From Camellia lanceoleosa (taxonomy: Eukaryota; Streptophyta; Magnoliopsida; Ericales; Theaceae), in contig CM045762.1 in the NCBI GenBank assembly GCA_025200525.1, forward strand, positions 86,184,717 to 86,248,716: a stretch of DNA of 64,000 nucleotides, given 5' to 3'. The notes under the pieces were generated by a model, which saw only the letters and a list, made by a program, of their open reading frames with translations, searched no databases and was not told where the DNA came from. The translations under genes were made by a program, and so were the position numbers. Positions 1 through 64,000 of this stretch are shown here, in pieces (the first letter of the stretch is position 1; each line of letters starts with the position of its first letter).

Positions 1-131
1 CCTTACAGGTGGTACATTACAGCTGTATACTTTTTTTTCCCCCAAAATCTGTATCCGGAGGGGAAACTTTTTGGGGGGAAACTTGGCTTGTTTTCCCCCC
101 CATTTTTCCCTCATTTTCTCCCCCTCTTTGG

Positions 132-380
132 CCAATATAACCAGCCTCCCAGGTCTGGTTTAGAGGTTGGAAAAATTGCCTTGAGCTTGCATATACATCC
201 CTCATCTCTCTCTCTCTCCCTTCAAGCTTCAAAACATCAAGTTCTACACCCCTTTCTTCATCACCACCTAGCACCACACTACCACTTCCATTTCCAGCAG
301 CTTGGAGCTCTTCTCAAAGGCTAGGAGGCACCATTTTTCAGTCCAAGAGGCAGCCAAGGCTTGGTCTTCAAGGGTAAGCA
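132..380 (+). promoter_or_regulatory. Candidate element promoter and leader with splice donor
   Basis: A TATA-like CCAATATAA lies at 132-140. It is followed by a CT-rich leader with CTCTCTCT near 205-218 and a good donor-like AAGGGTAAGC at about 371-380. A matching acceptor-like TCTCTGTTGCAG ends at 2060, and an AT-rich, polyadenylation-like stretch follows near 2220-2320. This would fit a spliced non-coding transcript started inside the retroelement. It is inference from motifs only. Confidence 0.25.
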
Positions 381-479
381 TCATTTCCCCCTTTTCTAGC
401 TCATTTTTGTACCATTTCTTAGCCCTCTTTGCTTACTGTTTTGAGCTCCGGCCATAACTGAAAATGTCATTTTTTTGAG

Positions 480-1260
480 CTCATTTTTCTGTTTCATTAA
501 GGGTCTTACCCTGTTTGGGACCCCCATCTTGCACTTGCTTCATTACCCTTCTTTATGCCATAATTTTGCATAGTATTTTTGGCCTATGTATAATCTGTTT
601 TGGAGTATGATGTAAACTGTAGATAGGCTTATTTTGAGCCCTTCTTCAACCTTGAAGAAGGGCTCACCACTGTTTGGGACCTCCATGTATCACTTGCCAT
701 TGTACCCCTCTTTGGTCCCCTTTTTTGCATGATTTATTATCTTATTGAGCTTCTGTTTTTGGACCTTGGTCCAAACTGAAAAGAGGATTATTTTGACCCC
801 CTATTAATGTTTCATTAAGGGTCTATGGCTGTTTGAGACACCCTTTGTATACTTCATGTTATAGCCCTTTTGGTGGCCTCATTTTGCATGATATTTTGAG
901 CCTATTTGTACACTTTTTTGAGCTCGGACATAAACTGTAAAAAGCCTTATTTTGGGTCCCTCTTCAACATTTTTGAAGGGCCCTCACTTGTTTGAGACCT
1001 CCATGCACCACTTGCTTCTTTGCCCCTTTGTTGGCCTATTTCTTGCATAGCATTTTGAGCATATTTGTATCTGTTTTTGGAGTTTATCATAAAATGTAAT
1101 ACATCATATTTTTGGCCCTTCTTCAATATTTTAGAAGGCCCCTTCTATGTTTGGGGCCAGCATTTGTGAGTTGCTTCATACCTCTCTTCCGGGGCCATTT
1201 TTGCATGCTAATTTAGTCCCATTTGTACCCACTGTTTGGCCATGCGTTGAACTGTAAACA
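480..1260. repeat. Five degenerate 159-bp tandem repeats
   Basis: The core 'TGTTTGGGACCCCCAT...CACTTGCTTCAT' recurs at about 512, 671, 830, 989 and 1149, a spacing of 158-160 bp. Each unit also has a TTTTGCAT box and an AAACTGTAAA-like box at matching offsets. The units differ by many substitutions, so the array is old. It lies inside the retroelement sequence, and such arrays are common in long LTRs and untranslated regions. Confidence 0.8.
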
Positions 1261-3401
1261 TGCTTTTTTTGGGGCTGCCTTGCTTCTTTCTTTACACTTC
1301 ATGTTCAAATTATGCATGCATTGCATATCTATAGGCCATTCCATGCGCCAAATTTCATGTTTCGGGATTGATTCCATGCCTCGGGTGTTGTTTCGCCATG
1401 TTTCGGGGCTGTTTTGCATCTCATTTTGCCTCTGAAAATTGCATGTTAGTATTCCATAATCCATGCTTTGCCATGTCATGTTAGAGTGGCATTCGTGCCT
1501 TAGGTTCGGTCCTCGGTTTGCGTGCACAGGTGCACACATTTCGAGTGTCTCATTTCCATCTTATGGCCTCTCATGTGAGTGTGGCTGAGGTCCACTCATG
1601 TTAGTGTAAGTCCATATTGCATTGTGTATGCCATTTCATTCCATAGCATTGTGTATGCTAGGTTGTATATTAGTGCATTGTGTATGCCATCTCATCTCGT
1701 GCATCGTGTATGCCATTTCGTAGCATTTTGCATGTTAGGTTGTATCTTAGTTGCATTTCATGCATGTCATGCATATTGCATTGTGTTCGGGACAGGAGTT
1801 AGCCCGGGCACGAGAAACGAGGTACGTTCTGTACTCTGAGTGACGGAACGTGTCTCAATTCCCCAGTCACCGACACTCCGGATCATCTATGAGGGAGTTA
1901 GGTCTTGTTGTGTTTTCATATGCATTCATTCTATATCGAGTTGTGCAATTCGGCTCCTCGGCCATCATGCATCGAGATGCGTGATTGGTGGCATGAGGAT
2001 CGAGACATGCATACATTTGTGAAATACATTGCTATGCCTCTTTCCTGCTCTCTGTTGCAGCAAAATCAAGAATCAGCAGTCTTTCGAGGCTTGGCACGCT
2101 TTCCAAGAACAATTGCAAAACAGAGGCTAATTGGGGCATCCCAATGGATTTTCATAAAGCGACCTAAACATACATCATTCATCAGAATCAAGGCAGTCCC
2201 TGGCTTGCATGCCAGTTTATTATTTTCTTAGTTAATTTGTAAATTAATTAGGAATTTGTACATATTTGGACTGTATTATTTGGACTGTACTATTCTTTTA
2301 TTCGGGACTGTATATTTATTCGGACCCTCTGCGCGAGGGCATAATTGTAATAAGTGTGCGTGAGTGTGATGTATGTCTTCCAACCCCACATATTTCTTCC
2401 CTTTTATTTACTGGCTTATGATGGTTAGATTAGGGCATGTTTCAATTAGCATACAGTATGATAGCATGTTTGCATTCATTCATCTGTCTTGCATGCACCG
2501 GGCTCGGCGCATCATACTAACTGCATTTGTATTTCAATTCCAAGTTGAATACATGTTCGCTGTAGCATTCCATATGCCATGTTTAGAATAGCCGAGCCTG
2601 CTATAGTTTGCGTCTTTGCATGTGTTGCATTAGGCAATTCTATGTATCTAGGATCATGCATGGATTTCTAATGAGCTTTTGTTTTGGCTTGGAGTACTCG
2701 GTGAGTTTTTATGCTTTAGCATCCTTGCATGCGTGTGAGTGACTGCCATGATAGCATGCTTACCATGAGGCTAACTTATGTGATATACACCTTGGATGCT
2801 TGTGGTGGAGGTTGGGTTATTTGGATTGGAACAATTCATCAAATGTTTATTTTAAGCTCACTAGACGATTGGCAAAATCATGCTTTCTAAGCCCAGAGGG
2901 TGGCAAAATCCGCATTTTAAGCCTACTTGCGGTAGCAAACCATTTTCACAAACAAACATGAAGTGTTTTGTTCCAATTCGAACGACTCGATCTATACTTA
3001 TATCTTTGTCATCACATAGTAACCTAGGCTAGTAACCGAAATAAGTACAGACAATGTTTTATAAAATTGATATCTTGGTTAGAAGAGGTCTTTGACGGGC
3101 GGCGAGGTGCTCACGAAGTGACCTTCCCCAATCGTACCCAAGTTCCCGAGCCAAGGCAATTTTGGTGATGACGGACACGTGGCCTTAGGCAAACGAGTCA
3201 GGGTTTCCTAAATTTCCCAAAATAAAATATTTAGGTGGCGACTCTGTATCTGGCAAAGCAGTCCATGTTTGGCACTTCTTTTCTAAAAATCTGTTTTCTC
3301 AAAACGATTTGCCGGATTTGGACTCTTTGGTTCAAGATTAAGAACCGTGACAACAAAATCGAGTCCTGAACTGTAGCGAGGTCCCCCGCGGACGTGTTAC
3401 A

Positions 3402-3900
3402 CAATGGAATTCACCTCCAATTCTTTTGGCCTTTTCTCGACGACGATGAGATAGCAATCCTTTGCCGATTTCTGCAAGTTGCTTATTTGTTCGACGCTGA
3501 ATTGAGTTAAAAATCGAAGGAGCTGGTGGTAAGTGCTTGGTACGGCCTGCATTGCATGAAGCCATGTTCGGTCCATAATGATATTATGAGATAGCAATCC
3601 ATAATGATATTATAAGGGAAGAGAAGCATGACGACTAGGAATTCAACCTCTAACGTTTTCTTGCCTGCCTGCACTGGGAGCACAATCTTTGCGAGGGGAT
3701 ATTCAAGATTGGTATTAAAACCAAACAAGGGGTAATCGGCTGGCGTAAGATCTACATCCTTAAAGTCGAGTTTGAGTAATATTTTATAGTACATAACCTC
3801 GGAGGTACTCCCCTAGTCAATCAGAACACGCCCAACGGCGAACTTGTTTACTTGCAACTCGACCACGAGGGCATCGTCGTGAGGCACCGTGACCCCCTTC
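3402..3900 (-). pseudogene. Ty3 retrotransposon aspartic protease region, broken
   Basis: The minus-strand translation shows the protease fold of a plant Ty3 element. The segment around VLID is followed by an in-frame TAG at the place where the catalytic D-x-G-S loop should continue. After it come LTPADYPLFGFN, the strand AKIVLPVQAGKKTLEVEF, and PYNIIM, a decayed form of the family's N-AI-GR-WLH motif. A WLHAMQAVPSTYHQ segment continues after a short local duplication: 'GAGATAGCAATCC' occurs at about 3568 and 3589. The frame changes at least twice. The right border at 3401/3402 is an insertion junction. Confidence 0.8.
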
Positions 3901-4129
3901 AAGATCGGCATTGGAGAAGCTAATTTTGTTCGACATTTGTTGCCACTTAGATGATGTACTGGGCTCGGAGTTGAGTTAGGATGTCGGTTAGGACTGGATT
4001 ATGTTCACCTTACTCGGCAAGGGTAAGCTATATATTACATGAATCACCCCGAGCAGAGGTGAGTCAGGACGAACAATGAGCACACCTAGTGGGCCAGGCT
4101 TTTTAGAAGGTATTCAGTTAATTGGCCAC

Positions 4130-5050
4130 CTTGGACCAACTCTTCGAAATAGGCCTTTAGGGCGTAACATTTAGCAGCTGTGTGCCCATGGTCTTTATGA
4201 TAGTCGCATTTCAGGTCTCTCCGTTTCATATCAAGGGACCCTATCATCTTAGTCGGCCATTTGAAGGAGGCTAGATGCTTTACTTTTGGGAGAATTTTGC
4301 TGATTGGCTTTGTCAGTTCTATATATCTCTTATCTAACCGCCTAGAGTGCCTGTTTTCTACCTAGTATTATTCGTTTTGTAGGCGCGTATCTCGGCGATT
4401 CGCCCTTAATTGGCCTCTTGGCTCGGGGCTCCTGGGAGGGGTTTTGTTTGGTAGTGCAATAGTAAGTGGTTGTACCAGTATAGGCGTTGCCTTTTCTTCA
4501 GCTTGTAGTCTGGCTTTGACTCACAATGTATCGTTTCCAATTTGCAGTATTCTTCTACCTTCTTCATTAAGGCCCAGACTGTCTTGGGAGGCTTTTGAGT
4601 TAGTGAACTTCTAATAAAGCTATCGGGATGCAGTCCCATCTTGAAGGCTGTGATTGCCATAGAATCGTTGCAATCATCATCCACTAGGTTAAAATATTCC
4701 CAATAGCGCTCCGAATATTCACGCAAGGTTTCGTTGGTCCTGATTTTCATTGCCCACAGTGAGTCTGCTTGTTTTGGCTGAGTTTCATTGGTTATGAACC
4801 TGGCCCTTAAGGATCTTTGGAGTTGATGAAAACTTTCAATTGAAGTCAGCTTAAGCTTGTGGTACCACCTGATGACGAGTGGCCCCAGATTGTTGGAGAA
4901 TATCCAGCACATAAGTGCCTCGTCATCTGCATGCAACATCATTGCTTGTTTGTAGTGACGAACATGATCCATGGGGTCCGACTTTCCATGATAAAGAGTA
5001 AACGACGGAGCTTTAAATTTCTTGGGCAAGGCAGCCTTGGCTATACATCG
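4130..5050 (-). pseudogene. Ty3 gag, C-terminal part (capsid and zinc-knuckle region)
   Basis: This is the larger part of a gag split by a solo LTR. From 5050 down, the capsid domain reads LPKKFKAPSFTLYHGKSDP and continues through DHVRHY, WYHKL, a REYSERYWEYFN box and FKMGL, which is the layout of the plant retrotransposon gag family. A C-x-x-H-K-D-H-G-H-T-x-x-x-C zinc-knuckle-like motif lies near 4165-4215. There is a stop at 4406 in the main frame, and the downstream part continues only in other frames. The reading frame joins in frame with the N-terminal part across the inserted LTR, so the LTR arrived after this gag existed. Confidence 0.85.
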
Positions 5051-7593
5051 TGTCACGACCCAAACTCACCCCTATAGGTCTAGCGTCGTAACCGACCAGT
5101 AATCCTTAGATTACCAAAGGCCTCTTAACAAAATAACATATAATTAGGGGTTGCGAAAGCAAATATATAAACATACATAGTCCATTGAGCTGTGTTGACA
5201 TACATGGGACAGAAATTTGAAACTTTATATAAAATATACATATATGATGTCATATTACATCGGGCTTATGGCAACATGCAAATACAACCAAAAAGGTACT
5301 TCACCCAAAGTATAGATAGACAAAACAAAAAACAAAATAAATAAATAAATAAATATCTTCCCCTAGATTCACAACTTGACTTATCAAAAGGGAACATCCC
5401 CGGGAGCCATGGTGGCTGACAGACTCCAAATTCACCAAGCAACAGTTTAGGCCTGGTCACGTGCTTGCTCACCTACATACATAATGTAAATAGCGAACGA
5501 GAGTCCAGTGAATAATAACAGAGTAAAGGGTTTAAATGAATTCCCATAGCAGATTCAGAAAACATATTCGTATTCATATTTTTGTTCAAATCATACACAG
5601 AGATCAGAGTTTATGCTTAATCATACGTGGTACATCCATTAGCACTAACAGAACATATACAGAACAGATGCAGAACATATGGTGATTATGAGTAACCAGT
5701 TCCATAAAGGAATCTCCAGATCCAGGTAACAGATAACAGATATGCTGAATCCCATGATGGAGACTCCAGTACAAGTAACAGATTGCAGACATATTAAGTT
5801 CCATAATAGAACCTTCGATACCGGGTAACAGCTAACACATATCACATGATGCTAAGGATACCACGAATACATTGTCAAAAATTCGACAATCATTCATTGT
5901 ACAAAATATAGCATTTTAGAAAACAGATCTTATTTTATCATACATAAAATAAATAAAGTCAAACATAGCTTTACTAAGTTATTACTCACAGATGGCTCCG
6001 GATGCAGACAAACAGAGCAGACTAATCAAATGGCTTACGGCGCGTGACTTACACAAACATAACAGATACACAAATTTGAACACACACTCGAATAGTACTT
6101 AACTTATTGTGTTCATTCTTAGTGTGATTCTAAATCTTATCTTCATTATTATGCCTTAATCATGGCCTAGGAATGTCTAGGATGCGATGAGGATACCAAA
6201 ATGCACGTTGAAACACTTAGTCAATTATGCTAGAAAATAGGGGCCTCACTCGAGCGTAACTTCCTTTGCTCAAGCGGACATGCAAAAATGTGAGTGGTCG
6301 CTCGAGCGCACCTTCATTTGCTCGAGCGGTCTGTAAACTTTGAAAAAGTACTGGTTGCGGGATTTTTCTGCTCGATGCTTGCTCAACGCTCGCTCAAGTG
6401 TGAGACTAAGATCTTCGCTCAAGCGTAACTCTTGTCGCTCGAGCGGTCTGCAAAACATGTGAACTTCTGGAAGCATGCATTTTACGCTCGAGCCAACTCT
6501 TGGTCGCTTGAGCGGAAGTGCAAAAACAAAGGTGGTTGCTCGAGCGCAAGATCTGTTGCTTGAATGGAGAGATCGAATTCTGGAATTTTCAGATTCACCT
6601 CCAAGCTTTCAAACTCAAATTAAATACTTCAAAACTCATCCTTTTGGGCCAAAAACTTGAGAAAACATATGTGAACTTGGAAAACATTGGGAATTCTAAA
6701 TCATTTCTCAAAATCAAGGCCCAAAGGCTTGCCAATTGTGCAAAACCAAACTTGAATAATATGTACACATAACATGCATGTGTTGGTATGAACTCAAATC
6801 TTGCAAAACATGTACAATGAAGTGTCAAGGGGGTAAAACCACAATAAGCTCCCATAATTGAACCACAAAAGGTCCTTGCATGTGAGGATTTGGTGAAAAC
6901 AACACTTAAAATCCATGAATTATGCATACATGTAAGGTATGAGTTAAATTCCTTCATTTCTAGCTTTAATTCTCATGTTAACCACTTACACCTCTTCGTT
7001 TCATGCATTACACTCTAATTTCCTTTGATTTCACGTGTAAATGTGCTTGAGATTGCAAAATGTGAGGTGAATCCTTACCTAAGGTTGAAGTTAAGTGTCA
7101 AACTAGCTCAAAAATTCCATGTTGTCTTCAACTCTTATCAATTCTTTCCTTCCTCTTCTTTGACTTCAACTATTTCCTTCTCTCCCCCTCTCTTACATGT
7201 AAGAGCTCAAAATGGTGGAGAAAAGATGAGTCTAAGTAGTGTCTAGGCCTTATATAGGCTCAATTAATAAAACATAATTAACTTGAGTGGAAGATAACTA
7301 AATGGGATCATTTTATTCGAATTAATCTGTTTCGATTCGAATTTGAATTCAATCTACTATAAAATTCTAAAAATTCTAACTAACACATATATCAAGTCAA
7401 TTCCGTGATCTTATGCCGATAAGGTCTTCAATTCGCAGAACAAAATAGAAACACAAACAGATATTCCTACTATAGACAAATATAACACAAATAATTCATT
7501 GCATATGTAATTTAACTCAGGATTCCATCTTAATTACTTATTAGGCATACTTAATCATGGATTAAAGGCTAATCGTAGGTCAAGGTTGTTACA
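5051..7593. mobile_element. Solo LTR (2.5 kb) inserted in the Ty3 gag
   Basis: It begins TGTCACGACC at 5051 and ends GTTGTTACA at 7593, the canonical TG...CA ends. It is flanked by CATCG (5046-5050) and CGTCG (7594-7598), a 5-bp target-site duplication with one change. The gag frame resumes exactly across it. No internal domain, PBS or second LTR is present, so unequal LTR recombination is the simplest origin. A relative of the same family lies at 21604-23880. The ORFs inside it match nothing I recognise. Confidence 0.8.
6246..6570. repeat. Cluster of GCTCGAGC palindromic boxes inside the solo LTR
   Basis: About ten copies of an 8-10-bp palindrome close to CGCTCGAGCG, some decayed to GCTCAAGC or GCTTGAGC, alternate with spacers containing 'AACTTC' or 'ACTCTTGGTCG'. 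The same cluster at the equivalent position marks the related LTR near 22740-22960. This could be a regulatory array of the LTR family. Confidence 0.75.
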
Positions 7594-8076
7594 CGTCGTA
7601 TGAAGGGATCGTGTTTGTCCTCCGAGTTTGAATCATCGTTCCTTATCTTTCATTTGGAACACTTTTACGGGGGGCTTCCACCATCTAACAAGCTAAAAGT
7701 GTCTCCCCGAGCTTGTTTTCTGGGTCCTTTCCGAGAGGAGTCTGATGTACAACTGTCGTGCTTCTGAGGCTGACGTCGTCGCCTCTTCTGGACTCTTGGC
7801 AATCGACCACGCTCATGGGGAGGTGGCAATTGTTGGGACTTTGCCAACTCTTGACGTAAGCGCTCATTTTCTACTGCCATGTCTTCGAGACGCTACTCAC
7901 TACGTTGCATTCGACCCATCAATGTTTGCATAGCATCCATCTGCGGATGTCGAAAGCTGAAATTAGGTCGGCGGGTCGCAATTCAAGGACCTCCTTGCGG
8001 GGGTTTCTTTTGGATCAAAAACTGCTCCTATTGTGGTGTTATCGACTGCTAGGAGATCTTGGTTTGGGCTTGTCAT
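7594..8076 (-). pseudogene. Ty3 gag, N-terminal part
   Basis: The start ATG at 8076-8074 lies about 16 bases past the PBS, which fits a gag start. The first 37 codons end in a TAA. A second frame continues with MQTLMGRMQRSE, then a TAG, then a coiled-coil-like stretch (ENERLRQELAKSQQ) and a basic linker rich in Arg and Lys. It reaches 7594, where DPF-IRR runs up to the LTR insertion and resumes at 5050. At least two internal stops make it a pseudogene. Confidence 0.75.
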
Positions 8077-8091
8077 GGGCGAGTTTGAGTG

Positions 8092-8109
8092 TTCCCATAG
8101 ACGGCGCCA
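8092..8109 (-). other. Ty3 primer binding site
   Basis: The minus-strand sequence TGGCGCCGTCTATGGGAA lies within five bases of the LTR end. It has the TGG start expected for pairing with a tRNA 3' CCA end, and it is the form common in plant Ty3 elements. It fixes the element's orientation. Confidence 0.85.
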
Positions 8110-8111
8110 AT

Positions 8112-8609
8112 TGTGTAGAGGTGGAGATAGAACACTCCTGCAGTCTAAACAAGCCTTTGATTTTCCAACTATCGCCTGAAATAGAAACAAAACTCTAGAT
8201 GGTGGTGCCAGAATAACCACTTCGACAGACAAGTTGGTTCCTGTGTAAGGGTTAGTCTTTTTAGGTTTCTTTGGGTTCAAGTTTTTTTTAGCACGTACCT
8301 CTTTATACAGTTTCTCTACTCTTTTTATAAAGTCCCCATCTTCGTTCCTTGTTCTATATAGCTTATCATTCCATCATTACTCTATTTGGGTCCACTCCCT
8401 ACCATACTTCCTCGAAATGAGCATTGGTGCCAGCTAATAGGTCAACACCGACTTACCCAATGTACTCGGCTCTGTTTGGTAGAGAAGAATTCAGCGATCC
8501 TCCATATTCGACAATGGTTTGGTCCAGTGGACCTTGACCTTTCTTAGCCCATATTTAGATGGGCTTGGAAACTGCCATTTGGGTTTGTAATAATTATTCA
8601 GCCCCCACA
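8112..8609 (-). repeat. 5' LTR of the minus-strand Ty3 element
   Basis: On the minus strand it starts TGTGGGGGCTGAATAATTAT at 8609 and ends ...CCTCTACACA at 8112 (or CTCTACA at 8114), about 496 bp, directly before the PBS. No matching 3' LTR is in the window. Confidence 0.8.
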
Positions 8610-8989
8610 AAACATATTTATAACTTAATTTTATTCTTTTAGTTTAGTTATTTTAGTTAGCTTTTTATTATTTTACGAAAAAATTAGCAAGGGGCCTAAT
8701 AATCTAAAAAAATTATAATCATAAAAAAATAAGTTATCAAATGGAACCAACAAGTCCATTAAGTACAATGGAGAGTGAGAATAGAATATAAGATTGAATT
8801 GAGTGAAATGTCCATTCTTATTCCAATGTTTGATTGTCAACATGGAATGGCACAAGAATATGATGATAATTCTCATACCTACGTTTGGTTATACCTATTA
8901 AACTCATGAAATGAAATAAGTTTTTATTATTTATTTATTTTTTTAACAAGCTAGTAACAAATAAATCAAAATTTTATAAATATCATGAT
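8610..8989. other. AT-rich spacer, no gene
   Basis: I see no gene here. The stretch contains GAATGG/CCATTC-rich sequence at 8760-8880 that resembles, in reverse, the sequence at 9660-9760. The two may be the outer parts of one decayed transposon enclosing the trinucleotide tract between them. Confidence 0.4.
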
Positions 8990-9600
8990 AATATTGATAG
9001 TTGTGGAAATGATGGTATGAGTCGTAGTAGTGGTAGCAGTGGTGACGGCAGTGGTAACGTCAGTGATGGTGATAGCAATGATAGTATGATGGTGGTAGTA
9101 GGTTGTTGTTGCCTTAGTGGTGGTGGTAAGGTGGTGTTGTGGTTGCGATGGTGGTGGTAGTGGCCAACGGTAGTAGAGTGGTGGTTTTTGCGATGATGAT
9201 GGTGGTGGTGTGATGTTAATAGCAATGGTAAGGTAATGATTGTGGTGATAGAGGTAGTGGTAGTAGTGGGAGCGATGGTAGTAGGGTGATAGTGGCCCCT
9301 TTTGGGAAGTGGGTTATAATCCACTTTCCAGATTATAACCCACTTCCCCTCTCACAAAAAAGCTGCTTATAAGCAGCTTTTAATTAAAAAGCTGATTATA
9401 ACCATCTTCCCAAAATAGCCCAGTGGTGATTTTATAGTTATGGATGTGGTGGTAGTAGTTGTGGTGGTAGTGGCGACATCGGTTGTATGGTGGTGTGGTG
9501 GCGATCGTTGTGGTGATTGTGGTGGCAATAAGGTAGTGATAGCAGTGGCACTAGCAGTAGGGTTATGGAATGAGTAGTAGGTAAACAGAATGATGGTAGT
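8990..9600. repeat. Long GGT/GAT trinucleotide-rich simple-sequence tract
   Basis: Degenerate GGTGGTAGT, GATGGT and GTGGTGG runs fill about 600 bp, broken by a small foldback element at 9300-9415. The open frame across it on the minus strand is only His/Thr-rich simple sequence and is not a gene. Confidence 0.85.
9300..9415. mobile_element. 116-bp foldback MITE
   Basis: The ends are inverted repeats: TTTTGGGAAGTGGGTTATAA at the left, and the complement of ATTATAACCATCTTCCCAAA at the right, with a few mismatches. Inside are two further hairpins: the GGGAAGTGGGTTATAAT...CCCACTTCCC stem, and a perfect AAAAGCTGCTTATAAGCAGC dyad. It interrupts the trinucleotide tract. The flanks carry GGCCC and AGCCC, a possible short target duplication. 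Confidence 0.7.
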
Positions 9601-10052
9601 AGCTAAATAATAATATTTTTTTTAAGTGCCAACAAAAAAATAATAATAAAACTTTATGGTAATTCTATGATGGAATGGAATAAAATGGACATTCTTTAGG
9701 TTAGAGGAAAGAATAAGTATTCTCACATTTTGTTAGAATAGCTATTCCAATAGAATGACTATTCCCACTTAAATAAGGCGTACCAAACCCAAAAAAAAAA
9801 AAAAAATTTAAATGCAAAACTTTCATTCTAGCCTATTCCATCGTACCAAACGTACAAAATTTTACAATTTGCAAAAAGTCATATCAAATTTGACACAAGA
9901 TATAATAATATCAAATTTTAACAAATTCAATAAGTACATTGTAGCCCTTTCTTTACTCAAGTCATTATTCTATAACTTAAAGAAATGTTTCTCTTCACTT
10001 CTCATTGAGTGTTATTACGACACGTAAAGTTGACTGCGAATGCCAATTTAAC

Positions 10053-10212
10053 AATCTAAATCATTTATTTTTGTGAGATATTACATATAAATTATTCACA
10101 TACAAAAATGAATCAATAAATAAGAGTAATCCGACGCTCATAGTCATATAATCTTATTATATTTTGTTATTCAAAAGATAAATAATCTACTTTCAAAATT
10201 ATACTCGTCCTC

Positions 10213-10264
<52 letters not shown>

Positions 10265-10370
10265 AAACAAATGTAAAGTAATTATATAGTTTTGATTATC
10301 ATTTCAATCTAATTTTTTCATAAATAATTTACACATAAAATAAGAAAATGAATAGTTCAAATTATTAGTA
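10053..10370 (+). repeat. Direct repeat, copy 1
   Basis: This segment, from AATCTAAATCATTT to AAATTATTAGT, is repeated at 11234-12047 in the same orientation. The second copy contains a 526-bp MITE. Outside that insertion the two are close to colinear, differing mainly in the length of the ATT run. Neither contains a gene. They probably belong to one transposon family. Confidence 0.75.
10215..10261. repeat. (ATT)n microsatellite
   Basis: About 15 near-perfect ATT units lie within the first direct repeat. The second copy has a much shorter run at about 11400-11412. Confidence 0.9.
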
Positions 10371-10429
10371 TAAGTATTCTCACATTTTGTTAGAATAGCT
10401 ATTCCAATGGAATGACTAGTTCAAATTAT

Positions 10430-10926
10430 TTGTAAGTATTCTCACATTTCGGTTTGTTCGATTATGTTAAAACAAAAAACCGAAATTTGGTTTGGTTTTC
10501 GGTAATTATAATTTGAAAACCGTATACACTGAATCGCATTGATATATACTCCCTCTTTTTTCTATTACTATTGTTTATTGTCCAGCTATTTTTTATTATT
10601 ATTTTCGTGCAGGTCATCTATGTATTCAATTCCAATATTCAAACACGCTTTCACACTGCCCAATGTTTCACATTGCTCAAAATAAAAAAATAAAAAAACT
10701 CTCTCTATCTAATTATTACACTGCTCAAGAATGAATCTCATGGTCTTGGATGTTTCTAAGAGTAATTGCAACTCTCTACAAAACAAATGCTCTATCTCTC
10801 CTCTCTTTCTCTTTATATTTTTGTGTGTGTTCATCAATGGAAGGTTTATATGCTTCATCTTCTTCCTACAAAACATTTTGTGGGTCTTCCATCTTCCATC
10901 TTCATCTTCTTCATGTGAAGGTTGGA

Positions 10927-10964
<38 letters not shown>

Positions 10965-11233
10965 AAAACCCTCTCATCTTCTTCCGTCTTCCATCTTCTA
11001 TCTTCATCTTCTTCATGTGTTCACCAATGGTCTTTCACCTTCAAGAAAAGATTTTGTTGAAGATCAAAGAACCGACGTGTACCGACCGAACCACACCACC
11101 CCAACGTAAAATCGCTTGGTGCTGTTCTTACCAGTAATTCGATTTGTTCGGTGCATATCAATGGAAAACCGAAGGGTGCGGCTCAGCGCAAAAATACCTC
11201 AAAATCGGACCGCACCGCACCGATTTCACCCCT
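10430..11233. other. Gene-free block between the direct repeats, transposon-like
   Basis: No gene is supported. The block begins near TTTCGGTTTGTTCG and ends with GCACCGATTTCACCCCTA, a terminus typical of plant hAT-like elements (TAGGGGTGAAATCGG on the other strand). It holds a (CT)n run at 10928-10964 and imperfect TCTTCCATCTTC repeats at 10870-11030. The open frames here are low-complexity Ser/Leu and Glu/Arg runs over the CT tract. Confidence 0.4.
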
Positions 11234-11427
11234 AATCTAAATTATTTATTTTCTAAGATATTACATATAAATTATTCACACACAAAAACAAATAAATAAA
11301 TAAGAGTAATCCGACACTCACAGCCATATAATCTTATTATATTTTGTTATTAAAAAAATAAATAATCAATTTTCAAAATTACACTTGTCCTCTATTTTTT
11401 TATTATTATTATATAAAACAAACATAA

Positions 11428-11953
11428 GACCATCTCCAACCCTGAATCAAACCTTTCACCAAATTTAAAATTTGGTGAAAAAAACACTGTTTCATGCTCC
11501 AACCCTTTCACCAAATCGATATCAAATCGAAATTTCATCAAACGTTTCACCAAATTTGATACAGGCTCCGCGTTTCACCAAAACACTGTTGATGACCGTT
11601 GGAAAAGATGAACCGGTCGACCAGCCGGTGGACCGGCCGGTTGACCAACCGGTCGACCAGCTAAAGGTTCAAAAAGTTCAAAAAAAAAGTTCAAAACGTT
11701 GAAAAAAAAATATATATATATTTTTGGCTAACCGGTCGACCACCCGGTTGACCAACCGGTCGACCACTAAAAGGTTCAAAAAGTTCAAAAAAAATCAAAA
11801 AAAAAAATTTGGCTTAACCGGTCGACCACCCGGTTGTCCTGGATGAAAATTTGATGAAAATCAAGGGTTGGAGCACTGAGTATCAGATTTGGTGAAAAGT
11901 CATTTTTTCGACTCAGATTTGGTGAAAAAAGAAGTGAAGCGTTGGAGATGCTC
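11428..11953. mobile_element. 526-bp PIF/Harbinger-type MITE
   Basis: The left end is GACCATCTCCAACCCT, and the complement of the right end is GAGCATCTCCAACGCTTC. This is the widespread plant GRSCATCTCCAAC terminus. TAA precedes it (11425-11427) and follows it (11954-11956), the 3-bp target duplication of PIF/Harbinger elements. The site is empty in the direct-repeat copy at 10053-10370. Subterminal TTTGGTGAAA and TTTCACCAAA boxes occur at both ends. Confidence 0.8.
11606..11840. repeat. ACCGGTCGACC minisatellite inside the MITE
   Basis: A roughly 12-bp unit (ACCGGTCGACCA, ACCGGTTGACCA, CCGGTGGACC) is repeated about ten times in two blocks, 11610-11660 and 11730-11835. Each block is followed by an AAAGGTTCAAAAAGTTCAAA tract. 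The units are themselves partly palindromic (ACCGGT, GTCGAC). The in-frame Pro-Val-Asp-Gln translation is a by-product. Confidence 0.85.
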
Positions 11954-12047
11954 TAAAGTAGTTATGTAGTTATGAATATCATTTCAATTTAATTTTTTCA
12001 TGAATAATTTACACAAAATAAGAAAATGAATAGTTCAAATTATTAGT

Positions 12048-12420
12048 GTGAGACCCGTGATAGACCCCATAACCCTGATAATATTCTCCAGTCCAATTGG
12101 ATTTGAGAGAATCCTCTCTTTTATAACTACTAGTGGTGTGTGCTCAATGGATGAATATGTTGTTAAATTTGAAAATTAATTTTTTATTTGAATATGAATT
12201 TAAATTTAATGAGTTTCAAGAGGCATGCCAGTTACATGAGGGCATTTTGGGTGATTTAAGATCCAAATTCCTGAGGCAAATTTGTTGTGCCTTTTTTTAA
12301 TTTTCAAATTAGGAAACACACGAGCACAAAAATTTAGTCCCCAACACCCACTACTACGCTACAATATAGATTAAAAACGGTAGAGAATAAAAAATGAAAA
12401 GAATAAAAAAATTATATGGG
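12048..12420. other. Spacer before the inverted duplication, no gene
   Basis: AT-rich sequence without a recognisable gene or repeat structure. It meets the left arm of the NCL duplication at 12421. Confidence 0.5.
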
Positions 12421-13748
12421 ATGGGCTTGCTAGCTGGGTCTACAGTCATGCTCCTAACTGTAATATGGGGAACTTGTGTTATTGTCGGCAAGTGTGACCT
12501 GCACGATTCAATTGCAATAGATGGAAAAGATTCAAAGAAATTTAGCTTAACTGGTATGTCCATGGACTTTCTTACTCATTTTTTCTTTACCTATGCACGA
12601 AAATCATGTATTGTTTTAAGAAGAACTAGTATTTCTGACTTCGAATTGCTTCTCTCTCTCTCTCTCTTGGAAGCCAAAAAAACATGGGTGATGTTGGCAC
12701 GCCTAAAGGGAAGTTATGGCACATGAATACATAAATTATGATTTTTTTGATATCATCATCATACTTCTTGTTTTCCACTTATCCAAAAAATAATAAATTT
12801 TTGTGCTTCTAGCTGTTTGCTTTTTATTTTGATTTTATTTAGGTGACAGTTTCCAGTTGGATGCCATAATCATAGTACTTTCTATTGTGATAAGAGTATC
12901 ACTGATAATCAAATGCATGTTTAACTTCGTACGCCTCACTGACTTGTTTATTTTCTTGGATTGTTGCCATCCCAGTTAGAAAATATTTTAGAATGTTTGA
13001 CCAATGATTATTGATGGATTACATAATCCGCATAAGTTACTCTCATCTTTGCAGGTTCTGGTGTCACTGCTGAAATCTGGACTAGCTATGCTGCAGGGAT
13101 CATGGCTATATCTGTAATACCATTTCTTGTTGTCCAGATACCACAAATTATGAATTCAACTTCAGGAAGACACTTGGCAGTCTTGATTGCACTTATTATC
13201 TCTGTCTGTATGCTGATTTCATATTGTCTTTATCAGGTAAAATATATTTTCTAACATTGTTTAAAATTTAGAGGATCTAAGTACGTAATTTGGGTAGGGT
13301 GATGGATACATATTTCATACCTTTACCCTTGTCATAACGCGAATCCAACAAGGAGAATTGAAGAGTCACATGTAACGCTGACTTCCATACTTCATCGAAG
13401 AAAATGTAATGTTGGGTAATGGTAATGCCTTGTTTTTTGCCTCCCCCTTGTCTTGGTTGCGAGCAAAACCTCTTGTTAATTAAGTCATCAGAAAGTGTAT
13501 AGATTACATTTGGTGTTTTAATTTCCTGCTTTCCTCTTCTGAAAGAGTGTAAACCTTGTTATCAGAGGCCATATTATCTCACCTGCCACCTGAACTTTAA
13601 TCGCCAAGGTATGGTGAACTCTTATTTGTCGTGTTGAATAGTGGGTCCCATCCCTTCTTGTAGTTAGCTGGTTAAATTTCTTCTCTGTTCATTGAATTGT
13701 TACGGTTTTCCCTATCTGTGCTTAACTTTCCTTCTCTATATATAGGTT
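12421..13748 (+). repeat. Inverted repeat, left arm (1.33 kb)
   Basis: This arm is the near-identical reverse complement of 14118-15457, including exons and introns of the NCL gene fragment. Homology starts at ATGGGCTTGCTAGC and stops at ATATATAGGTTT. Differences are scattered substitutions, a longer GA run in the right arm, and a short rearranged stretch opposite 13050-13080. The 369-bp region between the arms would be the loop of a hairpin. Confidence 0.95.
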
Positions 13749-14117
13749 TTTCAGCCATGGATCCAGAGGAGAAGACTTGCTTATAAGCAAGTAATATCAG
13801 GATTTCTGAAATATCTAAAGATGCGTGCACTGGGAAGGTTCATCAAGGACAATGGCGAGCTTAATACTGAAATTGTAGAAAAGTTGGTTTTCTTTTATAC
13901 TTCCCACTGAAGATTCTGATTGCAGACTCACAAATTTTAGACTTGGACTCGCATATTTTCTAACTCTTAAATGGATTTTTGGTAGGCTATTTCGCACAAT
14001 TGACGGGGATAAGGATGGATTTATTTCAGAACCTGAATTGAAAGCTTTGATCGTAGGGATGCGGCTTGATGAGATTAACTTGATGAGATTAACTTGAATG
14101 AGGATGATGCTGTGAAG
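12421..14117 (+). pseudogene. NCL: NCL-type Na+/Ca2+ exchanger, partial gene copy (plus arm)
   Basis: NCL proteins are plant membrane cation exchangers with EF-hands. Four exons are visible. Exon A ends at 12553 (GLLAGSTVMLLT...VIWGTCVIVGKCDLHDS). Exon B is 13055-13236 (EIWTSYAAGI, VIPFLVVQIPQ, NSTSGRHLAVL, a membrane segment). Exon C runs from 13746 to about 13886 (VFQPWIQRRRLAY...ALGRF). The last exon starts at 13986 and has a canonical EF-hand loop, DGDKDGFISEPE. AG and GT splice borders are intact for A, B and the start of C. A 14-bp tandem duplication (14065-14078 and 14079-14092) shifts the frame after the EF-hand. The N-terminal exchanger half and the C-terminus are missing, so it is a fragment. 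Confidence 0.85.
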
Positions 14118-15192
14118 AAACCTATATATAGAGAAGGAAAGTTAAGCACAAATAGGGAAAACCGTAACAATTCAATGAACATGGAAGAAATTTAACCAGC
14201 TAACTACAAGAAGGGATGGAACCCACTATTCAACACGACAAATAAGAGTTCACCATACCTTGGCGATTAAAGTTCAGGTGGCAGGTGAGATAATATGGCC
14301 TCTGATAACAAGGTTTACACTCTTTCAGAAGAGGAAAGCAGGGAAATTAAAACACCAAATGTAATCTATACACTTTCTGATGACTTAATTAACAAGAGGT
14401 TTTGCTCGCAACCAAGACAAGGGGGAGGCAAAAAACAAGGCATTACCATTACCCAACATTACATTTTCTTGATGAAGTATGGAAGTCAGCGTTACATGTG
14501 ACTCTTCAATTCTCCTTGTTGGATTCGCGTTATGACAACGGTAAAGGTATGAAATATGTATCCATCACCCTACCCAAATTACGTACTTAGATCCTCTAAA
14601 TTTTAAACAATGTTAGAAAATATATTTTACCTGATAAAGACAATATGAAATCAGCATACAGACAGAGATAATAAGTGCAATCAAGACTACCAAGTGTCTT
14701 CCTGAAGTTGAATTCATAATTTGTGGTATCTGGACAACAAGAAATGGTATTACAGATATAGCCATGATCCCTGCAGCATAGCTAGTCCAGATTTCGAAGG
14801 ACACGTAACACGCAAAGATGAGAGTAACTTATGCGGATTATGTAATCCATCAATAATCATTGGTCAAACATTCTAAAATATTTTCTAACTGGGATGGCAA
14901 CAATCCAAGAAAATAAACAAGTCAGTGAGGCGTACGAAGTTAAACATGCATTTGATTATCAGTGATACTCTTATCACAATAGAAAGTACTATGATTATGG
15001 CATCCAACTGGAAACTGTCACCTAAATAAAATCAAAATAAAAAGCAAACAGCTAGAAGCACAAAAATTTATTATTTTTTGGATAAGTGGAAAACAAGAAG
15101 TATGATGATGATATCAAAAAAATCATAGTTTATGTATTCATGTGCCATAACTTCCCGTTAGGCGTGCCAACATCACCCATGTTTTTTTGGCT

Positions 15193-15229
<37 letters not shown>

Positions 15230-15457
15230 CAATTCGAAGTCAGAAATACTAGTTCTTCTTAAAACAATACATGATTTTCGTGCATAGGTAAAGAAAAAAT
15301 GAGTAAGAAAGTCCATGGACATACCAGTTAAGCTAAATTTCTTTGAATCTTTTCCATCTATTGCAATTGAATCGTGCAGGTCACACTTGCCGACAATAAC
15401 ACAAGTTCCCCATATTATAGTTAGGAGCATGACTGTAGACCCAGCTAGCAAGCCCAT
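14118..15457 (-). repeat. Inverted repeat, right arm (1.34 kb)
   Basis: Reverse-complement partner of 12421-13748. The arm ends at the same intron/exon border (AAACCTATATATAG) and, on the outer side, at AAGCCCAT. It contains a (GA)n run at 15197-15227, where the left arm has a shorter CT run. Confidence 0.95.
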
Positions 15458-15470
15458 TCCAACTGAGACT
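14631..15470 (-). pseudogene. NCL: NCL-type exchanger, partial gene copy (minus arm)
   Basis: The minus-strand copy keeps exon A (15470 to 15325, reading VSVGMGLLAGSTVMLL) with a plausible acceptor before it. It therefore reaches slightly further 5' than the plus arm. It also keeps exon B (ending 14631). The exon B acceptor region is altered: where the plus arm has TTTGCAGGTTCTGG, this arm has TTTGCGTGTTACG, which removes the AG and rearranges the next codons. Exon C and the EF-hand exon are absent because the arm stops at the exon C border. It cannot make an exchanger. Confidence 0.8.
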
Positions 15471-16678
15471 CTAGCTAAAGTGGAGTATGAGGATAGCAAA
15501 ATGTGTGCAGTCTTACCCCTATTACCCCTATTTCTAAAGAGATGTTTCCATGAACATGAGAGATCTTAATCACACATTTAGAGAGAGAGAGAGAGAGAAA
15601 TATAAACCAAGGATATGAGAGCCTTCTATGTGCAAGCTAAAAAAAATTATAAAGAAAATAAATAAACTATGCACAAATTCCTTCAAAGAAAGAATTCTAT
15701 AACCAAATAAAACTATAACTTAAAGATTCCAAAGTAATGAACACAGTTAGAATAGTTATGATATAGATCAGGCTGGTAAGCTAGTACCAACTCTGTGTTG
15801 TAGAGATTTAAAGAAACACTGATTATGCAACTTCGAATTCTCTTTCTGATATGGAAATTTATAACAAACTCATGCCTTCAACTTCAGGTCATTTCTTGAT
15901 TTTATGATGTTGAGAGATGCGGACTAGTAATGCAAGTTGAATTCAAATATATAATAATGATATCTAATATATGGAAATGAACAAGAGCCTTCAATTTCAA
16001 TAACAAACCTCAGTGCACACAAGCAAACAAAAGCTAAGGTAACCAGAGTAGAATATGATATATGCACATGAAAACTCACCCTATAATATGATATATTCTC
16101 TTTGGAATCTAATACTAAATAGGGTAACTTTACCTCTTGCTAGCCACATATAGCAGAAATATTCCAAGTAATATGAAAGTAACTTGGCAATATCTTAAAT
16201 GATATGAATAGTAGGCATGGAAGCTCAATAAAATTTTGAAGCTAGGAGGTTGCAAGGCCTGAGACAGAGTAGTGACAAGCAGAGAGGAAGAAAACTTGAA
16301 AGATACGAAAACAATTCTTAAAAATAAAATAAAAAAGTTCTTATGTTGTCTATCCCAACTTACTTCATAACAGAGCACCATTCAACGGATAGAAATTAGA
16401 ACCTAATGACATCACAAACTATATTCAGAATTCAACTTTTTAACAGCACCAGAAGATGCAACACAGAGTTTAGAGGCATGGCCAATTAAGGTTAGACATT
16501 TCCCATGGTCAAAAGTTGGATTTAAAAGTAAACATGGATGGCGCTTCAATTGGTAATCCAAGACTAGCGGGTGTAGGGGCTTTGACTAGAAATAGTGCCG
16601 GTTTTTGGGCGGTGGGATTCATTTAGAAAATTGTGTGGGCTCATGCTTTAACGGCGGGCTATGTGCAGTATGGCAAGG

Positions 16679-16875
16679 TGTAGGAAATTAATGTATAGAT
16701 ATTATTGGTTGATTGATTGATATCCAATGTGTTTACAAGAGCTCTCTTTTATAGAGAGAAATGGGATACAATGGAGCCATAATTAATTGAGCAATAAGAA
16801 CAAAATGGAGCACTAAACTAAATGACTAACTATATGGGGTAGGTGGAGTAGGTGTAGGAATTGTTACATTCAACA
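16679..16875 (-). repeat. 3' LTR of the RAD51-carrying element
   Basis: 197 bp, TGTAGGAAAT...TTCAACA on the plus strand. It is 98% identical to 19973-20169. The polypurine tract (GAGTTTGAGGGGGGC on the minus strand) is directly adjacent at 16876-16890. Confidence 0.95.
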
Positions 16876-16980
16876 GCCCCCCTCAAACTCAAGGGGGTTA
16901 GGAACTAACCAACTTGAGTTTGGAGAGAGTAACAAAACAGGAAAAATAATCTGACAAATAAAAGTAGATAGGAGACACTG

Positions 16981-17365
16981 TATGGTCGTGTCAGACCGTT
17001 GTAGAAGACAGTTTATGGGGTCATGTCGGACCGTTGTAGAATATAGTTTATGGGGTCATATCGGACCGATGTAGAAAACAGTTTATGGGGTCATGTCGGA
17101 CCGTTGTAGAAAACAGTTTACGGGGTCATGTTGGACCGTTATAGAAAACAGTTTACTAGGTCATGTCGGACCGTGGTAGAAAACAGTTTACTGGGTCATG
17201 TCGGACCGTTGTAGAAAACAGTTTATTGGGTCATGTCGGACCGTTGTAGAAGATAGTTTATGGGGTCATATCGGACCGATGTAGAAAACAGTTTATGGGG
17301 TCATGTCGGACCGTGGTAGAAAACAGTTTACAGGGTCATGTCGGACCGTTGTAGAAAACAGTTTA
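16981..17365. repeat. 35-bp minisatellite, 11 units
   Basis: The unit is TGGGGTCATGTCGGACC plus GTTGTAGAAAACAGTTTA, exactly 35 bp, repeated 11 times without a gap. Units 3 and 9 share the variants CATATCGGACCGATG, which suggests duplication of a six-unit block. Confidence 0.95.
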
Positions 17366-17645
17366 CTGGGTCATGTCGGACCGTTGTAGAAGAGAACCGA
17401 AATCAATGTCAGAACAGTTTACCAAGTCTTGTCGGACCCATATAGGAGCAAACCGGAATCAATATCGGAACAGTTTACAGAGTCTTGTCGGACCCATATA
17501 GAAGCTAACCGGAATCAAAGTCGGGACAGTTTACAGAGTCTTGTCGGACCCATATAGAAGCTAACCGGAATCAAAGTCGGGACAGTTTACAGAGTCTTGT
17601 CGGACCCATATAGAAGCTAACCGGAATCAAAGTCGGGACAGTTTA
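17366..17645. repeat. 56-bp higher-order minisatellite, 5 units
   Basis: Each unit is the 35-bp unit enlarged to 56 bp by 21 extra bases (AACCGGAATCAAAGTCGG-type) before CAGTTTA. Units 3 to 5 are almost identical. The first 56-bp unit still begins like the 35-bp family (CTGGGTCATG) and the later ones with AGTCTTGTCGGACCCATAT, so the array records its own stepwise growth. Confidence 0.95.
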
Positions 17646-17660
17646 CCGAGTCTTGTCGGA

Positions 17661-17775
17661 CCCTCAAAAGGCGTGCCCAATCTCATCAAAAGGCGTGCCA
17701 TCAAAAGGCGTGCCATCAAAAGACGTGTCCGACAGCCATCAAAAGTCGAGCCATCAAAAGGCGCGCCAATTTGTC
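17661..17775. repeat. 14-bp GCCATCAAAAGGCG minisatellite
   Basis: About six copies of CATCAAAAGGCGTGC and variants follow straight on from the 56-bp array. They end at the GC-rich block before a TATA-like TATTTATA at 17818-17825. Confidence 0.85.
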
Positions 17776-17817
17776 GTCTGACGTTGAGAGGCGCGTGATA
17801 CGCGTGTCTGCCTTGCC

Positions 17818-17825
17818 TATTTATA
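17818..17825 (+). promoter_or_regulatory. TATA-like box inside the element
   Basis: TATTTATA occurs just after the GC-rich minisatellite and about 110 bp before an ATG at 17934 with a Ser-rich frame. It could drive plus-strand transcription, antisense to the element. Motif evidence only. Confidence 0.3.
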
Positions 17826-17933
17826 CCAAGGCGAGGCTGCCGCTTATGCAGAACAAAACATCTGCTGAAAAAAACCTCTGAAAACCTCTTCATTTTGCTG
17901 AGAGAGATACTCTGTAACACTTCTGCCCAGAAA

Positions 17934-18483
17934 ATGGCTTCTTCTTCCTGTTCCGCTACCCAGAACATAGCCTCTTCTTCCCGGGGTCTGCTCACTCTCT
18001 TTCCGACCTCAATGAGTGCACAAGAGATAACCGGCGGTTGCCTGGAACCGCAACCAATCGCCTGGACCAAGTCCCCCGGTTTCGCCGTTGAACTATCGAT
18101 GGTGGCGGTTGAGCGGATAATGGCCGCTCAATCGATATTGAGGCCAATTATTATACATTAAGGTCATGTGTTGAGACCATGATCGGTCAACAACCTGTCG
18201 CACCGGCCAGAGTAGAACAACCGAGGTGCGCAGTAAAGTTTAATCGCTCGCTTCCAGCGATGTATACGGATGCGGCGAGATATGTGTGCTGAAGGCAGAA
18301 AACAAGGAACTGACGCGGAAGGCCACCGTGATGCTCAGATTTGGAGGTCCGCCATATGTGACAGTTGAGGAGCAACGGGAAGTGAACGTGCTCGGCGGTG
18401 TGGGAAACACGGAGGCAGCACCGACAAGGGACGCCCAAGACAAAGGCAAGAAGAAGAGAACAGCTGAAGAGGCGAAGAAGTGA
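17934..18483 (+). pseudogene. Unidentified frames (possible captured gene 3' part)
   Basis: A frame from 17934 starts MASSSCSATQNIASSS and ends at 18161. A second starts at 18180 (MIGQQPVAPARVEQP, then AMYTDAARYVC) and meets a TGA at about 18289. A third overlapping frame (LKAENKELTRK ... DKGKKKRTAEEAKK) runs to 18483 as though continuing the second after a 1-2-base shift. A poly(T) tract follows at about 18534-18553. I do not recognise the protein. The basic Lys-rich C-terminus resembles a nuclear or nucleic-acid-binding tail, but no function is claimed. Confidence 0.3.
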
Positions 18484-18553
18484 GGCCAGTTGTTTGTGGT
18501 GGTTATGGGATGTGGTTGATGATTGTTTGGTTGTTTTTTTTTTTTTTTTTTTT

Positions 18554-19138
18554 GTGTAAAATTGTGATCGGGGTTGATCCCCGAGATGAATAAAATAAGG
18601 TAAGGTTTGGTGTGCAAATTGATATGGTAGGAATGAGATTTGAAAAAAATAGGTGAATGTTGATAGATTAAACAAAGAGGAAGATATGATGATGGCGGGT
18701 GGCACAAGCTGATCTGATTCACCTCTGCCACCACTCTCGATGCAAACGATGGTTGAAATCATGAACCACGATCTAAATAGCAAGCAATCGCATACCCACT
18801 TCCTCCATTTCCTCTGAGAAAATTTGATTCAGCCAATTGTAGACTAACCCATATAGCAAGATCATGAGAAGAAGCGAACTAACATTCCTCATTGCATAAA
18901 GAACTCCCTGAATCCATTGAACCCATTGAGCTTTGATTCAACAGACTCTCATCAAATCTCAGTGACAGTGGCTCAATTCTTGTCTCCATTAAAGTGGGTG
19001 CGGTGGAGAGAAAAGAGAGAACTTAAATGTGCAGATGAGTACACTTTCAGGTTTGGAGGAAAATATCAAATATCAAATTATCGATTCTTTGCAATTGCAG
19101 ACTTGCCCTACCCTTGCATAAAACTCCACCCTAAATTC
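18554..19138. other. Unassigned interior of the RAD51-carrying element
   Basis: No recognisable gene. A minus-strand TTATTTTATTCATC-like stretch at 18585-18600 and several short open frames are seen. The block may be untranslated sequence of captured transcripts. About 270 bp at 19700-19960 is also unassigned; on the minus strand it reads a Gly/Tyr/Gln-rich frame (GYNAQGQGYAQDGYGGY). Confidence 0.4.
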
Positions 19139-19694
19139 TCACCCAATCATCACTTGTTCTCCTCCAAGAAGCTGTAAGTAGGTACCTCCAGATTGTAGGG
19201 TCTTTGGTCCGTCTGCGGATCCTACCAGAAATGTTATAGTGTGAGCCATGATGTTACTACCAATAGGTTTGATTTGAGGCCCAGCAAAAATGGCAGAACC
19301 ATCCACTTGGGCAACAACTTGATTTGTGATAACAACAGCTACACCAAACTCATCTGCTAATTTCTGAAGACTTCTCAAGAACTTTGCAAGATGCATTTGC
19401 CTGGCTGACAGCTCTCCCCTTCCAGAAAAATCCGTTCTATAAAGAGCAGTAGCACTGTCCACTATCATAAGAGCAAACATGGTTTCCACCATCATTGAAG
19501 CAGCTTCAAGCAAAAGCCTTGATTGATGATCAGTGTTGTATGCTCTAGCATAGGCCACATTCTCCAAAAACATCGTCAACTTGTGCTTCGCTGATTCCTT
19601 TGATTTGCAGAAGGTCTTTCCTTGGAGAGTATGCAACAGATTCAACTGTGCAGAGACCAGCATCTTTAAGCTTCTGGTTTCTTACTTGCTCCAT
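19139..19694 (-). pseudogene. RAD51: Rearranged RAD51 recombinase cDNA fragment
   Basis: RAD51 forms the strand-exchange filament in homologous recombination. On the minus strand, an ATG at 19694 leads into [20 protein letters not shown] and [13 protein letters not shown], the N-terminal helix-hairpin-helix region. It then jumps, in a different frame, to [23 protein letters not shown], the Walker B strand [46 protein letters not shown] and [11 protein letters not shown]. After this the sequence stops matching RAD51 and ends at 19139. Introns are absent throughout, indicating an RNA origin. The Walker A segment between the two blocks is deleted, so no working ATPase can be made. Confidence 0.9.
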
Positions 19695-19960
19695 GGCCGA
19701 TCGATTCGCAAATCTCAAAGAGAGGATCCACCATTGATGAGCAGATGTAAAGAGGGTGAGGGAAAGTAAAGGGTGAGAGAAGTGTACCCACCATAGCCAT
19801 CCTGAGCATAACCTTGCCCCTGTGCATTATAGCCAGAAGCTGGTGGCTAAGGTGGTGAAGAAGAGTGAAGGTATGTGTAGAAAATTCCGACGGGCAGCGA
19901 AGGCAAAGTTACCGGCCGGCTGCCCGCCGGTGAGAAAGAAATACAGGCCTAAATCTTATG

Positions 19961-19972
19961 GCTCTGATACCA
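19961..19972 (-). other. Primer binding site (initiator Met-tRNA)
   Basis: TGGTATCAGAGC on the minus strand lies directly against the LTR end at 19973. This is the standard plant LTR-element primer site for initiator methionine tRNA, and it gives the element's orientation. Confidence 0.95.
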
Positions 19973-20169
19973 TGTAGTAAATTAGTGTATAGATATTATT
20001 GGTTGATTGATTGATATCCAATGTGTTTACAAGAGCTCTCTTTTATAGAGAGAAATGGGATACAACGGAGCCATAATTAATTGAGCAATAAGAACAAAAT
20101 GGAGCACTAAACTAAATGACTAACTATATGGGATAGGTGGAGTAGGTGTAGGAATTGTTACATTCAACA
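19973..20169 (-). repeat. 5' LTR of the RAD51-carrying element
   Basis: 197 bp. It differs from the other LTR at unit positions 6, 13, 94 and 151 only. On the minus strand it begins TGTTGAATGTAACAATTCC. The target duplication CAAGG follows at 20170-20174. Confidence 0.95.
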
Positions 20170-20590
20170 CAAGGTCTACTTTCGGCTTGGCAAAGAGGAT
20201 GTACGGAGATCATCTTGGAGATGGATTGCCAAGATGCAGTGAGTTTGTTGCAAGGTCCAAATTCTATACATCCTAATTTCAATTTGGTGCTACAGATGAG
20301 GGAATTTGTGAAGGAATGGGACTGTAAAATCCAGCATATTTTCCTAGAGAAGCAAAAGAGTGTGCAAATTAGTTAGCACATGAGGCACTACAAGGAGGTA
20401 CTCACCTGCAGACCTTGCTAAGGCTGTCTCAAAGGATGCAGCAAATTCTAGCTTGTGAGATTCTAGATTGGAGATATTTCTGCTAGTTTCTCTTTTTTCT
20501 GTTCTTTTTTTTTCCGGCTTTGGCCACCCCCCCCCCAAAAAAAAAAAACACACACACAAAAAAAAAAAAAAAAGATTTTCCCAGGCCGAA

Positions 20591-21603
20591 GACAGGACAT
20601 TTTCCAAAAAAGGCTAAGAAGCCAAACACTGAAGCCATTGAAATCCCGTATATGATTCAGTAATCTAAACTGATAAAGAATTAACTAAATTGTTACATCT
20701 AGCAACTAATTGGGATGTATTAGAGGGAACTAACAAGACAATTTTCAAAAAATAATAATAATATGACACAAATTTGCGAGAACGTGGCAACAAATAAAAA
20801 ATAAGGAAAATTTCACCTTACCACCATGTGGTTTGGGCCATGTGTGCATAAGGTCCCTCACATTAAAAAATAATCAAGTAAATCCCCATGGTTTCTGGAC
20901 TAAAAAGTACCACTAGCTTACGTTAATGGTACTTGTAAATTGACATTAATAACCTCATCATCTTCATCTACTCAATGAAAGATTCTTTTCCCCCCACTAC
21001 CACCACCATCCACTATGGTTTTTAATACCTTTCGTTATAAATCCCATACTAGGGACAAAACAGCTTTGAGTAATGAAAACCAATAACAAATTTTTGTGAC
21101 CGAAAAGCATAATAATCAATCAATACCACAAAACAAAGTGCAACAAGGCATTTGACAGAATCAATCACAGTTTCTGAAATGGTGCAGTCCAAGAAAAAAT
21201 ATTAACCACAGCTTCTTCAATTGTATGATAATCAACTTGTTAAAAAAAAAAAAAAAAAGGTGAGAAATCAAACATAATTAGCTCCCGAAAACAAATGAAG
21301 AACAAGTAATGAATATCAGTTTGTAAGAAATGGATTACAGATGAGCCAATAAAACAAAGCAATCTGAACATGTTATAGCATTCAAAATAGTGATTTTTTG
21401 TCTGTGCATTGACACAATTTTAAGGTTTAAGGTTATTGCATGGTTGGGATTCATTCCAGGATATCTAAGAAGTACAGAAACAAATGAGGGAAATATAGTG
21501 CTTAAAGTATTGAAAACAAAAAATATTGATTTTGTTTCCCACATCCTTCTTTTCATTCACTTACTTTTTCCATAACTATTTCATTGTCAACTCTATCCTC
21601 TTC
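20591..21603. other. Gene-free part of segmental duplication copy 1
   Basis: No gene. It matches about 40010-41340 almost throughout, with small indels and a poly(A) run at 21241-21258. The shared string GGTTTGGGCCATGTG lies near 20831. Confidence 0.6.
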
Positions 21604-23880
21604 TGTCACGACCTGAACCGCCCCTAGAGGTTTAGGCTGTGACCGGCCAATAATCCCAGATTACCTTCGGCCTCAAAGACAAAACTGATAATAAAGGGGC
21701 ACTGCAGAAGCAATATTAGAATAAAAAAAATGTCCATTGAGTGGTGCATACATGAAAATCATATGAATTTAAACTTTAACTCCTTCATAGATGCGGATAC
21801 AAAAGTACATCATAACCTCTTAACACTTATACAAATTATCCATTCATTTCAAGTTCCAAAACAAAAGAAAATAAACAAACGAAACAAAAGAAAGCATCAT
21901 CATTCACAAGGTTGACACACCTGGCTCCACATGAGACCAAGATCACCCCATCACAGAGGCACTTCCAAAGCGGCTGACAAAAGGGTGAATCCCCGAGGTT
22001 GCTCTATGCTTGACGCTGCATTTGCTTACCTACATATATATATATATATATAGGGTAAGGAAGTGAGCTAAAGCCCAATGAGTAATACTAATATAAAGAG
22101 GTTAAATGAATGATGTCTATCATAGTACAAAATCATATCACATGAGTTCAAAGCAAATCATAACTGAATACTTGTCGTATCAAAGTTCACAAATCATAAT
22201 CATAGGTTGTATATCCATTAGTACACGAAGGGACCACATAGGTCTAACAAAGGGACCACTCAGGTCTACATCAGAGATCTCTGTAACAAAGGGCAATGGT
22301 ATTGTTACCCTCGGACGAGGGCCATATAACGAAGGGCCATGGTATTGGTACCCCCAAGCAAGGGCCACACTAAGGATGCCACAATTACATTTCAAATAAG
22401 ACAATCATTCATTTGTATCAAAATAGCATTTCAAAATAATGATCTTGTGGTAAAACCAAAATGCACTTTAATAACATATCTTTACAAAAGTACTACTCAC
22501 AGTGGGCTAATATTGACGGTAGACCTCGGTTGACTACCTACACCAATCACACAACACAAATACACATTGAAGCACCCGTTCGAAACAAGCAATGTATCTT
22601 AATTCATTTCCCTTACGTATGTTTCTAATTTATTCCATGATTAAAGATGTTTAAATGAGTCTTAAGAATGCCTAAAAGTGCATGAGGATGCAAGTATGCA
22701 CTTAGGAGAGTTAGTCAAAAATTTCTGAAAACAGGGCCTTTGCTTGAGCTCACACTTGGTCGCTTGAGTGGTGTGGCTTGATTCCAAAAGTACTGGTTGC
22801 TCAAAATGTGCGCTCAACAGTCGCTCGAGCCAAGTGCTGAACAAAAGTGAGTTTGCTCGAGCGCACACTTGGTCGCTCAAGCCAACTACCAAACTTTGTA
22901 AAAATACTAGACGCTAGCGTTGTTCGCTTGAGCCATGGTTCCTTCGTTCAAGCAACCTATGCGAATTTCGGGTTTTCCAAATTTGTGTTTGAAGTTCAAA
23001 AACATAGCTTTCATCTTCAAAGCTTGCATGGTTGGTCTCAAAAGCTTAGAAACTCATTACAAAACATGTATTGTTGGAAATTATGAAACCATGATCCCAA
23101 ATTCCTTTTCAATTCTTCAAAACAAAGCTCAAAATATCATGTTCTTGCCATGCATGTGACAAACTCAACTCTTTTCTTTACAAAACGTGTATATATGGAA
23201 TGTTGGGTGCAAAATTCATGAAGAACCTTAAGAAATATCTCATGCATGTATGAATTTGTAGAAAACCAAGTTCAAAGATGAAGAGTTATGCATGCATGTG
23301 TACAATTCACTCAAACTCACTAAACTCTTGATATTTCATGCTCATTTCCTTCAATTACATGCAAATGGTCCTACAAATTGGTGAATTCATCTTCCAGCAT
23401 GGATTAACTTCATGAATTATAGGTAAAGATCATACCTAGAGCTTGAATTGGGCCTTAGTTGAGCTTAAATTCTTCAATCTCCCCTTAATTCTCTTGAATT
23501 CTTCTTCTTCTCTCTCTAAAGTGTTCAGTTCTCTCCCAATCTCTCAAATTTTCAGCTCAAAATTGATGTCAAAATGAAGCCTAAAGTATGATTAACATAT
23601 ACATATATATATATAGGTGGATTAGGCTTGGCTAATTAATTGTGATTAAGACTAATCAATTGGGCTTAATTAAGTCTAGACAAGTATAATTAATTTATTT
23701 TACTTATTTGGATTCAAATCAAATTTTAATTAAACTTACCATATGGTTCTAAATATTCCAACTAACTTATTGAAACAGATAATTCACAAACAAACATATA
23801 AGTATCAAATAGGCACATAATCATGCAAATATGCTCAATAAAATATTATAGAAAAATAATACGAAAGTTGGAACCGCACA
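21604..23880. mobile_element. Solo LTR (2.3 kb), same family as 5051-7593
   Basis: It starts TGTCACGACCTGAACC and ends GAACCGCACA. The flanks TCTTC (21599-21603) and CCTTC (23881-23885) form a 5-bp duplication with one change. The homologous sequence at about 41340 in the other duplication copy is the uninterrupted site. Shared features with 5051-7593 are the CAGATTACC(A)..GGCCTC start block, the GCTCGAGC palindrome cluster at about 22740-22960, a CTTCAACTC-type 3' part and a (TA)n near 22028-22051. There is no internal domain. Confidence 0.8.
22740..22960. repeat. GCTCGAGC palindrome cluster in the second solo LTR
   Basis: Boxes such as GCTTGAGC, GCTCGAGC and GCTCAAGC alternate with the spacer ACACTTGGTC, matching the cluster at 6246-6570 in the related LTR. 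Confidence 0.75.
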
Positions 23881-23922
23881 CCTTCTCCCTTAGAAGTTGG
23901 AAGCAGAGTTCACCTGTCCCAC

Positions 23923-25091
23923 TCAGACACCATTTTCACCTTTCACTAAAACTAGGGTTGCCTTGAAAATATCAACATCAAATGAGTAAGAATTCCCTAC
24001 AATTCCAGTATTTGTCAATTTTTGGGTTGCAGGGTGATAAGAAAGCAACCAGTTCTTATTCGTTGATAATAGAACTTCACCATTCTTTCTAAATCCCAAT
24101 GTCTTGTCCAACACACCTGATAGATTTATACTGAATAGTTTAGTCCAAGATTCCGCATCTCCATATTCTTTCATCACCCATATGCAGCAAGAACACATGC
24201 CAATTTATGCATTACAAAACACGACCAATGATTCTCCAAATAATTTAACGGACAAGCATGATGGGCGTTGATCGGCTAAAGTAGGAGGCGAGAATAATCT
24301 CGAGAATGCTTCAAGACCCATATTGAATGACAATATTAAATTGCGAAAACCATCCACCACATGCAGATCAAATGCAACCCAATGCAGCTCCATTCACAAA
24401 AGCACGAGACCACATAAATTCAACCATACAATACGGAGGAGCGTAGAATCCATGCATCTCCATAACCACTGTACCTTGCGTGAAAAGCTCAACCTTGGGA
24501 GCAAAAGCGAGAAGAATAGGCATTCAAATACACAAGCCTTACCACCTTGTACTCATGAGTTGTGGGGTGAGCACCAAATCCAAGAACAAACATATTGCGG
24601 CCGGTGGCCTACAAGGCATACGGATGGTTACCGATTTTCTAATTGATGGGTTCCATAGAACAATTTGGGAATCATCACCAATGGAACCAAAAATGATCTT
24701 GGAAATAATCACAATAATCATCACATAGACATAGCAATCCATTGCAACTACCAACTATCCTAAAATACCCATTTGGGCTTTTGAATGGGAAAGGTAGTTC
24801 CAAGTAATCAGGAAAATTTTCATCATCAGGGCACAAAAGATAGTGCTCTTTCTTGTCATTATCAATGTAAAGTCTAAGGATAAGCTTGTCACTGTTTCTT
24901 TTCCTGTCTGTAATTGTTTGGTTGATGTGTTTGGTGATGAAACTAGGGCTTGTGATGAGAGAGTACCATGATTTGCAGACAGATGTGAATCGAAGTAGAG
25001 AATCTACAGGTAGTCTTGCAAGAATTTCAATTAATAGTTCATTGGGTATGTACTCTGACATTGTTATCAGAGGAAGAGGATACAGATTCAT
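23923..25091 (-). pseudogene. F-box protein with F-box-associated domain, frameshifted (copy 1)
   Basis: F-box proteins bring substrates to SCF ubiquitin ligases. The frame opens at 25091, with the better family start at 25061 (MSEYIPNELL). The F-box follows: IEILARLPVDSLLRFTSVCK and SWYSLITSPSFI. The F-box-associated region contains GSCNGLLCLCDDY, then IVLWNPSIRK in a shifted frame. The C-terminal parts (NLILSFNMGLEAFS, CLSVKLFGESL, then WVMKEYGDAESWTKLFSI) sit in further separate frames to about 23923. At least three frameshifts or stops break it. It is paralogous to the minus-strand gene at 41310-42700, and the two differ in their breaks. Confidence 0.85.
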
Positions 25092-25211
25092 AGGATTGGT
25101 TTAGAGTTGCAGAGAATCAATAAAACGCCCTAGATTTCGAGAAAGAGAGGAAAGCTGGATTGGGAACTTACAATTGTGATGATCCATAGACACAAGCCCT
25201 TGTTTTGACAG

Positions 25212-28200
25212 CTCAATCTTTGGAATAATTTCGGTTGCGTATACTTTTAACGGTGCATTTCATAGTGCAAAACCAATGGAAGAAGAAAAAGAGAAGGAAA
25301 CGAACCCGGAAAAACCCTGAACCTTTTAAAGTCCTTATTTATCGTTTTTAACTTTATTTTTAACCCATAAAGTCACATTTTAAAAATATTTATGTATATA
25401 TAATTACAGCGCCGATTGGGACCCCCTCCCCCACTCACCCCCTCCACCCCCACACACACGTGGGGGTTGGTGAGTGGGGAGAAAGAAAAAAAAAAAAAAA
25501 AAAAACAGTTTCCAGCCAATGAGAGGCAAGAGGGGGTCGTGGGGGTCCCTGGGAAAGGGGGCCTCAGTCTTTTTTCATATACTTAAAGGGGTAAGAAATT
25601 CGGAGGCGTCAATTTATGGAGGGTTAATCCATATACTATATAAGGAAAAAGAGGCTTGTAACCCATAAGTTTTGTGAAAATTTTAATATCTTAATCTAAA
25701 TTTTTTAATTTTTTATTTTAGAAAAATTTCAGTATTTATTAATTTTTCCTAACTCACAAGCGTTTTTAATTTCTTTCATATCTAGTATCGCACTTTTCAA
25801 CTTCTTACATATATTGTGTTTAATGATAGGATTATTAAATTATTTTTTATAAAAAATCTAAAAAAATAATAATTTATATATTAAAAAATATCTAAAATAA
25901 ATAAAAATTCTTATTAAAAAATAACATGTTGTAATTTTCAAAAAAAAAATAAAAAATTACTCTGTGCATTTCATTAATAATACTTAAAAAATGTGCCAAG
26001 TGTTTATGTAAAGACTTAACACGTGTCCACTCTCGAATTATCAAGTGAATATAGATAAAATCAATGAACTCAGCTTTAATGGCTAACAAATATTAGAAGT
26101 CCGACCATTGAAACCTAATAACTATTAATTAATAGAATTCAACAATTAAAATGTCTCAAACCACTTCTCTTTATCTTCTCAAATGTTCCTTTTTTTTTTT
26201 GTCCATGCATTCATTTTAATATTGATAGAGAATTAGACATATGGAAGAGTGAGTAACATTAAAATTATATATTGAGTTATGTAATTGTTGTGATGAAAAA
26301 TAAAGGTCGTCTTCCCCTTTTATGGCAATTTATCTAGTTATACCTCCAATTATAATGTCAGGTGTGTTTCTATATCATCATTAAACGTTACTTTTATTTT
26401 TTTTATAGATATTTTGTCTCACAATTGTTTGCGTTTTGTATTATGAAATTTATTACATCGGTGTTTGCTAAAACTATTAGATGAACCTAATGCAAAAATT
26501 GCAAATTATTTCAATGTCATTCTCAGAATTAGAAGTACAAAAAATTTACACAAAAAGTATATGAATAGATAAGATTTTACAAAAATTTGTTTGTGAGTCT
26601 CATCTTTTGAAAATCCTATAATTTATTTATATTTTATATTATATTTTATGTTTAGTTTCTGTACTTTTTTATATATATATATAGTTTTTTTTTGTTTTCT
26701 TTAAAAGTTTATTTTTAAAAATTAATAAATAAATCATTTTCTATTTCAAACATGTTTTTTATTTTATTTTTTTTCTTAAAGTAGTTTTAGTTTTGGGCAA
26801 TTACTTACTCTCTTTTTTTTTTCTTTTTTTTCTATATATTGTAATTTTGTGCATTTTAAGTGTATGATATTTCCACTAATACACTCAGAGATGCATTATG
26901 AAAGAAGTATCATGCAAAAATCAAGCAAGAATAAGAAAAATAAATAAAACAATACGATGAATGTGAAGCAAAGAACAAAATCAAAACTACAAAAGCAAAC
27001 AAGCAAACAAACAAAAAAGTAGAATATAATGTTTAACAACAGACATTTGAAAATTTGCAAGAAAACTTTATAACTTTTCCTTTTGCTAAAAAAATTTTAT
27101 TTGGTATTAGCTAAATAAAATCCTTTTAATATATATATATATATTTTTAAATTTGAAATTAAACTATAGTAAATTTATGTAAGCATAATTGCTAACCACA
27201 TTTTTTTACTTAATGTATAATAGTATATTGACTACTTTTTTCAAATTTATATTTTTAAGCATTTATATAAAAGTAAAAAAATGTCGTTAAGAATAAATTT
27301 TTTTCTTAATTTAGTTATAAAATTTGCCTATACATTATTTTTAAATTTTAAATAAAAGCAAATATAAAATAATTGATTGAAGATATGCTGCATTTGTTAT
27401 CTTCCTTTTTCTATATGCAAAAAATAAAAAATAAAATAAAAATAAAAATAAAAAATCACAACTCACATATATATAAATAATTATAAATACAATCCGTGCA
27501 TAGTACGGATGGAACACTAGTAAAAAATTATTACAAGTAATGTTATTCTCTAATCATTAAGCATTATGTTTCATGCTTCAAAATTCAGGTATGGGTTTCA
27601 CTTTCTCCACAAATTATAAATCTTTTACTAGCTGCCTAATCGTGCTTGAAAAGTACTTAGATTATTTTTCTTATTCAAGTGGGGATTGCTAATGTAACAT
27701 TACTTTTGTTTCATTGTTTCAAATTTAAAAAGAAAATAATATACAAGTTCACTTTTAAAATCACTTTCTAAACCCAATAATGTAGCAATGATGTATCAAT
27801 TTGCTAAACACAGTGAGATCTATCAAATAAGATCAATATTAATAAATATAAAATTTTATAAAAATAAAATATTATTTTTTAAGCTATATAAAATTAACAA
27901 TTTCTCAATTTGCAAAACTATCCAGTAAAACTAAAAATTTTCTCAATTTTTTTCACTATTAATTGAAAATATTCTTAGTTTTAAAACTTAAAAAAAAAAT
28001 TGAGAAATTTCTCAATTTTGTACGGAAATATTCTATATAATTGTTTTGTCAACTAAGAAATTTTTCAGTTTTCTTAGTTTTGTAATTGAGATAATTCTCA
28101 ATTTGTTTATGTATATTTATGTGTGAAAGAGATACTTTATTTGTTTAAAATTTTAATTTATGGTTAGAAATTAAGAAAATTGTAAATAAAAAATTAATAT

Positions 28201-28558
28201 TACTCTTGTTTGATAGATTTTGTTGTGTTGATTATAAAAATATAAATGTTATCAAAAATAAACATATATTGTAAAAATTATGATATTTTCAAATTTTGAA
28301 AATCAAAAGAAATGTTACATCACCATATTCTTTTATAAACAATTACGAACAACCATTGTTTGAAAGGTAATTTTGTCTATTAAAAATTAATGAAACTTGA
28401 AGGAACAACAAATCTTATCTAGGATTTAATGGAATATAAGTTCACAAAATAGAATGTATGTGTAAATGTTCCCTATTTAAAACTCGTTACTTCTCCGAAC
28501 TCGGTTTTATTATAGAATTTCCCGATTATATATATATATATATATATTACAAGTATTA
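25212..28558. other. Long AT-rich intergenic region, no gene
   Basis: I see no gene. At 25410-25475 there is a CCCCCTCCCCCACTCACCCC stretch whose complement follows as GTGGGGGTTGGTGAGTGGGG, a GC-rich hairpin next to a poly(A) run (25486-25505). The rest is AT-rich with many homopolymer tracts, a (TA)n at 27131-27143 and a similar run near 28530-28548. Confidence 0.6.
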
Positions 28559-29003
28559 CTAGGCGTGTAAAATACCATCCAATCCGCTAAAATCGTACCA
28601 ATCTGCATCTATCGATCTGCTAACCGTGGATTAAACTTTGAAATTTATAATCTGCTTTCGAAATCACTCTGTTCCACTATAGTTTGTACATACACTTTTT
28701 TAATATCTAATGAAATATCATAGAAAAATGAGTATGGGAGAAATTTAAGATGTAAAATTTGCTGTAAATCAATTGTTATAAATTTTTTTATGTAAAATTA
28801 GTTTGTGTTCTATATATAACAAATATTATGCAAATTAATGTTATATATTATGCAAATGCTTGATAATTGTTTAAAAATATTCTTTAATCAACTAGTAAAT
28901 TAGAATCGTCCCAAACCGCAATTTTGATTATTTGTCAATCTGTTATTCATCGGTTAATTTATAATTTTACTCTCAAACTGTTTGAATCACAGCACACATC
29001 CCC
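28559..29003. mobile_element. Possible decayed hAT-like element
   Basis: It begins TAGGCGTGTAAAATACCATCC and ends near CACATCCCCA, with internal AATCCGC/ATCTGC repeats typical of some plant hAT MITEs. The flanks AGTATTAC and GGTACTAC agree at 6 of 8 positions. Ends are poorly preserved. Confidence 0.35.
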
Positions 29004-29342
29004 AGGTACTACTATCATCATATTAAACCATCTCTAAACATTCCCCACTTATAAAAAATTTAATTTGATATAAATTCTTTCATTAAATTTTTTATCAATT
29101 TTTTTATAAAAAAATATTTCCTATTATTTTTAAAAAAATATTTTTAATATTTTATCTTTTTAAATTTTTATTACATTCTAATTTGATAAAGGATTTAATA
29201 AACATTTAATGAATGAATTAGAAATTATTTTTAACTAATTTTTTATCAAATTATTTGATAAAAAGAAGAAGAAAAACGATTAGAGATACTCTTTCTCACT
29301 TAGTTTGTTTCAAAAAGCTGATAAACTAAGTTTAAATACATA

Positions 29343-29474
29343 TTAAGGGCAAGTTTGGGAACTAGTTAAAAAGTCATTATCAAAAATTTAATTATTCTCT
29401 CTACTTTTTTACATGTCTTTTTATAAAATGTCAAAAAAATCAATTAAAATAACTAATTCCCAAAACAATCTTAA
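29343..29474. mobile_element. Small MITE, about 130 bp
   Basis: The terminal inverted repeats are TTAAGGGCAAGTTTGGGAAC and, at the right, GGGAATTAGTTA on the complement starting TTAAGATTGTTTTGGGAA. The interior is AT-rich. The TTA-containing ends suggest a Tourist/Harbinger-type element. Confidence 0.55.
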
Positions 29475-29557
29475 ATTTATTTGATTTTCAAAAACAAACT
29501 AAGTAATCAATTACTATGGTATGTTTGGAAAAGGGCTTTGCACATAACAGTTGTGCA

Positions 29558-29931
29558 TAAGGGTGTAAAAATCGGTCCACCTGCCTACGATCCACTCGAA
29601 GTCTGTCCGAGCCCAAGTCCAACCCGTAATCCTGGGTCTGAGCCATGTGTATAGGGTTCAACCCAGCCCAAAGCTCGGCCCGCTCCAAGGCTCGCCCCAA
29701 GGCCTAATGTCATTTCAAGCTATTTTCGTAGAAAAATAAATAATGGTTAGGTCCAACCCACTAGCTTGCTTGAGGCTTGGGTACTCCCTGGGCCTAAGCT
29801 TGGGCCTAGGTCGAGATTTTGCGTGAGTGGCCCAGCCTGGCCCAATTTTTGGTAAGAACCCGCTAGGTCCTACGGTCGATTGGCCCGAGCCTAGATAGAC
29901 CAAGCCAAACTAGGTCATTTTTACACCCCTA
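29558..29931. mobile_element. hAT-type MITE, 374 bp, with 8-bp target duplication
   Basis: Exact GTTGTGCA duplications lie at 29550-29557 and 29932-29939. The left end TAAGGGTGTAAAAATCGGTC and the complement of the right end TAGGGGTGTAAAAATGACC are matching terminal repeats of the hAT class. The interior is rich in GGCCC/GGGCC and CCCAAG blocks and has no gene. Confidence 0.9.
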
Positions 29932-30076
29932 GTTGTGCATCTAATGAGACCTATTTTGGGTGTCAATTTAATAATTTAAACTGTTTACTTTTTAAGACAT
30001 ATTGAGTACATCAAATAAGTTAATCAAATATCGATACTTTTTTATCAAATCATATTTGTATCTAAATAAATAAAAG

Positions 30077-31987
30077 GTGCTTAGCCAAAAGTCCAAAATT
30101 AATATTTCGTTTGGCTTTGAAGTCCAGCCGCTCAACCATTTTGTCCATAAGGACAAATTAGATAAAATGACCCAAATACCGCAGGTATATACATGCTATA
30201 CACAAACCAAACATAGCAGCTCACAAACCCCTCTCTCTCTCTCTCTCTCTCTCTCCTCATCTCCTCTCACTTTCTTAGCTCTCAGCTCTCAACCCTGCGT
30301 CGATTGCTGTCATCCACCCATCACCCTTTGCCTCACCTGCCGCCCCTTCCTCTGTTTCACCCGCCACCCCTTCCTGCGTCGTGGTTGGTCGATTCTCTCT
30401 CTCTCTCTCTCTCTCTCTCTTTAGTCTCTGTCTCTGTTTCTCTGTCTCTCTCTCCAATCCCCAACAGCTTAGCTCCGCTACCATTGGCGATGTCTTCTGG
30501 TCGATCGAGCAATACTTCGAGGAGCGTCGCCATCGTCTCGAAGCTCATAGGGCCGCCATGGATCCACAACAACCCGATTCTCGGGTACGCCTCCAATGGA
30601 TCCACTTACTTGTGATCGATCCGCATTATATGGAACCTAATCCGACTGTTTTTTATCCCAGGTCGATCCTTGCCGGCTTGAACTAGATTCAATTCTTGAA
30701 AGCTTGGTGGATCTCGATTCAAGCCTCTAGAAGCTTGGTTCATGTTTGTTGGTGTTTAAAGCTGAACCCAGCAAGGTTCTGTTTCGCTGCTTGAAGGAAG
30801 TAATAATCCATTTGGCTACTGTAACTTTATCTGTATAGTATTGCGCCAAATGGTAATCTCTTGATTTTATTAATGTAATTATTTTCCATTTTTACTATAC
30901 TTTCTCCAACATGACTTTGTGATTGATTGGTAAGAGTCTTCTTTTTAAATTATTTGGTAACGAAGATGGGGTGTTTGGCTAAGAGACTATAGTCTAGAAA
31001 ACCAACAGCATCTTCACTTCACTGCGAGATTGTTCTTTGGTGTTGTATTTTTCAAAGATCTGAGAATTTTCAATTTTTTATATATATATTTTTATTTTGT
31101 TGTTTTTGTTGTTGTTGATGATGATGATAAAGAAGCAGATTGCAACAGTTAGGGAGAGAGATGAGAGATCTGAACATATAGAAAAAAAAATATATTTGAA
31201 CAAATAGGGTTTGGTGGACTCAATGAGGAAGATGATAGTGCTGGTGATGATCTGTTATTTGAACAAATAGAAAATTTCAACAGATAAAAAATTTGAACAA
31301 ATTAAAAAAATTGGACAGATAAAAAAAATTCAACAAATAAAAAATTTAAACAGATATGAACTTGAATAGATAAAAAATTTCAACCAATAAAAATAATTTC
31401 AATAAACAGTCAATGAAAAATCAAACAGATAAAAAAAAGTCAAGGAATAAAATTGGAAGTGAAATGCTCTCTAGGACTTCTCATCAAACTATTTCATAAA
31501 GTGTGGACCTCTCATTAACAAAAATATCCACCTAATGCCTTATATCCTTCTTAAATTGGATTTATCACCAATTAGCCCATAACTATATAGTAAATGATTC
31601 TAAGTATAAGACTGAATATGAATATGATATGGTGAAAGGGATGCTAATCAATTAACTTAATTTTTTGTGCTTATGTTGTACTCAATGTACCTTAAAAATT
31701 GATAATTTTATATTATCAAAATGAGACTCAAAATAAGTCCCATCAAACACACAACCGCGACTACAGTGTCTTGTGCACCCTTCTTCGAGTCTGTTTACCA
31801 CTCTATTTGGATGAATTTATTGACCAATTGGCTATGTCCTCGACGACGATGAGGTCGGAATTGAAGTATATGATGAGATCGGTTGAGCTATGGCGGTGTG
31901 GGGTGGTAGAAAAAAGTAAGTGCAAGACGATTGGCGATGGAGCGGTGAAAGTAAGATACTATCTCACTAGGGTTTGCAAAGAGGAAA

Positions 31988-32025
<38 letters not shown>

Positions 32026-32208
32026 TTTCCCTTTTCTCGATTCTCTTTACAAATCGGAGCTTTTTACTCTCTCCAATTTGTACAGATAAAGATCAAAAGG
32101 TAGTTTGGTCATTTTGCAAAAGTTTGTCTTATGGACATAATATTTTAACGCTTGGATCTTTGGACAAAAAAATTTCAAATTTGGATTTATCAACCAAGTG
32201 CCCAATTT
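30077..32208. mobile_element. 2.1-kb TIR element (Mutator-like), possible host 5' UTR cargo
   Basis: The first roughly 110 bp (GGTGCTTAGCCAAAAGTCC ... CCATTTTGTCCATAAGGAC) and the last roughly 110 bp (GTCTTATGGACATAA ... GGATTTATCAACCAAGTGCC) are imperfect inverted repeats. Inside are three (CT)n runs (30233-30256, 30391-30421, 31988-32026) and a GC-rich gene-like 5' segment at 30290-30620 with an ATG at 30490 (MSSGRSSNTSRSVAIVSK). I cannot name a product. No clear target duplication was found. A Pack-MULE is possible. Confidence 0.5.
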
Positions 32209-32271
32209 TTTTGTTCATATTTATTTGAGAAAATTACCACAAAAAAAAAAAAAAAAAATCAAGATCTAATT

Positions 32272-32590
32272 CTTGTAACAAAATAAATCATGAATTTTTA
32301 ATTTTATCAATTTAAATTCTAATCTGTAATTTGTTTTCAATCTAAACCATTTGCCTATTTTTGTCAAGTAAAATCAACAGAAAAATAATATTTTAGTCAT
32401 TAAACTCAATGTAGGTGTATATAAAATGTCTAAAATATTTTTTTTCATTCAGTTTAATGACTAAAATACTATTTTTCTCTATTGGTTTTACTTAACAAAA
32501 ACAGACAAATGGTTTGGAGTGAAAATAAATCCAAAGATTAGGATTTAAATCGATAAAATTAAAATTTAAAATTTTATTTTTTTTACAAAA
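32272..32590. mobile_element. Foldback MITE, about 320 bp
   Basis: Arms of about 145 bp (32272-32412, and 32447-32590 in reverse complement) carry matching motifs: AATTTTATCAATTTAAAT, CCATTTG-CTATTTTTGT, and TTAGTCATTAAACT paired with AGTTTAATGACTAA. The loop is about 30 bp. No coding capacity. Confidence 0.75.
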
Positions 32591-32676
32591 CTCAAACCTA
32601 GGTTTTTTTTCTCTCTCTCTCTATAATTTCTCCTATTTATTTTCTATGTCTATCTAAACAAAAATAATTTTTTTGG

Positions 32677-33100
32677 GGGGTAAATTACACTTTACCTCTT
32701 TTATATTTGGCCATTTTCCTACATTGGCCCTTAAATTTATTTATTTTTCCACTTTGGCTCTTCATGTTGTAAGTTTTTGTCAATTTACTCCTAAAACTAA
32801 CTTATGTTCAAAATCAGACCGAAAATGTCATATTTACAATCGCGCAACATAAATATATTTTTATGATATATAACTCATATATTTGACACAAACTCAAACA
32901 TTCAATAAAATAATATATTTTTTATGTTATGTGACAATTAATGTGTCATTTTTTTTTATCTAATTTTAAACAAAAGTTAATTTTAGGAGTAAATAAAAAA
33001 AAAATTGAAACATAAATAGCCAAAGTAGGGGAAAAAAAAACTTCAAAGGTGAAAGTGAAAAAATGACCATACATAAATGGAGCAAAGTGTAATTTACTCC
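32677..33100. mobile_element. MITE with TAAATTACACTTT termini
   Basis: The left end GGGGTAAATTACACTTTACC and the complement of the right end GGAGTAAATTACACTTTGCTCC are inverted repeats extending about 50 bp, with GGCCATTTT/GGTCATTTT boxes. The interior is AT-rich. This terminal motif is widespread in plant MITEs. Confidence 0.7.
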
Positions 33101-33864
33101 TTTTGTTTCAAATACATATTTATTTTATTGTCATTTTCATAACCCAACAAATAAATAAATGAATTAATTTCACTTTAATCTCTTAAACTATTGTCATTTT
33201 TTGTATTTCATCTCTAAACTGTTAGTTTCATTTATTTAGTCTCTAAAAGTTCTAATTTCTATTGATATGATTCAATTGCAGATTGTCCGTCCAAATAAAA
33301 AATGGTGAAAACCTATTCAAATGGGCAAAACTAGTAATTTTTTCTTGAACTCATGCTTTTTTGGAGGCACCATCTTTTTGTTTTATGTTCTTCACAATGA
33401 TAAAAAAAAAGTCCTCCAACTTGTGCATCTTGTTGCAACTCTACTGGCTTTTAGATTTTAATTAAGGCTTCTTAAATCAAAAGAAAAAAGGGCTCGTTGG
33501 GAAGAGGAGTGCGGCCTGTAGAGCACATGTAACGCACATTCGGGTTACTCACTAAAACCAGCAATGAAAGCATACCAGTTAGCTACATCTCTATTCCATG
33601 ATCCATGACACCTAGAGCCTTCCACAATTAAAACAGCATCCGCAGATTGGACAGACTAGTAGTAGAGCAAATATTCCTCTCAGGAACAACAACCTCAAGA
33701 AAAGTTTTTCACGCCAGCGAAGGATACTTGAAAATGAACCACAGACACTAATCTTAAGTGAGTATTGATCTTAAATGAATCACAGACCTGAAAATGAACC
33801 AATCAGAGTGTATCAAAGGAACAAAAAGAAAGACTATTGATCTTAAGTACACATTTGTTAGTGT
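33101..33864. other. Spacer, no gene
   Basis: No gene seen. Around 33760-33860 the words CTTAAGT, GAAAATGAACC and ATTGATCTTAA recur several times in a short imperfect repeat. The segment ends at the AGTGT target duplication of the Copia element. Confidence 0.5.
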
Positions 33865-34555
33865 TGTTGGGTATACTTTTTTTAGTGAAGTATGAGACCC
33901 AATTGATTTATTAAAAATATCTAATTTGGTTTAATGTTGGTTATAATATATTTTTTATATATTATATCTAATTTTTGGAGGCACAATGAGTATTTAAATA
34001 TCTCTTTGGTAACAACTAAGATTTTGATAAAAAGTTCAAGAGTCAACAATATTTCTGGGTATTGTTTTTGTTTTTCCGGAGGAGACAGCGGCTAATACAT
34101 CTTTCGGTGATATATGCTTGGTGATCAATTTGGTGGGTTTGGCATTGTGTGGTAGCATAGTGCTTGGTGTAAAAGTTTCAATTGGTGAGAACTGCTACTG
34201 TGAATTTGATTTGGTCAAATTCAAGACTTTGTGTTTTGGTTGATGCTTTGTTTTTGAGCTTTTGATTGCGTTTCGGCTTTGTTTTTAATATAATTTATTT
34301 ATGTATTTGGTAAGGTCTTTCTTTTTTATTATTTGTGATTATTTAAAATTTACTTAAAAATAATTTGTGAGACCATTGGTGTCTCATTTGAAAACTACTG
34401 ATTAATAGTGGAATTGGATTTCGGTCCCATGGACGTAACTCACATTAAGGGAACCACATAAAAATTCATGTGTCGTTGTTGATTTAATTTTTTCGTATTA
34501 GTTTTTATTTCCATTGATTGATTTACTTGTGAAAAATCATCTATTTTCCCTAGCA
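33865..34555 (+). repeat. 5' LTR of the Copia element
   Basis: 691 bp, TGTTGGGTATAC...TTCCCTAGCA. It is colinear with 38195-38901. Confidence 0.95.
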
Positions 34556-34557
34556 AC

Positions 34558-34569
34558 TGGTATTAGAGC
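34558..34569 (+). other. Primer binding site of the Copia element
   Basis: TGGTATTAGAGC, one base from the standard initiator-Met-tRNA site, two bases after the LTR. Confidence 0.9.
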
Positions 34570-34606
34570 TTATAATTTATTTGAGTTTATTTATTTGTGT
34601 AAATCA

Positions 34607-35468
34607 ATGGAGAGAAATATGGATCATATGTCTAACTTCAATAGAAGCAATTGGATAACTTGGAAAACTAAAATAGAAGACCTATTATTTTGTAAATATT
34701 TGTATGGGCCTATTAAGGGTGATAGTGGCAAACCCGATAATATGAAAGATAATGAATGGAAGAGGCTTAATTGAAAGTCGTTGGTATTATCCGTCAATGG
34801 ATTGATGACAGTGTGTTTCATCATGTTGCTACTAAAACTTCGGCATATGATTTATGAAAAAAAATTAGAAGGTCTTTATGATAGGAAATCAGCCACAAAT
34901 AAAGCTTTTCTGTTTCGAAAGTTGATTAATTTAAAATATAAAGAGAGCAGCCACATTCCATAACATTTGAATGAAATGAAGAGTATTGTTAACTAATTTG
35001 CCTCTATGAAAATTGTTTTTGATGATGAGTTGCTGGTTTTGATGCTACTTAGTTCTTTGCCTGAAAGTTGGGAGATTTTGGTTGTTATGGTTAGTAATTT
35101 GGCACTCGATGGATGTGTCACAATGAGCCGTGTCGCTAGTAGCTTGTTGAATAAAGAAATTAGAAGAAAATCAACAAGTGCTTCTCATTCGAAGGCATTT
35201 GTTGTGAGAGGTCGAAGCAAAACAAGGTGGAGGAATAAAACTCCTCATCGTCGTGATCAAAGTAGTGACAAATTGAGACATAGTTCTTTTTCAAAGAAAG
35301 ACATTGAGTGTCATTATTGCCATGAGAAAGGGCATATGAAGCAAGGATGTCGAAAGCTCAAGAACAAGGAGAAAAAGCGTGACAAAAGTGTGGATAAAAA
35401 GCAAGAAGATGCAACGGTGGTTATTATCGATGGTAATCTCATGGTCGTGATCAAAGCAGTGACAAATT
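34607..35468 (+). pseudogene. Copia gag with zinc knuckle
   Basis: It starts at 34607 (MERNMDHMSNFNRSNWITWK), the usual Copia gag opening with an N-x-W-x-x-W motif 50 bases after the LTR. A stop lies at 34774, and the protein continues in other frames. The nucleocapsid zinc knuckle CHYCHEKGHMKQGC (C-x2-C-x4-H-x4-C) is at about 35312-35353, in a Lys-rich context. A 194-bp tandem duplication follows, giving a second knuckle that has lost spacing. It is not functional. Confidence 0.85.
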
Positions 35469-35638
35469 GAGAGATAGTTATTTTTCAAAGAAAGACATTG
35501 AGTGCCATTATTGCATGAGAAAGGGCATATGACGTGGGGATGTCGAAAGCTCAAGAACAAAGAGAAGAGGCGTGACAAAAGTGTGGATAAGAAACAAGAA
35601 GACACAACGGCTATTACTACCGATGGTGATCTTATGGT
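35251..35638 (+). repeat. 194-bp tandem duplication over the gag zinc knuckle
   Basis: TCGTGATCAAAG begins at 35251 and again at 35445, and the two 194-bp copies stay colinear to about 35638. The second copy has TTGCATGAG for TTGCCATGAG, so the zinc motif loses a base and the frame shifts. Confidence 0.9.
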
Positions 35639-38185
35639 CATTTGTGAAAATGATTGGTTCCATTTTGTGGGCCAAGAAAGCAATTGGGTGATTGATTCTA
35701 GTGCTTCTTTTCATGTGACTTCTCGAGTTGATTTCTTTACTTCTTACACCAAAGGAGATTATGGTTGTGTTCGAATGGGCAATGAAGGTTTGTCCAAGAT
35801 TGTTGGCAAGGGTGAGGTTTGCTTGGAAACAAATTTGGATGGCAAGTTGTTGCTTAAAGATGTGGGGCATGTTCCTGACATTCGCCTTAATTTGATCTCT
35901 ACCAGGAAGCTAGATGATGAAGGCTTCAACAACAAATTTGGTGATGGAAAATAAAAGTTCACAATGGATTCTTTGGTGGTGGCTAAATGTAAAAAGACTC
36001 GTACACTTTATTCGATGCAAGGAAAAATTTGCAAAGTTGTTGTCAATACACTTGAGGATGATACTTCTTCTAAATTGTGGCACAAGCGGCTTGGGTACAT
36101 GAGTGAAAATGGGCTTCACGTTTTGTTCAAGAAAGAGCTTCTACCCAATTTAAAAGGTACGCATATTAAAACTTGTGTTCATTGCTTGGCGAGTAAACAA
36201 CATAGAGTTTTTTTTCATAAAAATGTTATTTCTAGAAAAGAAAATGTTTTGGAATTGATTCATTCGGATGCTTGTGGTCCTTTAAAAGTTAGAACACATA
36301 GTTATGGGATCTGGTCAACAAGGAAGTTATTCGAAGTCGTGATGTTGTGTTTCTTGAAGACCAAACAATTGAAAACTTTGGCAAAGGTGATCAACGGGAG
36401 CCAAAAACTAGTGATCTCATTAACATTGATCCACCTCCTTCCTTTTCGGTGGATGATGAAAATGAGGGAGATATGCAGCCACCTATTGAAGATATGGAGG
36501 ATGATGCTAATCCTAATGAAGTTGAGCCCAAAATTGAGGAAGAGCATCCAACTCTAGAACAACCACCACAACTTGAGTTGAGAAAATCTACAAGGAATTA
36601 GAAACCTTCGAAAAAGTATCCTCCCAATGAATTTGTGCTAATATCCGATTAAAGAGAGCCTGAGAGCTACAAAGAAGCAATTGAGCATGCAAAAAAAAGG
36701 TGATTGGAAAAAAAACCATGGAAGATGAAATGAATTCCTTACTTAAAAACCACACTTATGTTTTGGTGAAGTTGGTTAAGGGGAGGAAAATTCTAAAAAA
36801 TAAATGAGTTTTCAAATTGAAGAATGATGACAACAATCTAAGGTACAAAATATGCCTTGTTGTGAAAGGCTTTGGACAAAAGAAACGTGTTGGCTTTGAT
36901 GAAATTTTCTCACTAGTTGTAAAGATGTCTTCTATTTGGGTTGTACTTGGCATGGCCGCAAGTATAAACCTTGAAGTTAAGCAACTTGATATGAAGACCG
37001 CATTTCTTCATGGAGCAATCGAAAGGTTTTGTGGAAAAAGGGAAAGAGAAATTTGTTTGCAAATTGAAAAAAAGTTGGTATGGCCTCAAGCAAGCATTGT
37101 GGCAATGGTACAAAAAAATTGACTCTTTCATAATGAATAATGGTTTTTCTAAAACCACTTCGGACCATTGTGTGTTTGTGAAAAAAATTTCGCATGACAA
37201 ATTTATTATTCTTTTGCTTTTGTTGATGACTTGTTAATTGTGGGTCAAGATTCTACCATGATTAACAAGTTTTGAGCAAGTCTTTTGCTATGAAAGATTT
37301 GGGACCGACAAAGCAAATACTTAGTATGAAAATTGTCTGTGATTGCAAAAAAGAGCTGTTTTGGTTGTCTCAAGAAAGTTACATTGAGAAAGTTTTTGAG
37401 AGGTTCAACATGGATAAAGCAAAGGTGATTGGTTGTCCACTTGCGGGTCATTTCAAGCTTAGTTTAAATCATTATCCTACAAGTGAGAAAGATAAGGAAG
37501 AGATGCTGAAAATTCCTTAGGCTTCAGTAGTTGGTTCTTTAATGTACGCCATGGTTTGTACAAGGCCGGATATTGCTCACATCATTGGTGTGGCGAGTCG
37601 TTTTCTCTCTAATCCGGGTAAAGAACATTGGGTAGCAGAATGGATTCTAAGGTATCTTCGAGGGACTTCGAAGGTGTGTTTGTGTTTTAGGAATGGTAAG
37701 CCGATGCTTAATGGGTTCACAGATTCCGACATGGCCGGTGATGTTGACTCTTCGAAATCTACTTCAGGGTATTTGATAACTTTTGTAAGGGGAGCTGTGG
37801 CATGGTAATCTAAATTACAAAAACATGTTGCTTTCTCAACTACCGAAACTGAATTTATCGCCATTATAGAAGCTTGTAAGAAAGAGTTATGGTTGAAGAA
37901 ATTTTTGCAAGAGTTGGGTTTGAAGCAAGAAAGATATATGTTTTATTGTGATAGTCAAAGTGCTATTCATTTGAGTAAAAATTTCACTTTCATTCGAGAT
38001 TGAAGCACATTGATATGAGATACCATTGGATTCGTGATGTGTTAGATTCGAAATTGTTATAACTCGAAAAGGTTCACATGAATGATAATATTTTGGATAT
38101 GTTGACTAAGACTTTTGTCGAGGGACAAACATTTAGAGTGTCGAACTTTAGCGGGTATGATTGATGTTTATACCTAAGTCGGTAG
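35502..38185 (+). pseudogene. Copia pol (protease, integrase remnant, RT, RNase H)
   Basis: The protease WVIDSSASFHV motif lies at about 35686, with the catalytic D-S-G changed to D-S-S. The GAG-pre-integrase zinc finger follows (LWHKRLGYMSENGL ... HIKTCVHCLASKQ) and the start of the integrase core (LIHSDACGPLKV). The DDE core is then missing: at about 36310 the sequence jumps to the region before RT. RT motifs are KQLDMKTAFLHG (about 36978), KKSWYGLKQA, a degenerate VDDLLIVG, and RPDIAHIIGVASRFL. RNase H reads GFTDSDMAGD, STTETEFIA and CDSQSAIHL. There are many stops and frameshifts. Confidence 0.9.
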
Positions 38186-38194
38186 AGGAAAAAT

Positions 38195-38901
38195 TGTTGG
38201 GTATACCTCCTTAGTGGAGTATGGGACCCAATTGGTTTATTAAAAATATTTAATTTGGTTTGGTATTGGTTATAATATATATTTTTATATATTATAACTA
38301 ATTTTTGGAGGCCCAATGAGTATTTAAATATCTGTTTGGTAACAGTTAGGATTTTGATAAAAAAAAAAACTCAAGAGTAAACAATATTTTTGGATATTGT
38401 TTTTTGTTTTTCTGGAGGAGGCAGCGGCTGATACATCTTTCGGTGGTATATGCTTGGTGATCAATTCGATGGCTTTGGCATTGTGTGGTAGCATAGTGCT
38501 TGGTGTAAAAGTTTCAGTTGGTGAAAATTGCTGCTATGTATTTGACTTGGTCAAATTCAAGACTTTGTGCTTTGGTTGTTGTTTTGTTTTCAAGCTTTTG
38601 ATTGCGTTTCGACTTTGCTTCGAAGATAATTTATTTATCTATTTGGCGAGGTCTTTTCTTTTAATTATTTGTGATTGTTTGGAATTCATCTAAAGGTGAT
38701 TTGTGAGACCATTCGTGTCTCATTTGTAATCGTTTGAAAACTATTGGTTGATAGTGGAATCGAATTTCGATCCCGTAGACGTACCTCACATTAAGAGAAC
38801 CGTGTAAAAATTCTTGTGTCTTTGTTGATTTAATTTTTTTGCATTAGTTTTTATTTCCATTGATTGATTTAGTTGTGGGAAATAATCTATTTTCCCTAAC
38901 A
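38195..38901 (+). repeat. 3' LTR of the Copia element
   Basis: 707 bp, TGTTGGGTATACC...TTCCCTAACA. A weak polypurine stretch GGTAGAGGAAAAA lies just before it. Confidence 0.95.
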
Positions 38902-41309
38902 AGTGTAACCACAATTTATTAAGAGAGAGCAATATACCAAAAATCAGAGAGCCTTCTATATACAAACAAAAAAAACACAAAAGCAACTACATAGAAAATT
39001 ATCGAAAGAAAGAATTATGTGACCAAATACTGTTATAACAATTCTTAAGGATTGATAAAGATCAAGTTGGACGGTGTTGATACTAACTTTGCGTGGCTGG
39101 GATTTAAAGACAAACATAACCATTTATCGAACTATTATGGTATTGAGAGATGTGGACTCGTAATGCAAATTCAGTTCCCATAGAAAAAATGATATCCAAT
39201 ATAAGGAAATGAATAAGAAATTTCAATTTCAACAACAATCCCCAGTCCACAAGAGCGAACAAAAACTAAGCTAAGCAAAGTAGAAAATGATATATGCACA
39301 TGAAAAGTTGCCATATAATATATATTTTGTTCAACCTGTTTTCCTTCTAGTTCTGTTGCTAATTCATGTAACAAGAAAATATGTTTTACTAAAAAATGAT
39401 TAATGTACTTTAATACAACATGGTCCACATGCATATCACAAAGAATATAATAATGGCACAAAAAGGCAACAAACATAATGGGCTTTTAATATAGCATCAC
39501 CACATACAAATCAGATTTTGTTATTTTCCTTTTCCTCTCTAAAATTTTAAGTTCAACCTATTTAATATTCCTCCATCCTTTGTTTGGTTGTTTATATTGG
39601 AATCTTAAAATGAATAGGGCAACTTGGACCTTTTGGTAGCCACACAGAGCAAAAATATTCCAAGCAATATTCAAAGTAACTTGGCAAGATATTACTGATA
39701 TAAAATAGCAACGATCGTAGGCATGGAAGCTCAAATAAAACCTGAGAAAAAGTAGCGACAAGCAGAGAAGAATGAAACTTGAAAGCTACAAAAACAGTTC
39801 TTAAAACAAAAAAAAAGTCCTTGTGTTGGTTATCCCAACTTCACAACAAAGCACCACCTATGCATAGAATCTAATGACAACATAATTAATATTCAGAATC
39901 TTTAACAGAACTAGAAAATGCAAAACAGAGTATAGAGTCATGATCAATTAAGGTTGGACATTTCCTATGGGCAAATTGGATTTAATATAGTGAAACCATT
40001 GTTTTGTCCAGGCTGATGACATGACATTTTCAAAAATAGACCAAGTAGCCAAACACTGAAGTCATAGGAACTATGTACATGATCCAGTAATTTAAACTAA
40101 TAGAGACTTACCTGAATTGTTACATCTACAACTAATTGGGATGCATTGGAGGATAAGAAGAACAGATATGGATATAGAACACAAATATGACACAATATTG
40201 ATACAGTGGTTTCTAGTTAAAAAAATAATAAAATATGGCATGAGTCAATGCAAACTAATAGAAATAGGGCCAAGTTCATTTTACCACCATTTGGTTTGGG
40301 CCATGTGCGTATAAGCTTCTAGACAACAAAAAGTAATCATGTAAATCTTCGTGATTTCTGGGCTACAGAGAACCACTAACATTAGTTAACATTACTTGTA
40401 AATTGACCTTAAAACCATCTTTTTCTTCCTTTAATGTATGAAGGATTTTTTTCCCTTACCCCACTCCCACTAACATCCACCATACATAATGGTATGAATG
40501 ATTATTTTCCACCGACAGTTAATGTTGATCTTTCTAATACCTTTACTTATAAATCTTCATACTTAAGACAAAATGGCTTTGAGTAATGAAAACCCGGAAG
40601 ATCCTTGTAACTGAAAAGCATGCTAGGTATTATGAAAAAAATTTCATAAAAATGATCATGAAAGATTTATGACCCTTGGATTACACTTAAAATAAAGCAC
40701 CATACATTAATCAAGGTAATCCAAGGATCACAAATTATTCATAATTATTTTCATGAAAAAAATTTCATGATCCCTAACTTTTCTCTAATAATAAAGAATG
40801 AACAACCACTATCTTCAAATGACATGCACAAGGCATTTGACATATAGAGATGACTTATCTCTGAATGATGTAGTACAAAAAAAAATACTAACCACAATTT
40901 CTTCAATTTTATGAGAATCAACTTAATAAACGACTTTTTTTTTTTTTTTTGGCACTTTGGCTACCACAAAAAAAAAAAAAAGAAAAAAAAAGAAAAAAAC
41001 GAAAAAAAAAAGAAAAAGAGGAGTGAGAAATGGAACAAAATTATCTACCCAAAACTGATGAAAACACAAGTAATGAACACATTTTTTTCTTCTTCAAGAA
41101 ATGGATTACATATTAGCCAATTAAACATAGCAATCTGAACATGTTATAGCATTAAAAAGAGATTTTAGGCTTTGTGTGTGCAGTGACACAACTTTAAGTT
41201 GCAATGTTCATGTGTTGTGATTTATTCAACAAGTAGAAATAAAGGAAATATAGTGCTTAAAGTATTTTAAAAAATGTCTCGATTTTGTGTCTCACATTCT
41301 TCTTTTCTT

Positions 41310-42700
41310 TCACTTACTTTCGTCATAACTGCTGCTCTGCCAATTCTGTCTCCTTTTCTCTTGGAATTTGAAAGCACAGTTTATGCCCTCTAAGAGACCA
41401 TTTTGTTCCTTCACTAAAACTAGGGTTCCCATGAAAATATCAACATGGTATGAACTCCCCAGAATTCCAATATTTGTCACTATTTTGGTTCCAGGGTCAG
41501 AAGAAAGCAACCAATAGTTGTCATTCAATAATAGAACTTCACCATTCCTTTGAAATCCCAATGTCTTTCCCAACATAATAGGTAGTTTAATACTGAATAA
41601 TTTAGTCCAAGATTCTACAACTCTGTATTCTTTCATCACCCATATGCAGCAAGAAACTCAGCCCATTTGTTCATAGAAAAACACAACCAATGACTCTTCA
41701 AAAAATTTAACCGACAAGCATGATGCATGTCGATTGGCTACATTTGGAGGTAACATCATCTCAGAGAAGGTTTCGGTACCCATATTGAATGCCAATATCA
41801 AATTCTGAAAACCACCCACCCTACGTAGACCATATGTAACCCAATTTACAGCTCCATTCACAAAAGCTTGAGACCGCCTAAATTCAACCATGCGATGTGG
41901 AGGAGGAGCGCGCAGAACTAATACATCTCCATAACCCAGTACCTTGCGTGTAAAGCTCAACCTTTGGAGGAACTTTGCATCGATTTGGATTAGAATGTTG
42001 CCCCTTGACATATACAAGCCTCACCACCTTGTACTCATGAGTTGTGGGGTGGGCACCAAATCTAAGAACAAATGTAGCTGTTTGGTGGCCTATAAGGTAT
42101 ACTGATGGTTATCGATTTTCTAATTGATAGGTTCCAAAGATAAATTTGAAGCATACGACTGAAATGATCAAGATTATAAAGGTAAAAAACGTAGCATAAA
42201 CATAGCAAACTATTGCAGCAACCAATCATCTGGAAATCTCGACTAGGGTTTTGGAATGGGAAATGGAAATCTGAAGTCATCAGCAAAATTTTCTTCTTTT
42301 TTTTTTTATGTCCAGACTTGCCCCACACTCACCATTATAACTGATGTGGGCCTAAATAATTTGGAAAAAGTTAGCGGGCCCACCTTAAACTCCGGCTTCC
42401 ACTTGAATGTAAGGGAATTCAAATCCTGGCAAGGAGAGGAGAAAACTCCCTTACTGCTAGAGCGGCCACTTTGGTGATATCAGCAAAATTTTCATTATCA
42501 GGGCACAAGAGATAGTGCTTTTTATTGTCATTGTTTCTTTTCTTGTGATGGTTTGATTGGTTGAGGTGTTTGGTGATGAAACTAGGGTTTGTGATGAAAG
42601 AGTACCATAATTTGTAGACAGATGTGAATTGAAGTAGAGAATCTATAGGTAGTCTTGCAAGAATTTCAATTATAAGTTCATTGGGTAGGTAGTCTGACAT
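41310..42700 (-). pseudogene. F-box protein with F-box-associated domain, broken by a SINE (copy 2)
   Basis: The family start is MSDYLPNELI at 42700. The F-box reads IEILARLPIDSLLQFTSV, then LWYSFITNPSFITKH. The frame runs NKKHYLLCPDNENFAD straight into the SINE at 42478. Beyond it come IGCCNSLLCLCYVF, IYLWNLSIRK, then frames with NLILAFNMGTETFSEMM and CLSVKFFEESLVVFF, and the C-terminal VVESWTKLFSIKL to 41310. The C-terminal third is open in one frame; the middle has stops. Copy 1 has an uninterrupted site where the SINE sits, so the two copies died separately. Confidence 0.85.
42294..42478 (-). mobile_element. SINE (185 bp) with 15-bp target duplication
   Basis: ATCAGCAAAATTTTC occurs at 42279-42293 and again at 42479-42493. 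Between them, on the minus strand, is a tRNA-like head (A-box-like GTGGCCGCTCTAGCAGTAAG; B-box-like GCCAGGATTTGAATTCCC), a body, and a poly(A)-rich tail (T run at 42296-42308 on the plus strand). The size, RNA polymerase III-type boxes, tail and long target duplication together define a plant SINE. The paralogous F-box gene at about 24815 shows the empty site. Confidence 0.9.
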
Positions 42701-42842
42701 TGTTTTCAGAGGAAGACGATATAGTAATTTTGGAACAGAGATTATACAATCCCTAGCTTTAGGGTTTGGAGAATGAGAGCAAAGTTGGAGAGTATACTTA
42801 TAGTTGTTATGATCCATACATACAAGCTCTCGTATTGACAAT

Positions 42843-43388
42843 GCAAATCAACAACTGAGCATTTCGAAGTTCACCCGTTTCTTGGGACACAGCTTTTGAG
42901 CATTGTTATTAGGGAAAATTACAAAATAGATGTACTCTGCAAAAATAATTACTTACCATGAAAAGGTTATATTTTTAATAATTAAAATTTATAAATTTAA
43001 TCATAAAATAAATTTCACTGCTACACTGTTCAATTATTTCCCCTTTGTTATTTGGAAAAATTATAAATTAGTTAAAAGATTTTTAAAAATTGCTGATTTA
43101 TAATTTTCCCTTGTTATTTTTTATGACAAATAACTTATCATTGGAATTTTCAAAAAATATTTAAATAGTCATTGGAAAAAGTTATAAGTTAATGTTAATT
43201 GACTTTTGGCAGATTTTATTTATTTATTTATTTATTTTGTTGTTTGTTTGCCCTTTGAGGGTCTTATTGTATGTTGTTTGCTTTTTTTTTATTATAACTA
43301 TTTTTCATGTTCTCAAAAAAAAAAAAAATGTTTATAAAGTTTATCAATAGTAATTCTATATAAACAAAAAAATTATACATGATGATAT
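42843..43388. other. AT-rich spacer, no gene
   Basis: No gene. AT-rich with (TTTA)n at 43217-43238 and a poly(A) run at 43315-43328. Confidence 0.55.
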
Positions 43389-44039
43389 GAAGTGTTGCTA
43401 TTAGTACCTCAATTAATACTTTGGACCTCTCGTTTCTTTGAACCACTACCCATAAAATTCAAAATCTTAAAAATTTCTAAAAGACCTCAAATAATACCAA
43501 AAATTATTTTTCTAAAAATATCACACCCACCAAAATGCACACCCTTTAGCATACACCTTAAAAATTCTTCATCTCCCAAAACCCTTAATAGTTGAATTCT
43601 CTAATCTTCCTCTCACCGTCGAGAGAGCTTTGCCATCGATCCCTATCACAGCCAAGTCATCGATCCCTATCACAGCCAATCTCTTACCATTGACCTTTCT
43701 CCGTCGTCGATCTCTTTGCCATCAATTTCTCTGCCGCCATGTTCGGACTTGTGTTGCCGAACAAATTGCCCATGTTTGGACATGTGTTACCGAACAATTT
43801 GTACATGTTCAGACTTGTGTTACCGAACATTATAAAATCGTAAAATCTTGTGCTTGTGAACAAGTTTGACCCATCATATATAACAAATAAAGATAAGTAT
43901 GCATGACCTAGTTTGATTCACAAATAAAACTAAATTTTACCACATTTCCAAGACATAAGTATGTATTAAGGTTAAAGTATTGAACATATGAGTAAAAAAA
44001 AAGGGCAAACTACCAATAGGTTTTAATAGTTGGACTTAA

Positions 44040-44420
44040 TTCCCATCAAATCCTATTGAAAATAAGTCATAATAAAATTGCTGTTAAAAATAATTTGTTG
44101 TGACAATTTTTTGCATATGTCATTAAAAATTGACAATTAGTGACTTTTTTTTTTTAGGTCACAACTCTTATAAATTGTCACTAAAACTTACAATTAGTGA
44201 CATTTTTCTATGATGAATTTTTTAAACTATCACTGAAGGTTGAAAATTAGTGACTTTTTTTGTGACAATTTTTTAAATTGTCATTAAAACTTATAATTGG
44301 TGATTTTTTTGTGACAAAACTTTCTAACTATTGTTCAAAATTAACAATTAGTGACGTTTTTTCAATAGCGTTTAATGAAAAATGCCATTAATTATCACAT
44401 GACCTATTGGACAATAAGTC
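44040..44420. repeat. Repeats built on ACAATTAGTGACATTTTT
   Basis: Five or six degenerate units of about 60-65 bp contain AATTAGTGAC followed by a T run and TGTGACAATTTTTTAAATTGTC. The units are partly self-complementary (GTCACTAA and TTAGTGAC), so this part of element A could form hairpins. Confidence 0.7.
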
Positions 44421-45028
44421 CACCTATTAGAACATATACATAAGCCCCCCTAAAAAATTTTTGGATCCAAAGTGCCAAACATATGAATAATGTTTGGCTA
44501 GACGTTGTTGAACTAATGTCTTTAATTCAACATCGTGTTACTATTTTTTTGGTATATGTTAGGGAGTTTAGTAACGAAAACAAAGTCGAACTGTTTTCAC
44601 CATTTTGTTTGGGTGTGTTTTTGAAAGAACTTATCATTACAAGGTCAACCTTCTCCATGTTGCAAACAACATCCGAGCTGTGAACCTCCTTTGAGCTTAC
44701 ATTGTGATGCTCCATTTATCTCATGGTATTTGGATTGCTTGAAAAACTTTCACTCATTGCTATTGTCGAAGAAGTGTGCATTGTCGAATAGTTGTCACCG
44801 TTTCCATCAGAAGCCTAGCTGCTGGAGGTTTTGAAAGTTTTGAGGATGCATAGGTTTTGAGGGTTTTGAAGTGTGTGGTAGTTAATGGAGGTGAGTGCTC
44901 TCATAAACCCTATACTATAATTTAGTGGGTGGGTGGATTTAGTTATGAGATGGGTGTCCCAAAATAATTCATGTTCTTTTTAGTAATTTCATTTAAGATT
45001 AGTATTGTAATAAAAATAAATAAAAGAA

Positions 45029-45530
45029 GAGTGTTGCTATTAACACCCCCTTTATTATTTTGGACCCTCTAGAACCCCTAATTGTTAATTTTAAAACCCT
45101 TCAAAAAATTTTCCTCTCCCCAAATAATTTCAAAATTATCCTTATGAAAATTTCACCTCCCCTCCCACACCCCTAAAAATCATTATCTCCCAAAACTCCA
45201 ATAAAAAAACTTCCCAAAACCCATTCTCTCTCTCACGACAATGGAAGAAAAGCATCTTTGAAGTGTATCAATCGGTGTAAGGAATGTGTTCTCTATGATC
45301 TTCATTTTTTTTTCTTCACATTAGGTGCATATATCTTCCTCCAATTCTATCCATTTCTTTGATCAACTCTAACCCTAAGAACAACATATGTGTGTGTGTG
45401 TGTATCTAGAGTTCGAATGGAGCAAATCTGCATTTTGCCCAGTCTCAATCTCGCTCATCCCCCAGCTCCCGAAGTCTCTCTCTTCTCTTTTTCACTGAGA
45501 ATGTACGTTACACTCTTCCCTAATTCTTCA

Positions 45531-45574
<44 letters not shown>

Positions 45575-46214
45575 TACATACATTAGAAAATGAAAACTCC
45601 TAAAGCTGTGAACAATTTTAACCCTTCAAAGTATATCAAATTTCCATATTCGGATTTGTGAACAAATAACCAATGTTCGGGCTTGTGTTCCCAAATTTTG
45701 ATCATATATTCAAGAGTTCAGTACTAAAAAAAATACGAATAATTTTCACTATTTTTGTTATTTTTCAAGAAACTTGCCCTTACAATGCCTACCTCCTCCA
45801 AGCTAAAAACAATATCAAAGCTATAAATAACTTCTAAACTTACATTGTTGTACTCTTCTTGTCTCATGAAATTTTGGTTGTCGGAAAAACTTTTACTCAT
45901 TGCCATTGCTGAAGAAGTATATGTAATTGAATGATTGTCACCATTGCCGCGAGAGGGTTCTCAAAGTTTTGAGAGTGGATAGGTTTTGGGAATGAGATTT
46001 GGGAAAGATGGATGGATGGTGATGGAGGTGGGTGCTCTCATAAATCCTATCTCATTATTTAGTGGGTGTGTAAGCTTAATTGTGAGATTGAGTGTTCTAA
46101 AAGTATTGATATCCGCTTTAGTAATTTCATTTAAGGTTATTATTGTAATAAAAAAAAGTCAAAAATAAGGGGTTCAAAATAATAAATAGGGTGCTAAAGC
46201 TAATAGCAACATTC
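45029..46214. mobile_element. TIR transposon B (1,186 bp) with 8-bp target duplication
   Basis: TAAAAGAA lies at 45021-45028 and 46215-46222. The left end is GAGTGTTGCTATTAACACC. The complement of the right end is GAATGTTGCTATTAGC followed by TTTAGCACCC, and homology of the ends continues through TTTATTATTTTG. An 8-bp duplication fits the hAT superfamily. It inserted into element A, its own relative. A (CT)n(CA)n tract at 45531-45573 lies inside. No transposase is seen. Confidence 0.85.
45531..45573. repeat. (CT)n(CA)n compound microsatellite
   Basis: About 12 CT units pass directly into about nine CA units inside element B. Confidence 0.95.
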
Positions 46215-46438
46215 TAAAAGAAATAAGAGTTCCAAATTATTAATTAGGGTGCTAATAACATTACTATTTTGTAATATAAACCATAAAATGACAACATTTT
46301 TCAGTATAAAAGTATAAATTTTTGTATATCATAAAAACACATGACAAAAAGTAGTGTTAAAATAATCATAAAGAGTGATAACTCAAAAAAAATTTTACCT
46401 TGGTAACAACACCACAATGATTCATCAAAAAATAATAT

Positions 46439-46841
46439 GGGAGCAGCTTGCCTCAAGTTTTTAATCGGATTGGACGGTGCTGTTCGGTCTGTGAGAATCC
46501 ACCACGGGTCATGTTTTGATAATTCGAACCGTTCAAAGTGTAAGACTTGTTGAGTACTATATGCTTGTAAAAAAATCATGTTGATCGGATATCGATAGTT
46601 ATGTGATCAAATCAGTTTTGTATAAAAAAAAAATGGATGGTGAACAATTTAATGGTTGACAAAAAACTAATAAGATGAGATAGTTATCGATATCCGATCA
46701 ACGTGATTTTTTACAGGCATATAGTACTCGACGAATTTTATACATTGAACGGTTCGGATTATCAAAACGAGACCCATGGTGGACTCCCACCAGCCGAACA
46801 ACACCGTCCAATCCGATTAAAGACCGGAGGCAAGCTGCCCC
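46439..46841. mobile_element. Mutator-type foldback element, 403 bp
   Basis: Exact 9-bp AAATAATAT duplications flank it (46430-46438, 46842-46850), which is diagnostic of Mutator-like elements. Its two arms of about 180 bp are inverted repeats: GGGAGCAGCTTGCCTC, then AATCGGATTGGACGGTG, ATAATTCGAACCGTTCAA and TTGATCGGATATCGATA, each matched on the complement. The loop is about 40 bp. It has no gene. Confidence 0.95.
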
Positions 46842-46850
46842 AAATAATAT

Positions 46851-48850
46851 AACATGTTAGCACTATACAAACCCAAAGTGAAACAAATTATTACAAAATA
46901 TTTTAGTCAAAAAATTATTATAAATTTTAAAAAAAAAATTCAACTAATACAAAAAAGTAAAAAAGATATCTTCTCGTTTACTTTTTGCATGTGTGTGTGT
47001 TTTTTTTTTTTTTTTAAGAATTCAAACAATCATTTCCAAATGTATTAATTTTTTTTCTCATATTTTTATCAAAAATTATTGAAAAAAAATTACTTCCCAA
47101 ATGAGTTCTAAGATAACATGAAAAAAAAATAAAGGAGTTGAATCGGTGTTGACAAAATTTTGACCCATATATGGACTTACATGAGTAGGTCTATCCTAAC
47201 AATTAGGAACCTCTCCCTCTCATACCACAGGGTTGATCGATTAAATTGATGATGAATGTGATGTGAGTAATCTACCAAATCTGCAATGCAATTTAATACA
47301 TGAATTTGATTAAATCAAGGTCCAGACTTTGCATATTTATATTCAGATCGTTAAATTGAACGCGATCTCATAAATTCATGTTGACACACAAAGGGCTAAA
47401 GTTTGAATGGCTATAGTAGTGATAGTTACCATCTTTTGTCCATCCCAAAGAAGGGATCAATTTCTTAAAATTAGCTTATATCTCCTTCATTATCAAGTAT
47501 CATTCAGAAAAATAGGGCAAGTTTGCAAATATTTCATCATCATAATTTGCAACAGTTCATTTCATTGATCAATTGTCTGTTTTTAGGCTCTTCTAATTAA
47601 TTGATTATTAAACCAAGGTTGTGTGGACAATTATTTGGTGTGGATTAGGTCCTTTTTGTATCGTTGCAATGCTTTTCACTTTACTGGATTTATTTACATT
47701 ATCGGAATAGATAAGTTTTGTAGCATTTTAACTTGATCCGCTGATGGAGTGGTTTGCACATTCTTAATGTTGTTTGAAAAACACAGGAGCTCTGCTAAAA
47801 TTCATACCAAAATTATTAACTTTTAACTAAATTCATTTGTTTAGTCTCCCAATTGATCCATGCACTAATATCATCTATCTTCATCATAACATCTAGCTGG
47901 GTATTCCTCAGAATTAAAATTCAAGAGTAAACTCCAATAATCAACGCAAAATACATACTACATAACACTAGTGAAAGAATATAAGATTATAACAGAAATT
48001 GAACTTCAAATCATCGCTCAAAAAAATAGTGGGCATGATAGGAGGCTCTAACCCTCTAACCTCAGAAGGCTAGAGCACCCAGTGTCCATCACACACTAAA
48101 ATTATTACACATAGCCCAGTAAGACCTGCATTTAATCTTTATTTCGCAGAAGAGAAATTAACACAAAGGAGTCTGAGAACAGAACAGCTGAATGAAACCA
48201 CCTCCGGTTACCCAACCTCAGACCCATAATAAGCAGCCCAATATATTCCCCGCCAACAATGTATCCAATGCTACAACCACTTCAAAACTTGCAGCTATCA
48301 TGCTACTCTCATTGTGACCCGAAAGCCTAGCAGCACCTGTTATCATAAAAACAAACATGTATTGCATGCTTTAAAACTAGTCAAATAACCTTCAACACCA
48401 AAAAGGAAGCACAAATCCATAAAACAGAAATAAATAAAGAAAGAAACATACAATTTCTGAATCCTGGAGGACTAAATGCGCTCATAGGCAACCACAAATT
48501 CATACAATCAGCACAAAGTAATCATTAGGCATTTTATGCTTCAAAGGCCATTTGAAAGCAAAACCCATTTGAATAGACAATCTTAGAGATCTCAGGTTCA
48601 AAACAATAAATGGTTTACGTTGTTCAAATATAATCACGTTGAAAAAAAAAAAATGAACAATTTGTGGTGCTAGTATATGAATTAGCTGACGGTTAGACAC
48701 GCTGATCACGACATGGTTACCATTCAGTAACTAAAATCGGTATTTATGCACTACTGATGAAACTATGAGAGGCAATGAGAGCAATAAAAGCTAAAGACGT
48801 AGTCAATGATATTGAAATGGATGCACAAGTGTGAAACTAAAACATGTACT
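46851..48850. other. Gene-poor spacer
   Basis: No gene that I can name. One minus-strand stretch at about 48220-48338 looks exon-like: an AG border before 48338 and a frame AARLSGHNESSMIAASFEVV that ends in a hydrophobic tail and a stop. Its identity is unknown. It may be one more piece of the gene-fragment mosaic that follows. Confidence 0.4.
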
Positions 48851-49135
48851 CACTGCAGGAATTTTCAGAATTTGCGACGTTTAAAAAACGCCACTATAAG
48901 TCTTCAAAATGCCGTTAAAGGCTAAACGTTCATAACTTTCGTTGGAGATACGGCCACCGTCTTAGGTATACGATGTTTACAAAACGTCGCTAATGACTTT
49001 AACGGGCGTTTTTTAAAACGTCATAAATTCTCATAAATTTCATTATGTGAAACCGTCACAGTCAAACGCTAATGTCATATGACGACATTTACTGACGTTT
49101 TTTTAAAAAAACGCTATCTTTTCTCCTTTTGAAAT
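48851..49135 (+). mobile_element. CACTA-like terminal region
   Basis: It starts CACTGCAGGAATTTTCAGAA, close to the CACTRCAAGAAA ends of plant CACTA (En/Spm) elements. It is followed by clustered GACGTTT...AAAACGTC boxes in both orientations (about eight within 270 bp), the usual subterminal structure. If it is a left end, the element extends to the right, over the gene fragments at 49827-52693. I did not find the right end, so the element may be truncated. Confidence 0.5.
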
Positions 49136-49826
49136 ATATATATATAGCACTGCAATTTACACTGCTATTTATATAAAAAGAAAATGTATAATTTCAATTG
49201 CACTAAATCTGCAAAATAAAGCTTCCAAAAAAAAAACAAAAAAAAAAAATTGCAAAATAAGGATTCAATTTTTAAATTGCACTATTGGCTAAATAAAATC
49301 AAATCTGAAAGTCAAGTATTCTATACACGAGCAAATAAGCTAACCTTAATACTAATGTCAATTGATGGGGGTGGGCCATAATTGCAAACCTGATACATAA
49401 AATTTGAAGTAAATAATAGATCAGAACAATTAAAATCCTAATTCACAATGTTCATGAACCACCAAGAAATAATAAAATTGTAACATGTAGTAATGAAATA
49501 TAACTGAAACAAAATGAATAGGCAACAAGATCTTATTTATTGACCCAGAAAATATACACAAAGTTATTGTGAACTAGATGAAACAAAAATTTTGAACCAA
49601 GCATGACTTGTGCACAAGCCAATGGATCCAACCGAAGTCACAGTTTGATATAAAAATAAATAATAAAAAAAAAACCTCCCAAATGATATATTGCAATGCA
49701 ACACAGATTAACAAAATAAGGAAGTAATAATATTTACACCTTTATGTGAAGGAAATAGGGCTATAGTAATTAGTAATGCAGTGGAACTTACTAATTGATG
49801 ACTCAACTAGGCCCTGACCCAACTGC

Positions 49827-49961
49827 TTAAGGCCAGTGAGATAAAACCTCCTTTCTCCATTTAGTTGCTTTGGATCCCGTTTTTGGTAAGTCCTTTGGCA
49901 AATGTTGAAGGTTGAACTTTACCATTCCACCCGAAACAATCATTTTTTGTGGACTAGACCT
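49827..49961 (-). pseudogene. Unidentified exon-like fragment
   Basis: An AG acceptor precedes 49961 after a T-rich tract. The frame reads SSPQKMIVSGGMVKFN, then LPKDLPKTGSKATKWRKEVL, and stops at 49827. It is well conserved in appearance (basic, no low complexity) but I do not recognise the family. It lies 136 bp downstream of the RHF2A fragment on the same strand. The splice phases do not join the two without a stop. Confidence 0.4.
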
Positions 49962-50096
49962 CTGAAAAAGTAAAAAAGCAGCACACTTAGACTCTGGTTC
50001 AGAAAGTGGAACAGAATAATAATACAAAAATTATGAATTAATAAAAAATAGTTAAACTCAGCGTTCAAACGTTGATCAACCAAATTATGAATTAAC

Positions 50097-50387
50097 CTAC
50101 ATGCTGTAATTCAAAATTGCCAAGGGTAGGATGATGGAATATTGTGGAATTTCTTGAAGGATTAAACCTAAAGCTCCTCTCCCGTTCCACAGCTTCAAGC
50201 AATTCCTGACTGCCACAACAAAGAAAATAGGATATTATATAAGAGACTAACAGCAAGAATATACTATAAGAAAGTGATGGCAAATATAAAATTAAAATTA
50301 CTATAGAGAGAAGCCAGAATGAACCTGGAAGGATCCTTCAGGCTAATGGATTGCCAACAAATTAGACAGTTAGAGCTTCTTTGGCAC
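50097..50387 (-). pseudogene. RHF2A: RHF2A-type RING E3 ligase, two-exon fragment
   Basis: RHF proteins are plant RING-H2 ubiquitin ligases. Exon 1 of the fragment (50387 to 50325) reads CQRSSNCLICWQSISLKDPS, the last Cys pair of the RING and the conserved tail. It splices in frame (AG before, GT after) to exon 2 (50209 to 50097): QELLEAVERERSFRFNPSR, then STIFHHPTLGNFELQH. The family normally continues LPVG after QH, and here it diverges at once, marking the break. The first half of the RING and the C-terminal half are absent. Confidence 0.8.
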
Positions 50388-51395
<1,008 letters not shown>

Positions 51396-52198
51396 CTACA
51401 AGTCATAAGAAATGGGGAAAAAAAGTAATCGCTCAATGACTCTGCCAAGGATCAAAACATTAGGGCTGTGCTTGAATAAAGGATTTGAGGAGTGCTTTGG
51501 GGAGAGAAAGGGAAAAGCAAGAAATAGAAGCTTCTTTTTTTTTTATTCCTCTTTGGTGTGCACACTTGTTAGCAAGACATATTGAAGTTAGGAACTTGGG
51601 ATATAGGTTATCTGGAATGAGTTGGAACTAATGCTTGCAGTTATAAAGCAGATTCACAGAGATCAACTACATGAACAAAAACAAACAAGACCAGATTTAC
51701 AAATCAATATTGAATAATATTAAACAATAACACCGATGATCTCACACCCCCACAATATAACTGTATGTCCCCCAAGTTCCACAACCAAAAGAACACCTCA
51801 ATCACAACCATTACAAAACTCACACACATGTACAATAAGTCAAATTCAAAGCAAAACTCTACATCTGTCTCTTACTCTTTTTCTAACAGCTAATATAAGC
51901 TCAAAGAAAACCTAAAAAATAACCAGCAATATGAGTATGATTTATATCCACCTAATTTGTCCACTCTAAGCTAAACAGAACTATAAAGCAATAAATTCAT
52001 ACCACTTATATAGTGTAACATTCCGTGAATTCTTCTTATTTCCAACATCTTTTTATATGATCAAAAGACAATCAGTCCAAACCCAGTTCATCCAACAGAC
52101 TATCATGATTTCTCTAATTCGAAACCCATTTTGGAATTTCATCGAACAGGTTATCCGCATACTCTTACCATAGCCAATTCATATAACAATTATATAGC

Positions 52199-52234
<36 letters not shown>

Positions 52235-52435
52235 AGCGAGGGTAAAAGAGAAAAGGGGGCTGATGGTGGTTATTGACGGTGGAGGAGGAATCTATATTAA
52301 ACATAATGGCGGTGGGTGCGTCGATTTGGGGCTGGGTATGTGTGAAGGTATGCGAATGGAAGAAGACAGAGAGAGGGTGAAATAGAGAGGACATACCCGG
52401 GGTAATGCTCCAATGGTGGATCGACGGTGGTGCTC
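51396..52435. other. Spacer, no recognisable exon
   Basis: No gene named. A (TA)n(GA)n microsatellite lies at 52198-52234. A poly(T) run lies at 51534-51544. Confidence 0.5.
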
Positions 52436-52693
52436 CTATGCGATGGCGGTGATGATCTTATCGGGAGTCACGACTGCAACAACAACCGTTGATCTAACTG
52501 TGTTGCACTCCGGCATTTGGAGCTCGCACCAACAATCGGCGCGCAGAACGCTGTCGTTCCATGCAATCATCTCATTGTCCATGCGATTAAAGCTTCTCTC
52601 CATCACGATCTTCCACTCCTCTGTACTCGAATCCTTCTTCTCTATCTCTTCCTTTACAAGTTCATGTAACCGATCTCTACACTTCATTCCCAC
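52436..52693 (-). pseudogene. Clade A PP2C phosphatase, exon fragment
   Basis: Clade A PP2Cs act in abscisic acid signalling. The frame opens at an AG border at 52693: GMKCRDRLHELVKEEIEKKD, then EEWKIVMERSFNRMDNE, CWCELQMPECNTV, and STVVVAVVTPDKI. This is the region before the conserved NCGDSRAVL. The Gly of the family's AVGS is lost here (VRST). The sequence leaves the family after DKI and reaches a TAG at 52436. Both the DGHG exon and the second catalytic half are missing. Confidence 0.85.
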
Positions 52694-52795
52694 CTACAAA
52701 GAAATCAAACACCGATTAACACTTGTTAATGAAAAACAAAATAAAATGACTTGCTTGAAAGCTTGTTAATCAGCAGATCTAACAACATGCGAGAG

Positions 52796-52820
52796 AGATC
52801 AGATCAGATCAGATCAGATC
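52796..52820. repeat. (AGATC)n microsatellite
   Basis: Five tandem AGATC units, followed by decayed copies to about 52848. Confidence 0.9.
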
Positions 52821-53011
52821 GAGTTCGGATTTGATCAGATTAGATCGACTTTCTTGTTCGATTTCTTACAGACTAGTGAACTAAGGTCTGCTTTGATGAG
52901 TATACAAACATATAATATACTTACTGAACAATAATATGACCTTTTAAAGTAAAGCAATTGTTCTTTATGAATAACTCAAACATTTACAAATTTTTTGAAA
53001 AAAAAAAGCAC

Positions 53012-56000
53012 TTACAGAATGATTTTTGCAATATGTGCTATCTTATACCAATCCTCCCCCTTTTCTTTTTGACATCGCCTTACCAATTCAGGACCGCATC
53101 TATCAATGCTCAAAGTTTGGAGGTTGGTTAGCCTTTGAAAGCCCGGTGGAAGTGATGGAATCTTGGGACAGTCACTAATGTACAACGATTGAAGTGACGT
53201 AAGGTTTCCCAACCATTCAGGCAGTGATGTGAGCTCTGGATAACTAGAAATAGATAGACATTCAAGTGCAGGGACATGTTTCAATGCTTTAGGCAAAGTC
53301 TTCAACCCTGCAATATAAAGGCGTCGAAGAGAAACAAGATGTTTAATGCTGTCTGGCAAAGTCACTAGCTTGGGACACTCATAAACATACAATTTCTCCA
53401 AGGCAGTGAGGTGTCCCAAACTCTCACATAAATAACTCAGATTATAGCAGTGGCCAATCGTCAGACGTTGGAGAGACTTTAGGCTTCGTAGCCCGTGATC
53501 TGGCAAAGACTCAATCTCTTGACAAGCCCAGATACTCAGTGACTTCAAAGAGACAAGGCTTTCCAAGTTTGTAGGTAGCACTTTAAGTTGGCTAAAGTTT
53601 TCAATTTCTAGAGATTCAAGAACAGTTAGGTTTTGCAACATCTCTTCTGGAAAAGAAATCATGTCCCCGCCACGAACTGAAAGGGTAGCGAGATGATTAA
53701 GATTTGCGATTGAACTTAGTACCACGCTGCTGGAACTTGAGACTTCCAAGAGTTTTGGTGATGAAAGACGCGGCAACGTCAACTTTGGGCAATTATGGAT
53801 GTTTATCTGGGGAAGACAAGGGAGTAGCTCTCTTCCTTCCTCCCTTGACAACCCTACCAAATTTGGCAACTTAGAAATACAGAGTACTTCCAAAGCTGGA
53901 AATCCTCTAACTGGGCTTCCGCCAGGGAAGTAATTGTCAATGTACTCCACATAATCCATTTCGAAAATATCAAGTCGTCGCAGGGAAGGCAACTGTCCAA
54001 ACGCTGGAAGTACTAAACAGTTTCTGCAGCTACGTAGTTCAATAGAAACTATGTTTTTAAAAATTGAATCCCCCATCCAAAGTGGGAAGTGGGCACCTCT
54101 GTAATTGTCTATGAACAACTCTTCAACATTTGGGTGAGGTTCCAGGGATTCAAGTAGTTGTTCAACATTTGCTTGTGATTCTGATTCACTGTTATGTCCC
54201 CATGATAACTTCAATTTTCGGAGGTTCTGTTTCCCGACCAAATTGGCTTCTTTGGCATCCATTGAGTTTCTCACTCTCTCAAGGTGACGGACACACAATT
54301 CTCCCCCAAGATCTAAGCATTGCAATTCACCTACCCGATGACCTCTACTCTTACCCACGACAAAAAAACTTAATGTCCTCAGGAGAGTTAAATGCCCAAG
54401 CTTTGGAGGCATGTCCTGTATTTTGCTACAATGTTTCAAATAAAGATGCCGGAGACTTCTTAGGGATTTCATGTTCTTGGGCAGCCTCTGAAGCTCATGA
54501 CAGTAATTCAGGTTCAAAGTCTGCAAATTGTGAAGGCTACAAATTGACTTTGGTAGTGTACGAATGAGAGTACTAGAAAGGTTCAAGTACCCTAAATGTT
54601 TTAACTTACCAATTGAAGATGACAACTATTAGACCAAGTGTTTGGTTGTTTATATTGTAAAAGAATTGTATGTAAGGATTCAACTCTATATAATGCTCTA
54701 GGAAAGACACCTACGCGCTTATAGTCAGCAACCAGTGTAACATGATGAATTCTTTGCGCTGATATATTCTTTGAGCTTTCAGCCTCCATCATATGACATT
54801 CATCTTCCATAACAGATTGGGCAAGATCGTGCATAAGATCATGAATTTTGAAAATAATGTTGCCAAATGGATCTTTGTCCACATCTTGAAAAAAAGATCT
54901 CCAATATAACTCATTCCATATACCATTACCAATATCTTCTAACTCCGATTTTCCGTTGGATGAAATAAAGCCATTAGCCATCCAAAGATGAATAAGTTTC
55001 TCCTTTTCAATTTCAGAACCTTTTAGAAAAATGGCACAGTAAGCAAAACACCGTCTCAATTCCAATGGAAGGTTATAGTAACTTAATCTTAAGAGAGGCA
55101 AGATGGAATTTTTGTCTTGGGGTAAGTTCCAAATTTCACTTTCTTGAACAGAATGCCAATCTGTTTCCTCACTTTTGAAGCGCATTAGCCCTCCAAGGGC
55201 CTTCGCAGCTAAAGGCACACCCCCACACTTCTTCACTATCTCCTTCCCAATGGCCACAAGGTTTGGATGCTCTTCATTCCCGTGTCCAAATGCCCGTTGT
55301 TTGAACAACAACCACCAATCTTCTTCAGACAAAAATGACAAGTGATGTGCTGGAACAGTTCCCATAATTGATGCCACCTTTGCAACACGAGTAGTAACGA
55401 TAATGGATGCACCTTTTGATCCACATGCTAGTAAATACTTTAGCCCATCCCAGTTGTCTTGATCTTCGTCCCACACATCATCTAATACAAGCAAATATCT
55501 TTTCCCATTTAGCATCTCTCGAAGCTTTTTCTGCAAAGAATCTAGGTTTGAGGCTTCACAGGTTCTCTCAGATATGGATTCAATTATTGCTTTTATCACC
55601 CTTTTCACATCAAAATCCTGAGAAACATAAACCCAAATTTTAGGCTCAAAGTGGCACTCTACCCTCTCATCGTTGAAGACCATTTGGGCAAGCGTGGACT
55701 TTCCTAGCCCCCCCATGCCAATTATAGGGTAGACAGAAACATCCTGGCAATCACATATATTCTCAACCAACATTTTGACAATTTTTTCTTTATCTTCTTC
55801 TCTTCCATACAGTTGTGGTTGAGTTAGAGCAGAGCTGGTTTCACGTCTTTCAGTCAATTCAACTCGCTTCTCCACAACCACCTCACGTAAATGAAACTTC
55901 ATCCGCTCTTCAGCAATTGCGTTTAAGTTCTCTATGGTGTCTTTCATCCTATTCCCTATCTTGTGACGGAACAGAATGTTCTCAACAGGATAAAAAGTCA

Positions 56001-56307
56001 ATAAGGAAGTGCTTATTACCTTCTTTAGAGAACTAGAACTCAGCATTTTTTATTTGTATTGGAGGGCTTCGCAGTTATCCAAGATGTCTTCTACTTCATA
56101 GGCTGCATCATTGAGTTTTCTCAACCAATTTTGTATTGCTTTTTCTCTGAATTGTTTTTGTTCTGCATCCTCCAGGACAGCCTGGATGGTGGTGAGAGTG
56201 CTTGAAAGCTTTTTCATCTCCTTGTCAACACCCCAAAGCAAGCCCACCTCCTTTTGAATCAAGGAGTTGAGATTCTGAAGCACAAATGGTAGAAACGATG
56301 CAGCCAT
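53012..56307 (-). pseudogene. CC-NB-ARC-LRR resistance gene (RGA type), with stop and frameshift
   Basis: Intracellular immune receptor family. The start is at 56307. The CC domain reads [20 protein letters not shown] ... YEVEDILD, and an in-frame TAA follows at codon 86 (56052-56050). The frame then continues from 56046 for 481 residues: P-loop GMGGLGKST (110-118), [17 protein letters not shown], kinase 2 [11 protein letters not shown] (185-195), [28 protein letters not shown] (274-286), [13 protein letters not shown], and MHDL (405-408). It stops at 54601. The LRR domain resumes in another frame ([19 protein letters not shown]) for about 530 residues and ends CQKEKGEDWYKIAHI. Roughly the first LRR is missing at the join. 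It is a single-exon gene. Confidence 0.95.
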
Positions 56308-57752
56308 GTTGACTTGCTATCTGGATTCAATTCAAGGAAAGCTCTCAAAATTGCAAATAATGTTTTGCCAAACTAAATGAGCCAAGTTGAGATGTATATC
56401 AGAATAAAGGTTTCATAACAATTGTGCAAAAATGAGGGAAGACTTGGAAAATGGGGGAAGACTATGGAAAATGACTCATTGCCTACTGATGAATTAAAAT
56501 AGTTGGTTAGTGTGTGCACTCTGTAACACCATGTCTAATCTTTCACTAATATTTTCATTAAATTTGATTTTAAATTTAAATAAAATATTTAATTTGATAT
56601 GATGAAAGTCTTTTTCAAAGTTTCCATCTTATTCCAAATTTTCTTTTTTTACCAAATTTGATGATTTTTTTTCTCCAAAGCTTTATCTTTTTAAATTTTT
56701 ATTAAATTTAAATTTGATGAAAGATTTGATAGTTCTCAATTTGATTAAAAAAAATGATTCGCGATGAACAGTGAATGAAAAAATTAGATAATTTTTGAGT
56801 ACTTTTTCATTAAATTTAAATTTAATAAAAGAAAAGATGAATGATTGAACATGCTCGTACACCCAAATTGATAGCCATTAGATCTCTTCAAAATAATCTA
56901 GAATAATCTAAACTTTTGAATAACTTATTGAGTAAAACTTATTACCTTTTGAACATTAACTTACAGGCCTCCCTGGATTTCTGTCATATTCCATTACTCC
57001 ACGATGTTCTCCTCTCTCTGCAAAACCTTCCCTTTCACCCCATCTGTTCACCTCACCACAATCCTTTCCCTCCCTCCCTCTCTATATTTCTCTCCCTCCT
57101 ACAATCCCTCGAAGACCTTCTCTACAAAATCTGATGTTTTATACTAGTACACGACTCATACGAGAGTGACAAATGGTTGAGAGTACAAAGTTTATTGATT
57201 TATTCCATCATTTTGGTGGATTAATTTTAAAACAGTTGATTCCTTGATTTATTAAATTGTTTATGTTTTAAAACATTAGATGAAATGAATCAAAGATTTT
57301 GAGCAATCATCTCCCAGTTAAGTGTTAGCTGTAAACTATGTTTCTATTTGATTTCTAGGTATAGATTTTGAATTCTAACTTCGATAGACATTTTCACTAA
57401 TAAATGTTGAGAACTTAAACCTACAGTTCTGCAAACCATGGATTTGATAGGTATGAGTTTACTGGTTAAGAAGAATGTTAGAGATTCACAATTTAAAACT
57501 CACAATGACACAATAAGAGAGTTGGACTTTACTAGTTAAGTTTGTAACAAATAAAAATTAACACGTAACATGTTATACCATCATGGATAAATTAGGAGAG
57601 ACTTTGTGGTTTACAACTACAATTGTTAATTGTAAGCACGTACATTGTTTTACAAGGTAGTTTGCATCCCATTAATTTCCATGATAACAGTTGTCCTGCT
57701 CTGCAGTTCATTTTTTTTCACTTACCTGAGAAAGAAATAAGCAATCTTTTAG
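56308..57752. other. Upstream region of the resistance gene, no gene
   Basis: No gene. At 56540-56850 there is a stretch rich in TTTAAATTTAATAAA and ACCAAATTTGATGA words, a decayed MITE-like element with inverted motifs (ATTTAAATTTGATG and CATTAAATTTAAATTT). A CCCTCCCTCCCTCT run lies at 57064-57075. Confidence 0.5.
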
Positions 57753-58218
57753 TATTGGAAAATTTGAATTTAAATTTACTTCAATGGTTGTGTCTCTTGA
57801 GATGGAAGGGTGTCTTTTTAAAGGATCACATAGAAGTTTATATATTCCATCTCCCTCACGTCATTTTATATAGGAAATTGTCATTTTCTTCTTCACTTTG
57901 CATTATTCTTCATATTTCCTAAGTCTAATTTTCCTATTAAGAGAGTACATGCACAGCAAAGTTCGCTAGGCTTGCAATAGTAGTGCTGCTAGTGCAAGAC
58001 ATTGATCGTTGTATCCTGAGAGATAGACGTCTATTGAATCCTAAGCACCGATGGGAGAACGAATCTGTCTTAACTCGATCAGGTTTTTTCTATTTATGTA
58101 TTGCAAGTTTTATCACGTTATTATGTTATTTTATTTCAGTTTTGGTTTTGCCCAAAAACCGTATACATATTTATAAATTATATTTTCTTTGTAGTTTGGT
58201 ACTATAATTTTTCTAATA
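57753..58218 (+). repeat. 5' LTR of the PP2C/PPR-carrying element
   Basis: 466 bp, colinear with 61961-62437. It lacks the segment ATCTTTCTGAAGAGTCAC and has an extra ATTTTATATAGG block relative to the other LTR. Confidence 0.9.
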
Positions 58219-58689
58219 ATCTTAAGACAGAATCGCGCTTGTTTATGGTTTTTGGTACAATATAACTGATATGCCTGATTTTTTCATAACTGGAATTTGA
58301 AAAGAAAAATCTGAGAAATGTTTCTTACTATTTGAAAAATCTGATTTTTTTTTTATTTTTTTAATTTTTTTATGGTCTTGATTGTTGCTTTTATGATCGA
58401 GAATTTATTACATACATGTGTGTGTGTGTGTTTGGGACATTGAAGGTTTCCAATATCTTGGGATGATGGCTTTTTAGCCAAAATCTGTAGTGTGGGTGGT
58501 CAAAAAAGTGATATAATCCACAATGAAGTAAATTAAATAATAAGAAGGGTGAAGTTCTTCCTCCATTTATTTTAATGGGTTACACATACCTCTCTTTATT
58601 TATTTCTCCACTGAAACACCACACCACACAACACAAAACAAAATCGAAATCGACTAATTCGAACGTTGCAGAGCCGCCACAGAGAAAGA

Positions 58690-59041
58690 AAAGTACTCTA
58701 CCGTTGCAATCTCGAACTCACCTATGTTCTCTCTATCAGGGCTTCGGCTACAGAAGCCTCCGAGCGGGCTTAATAGGGCTTCTAATGATTGTGCGGTTTC
58801 AACTTCGTCTTCGTCTTCTTCTCCGCGCTGTTGAAGAAGAGGCCGGCGAGGCTGGATAATTCCGAATTCGGGATGGGTTTTGGTGGTGGTTGTGTGGCGA
58901 CGCTGGTGGTGGGAGTGGAGAGGAGGGAGGTTGTGGAGGCTGAGAGTGATGGTTATTCGGTGTTTTGTAAGAGGGGAAGAATGGAAGCCATGGAAGTTAG
59001 GTTCTCGGTCCGCCTCAATCTCCAAGGAGATCCCAAACAGT
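58690..59041 (+). pseudogene. AP2C-type PP2C phosphatase, first-exon fragment
   Basis: AP2C phosphatases act on MAP kinases. The frame reads KYSTVAISNSPMFSLSGLRL, then QKPPSGLNRASND and a Ser run. A frameshift at about 58827 leads into LLKKRPARLDNSEFGMGFGG and REVVEAESDGYSVFCKRG, then EAMEVRFSVRLNLQGDPKQ. It ends at 59041 exactly where the family's first exon normally ends, before FGVYDGHGG. A 5' UTR-like CACAACACAAAAC stretch precedes it. The conserved EDR of REAMEDR is changed to EVR, so it is not active even locally. Confidence 0.85.
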
Positions 59042-59167
59042 GATGTGTTACTGCCTTTGAATCCATCCATCGTTGGAAACGGAGAAACCAATCGGCATGT
59101 TGGTACTTTGTTCAAAGGTGCCGTTTCATTTATCCCAAACTGTTTGAAACTTTTAGTTGGATCGTTA

Positions 59168-59397
59168 GGCCTCGTTTGGCAAATGTACTTTTTACTTAAA
59201 ATGTTAAAAAATTATTAAAAAAATTAAAAAGTCAACAATTCATATCAAAAGGTTAAAGATTTTCTTTTCTCTCTATTTTTTGCACATCTTTTCGTAAAAA
59301 ATCAAAAAGTCATCCCAAACATACTAATTTTTTTTACATCACATTTTAACTAAAAACTTAAAAAGTTACTTAAAAAAATCCGTTCCCAAATGAGACC
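59168..59397. mobile_element. MITE, 230 bp, inside the LTR element
   Basis: The left end GGCCTCGTTTGGCAAATGTA and the complement of the right end GGTCTCATTTGGGAACGG are inverted repeats with further ACTTTTTA/TTAAAAAGT matches. TTA precedes it and TTT follows, a possible 3-bp duplication as in Tourist-like elements. Confidence 0.6.
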
Positions 59398-59527
59398 TTT
59401 GAGTTTGGGTAAACTTTTTGAAAAGACAATTGGAAATGTTTCAAATTAAATTTTTTAATTTAAATTAAATATATAAATATGACGTGTTTGTGTGATATTT
59501 TTTTTTTAACAAACATAATTTGGTGAC

Positions 59528-60210
59528 ATGTCATATTGTGGTCCCAATCCCAACTGTGCTACCTATAACACTTTAATGTGGGGTTATCGCCTAATTAATA
59601 ATGTGATTAGAGCTCTCGATGTTTTTTCTACAATGGCGAATTCTGGTGTTATGCCAAATAGAGTTTCCTGTAACATTTTAGTACTTGCACTTTGCAAGAA
59701 AGAACTATTGGAGGTTGCAGGAAGCTTCTTAAAGAAAATTTAGATGAAAATTGAGACAAGGGAAGATCAAATTTAATCACTTCTACAATACTCATGGATG
59801 GTCACTTCAAGAATGGAGATATGATGCAGGCTCTTGTTTTTTGGGATAAGATGCTCCAAAGGGGCACCCAAATGGATGTTATCCTATAATGTTATAATTT
59901 ATGGATTTTGTTCAAGCCGAAACATGAAAATTTCATATAGTTACTTATCTGAAATATTTAAGAGTGGCCTGTTTTCACTTACAATACACTTATAAGTTCG
60001 CTTTGTAAGGAAGGAAAGATTGATGAGGCTTGTTATATCTACAGTGTTATGTCAAGAATGGGGTGGCTCCTGATCATATCTCATACAAAATGCTCATTCA
60101 AGGCCTCTATATTCAAGGGCATGTCATCGAGGCTAATGAGTTTCTTGTTCCTATAGTTAATCAGTTTAAGGAAAATCCACAAGTATTTGAATATATTTTG
60201 TGTAAGTTTC
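59528..60210 (+). pseudogene. Pentatricopeptide repeat (PPR) protein fragment
   Basis: PPR proteins bind organelle RNA through 35-residue helical repeats. The first frame (59528-59743) has two repeats: CATYNTLMWGYRLINNVIRA with LDVFSTMANSGVMPN, then VSCNILVLALCKKELLEVAG. Stops and frameshifts follow, with recognisable pieces (NVIIYGFCSSRNMK, then GVAPDHISYKMLIQGLYIQG ... EANEFL) to about 60210. It is about six decayed repeats of a longer family and has no start region. Confidence 0.8.
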
Positions 60211-60239
60211 AAGAATGTTTTAAAATTAAATTATGGTTT

Positions 60240-61960
60240 TAATTATAAAAAATTATGTATGATTTTTGGTTTGTGAATTCTTGAAACTTGAGAAAATATA
60301 GAGTATATGTTATATACTTGGAAAAATTTTCTAAATGTAATTTGATGTCATTAATATCAATTTGGTATGTGGTGTATTATCAATGGATGTCAATTATTTA
60401 TCAAAGTATTGATAAAAATATGAACTTATGTGTTTTGACATAAGCGAAATTCTAATTATTCTTTGGAATAATGACTAAAATTAGTGTGGTGACTGATAAC
60501 TCTGTAATGAAATATTATATAAGTTAAAATATTTCATGGGTTAAAGACACTTTAATAATTGTCGACATAGTCACCAATACTGAATAAGATAAATAAGATG
60601 TAATTGTATTTATACAGTGATATTTATATTCCATGTTGAGATTGGAATAAATGGTTGCAGTAAACAAAAAGAAATTAATCATGGCTAAAGAAATGTTATT
60701 TGACAAAGTGTTGTGGCCATAACCGGTTTTAGTCATTTCTTCTTTGTACTGCAAAAGCAAGTTATGAAGTCTAATTGTTTTTAGACAAATTAGTATTGTG
60801 ATTATATTCACAAAGCAATTTACATCTTGTTATTTAGTTCAAGTACGCCAATTAATGATATATTCTGATTTATCTCAGAATTGTGGGGGTGTATTAATAT
60901 TTTTTGTAATTATACATCAGCAAAAAAAATTAAGTTTTTTTGGAATACTTAAAATGTGGGGGTGCTTGGTGTATTTTACCAAAGTAATGGTTCTGATTGT
61001 AGGTCCACAAGAATTTCAATTCTTTTTATAGGACAAAGTTGGAGTAGAAGCAAAAATAGTTTCATTAACTCCTAAGGAACAACTCTATGTTTATTATTTT
61101 AAATTTGAAAATGGAAGTGACATAGAGTAACAGTAAGTCTTGATATAATGAAAGACTTAATACCGTAGAACATTTGTTTTCAGTTGTGAATATTGACTGA
61201 GGATAATGTAATAGATCCACTAACTACTCAATGATATATAACTGAGAAGGTTAGACGAATAATAGCGGCCGCTAAACAAAAAGTTTGACCAGAGAGCAAA
61301 TGAAGGAAAGATCATCGAGGGGAATGTGATTAAAGCCTATTACACCAGAGTCATCATAATGGTAACCCTACTTAGATGACTAGAGATCTCAAGAACTAAG
61401 TTCAAAGGGACAACTAAGTTGTGTGTGGCTCGCTAGAAATCACTAAAGGAGTCTAATTCCTATCTATTCCTATGATGAGAGTGATATCTGCAACATGTGT
61501 TGTATGTAGGGAATTTAGGGTAAGTTATGTTTTTAATGATTACTTATATCTTGAAAACCCTAGACGGGTATCTTTCAAGAGGAGTATTTAAGAGACTTGA
61601 AATAAGGATCACCTATATGAGTGTGAAGGAGCTGCTTCTATGAGAATTGATAAGGCAAAATTCTCTAAAGCACTCATGAAATACCAGGAGATGCCTAAGG
61701 CCAAAACGAGCACAACCGTGAGAACTAAGTTGTGTCTGGAGATATTCTGTGTGAATTCTATTGTCTTGACTTACACAAACGGCTGAACAGTTCAAGACAT
61801 CACATCCACTGATTAGCTAGTAAGTCCGATAGGCTTTCACTAGGGAAGGTTTAAAGCCGAAAGCTACCTATCCCGATACAGGGTATTTCTTTAAATGTAC
61901 TTTCTCTTTGTCTGTATGTTGTTGCATGTCCTTTCCGTAAATTTCATTCATGTGGGGGAT
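60240..61960 (+). other. Non-coding 3' part of the LTR element
   Basis: 60240-61040 is AT-rich without a gene. 61040-61960 has the look of a Copia 3' region after pol (GGCTCGCTAGAAATCACTAA, CCTATGATGAGAGTGATATC, GATACAGGGTATTTC) and ends in the polypurine tract. Confidence 0.5.
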
Positions 61961-62437
61961 TATTGGAAAATTTGAATTTAAATTTACTCCAATGGTTGTG
62001 TCTCTTGAGATGGAAGGGTGTGTTTTTTTAAAGGATCACAATCTTTCTGAAGAGTCACATAGAAGTCTATATATTCCATCTCTCTCACTTCACTTTGCAT
62101 TATTCTTCATATTTCCTAAGTCTAATTTTCCTATTAAGAGAGTACATGCACAGCAAAGTTCGCTAGGCTTACAATAGTAGTGCTGTTAGTGCAAGACATT
62201 GATCGTTGTATCTTGGGAGATAGACATCCATTGAATCCTAAGCACCGGTGGGAGGATGAATCTGTCTTAAGGAGAGAGTGTCACACACTCGACTCGATCA
62301 TGTTTTTTCTATTTATGTATTGTAAGTTTTATCACGTTATTATGTTATTTTATTTCAGTTTTGGTTTTGCCCAAAAACTGTATACATATATATAAATTAT
62401 ATTTTTTTTGTAGTTTGGTACTATAATTTTTCTAACA
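61961..62437 (+). repeat. 3' LTR of the PP2C/PPR-carrying element
   Basis: 477 bp, TATTGGAAAATTTG...TTTCTAACA, followed by the TTTAG target duplication. Confidence 0.9.
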
Positions 62438-62739
62438 TTTAGTTCTTTTATTTCGTTCAATTTACCCATCAAATTCGAATAACTAATAACATTTTTAATT
62501 CAAAATGGATGCAATTTACGGCAAAATGATATGGTAGTTGTATTTTTTATAATTATAAATTGTCATAATGAGTGTTTTGACTTAGAAAAGAAAATTCACA
62601 AATCCTATATAAAAATTTTGTAAGAAAATTTATATTTGCATGGCCTCACCTTTTTTCCAAACAAAATAGATGGATCCTCTGGAAATAGTGGAAATGGAGC
62701 TGTTTTGTTTAGGGTTTGTTCTTACTAGGGCCTTTCTGC

Positions 62740-63330
62740 TAGGAGTGGACAGATCTCGGGTCGGACCAGGCCAACATTATATAGTAAAAAATATGTGTTA
62801 TTCCAAATCCGGCCTGGCCTGGCCTAACATCGAACTTAATCTAGTCATTCCAAGCTCGGCCTTAAAATTTAAATTTCAAGCGCGCCCACTTAACCCTATA
62901 AATATAAACTATTATTTTTTTTAAAAAATTATTTTCATCTTGAATCAATATTAAAGTATTTAGATTCTTTTACTTATTATTTAAATTTAGAATGTTAACA
63001 AAATTCAATGGTAAAATAAATATAATTTTTAATGAATGTTTTAATTTAAGCTTTAGAAAGAAGTATATATATATATATATATTCTTGTGTTTTATATTTT
63101 TTTATTTTATTTTATAATTAAACTAGTATAAAATTATAATTAATATTTTATAAATGACCGGCACGTTGAGTTGGGCTAGAACTTTTTATCTCAAGTTCAG
63201 TCTAGACATTAAATAGGTATAAAATCTCAGTATAATTCAGTCCTATGAAGAAAACAAATTTTCCAAACACTAAAAATATTGTGCTCGACTAGACGGGGTG
63301 GGTGGGCCAGCGGGTTGATGAACACCTCTA
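62740..63330. mobile_element. hAT-like element, 591 bp
   Basis: The flanks CTTTCTGC (62732-62739) and CTTTATGC (63331-63338) form an 8-bp target duplication with one change. The left end TAGGAGTGGACAGATCTCGG and the complement of the right end TAGAGGTGTTCATCAACCCG are decayed terminal repeats. The interior has GGCCTGGCC repeats and a (TA)n at 63066-63082, resembling the element at 29558-29931. No gene. Confidence 0.7.
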
Positions 63331-63338
63331 CTTTATGC

Positions 63339-64000
63339 CTCGATTAGTGGGAACTTCATGTTAAATATTCAAAACTTTCAAGCTAAAATCCCATCCCTGC
63401 ATGTTCATTGAATTTTCTCAGGAAACTGCATTTCCTACTTTGTACTTGACATAAACGCAAGAGGGAGATGAACTTTATCAGAATTGATTTAATTGAAATT
63501 TTGGAGTAAAATGATGAGCTTAGTGAGAACTAATAAAAAATGTGAGTGATAGAACAAATCAGAAATGACAGGCAATATGCACCAAATAAGGATTTTGCGT
63601 AATGATCTTACGGTGTTATTTATCATTACCACAACAAAATATGTGAAGAAAATATTAATTTAACAATTCGAGTTTGAAATAGAAATAAAAAAAATGAATT
63701 ATGTTGTTTGGTAAGTAGAATTAGTTCTAGAGATAGGAATGAACGAGGAAATCATCTTTTTTTTTTTTTTTTTTGCCTTCTGCATTTGATTCTACTCATT
63801 AGCAAATCAACGATTGATTTTTTTGTCTTTATTCGTATGTAGTGAATGAGAATGATTTGTGTAGTATCCATAAATCACCACTTAAGTACCATAAAAATAA
63901 TTTAAAAAATTTAACCAAGAGATGGTTCTTGTCTACCTTAATGTTGAAGGATGGTTTGGATATTTAAAATTTTCCATTACTTTAGTTGTATTTGTTGCTT
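63339..64000. other. AT-rich tail of the window, no gene
   Basis: No gene seen. A poly(T) run lies at 63757-63774. Confidence 0.55.

Follow-up and report, generated by a model that had tools for sequence, protein, structure and literature searches.

Gene-carrying LTR retrotransposons in plants

LTR retrotransposons that have captured plant genes are already known, Bs1 and GmaRetroS15 being examples. Bs1 of maize is an LTR element with exon-only fragments from three genes of its host (PMC13317346, PMC4717578), and GmaRetroS15 of soybean is a gene-carrying TRIM with intronless exon fragments, likewise of three genes (PMC4717578). The available part of the latter source counts 30 gene-carrying TRIM elements, distributed over 7 of 289 subfamilies and 1,172–1,449 bp in length. 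In pepper, NLR genes underwent LTR-driven retroduplication as spliced genes, mostly within non-autonomous elements (PMC5664825). In Retand elements, the region that separates pol from the 3' LTR contains antisense ORFs and tandem repeats (PMC11963269), and the BARE-2 and Veju TRIM chimeras obtained new sequence or parts of LTRs via template switching, with no exchange of host-gene cargo in the available part of their description (PMC13317346). LTR gene capture has mostly been reported as separate events over many families.

The locus analyzed here lies in a 64,000-nt stretch of the Camellia lanceoleosa genome (contig CM045762.1; hereafter, the window), and is probably a recent member of a non-autonomous LTR-retrotransposon family in Camellia, which acts as a cargo vehicle. 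As in Bs1, host sequence is found inside the LTRs without the introns of its parent gene, here for RAD51. Unlike Bs1, a single element with three transductions as far as its description extends, this is a family of many copies with variable cargo and evidence of exchange. The published pepper account focuses on NLR genes, with other LTR-borne genes counted too, whereas here many unrelated genes are carried on one chassis. The literature searched, available in part, yielded no match for an LTR family with near-universal and exchangeable cargo. Our analysis suggests that this family repeatedly picks up and exchanges copies of host genes. Since capture and replacement recur on the chassis of one family, with boundaries that are readable from the sequence, packaging, template switching, sense bias and slot limits become directly testable.

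Structure of the element in the window

A complete non-autonomous LTR element of 3,491 bp occupies positions 16679-20169 on the minus strand, which also holds the features below, except for the strandless target-site duplications and tandem repeats and where stated otherwise. Its 5' LTR (19973..20169, TG...CA) and 3' LTR (16679..16875) are 197 bp each with 4 mismatches between them, and the target-site duplication CAAGG is present on the left (16674..16678) and on the right (20170..20174). The primer binding site TGGTATCAGAGCC (19960..19972), which presumably fits initiator tRNA-Met (tRNA-iMet), abuts the 5' LTR (20169..19973) with no gap, and the polypurine tract GAGTTTGAGGGGGGC (16876..16890) stands immediately before the 3' LTR. 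Shortly 3' of the primer binding site, a leader hairpin with a 12-bp GC-rich stem is predicted at 19887..19930. These ends agree with the initial annotation, which had described a recent LTR element with a rearranged RAD51 cDNA and without retroviral genes; indeed, the Pfam scan, which covered the window outside its left flank, detected no gag-pol domains in the element.

The same annotation had reported RAD51 as the content of the interior, which is correct for one part of it, but other pieces are present as well. Next to the leader is an older captured bit that codes for GYNAQGQ (19758..19848, reading PPASGYNAQGQGYAQDGYGG) and is also present in L025 and L027-L029. Beyond RAD51 follow an additional piece (18920..19233), matched only in the copy on contig C15 (L025) among the 17 full loci compared, and an older chassis piece (18650..18919) common to L025 and L027-L029 at 95-97% identity. 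An antisense ORF on the plus strand (17934..18483) is interrupted by frame changes that leave three open pieces; downstream of it lies an AATAAA motif (18589..18594, plus strand), to which we attribute a presumable role in polyadenylation, and the shared 3' module starts nearby. The long tandem repeats comprise 11.7 copies of a 35-bp unit (16984..17391), 5.5 copies of a 56-bp unit (17357..17663) and two short runs of 15-bp repeats (17684..17768). No match was obtained with Rfam over the window, in a plasmid search or with one exact pattern against viral contigs, and no second copy of the element was found inside the window.

RAD51-derived cargo

The window element carries cDNA of the DNA-repair gene RAD51, which is spliced and lies in sense orientation. 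Compared with the parent gene (L026), it consists of the 5' UTR and exon 1 start (19671..19723; L026:442-494, 88.7%), a helix-hairpin-helix piece that overlaps exon 1 by 5 bases at their junction (19575..19675; L026:2049-2149, 98.0%) and the ATPase core (19242..19574; L026:2970-3824), from which introns 3076|3337 and 3472|3716 have been excised at GT/AG sites. The intronless, sense-oriented state proposed earlier is thereby confirmed. The core matches PF08423 (E 1.3e-52) and residues 186-298 of human RAD51 (best human chain, E 1.3e-50). The helix-hairpin-helix piece is similar to yeast RAD51 (E 1.8e-10) and to residues 39-78 of human RAD51 (E 1.6e-9), with a score of 19.5 bits against Pfam HHH_5, under the 27-bit cut-off. 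Walker A is absent and Walker B falls inside the core stretch; in human RAD51 we take these motifs to lie at about residues 127-134 and 218-222, respectively. Because the reading frame changes between the helix-hairpin-helix piece and the core, the two are fused as DNA and not as protein, so that the suggested fusion with loss of Walker A stands at the DNA level only.

A second RAD51-carrying copy on C15 is bounded by LTRs of its own and by a target duplication unlike that in the window. It lacks three introns of the parent gene, compared with two in the window copy; thus, in the intron test, which covered the RAD51 cargo, both cargo copies found were free of the parent's introns. Neither introns in related RAD51 copies nor a restriction of the element to this site through an assembly join was found. 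The C15 copy supports the mobile family envisaged in the initial annotation, although the RAD51 junctions expected to be the same differ between the two copies, as does the scrambling. The C15 copy includes an inverted RAD51 exon piece, and overlaps of 0-7 bases are found at the RAD51 deletions and at this inverted piece.

Distribution and features of the family

The window element is a member of a family with multiple copies, which share LTR ends, primer binding site, leader hairpin and 3' module and differ in their middles. At least 56 matches were obtained in the LTR search (40 of 830 first-look candidates scored) and at least 43 in the leader search (40 of 238 scored), which makes the family size a lower bound. 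Similarity in the LTR or the leader was the basis for choosing members; a RAD51 match was an additional reason to retrieve L025, and a second leader-fragment match to retrieve L027-L029. LTR pairs were found at all 17 fetched full loci, and a 5-bp duplication at 13 of these in addition to the window element. L027 and L028 have the same target duplication and may reflect one event, and L030 and L031 are compound loci. The predicted leader hairpin forms at least 11 of its 12 pairs in 39 of 40 members, the exception being L034, which lacks it although its LTRs are 100% identical. Ten members were counted on the leader alone: L055, L056 and L060-L064, with no 3' module found within the 1.5 kb fetched, and L043, L048 and L050, where it is absent or barely reached within 1.9 kb. 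No autonomous partner was present among the LTR matches, and the scanned members contained no reverse transcriptase.

Like TRIMs, whose LTRs stay below a size limit, the family combines short LTRs (about 197-290 bp), a 5-bp duplication and the lack of gag-pol. TRIMs are by criterion very small, whereas the window element measures 3,491 bp and other loci span 2.8-3.8 kb between LTR matches. Compared with the gene-carrying TRIMs in the published account, cargo occurs here in 30 of 40 members, the elements are about 3-4 kb long and the 3' module is long.

A host Pfam domain scored above the cut-off in these 30 members, five of which (L025, L028, L029, L041 and L049) were counted because they are nearly identical to a member that was scanned or to the gene. 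The domain was weak in three members (L048, L052 and L063) and not found in seven (L030, L033, L044, L054, L058, L060 and L062); L033 and L054 contain long Pfam-negative frames and were placed among the seven rather than as cargo. The scan was run on a subset of ORFs picked by length and reading, and none of the 48 distinct ORFs of relatives matched gag or pol families. Across the 40 members we counted 29 distinct host-gene fragments, 23 of them in sense orientation (p 0.0023); with each distinct cargo taken once, the ratio is 19/24 (p 0.0066). RAD51 is one of these 29 fragments and therefore not special as cargo.

The antisense ORF is intact in one of 18 copies in a start-motif search, and hence is not needed as a product in each copy; the view that these copies contain it as an intact gene was rejected on the same count. 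The intact relative, P0121, codes for 190 aa with a basic C-terminus. An antisense ORF and tandem repeats ahead of the 3' LTR recall the Retand layout, in which such repeats are common, not universal, according to the available part of its description (PMC11963269), and the family might be a reduced Retand/Tat-type Ty3 element. This concerns ancestry and is compatible with the cargo-vehicle explanation, yet we regard it as unlikely. Retand elements are, as described, for the most part large, with gag-pol and with antisense proteins of the TRP28 type; a Pfam scan detected no TRP28 domain in P0121 or the ORF pieces of the window, there is no gag-pol for placement, and the LTRs of about 197-290 bp compare with 432-1,194 in the available rows of the Retand table (PMC11963269).

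Cargo exchange and its possible mechanism

In five pairs of members (L046/L053, L051/L053, L032/L051, L050/L052 and L038/L040), the flanks of 55-295 bp that two members share on either side are 85-99% identical, whereas the middles do not align (for the 17 full loci, the limits of the middle were drawn manually). Flanks that are 97-99% identical around unrelated cargo indicate that the cargo was exchanged. The window copy was compared with 14 loci (the full loci without L031, L035 and L036): in the leader and inner chassis it resembles L025 and L027-L029 at 95-100%, whereas its U3 does not align to the U3 of those loci and is 97-99% like L032-L034; L040 gave 92.5% and 100%. By this similarity, the window copy is a combination of two subfamilies. 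Its 3' module is mostly equidistant from both, so that the comparison does not pinpoint the switch.

The shared chassis consists of the LTRs, the primer binding site, a leader with the hairpin (roughly 100 nt) and the 3' module (mostly broken antisense ORF, tandem repeats and polypurine tract), and the stretch between leader and 3' module would be a slot filled with host-gene cDNA. Element RNA and cellular mRNAs may be packaged together in particles of an autonomous partner. Reverse transcriptase, having copied the 3' module, would then move to an mRNA and back to the leader, replacing the old cargo, a putative template switching during reverse transcription that we infer because near-identical flanks enclose unrelated middles. 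Integration of the product would create the 5-bp duplication, which is seen. In the window, RAD51 cDNA would have entered a chassis already holding other pieces, undergone internal scrambling, and the RAD51-bearing chassis would have been joined to a U3 end from the second subfamily. The six antisense fragments among the 29 and the inverted RAD51 piece on C15 show that simple switching on sense RNA is not the whole story. A bolder version, to which we give an even chance, is a dedicated cargo-exchange family of hundreds of copies across Camellia, whose fixed chassis would draw on the transcriptome and replace its host-cDNA cassette in a large share of transposition events, the leader hairpin being a possible packaging signal.

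Alternatively, inserted copies could exchange cargo as DNA, with gene conversion or ectopic recombination acting through their shared flanks. In favor of this are the 55-295 bp on both sides, which could support such events, and the mixed subfamily origin of the window copy. This route is nevertheless improbable, because it provides no new host cDNA, yet the RAD51 introns are absent; the sense bias and the 5-bp duplications around whole elements at 13 of 17 full loci also argue against it. Still less credible, and already disfavored, is a one-off capture, in which a RAD51 cDNA or processed pseudogene landed in an LTR element of an otherwise ordinary family: RAD51 cargo did turn up in just two places, but 30 of 40 relatives, mostly chosen by LTR/leader similarity, have host domains above the cut-off, and by eye the RAD51 piece has no poly(A) at its end.

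The family gives rise to fused fragments of host genes, which in the case of RAD51, at least, are spliced. That the RAD51 fragment is a functional regulator (a dominant-negative protein or a source of antisense RNA or siRNA) is the least probable reading, since, despite a 174-codon ATG frame open across the ATPase core and a gene model (P0001) annotated there, the frame breaks between the helix-hairpin-helix piece and the core, Walker A is missing, the second copy is scrambled otherwise, the second annotated exon falls outside the element and only 2 of 40 members carry RAD51. The frame break and the different scrambling weaken the dominant-negative product proposed initially. P0001 was also considered as an independent copy from another species and rejected: its C-terminal residues are encoded at window position ~16391, so it is the window locus. 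P0001 looks like a false gene model, of the sort that such fragments also breed.

Structure and insertion of the RAD51-carrying element

The copy in the window is a complete LTR element (16679-20169, minus strand), and the perfect ends described in the initial annotation were all recovered on re-reading: two 197-bp LTRs with four mismatches between them, CAAGG on either side, a primer-binding site (TGGTATCAGAGCC) abutting the 5' LTR on its inner side, and a polypurine tract abutting the 3' LTR immediately upstream. In-script excision of the copy locally rejoins an open frame in a reverse-transcriptase-like RNase H fragment, which carries a further break upstream of this point; the right flank matches PF13456 (E 3.1e-7). 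At 1.3e-8 substitutions per site per year, the rate applied in a pepper study (PMC5664825) and perhaps too high for a woody species, the LTR divergence of 0.0206 corresponds to an age of about 0.8 million years. The window also contains a collinear diverged duplication (15902-25210 versus 39135-42840, 70-82%). In its second copy (39135-42840), the interval 39985-40008 is too short to hold the RNase H fragment together with the element and represents a second empty site.

RAD51 cargo

The RAD51 core of the window copy matches PF08423 and residues 186-298 of human RAD51. For the helix-hairpin-helix piece, matches were to yeast RAD51 and to residues 39-78 of the human protein. Both halves of the proposed fusion were identified, but they lie in different reading frames. 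The parent gene is split over C2:1200060-1202042 of the same assembly (fetched sequence L026, whose coordinates are used here). The cargo is intronless as claimed, with the parent introns 3076|3337 and 3472|3716 removed at GT/AG sites. Introns in related RAD51 copies had been named as contrary evidence; the second RAD51-carrying member, on contig C15, likewise lacks these two and also 564|2019, a joint that was not read base by base. Multiple copies with a shared RAD51 junction had been anticipated; a second copy exists, but its joints differ. The window copy omits the sequence between 494 and 2049, joining there through a 5-base overlap, and that between 2149 and 2970, where the junction has no overlap. 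The C15 copy retains the first RAD51 stretch, then has an inverted 73-base segment from further along the gene (2346-2274), with overlaps of 3 and 7 bases, and resumes at 3036. Because each copy lacks something present in the other, both probably descend, as judged from sequence, from an earlier, fuller RAD51 cargo.

The best match is the Camellia lanceoleosa protein P0001, the last residues of which are read at ~16391, outside the element; we conclude that it represents this same locus. The corresponding public gene model, LOK49_LG06G01634 (16391 and 19139-19663), extends from the RAD51 cargo across the 3' LTR into flanking DNA and is apparently an artefact of annotation.

A mobile family carrying diverse host genes

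The LTR query gave at least 56 matches (40 of 830 candidates scored) and the query with the leader, the ~100 nt after the primer-binding site, at least 43 (40 of 238 scored). We examined 40 members, namely the window copy, 17 full loci (L025, L027-L042) and 22 leader-plus-cargo stretches (L043-L064), in ten of which the 3' module is absent or barely reached. The predicted mobile family is confirmed by LTR pairs at all 17 full loci and a 5-bp duplication at 13 of them; at L034 the two LTRs are identical. The loci L027 and L028 (C2:92.13 and 92.08 Mb), about 55 kb apart, share their cargo and the target duplication CCCTT, and are probably a single insertion duplicated along with its surroundings. 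At L042 (C5:1.712-1.722 Mb), two family members adjoin in opposite orientation.

Host Pfam domains scored above cut-off in 30 of the 40 members, with a weak match in three and none in seven. They comprise Rad51, HAD hydrolase, zf-UDP, CNOT1, zf-CCCH, MARCHF6_C, Steroid_dh, HPAT, Radical_SAM, importin-beta repeats, protein kinase, PGK, UVB_sens_prot, H_PPase, Myb, Ist1, Aa_trans and Mito_carr (two cargoes each), Lyase_aromatic, pyruvate kinase, calpain, CRT-like, Thiolase_C, aldolase, PP2C, Ribosomal_L7Ae and Acyltransferase. The sense orientation is found in 23/29 distinct cargo fragments (p 0.0023, fragments sharing a member not being independent) and in 19/24 when each distinct cargo is counted once (p 0.0066). 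No gag or pol match occurred among 48 distinct ORFs scanned. Unrelated host genes share a single open frame in L037 (HPAT and radical SAM, 376 aa) and L050 (pyruvate kinase and calpain, 435 aa).

Large-scale gene capture by LTR elements is already known: PMC3726574 gives 672 rice genes and 1,343 sorghum genes. Judged by titles and abstract openings, the literature searched held no recognisable description of a RAD51-carrying LTR element or an exchangeable-cargo family.

Exchange of cargo and recombination between subfamilies

Unalignable middles between near-identical ends were found in several pairs of members: L046/L053 (ends 97.5% and 98.6% identical), L051/L053 (99.3% and 96.9%), L032/L051 (96.3% and 97.5%), L050/L052 (93.2% and 93.7%) and L038/L040 (85.4% and 98.2%). 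When the window copy was compared with 14 loci, its leader, older chassis and start of the 3' module were 95-100% like L025 and L027-L029. Its U3 does not align to these four loci and is 97-99% like L032, L033 and L034; against L040 it shows 92.5% identity in the 5' LTR and 100% in the 3' LTR. The switch point is not locatable, because the two subfamily groups do not clearly differ at element positions ~1640-3294. Template switching in reverse transcription would yield both the exchanged middles and the recombinant window copy; we infer this step from the fit of both patterns.

Leader hairpin and antisense ORF

A 12-bp GC-rich stem lies directly 3' of the primer-binding site, with at least 11 of 12 pairs formed in 39 of the 40 members, which are related sequences. 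Among the members checked, only L034 lacks it. One pair is changed on both sides between subfamilies (A-T versus G-C), the remaining changes are mostly wobbles, and a single pair is broken in L044, L056, L061 and L063. A role as a packaging signal would be a guess.

Pieces of the antisense ORF of the 3' module (17934-18483) match P0121, an intact protein of 190 aa in which a Pfam scan found no TRP28 domain. A search with P0121 returned 117 clusters, and all those bearing an organism name are from Camellia. The ORF is intact in one of 18 copies checked. In the Camellia sinensis models P0168, P0176, P0178, P0183, P0218, P0220, P0221, P0225, P0234, P0237 and P0238 it is joined to other domains or names, which may mean that cargo is taken up in the same way in tea, or that gene models were merged.

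Other features of the window

Remnants of other retroelements are a Retrotrans_gag match (4409-5065, minus strand) and a Pol_BBD polyprotein piece (35505-35954, plus strand). A 1.35-kb inverted repeat (12417-13753 and 14113-15461) shows 97.4% identity between its arms, and a disease-resistance-type gene with NB-ARC, winged-helix and LRR regions (53012-56049, minus strand) is split across two frames.
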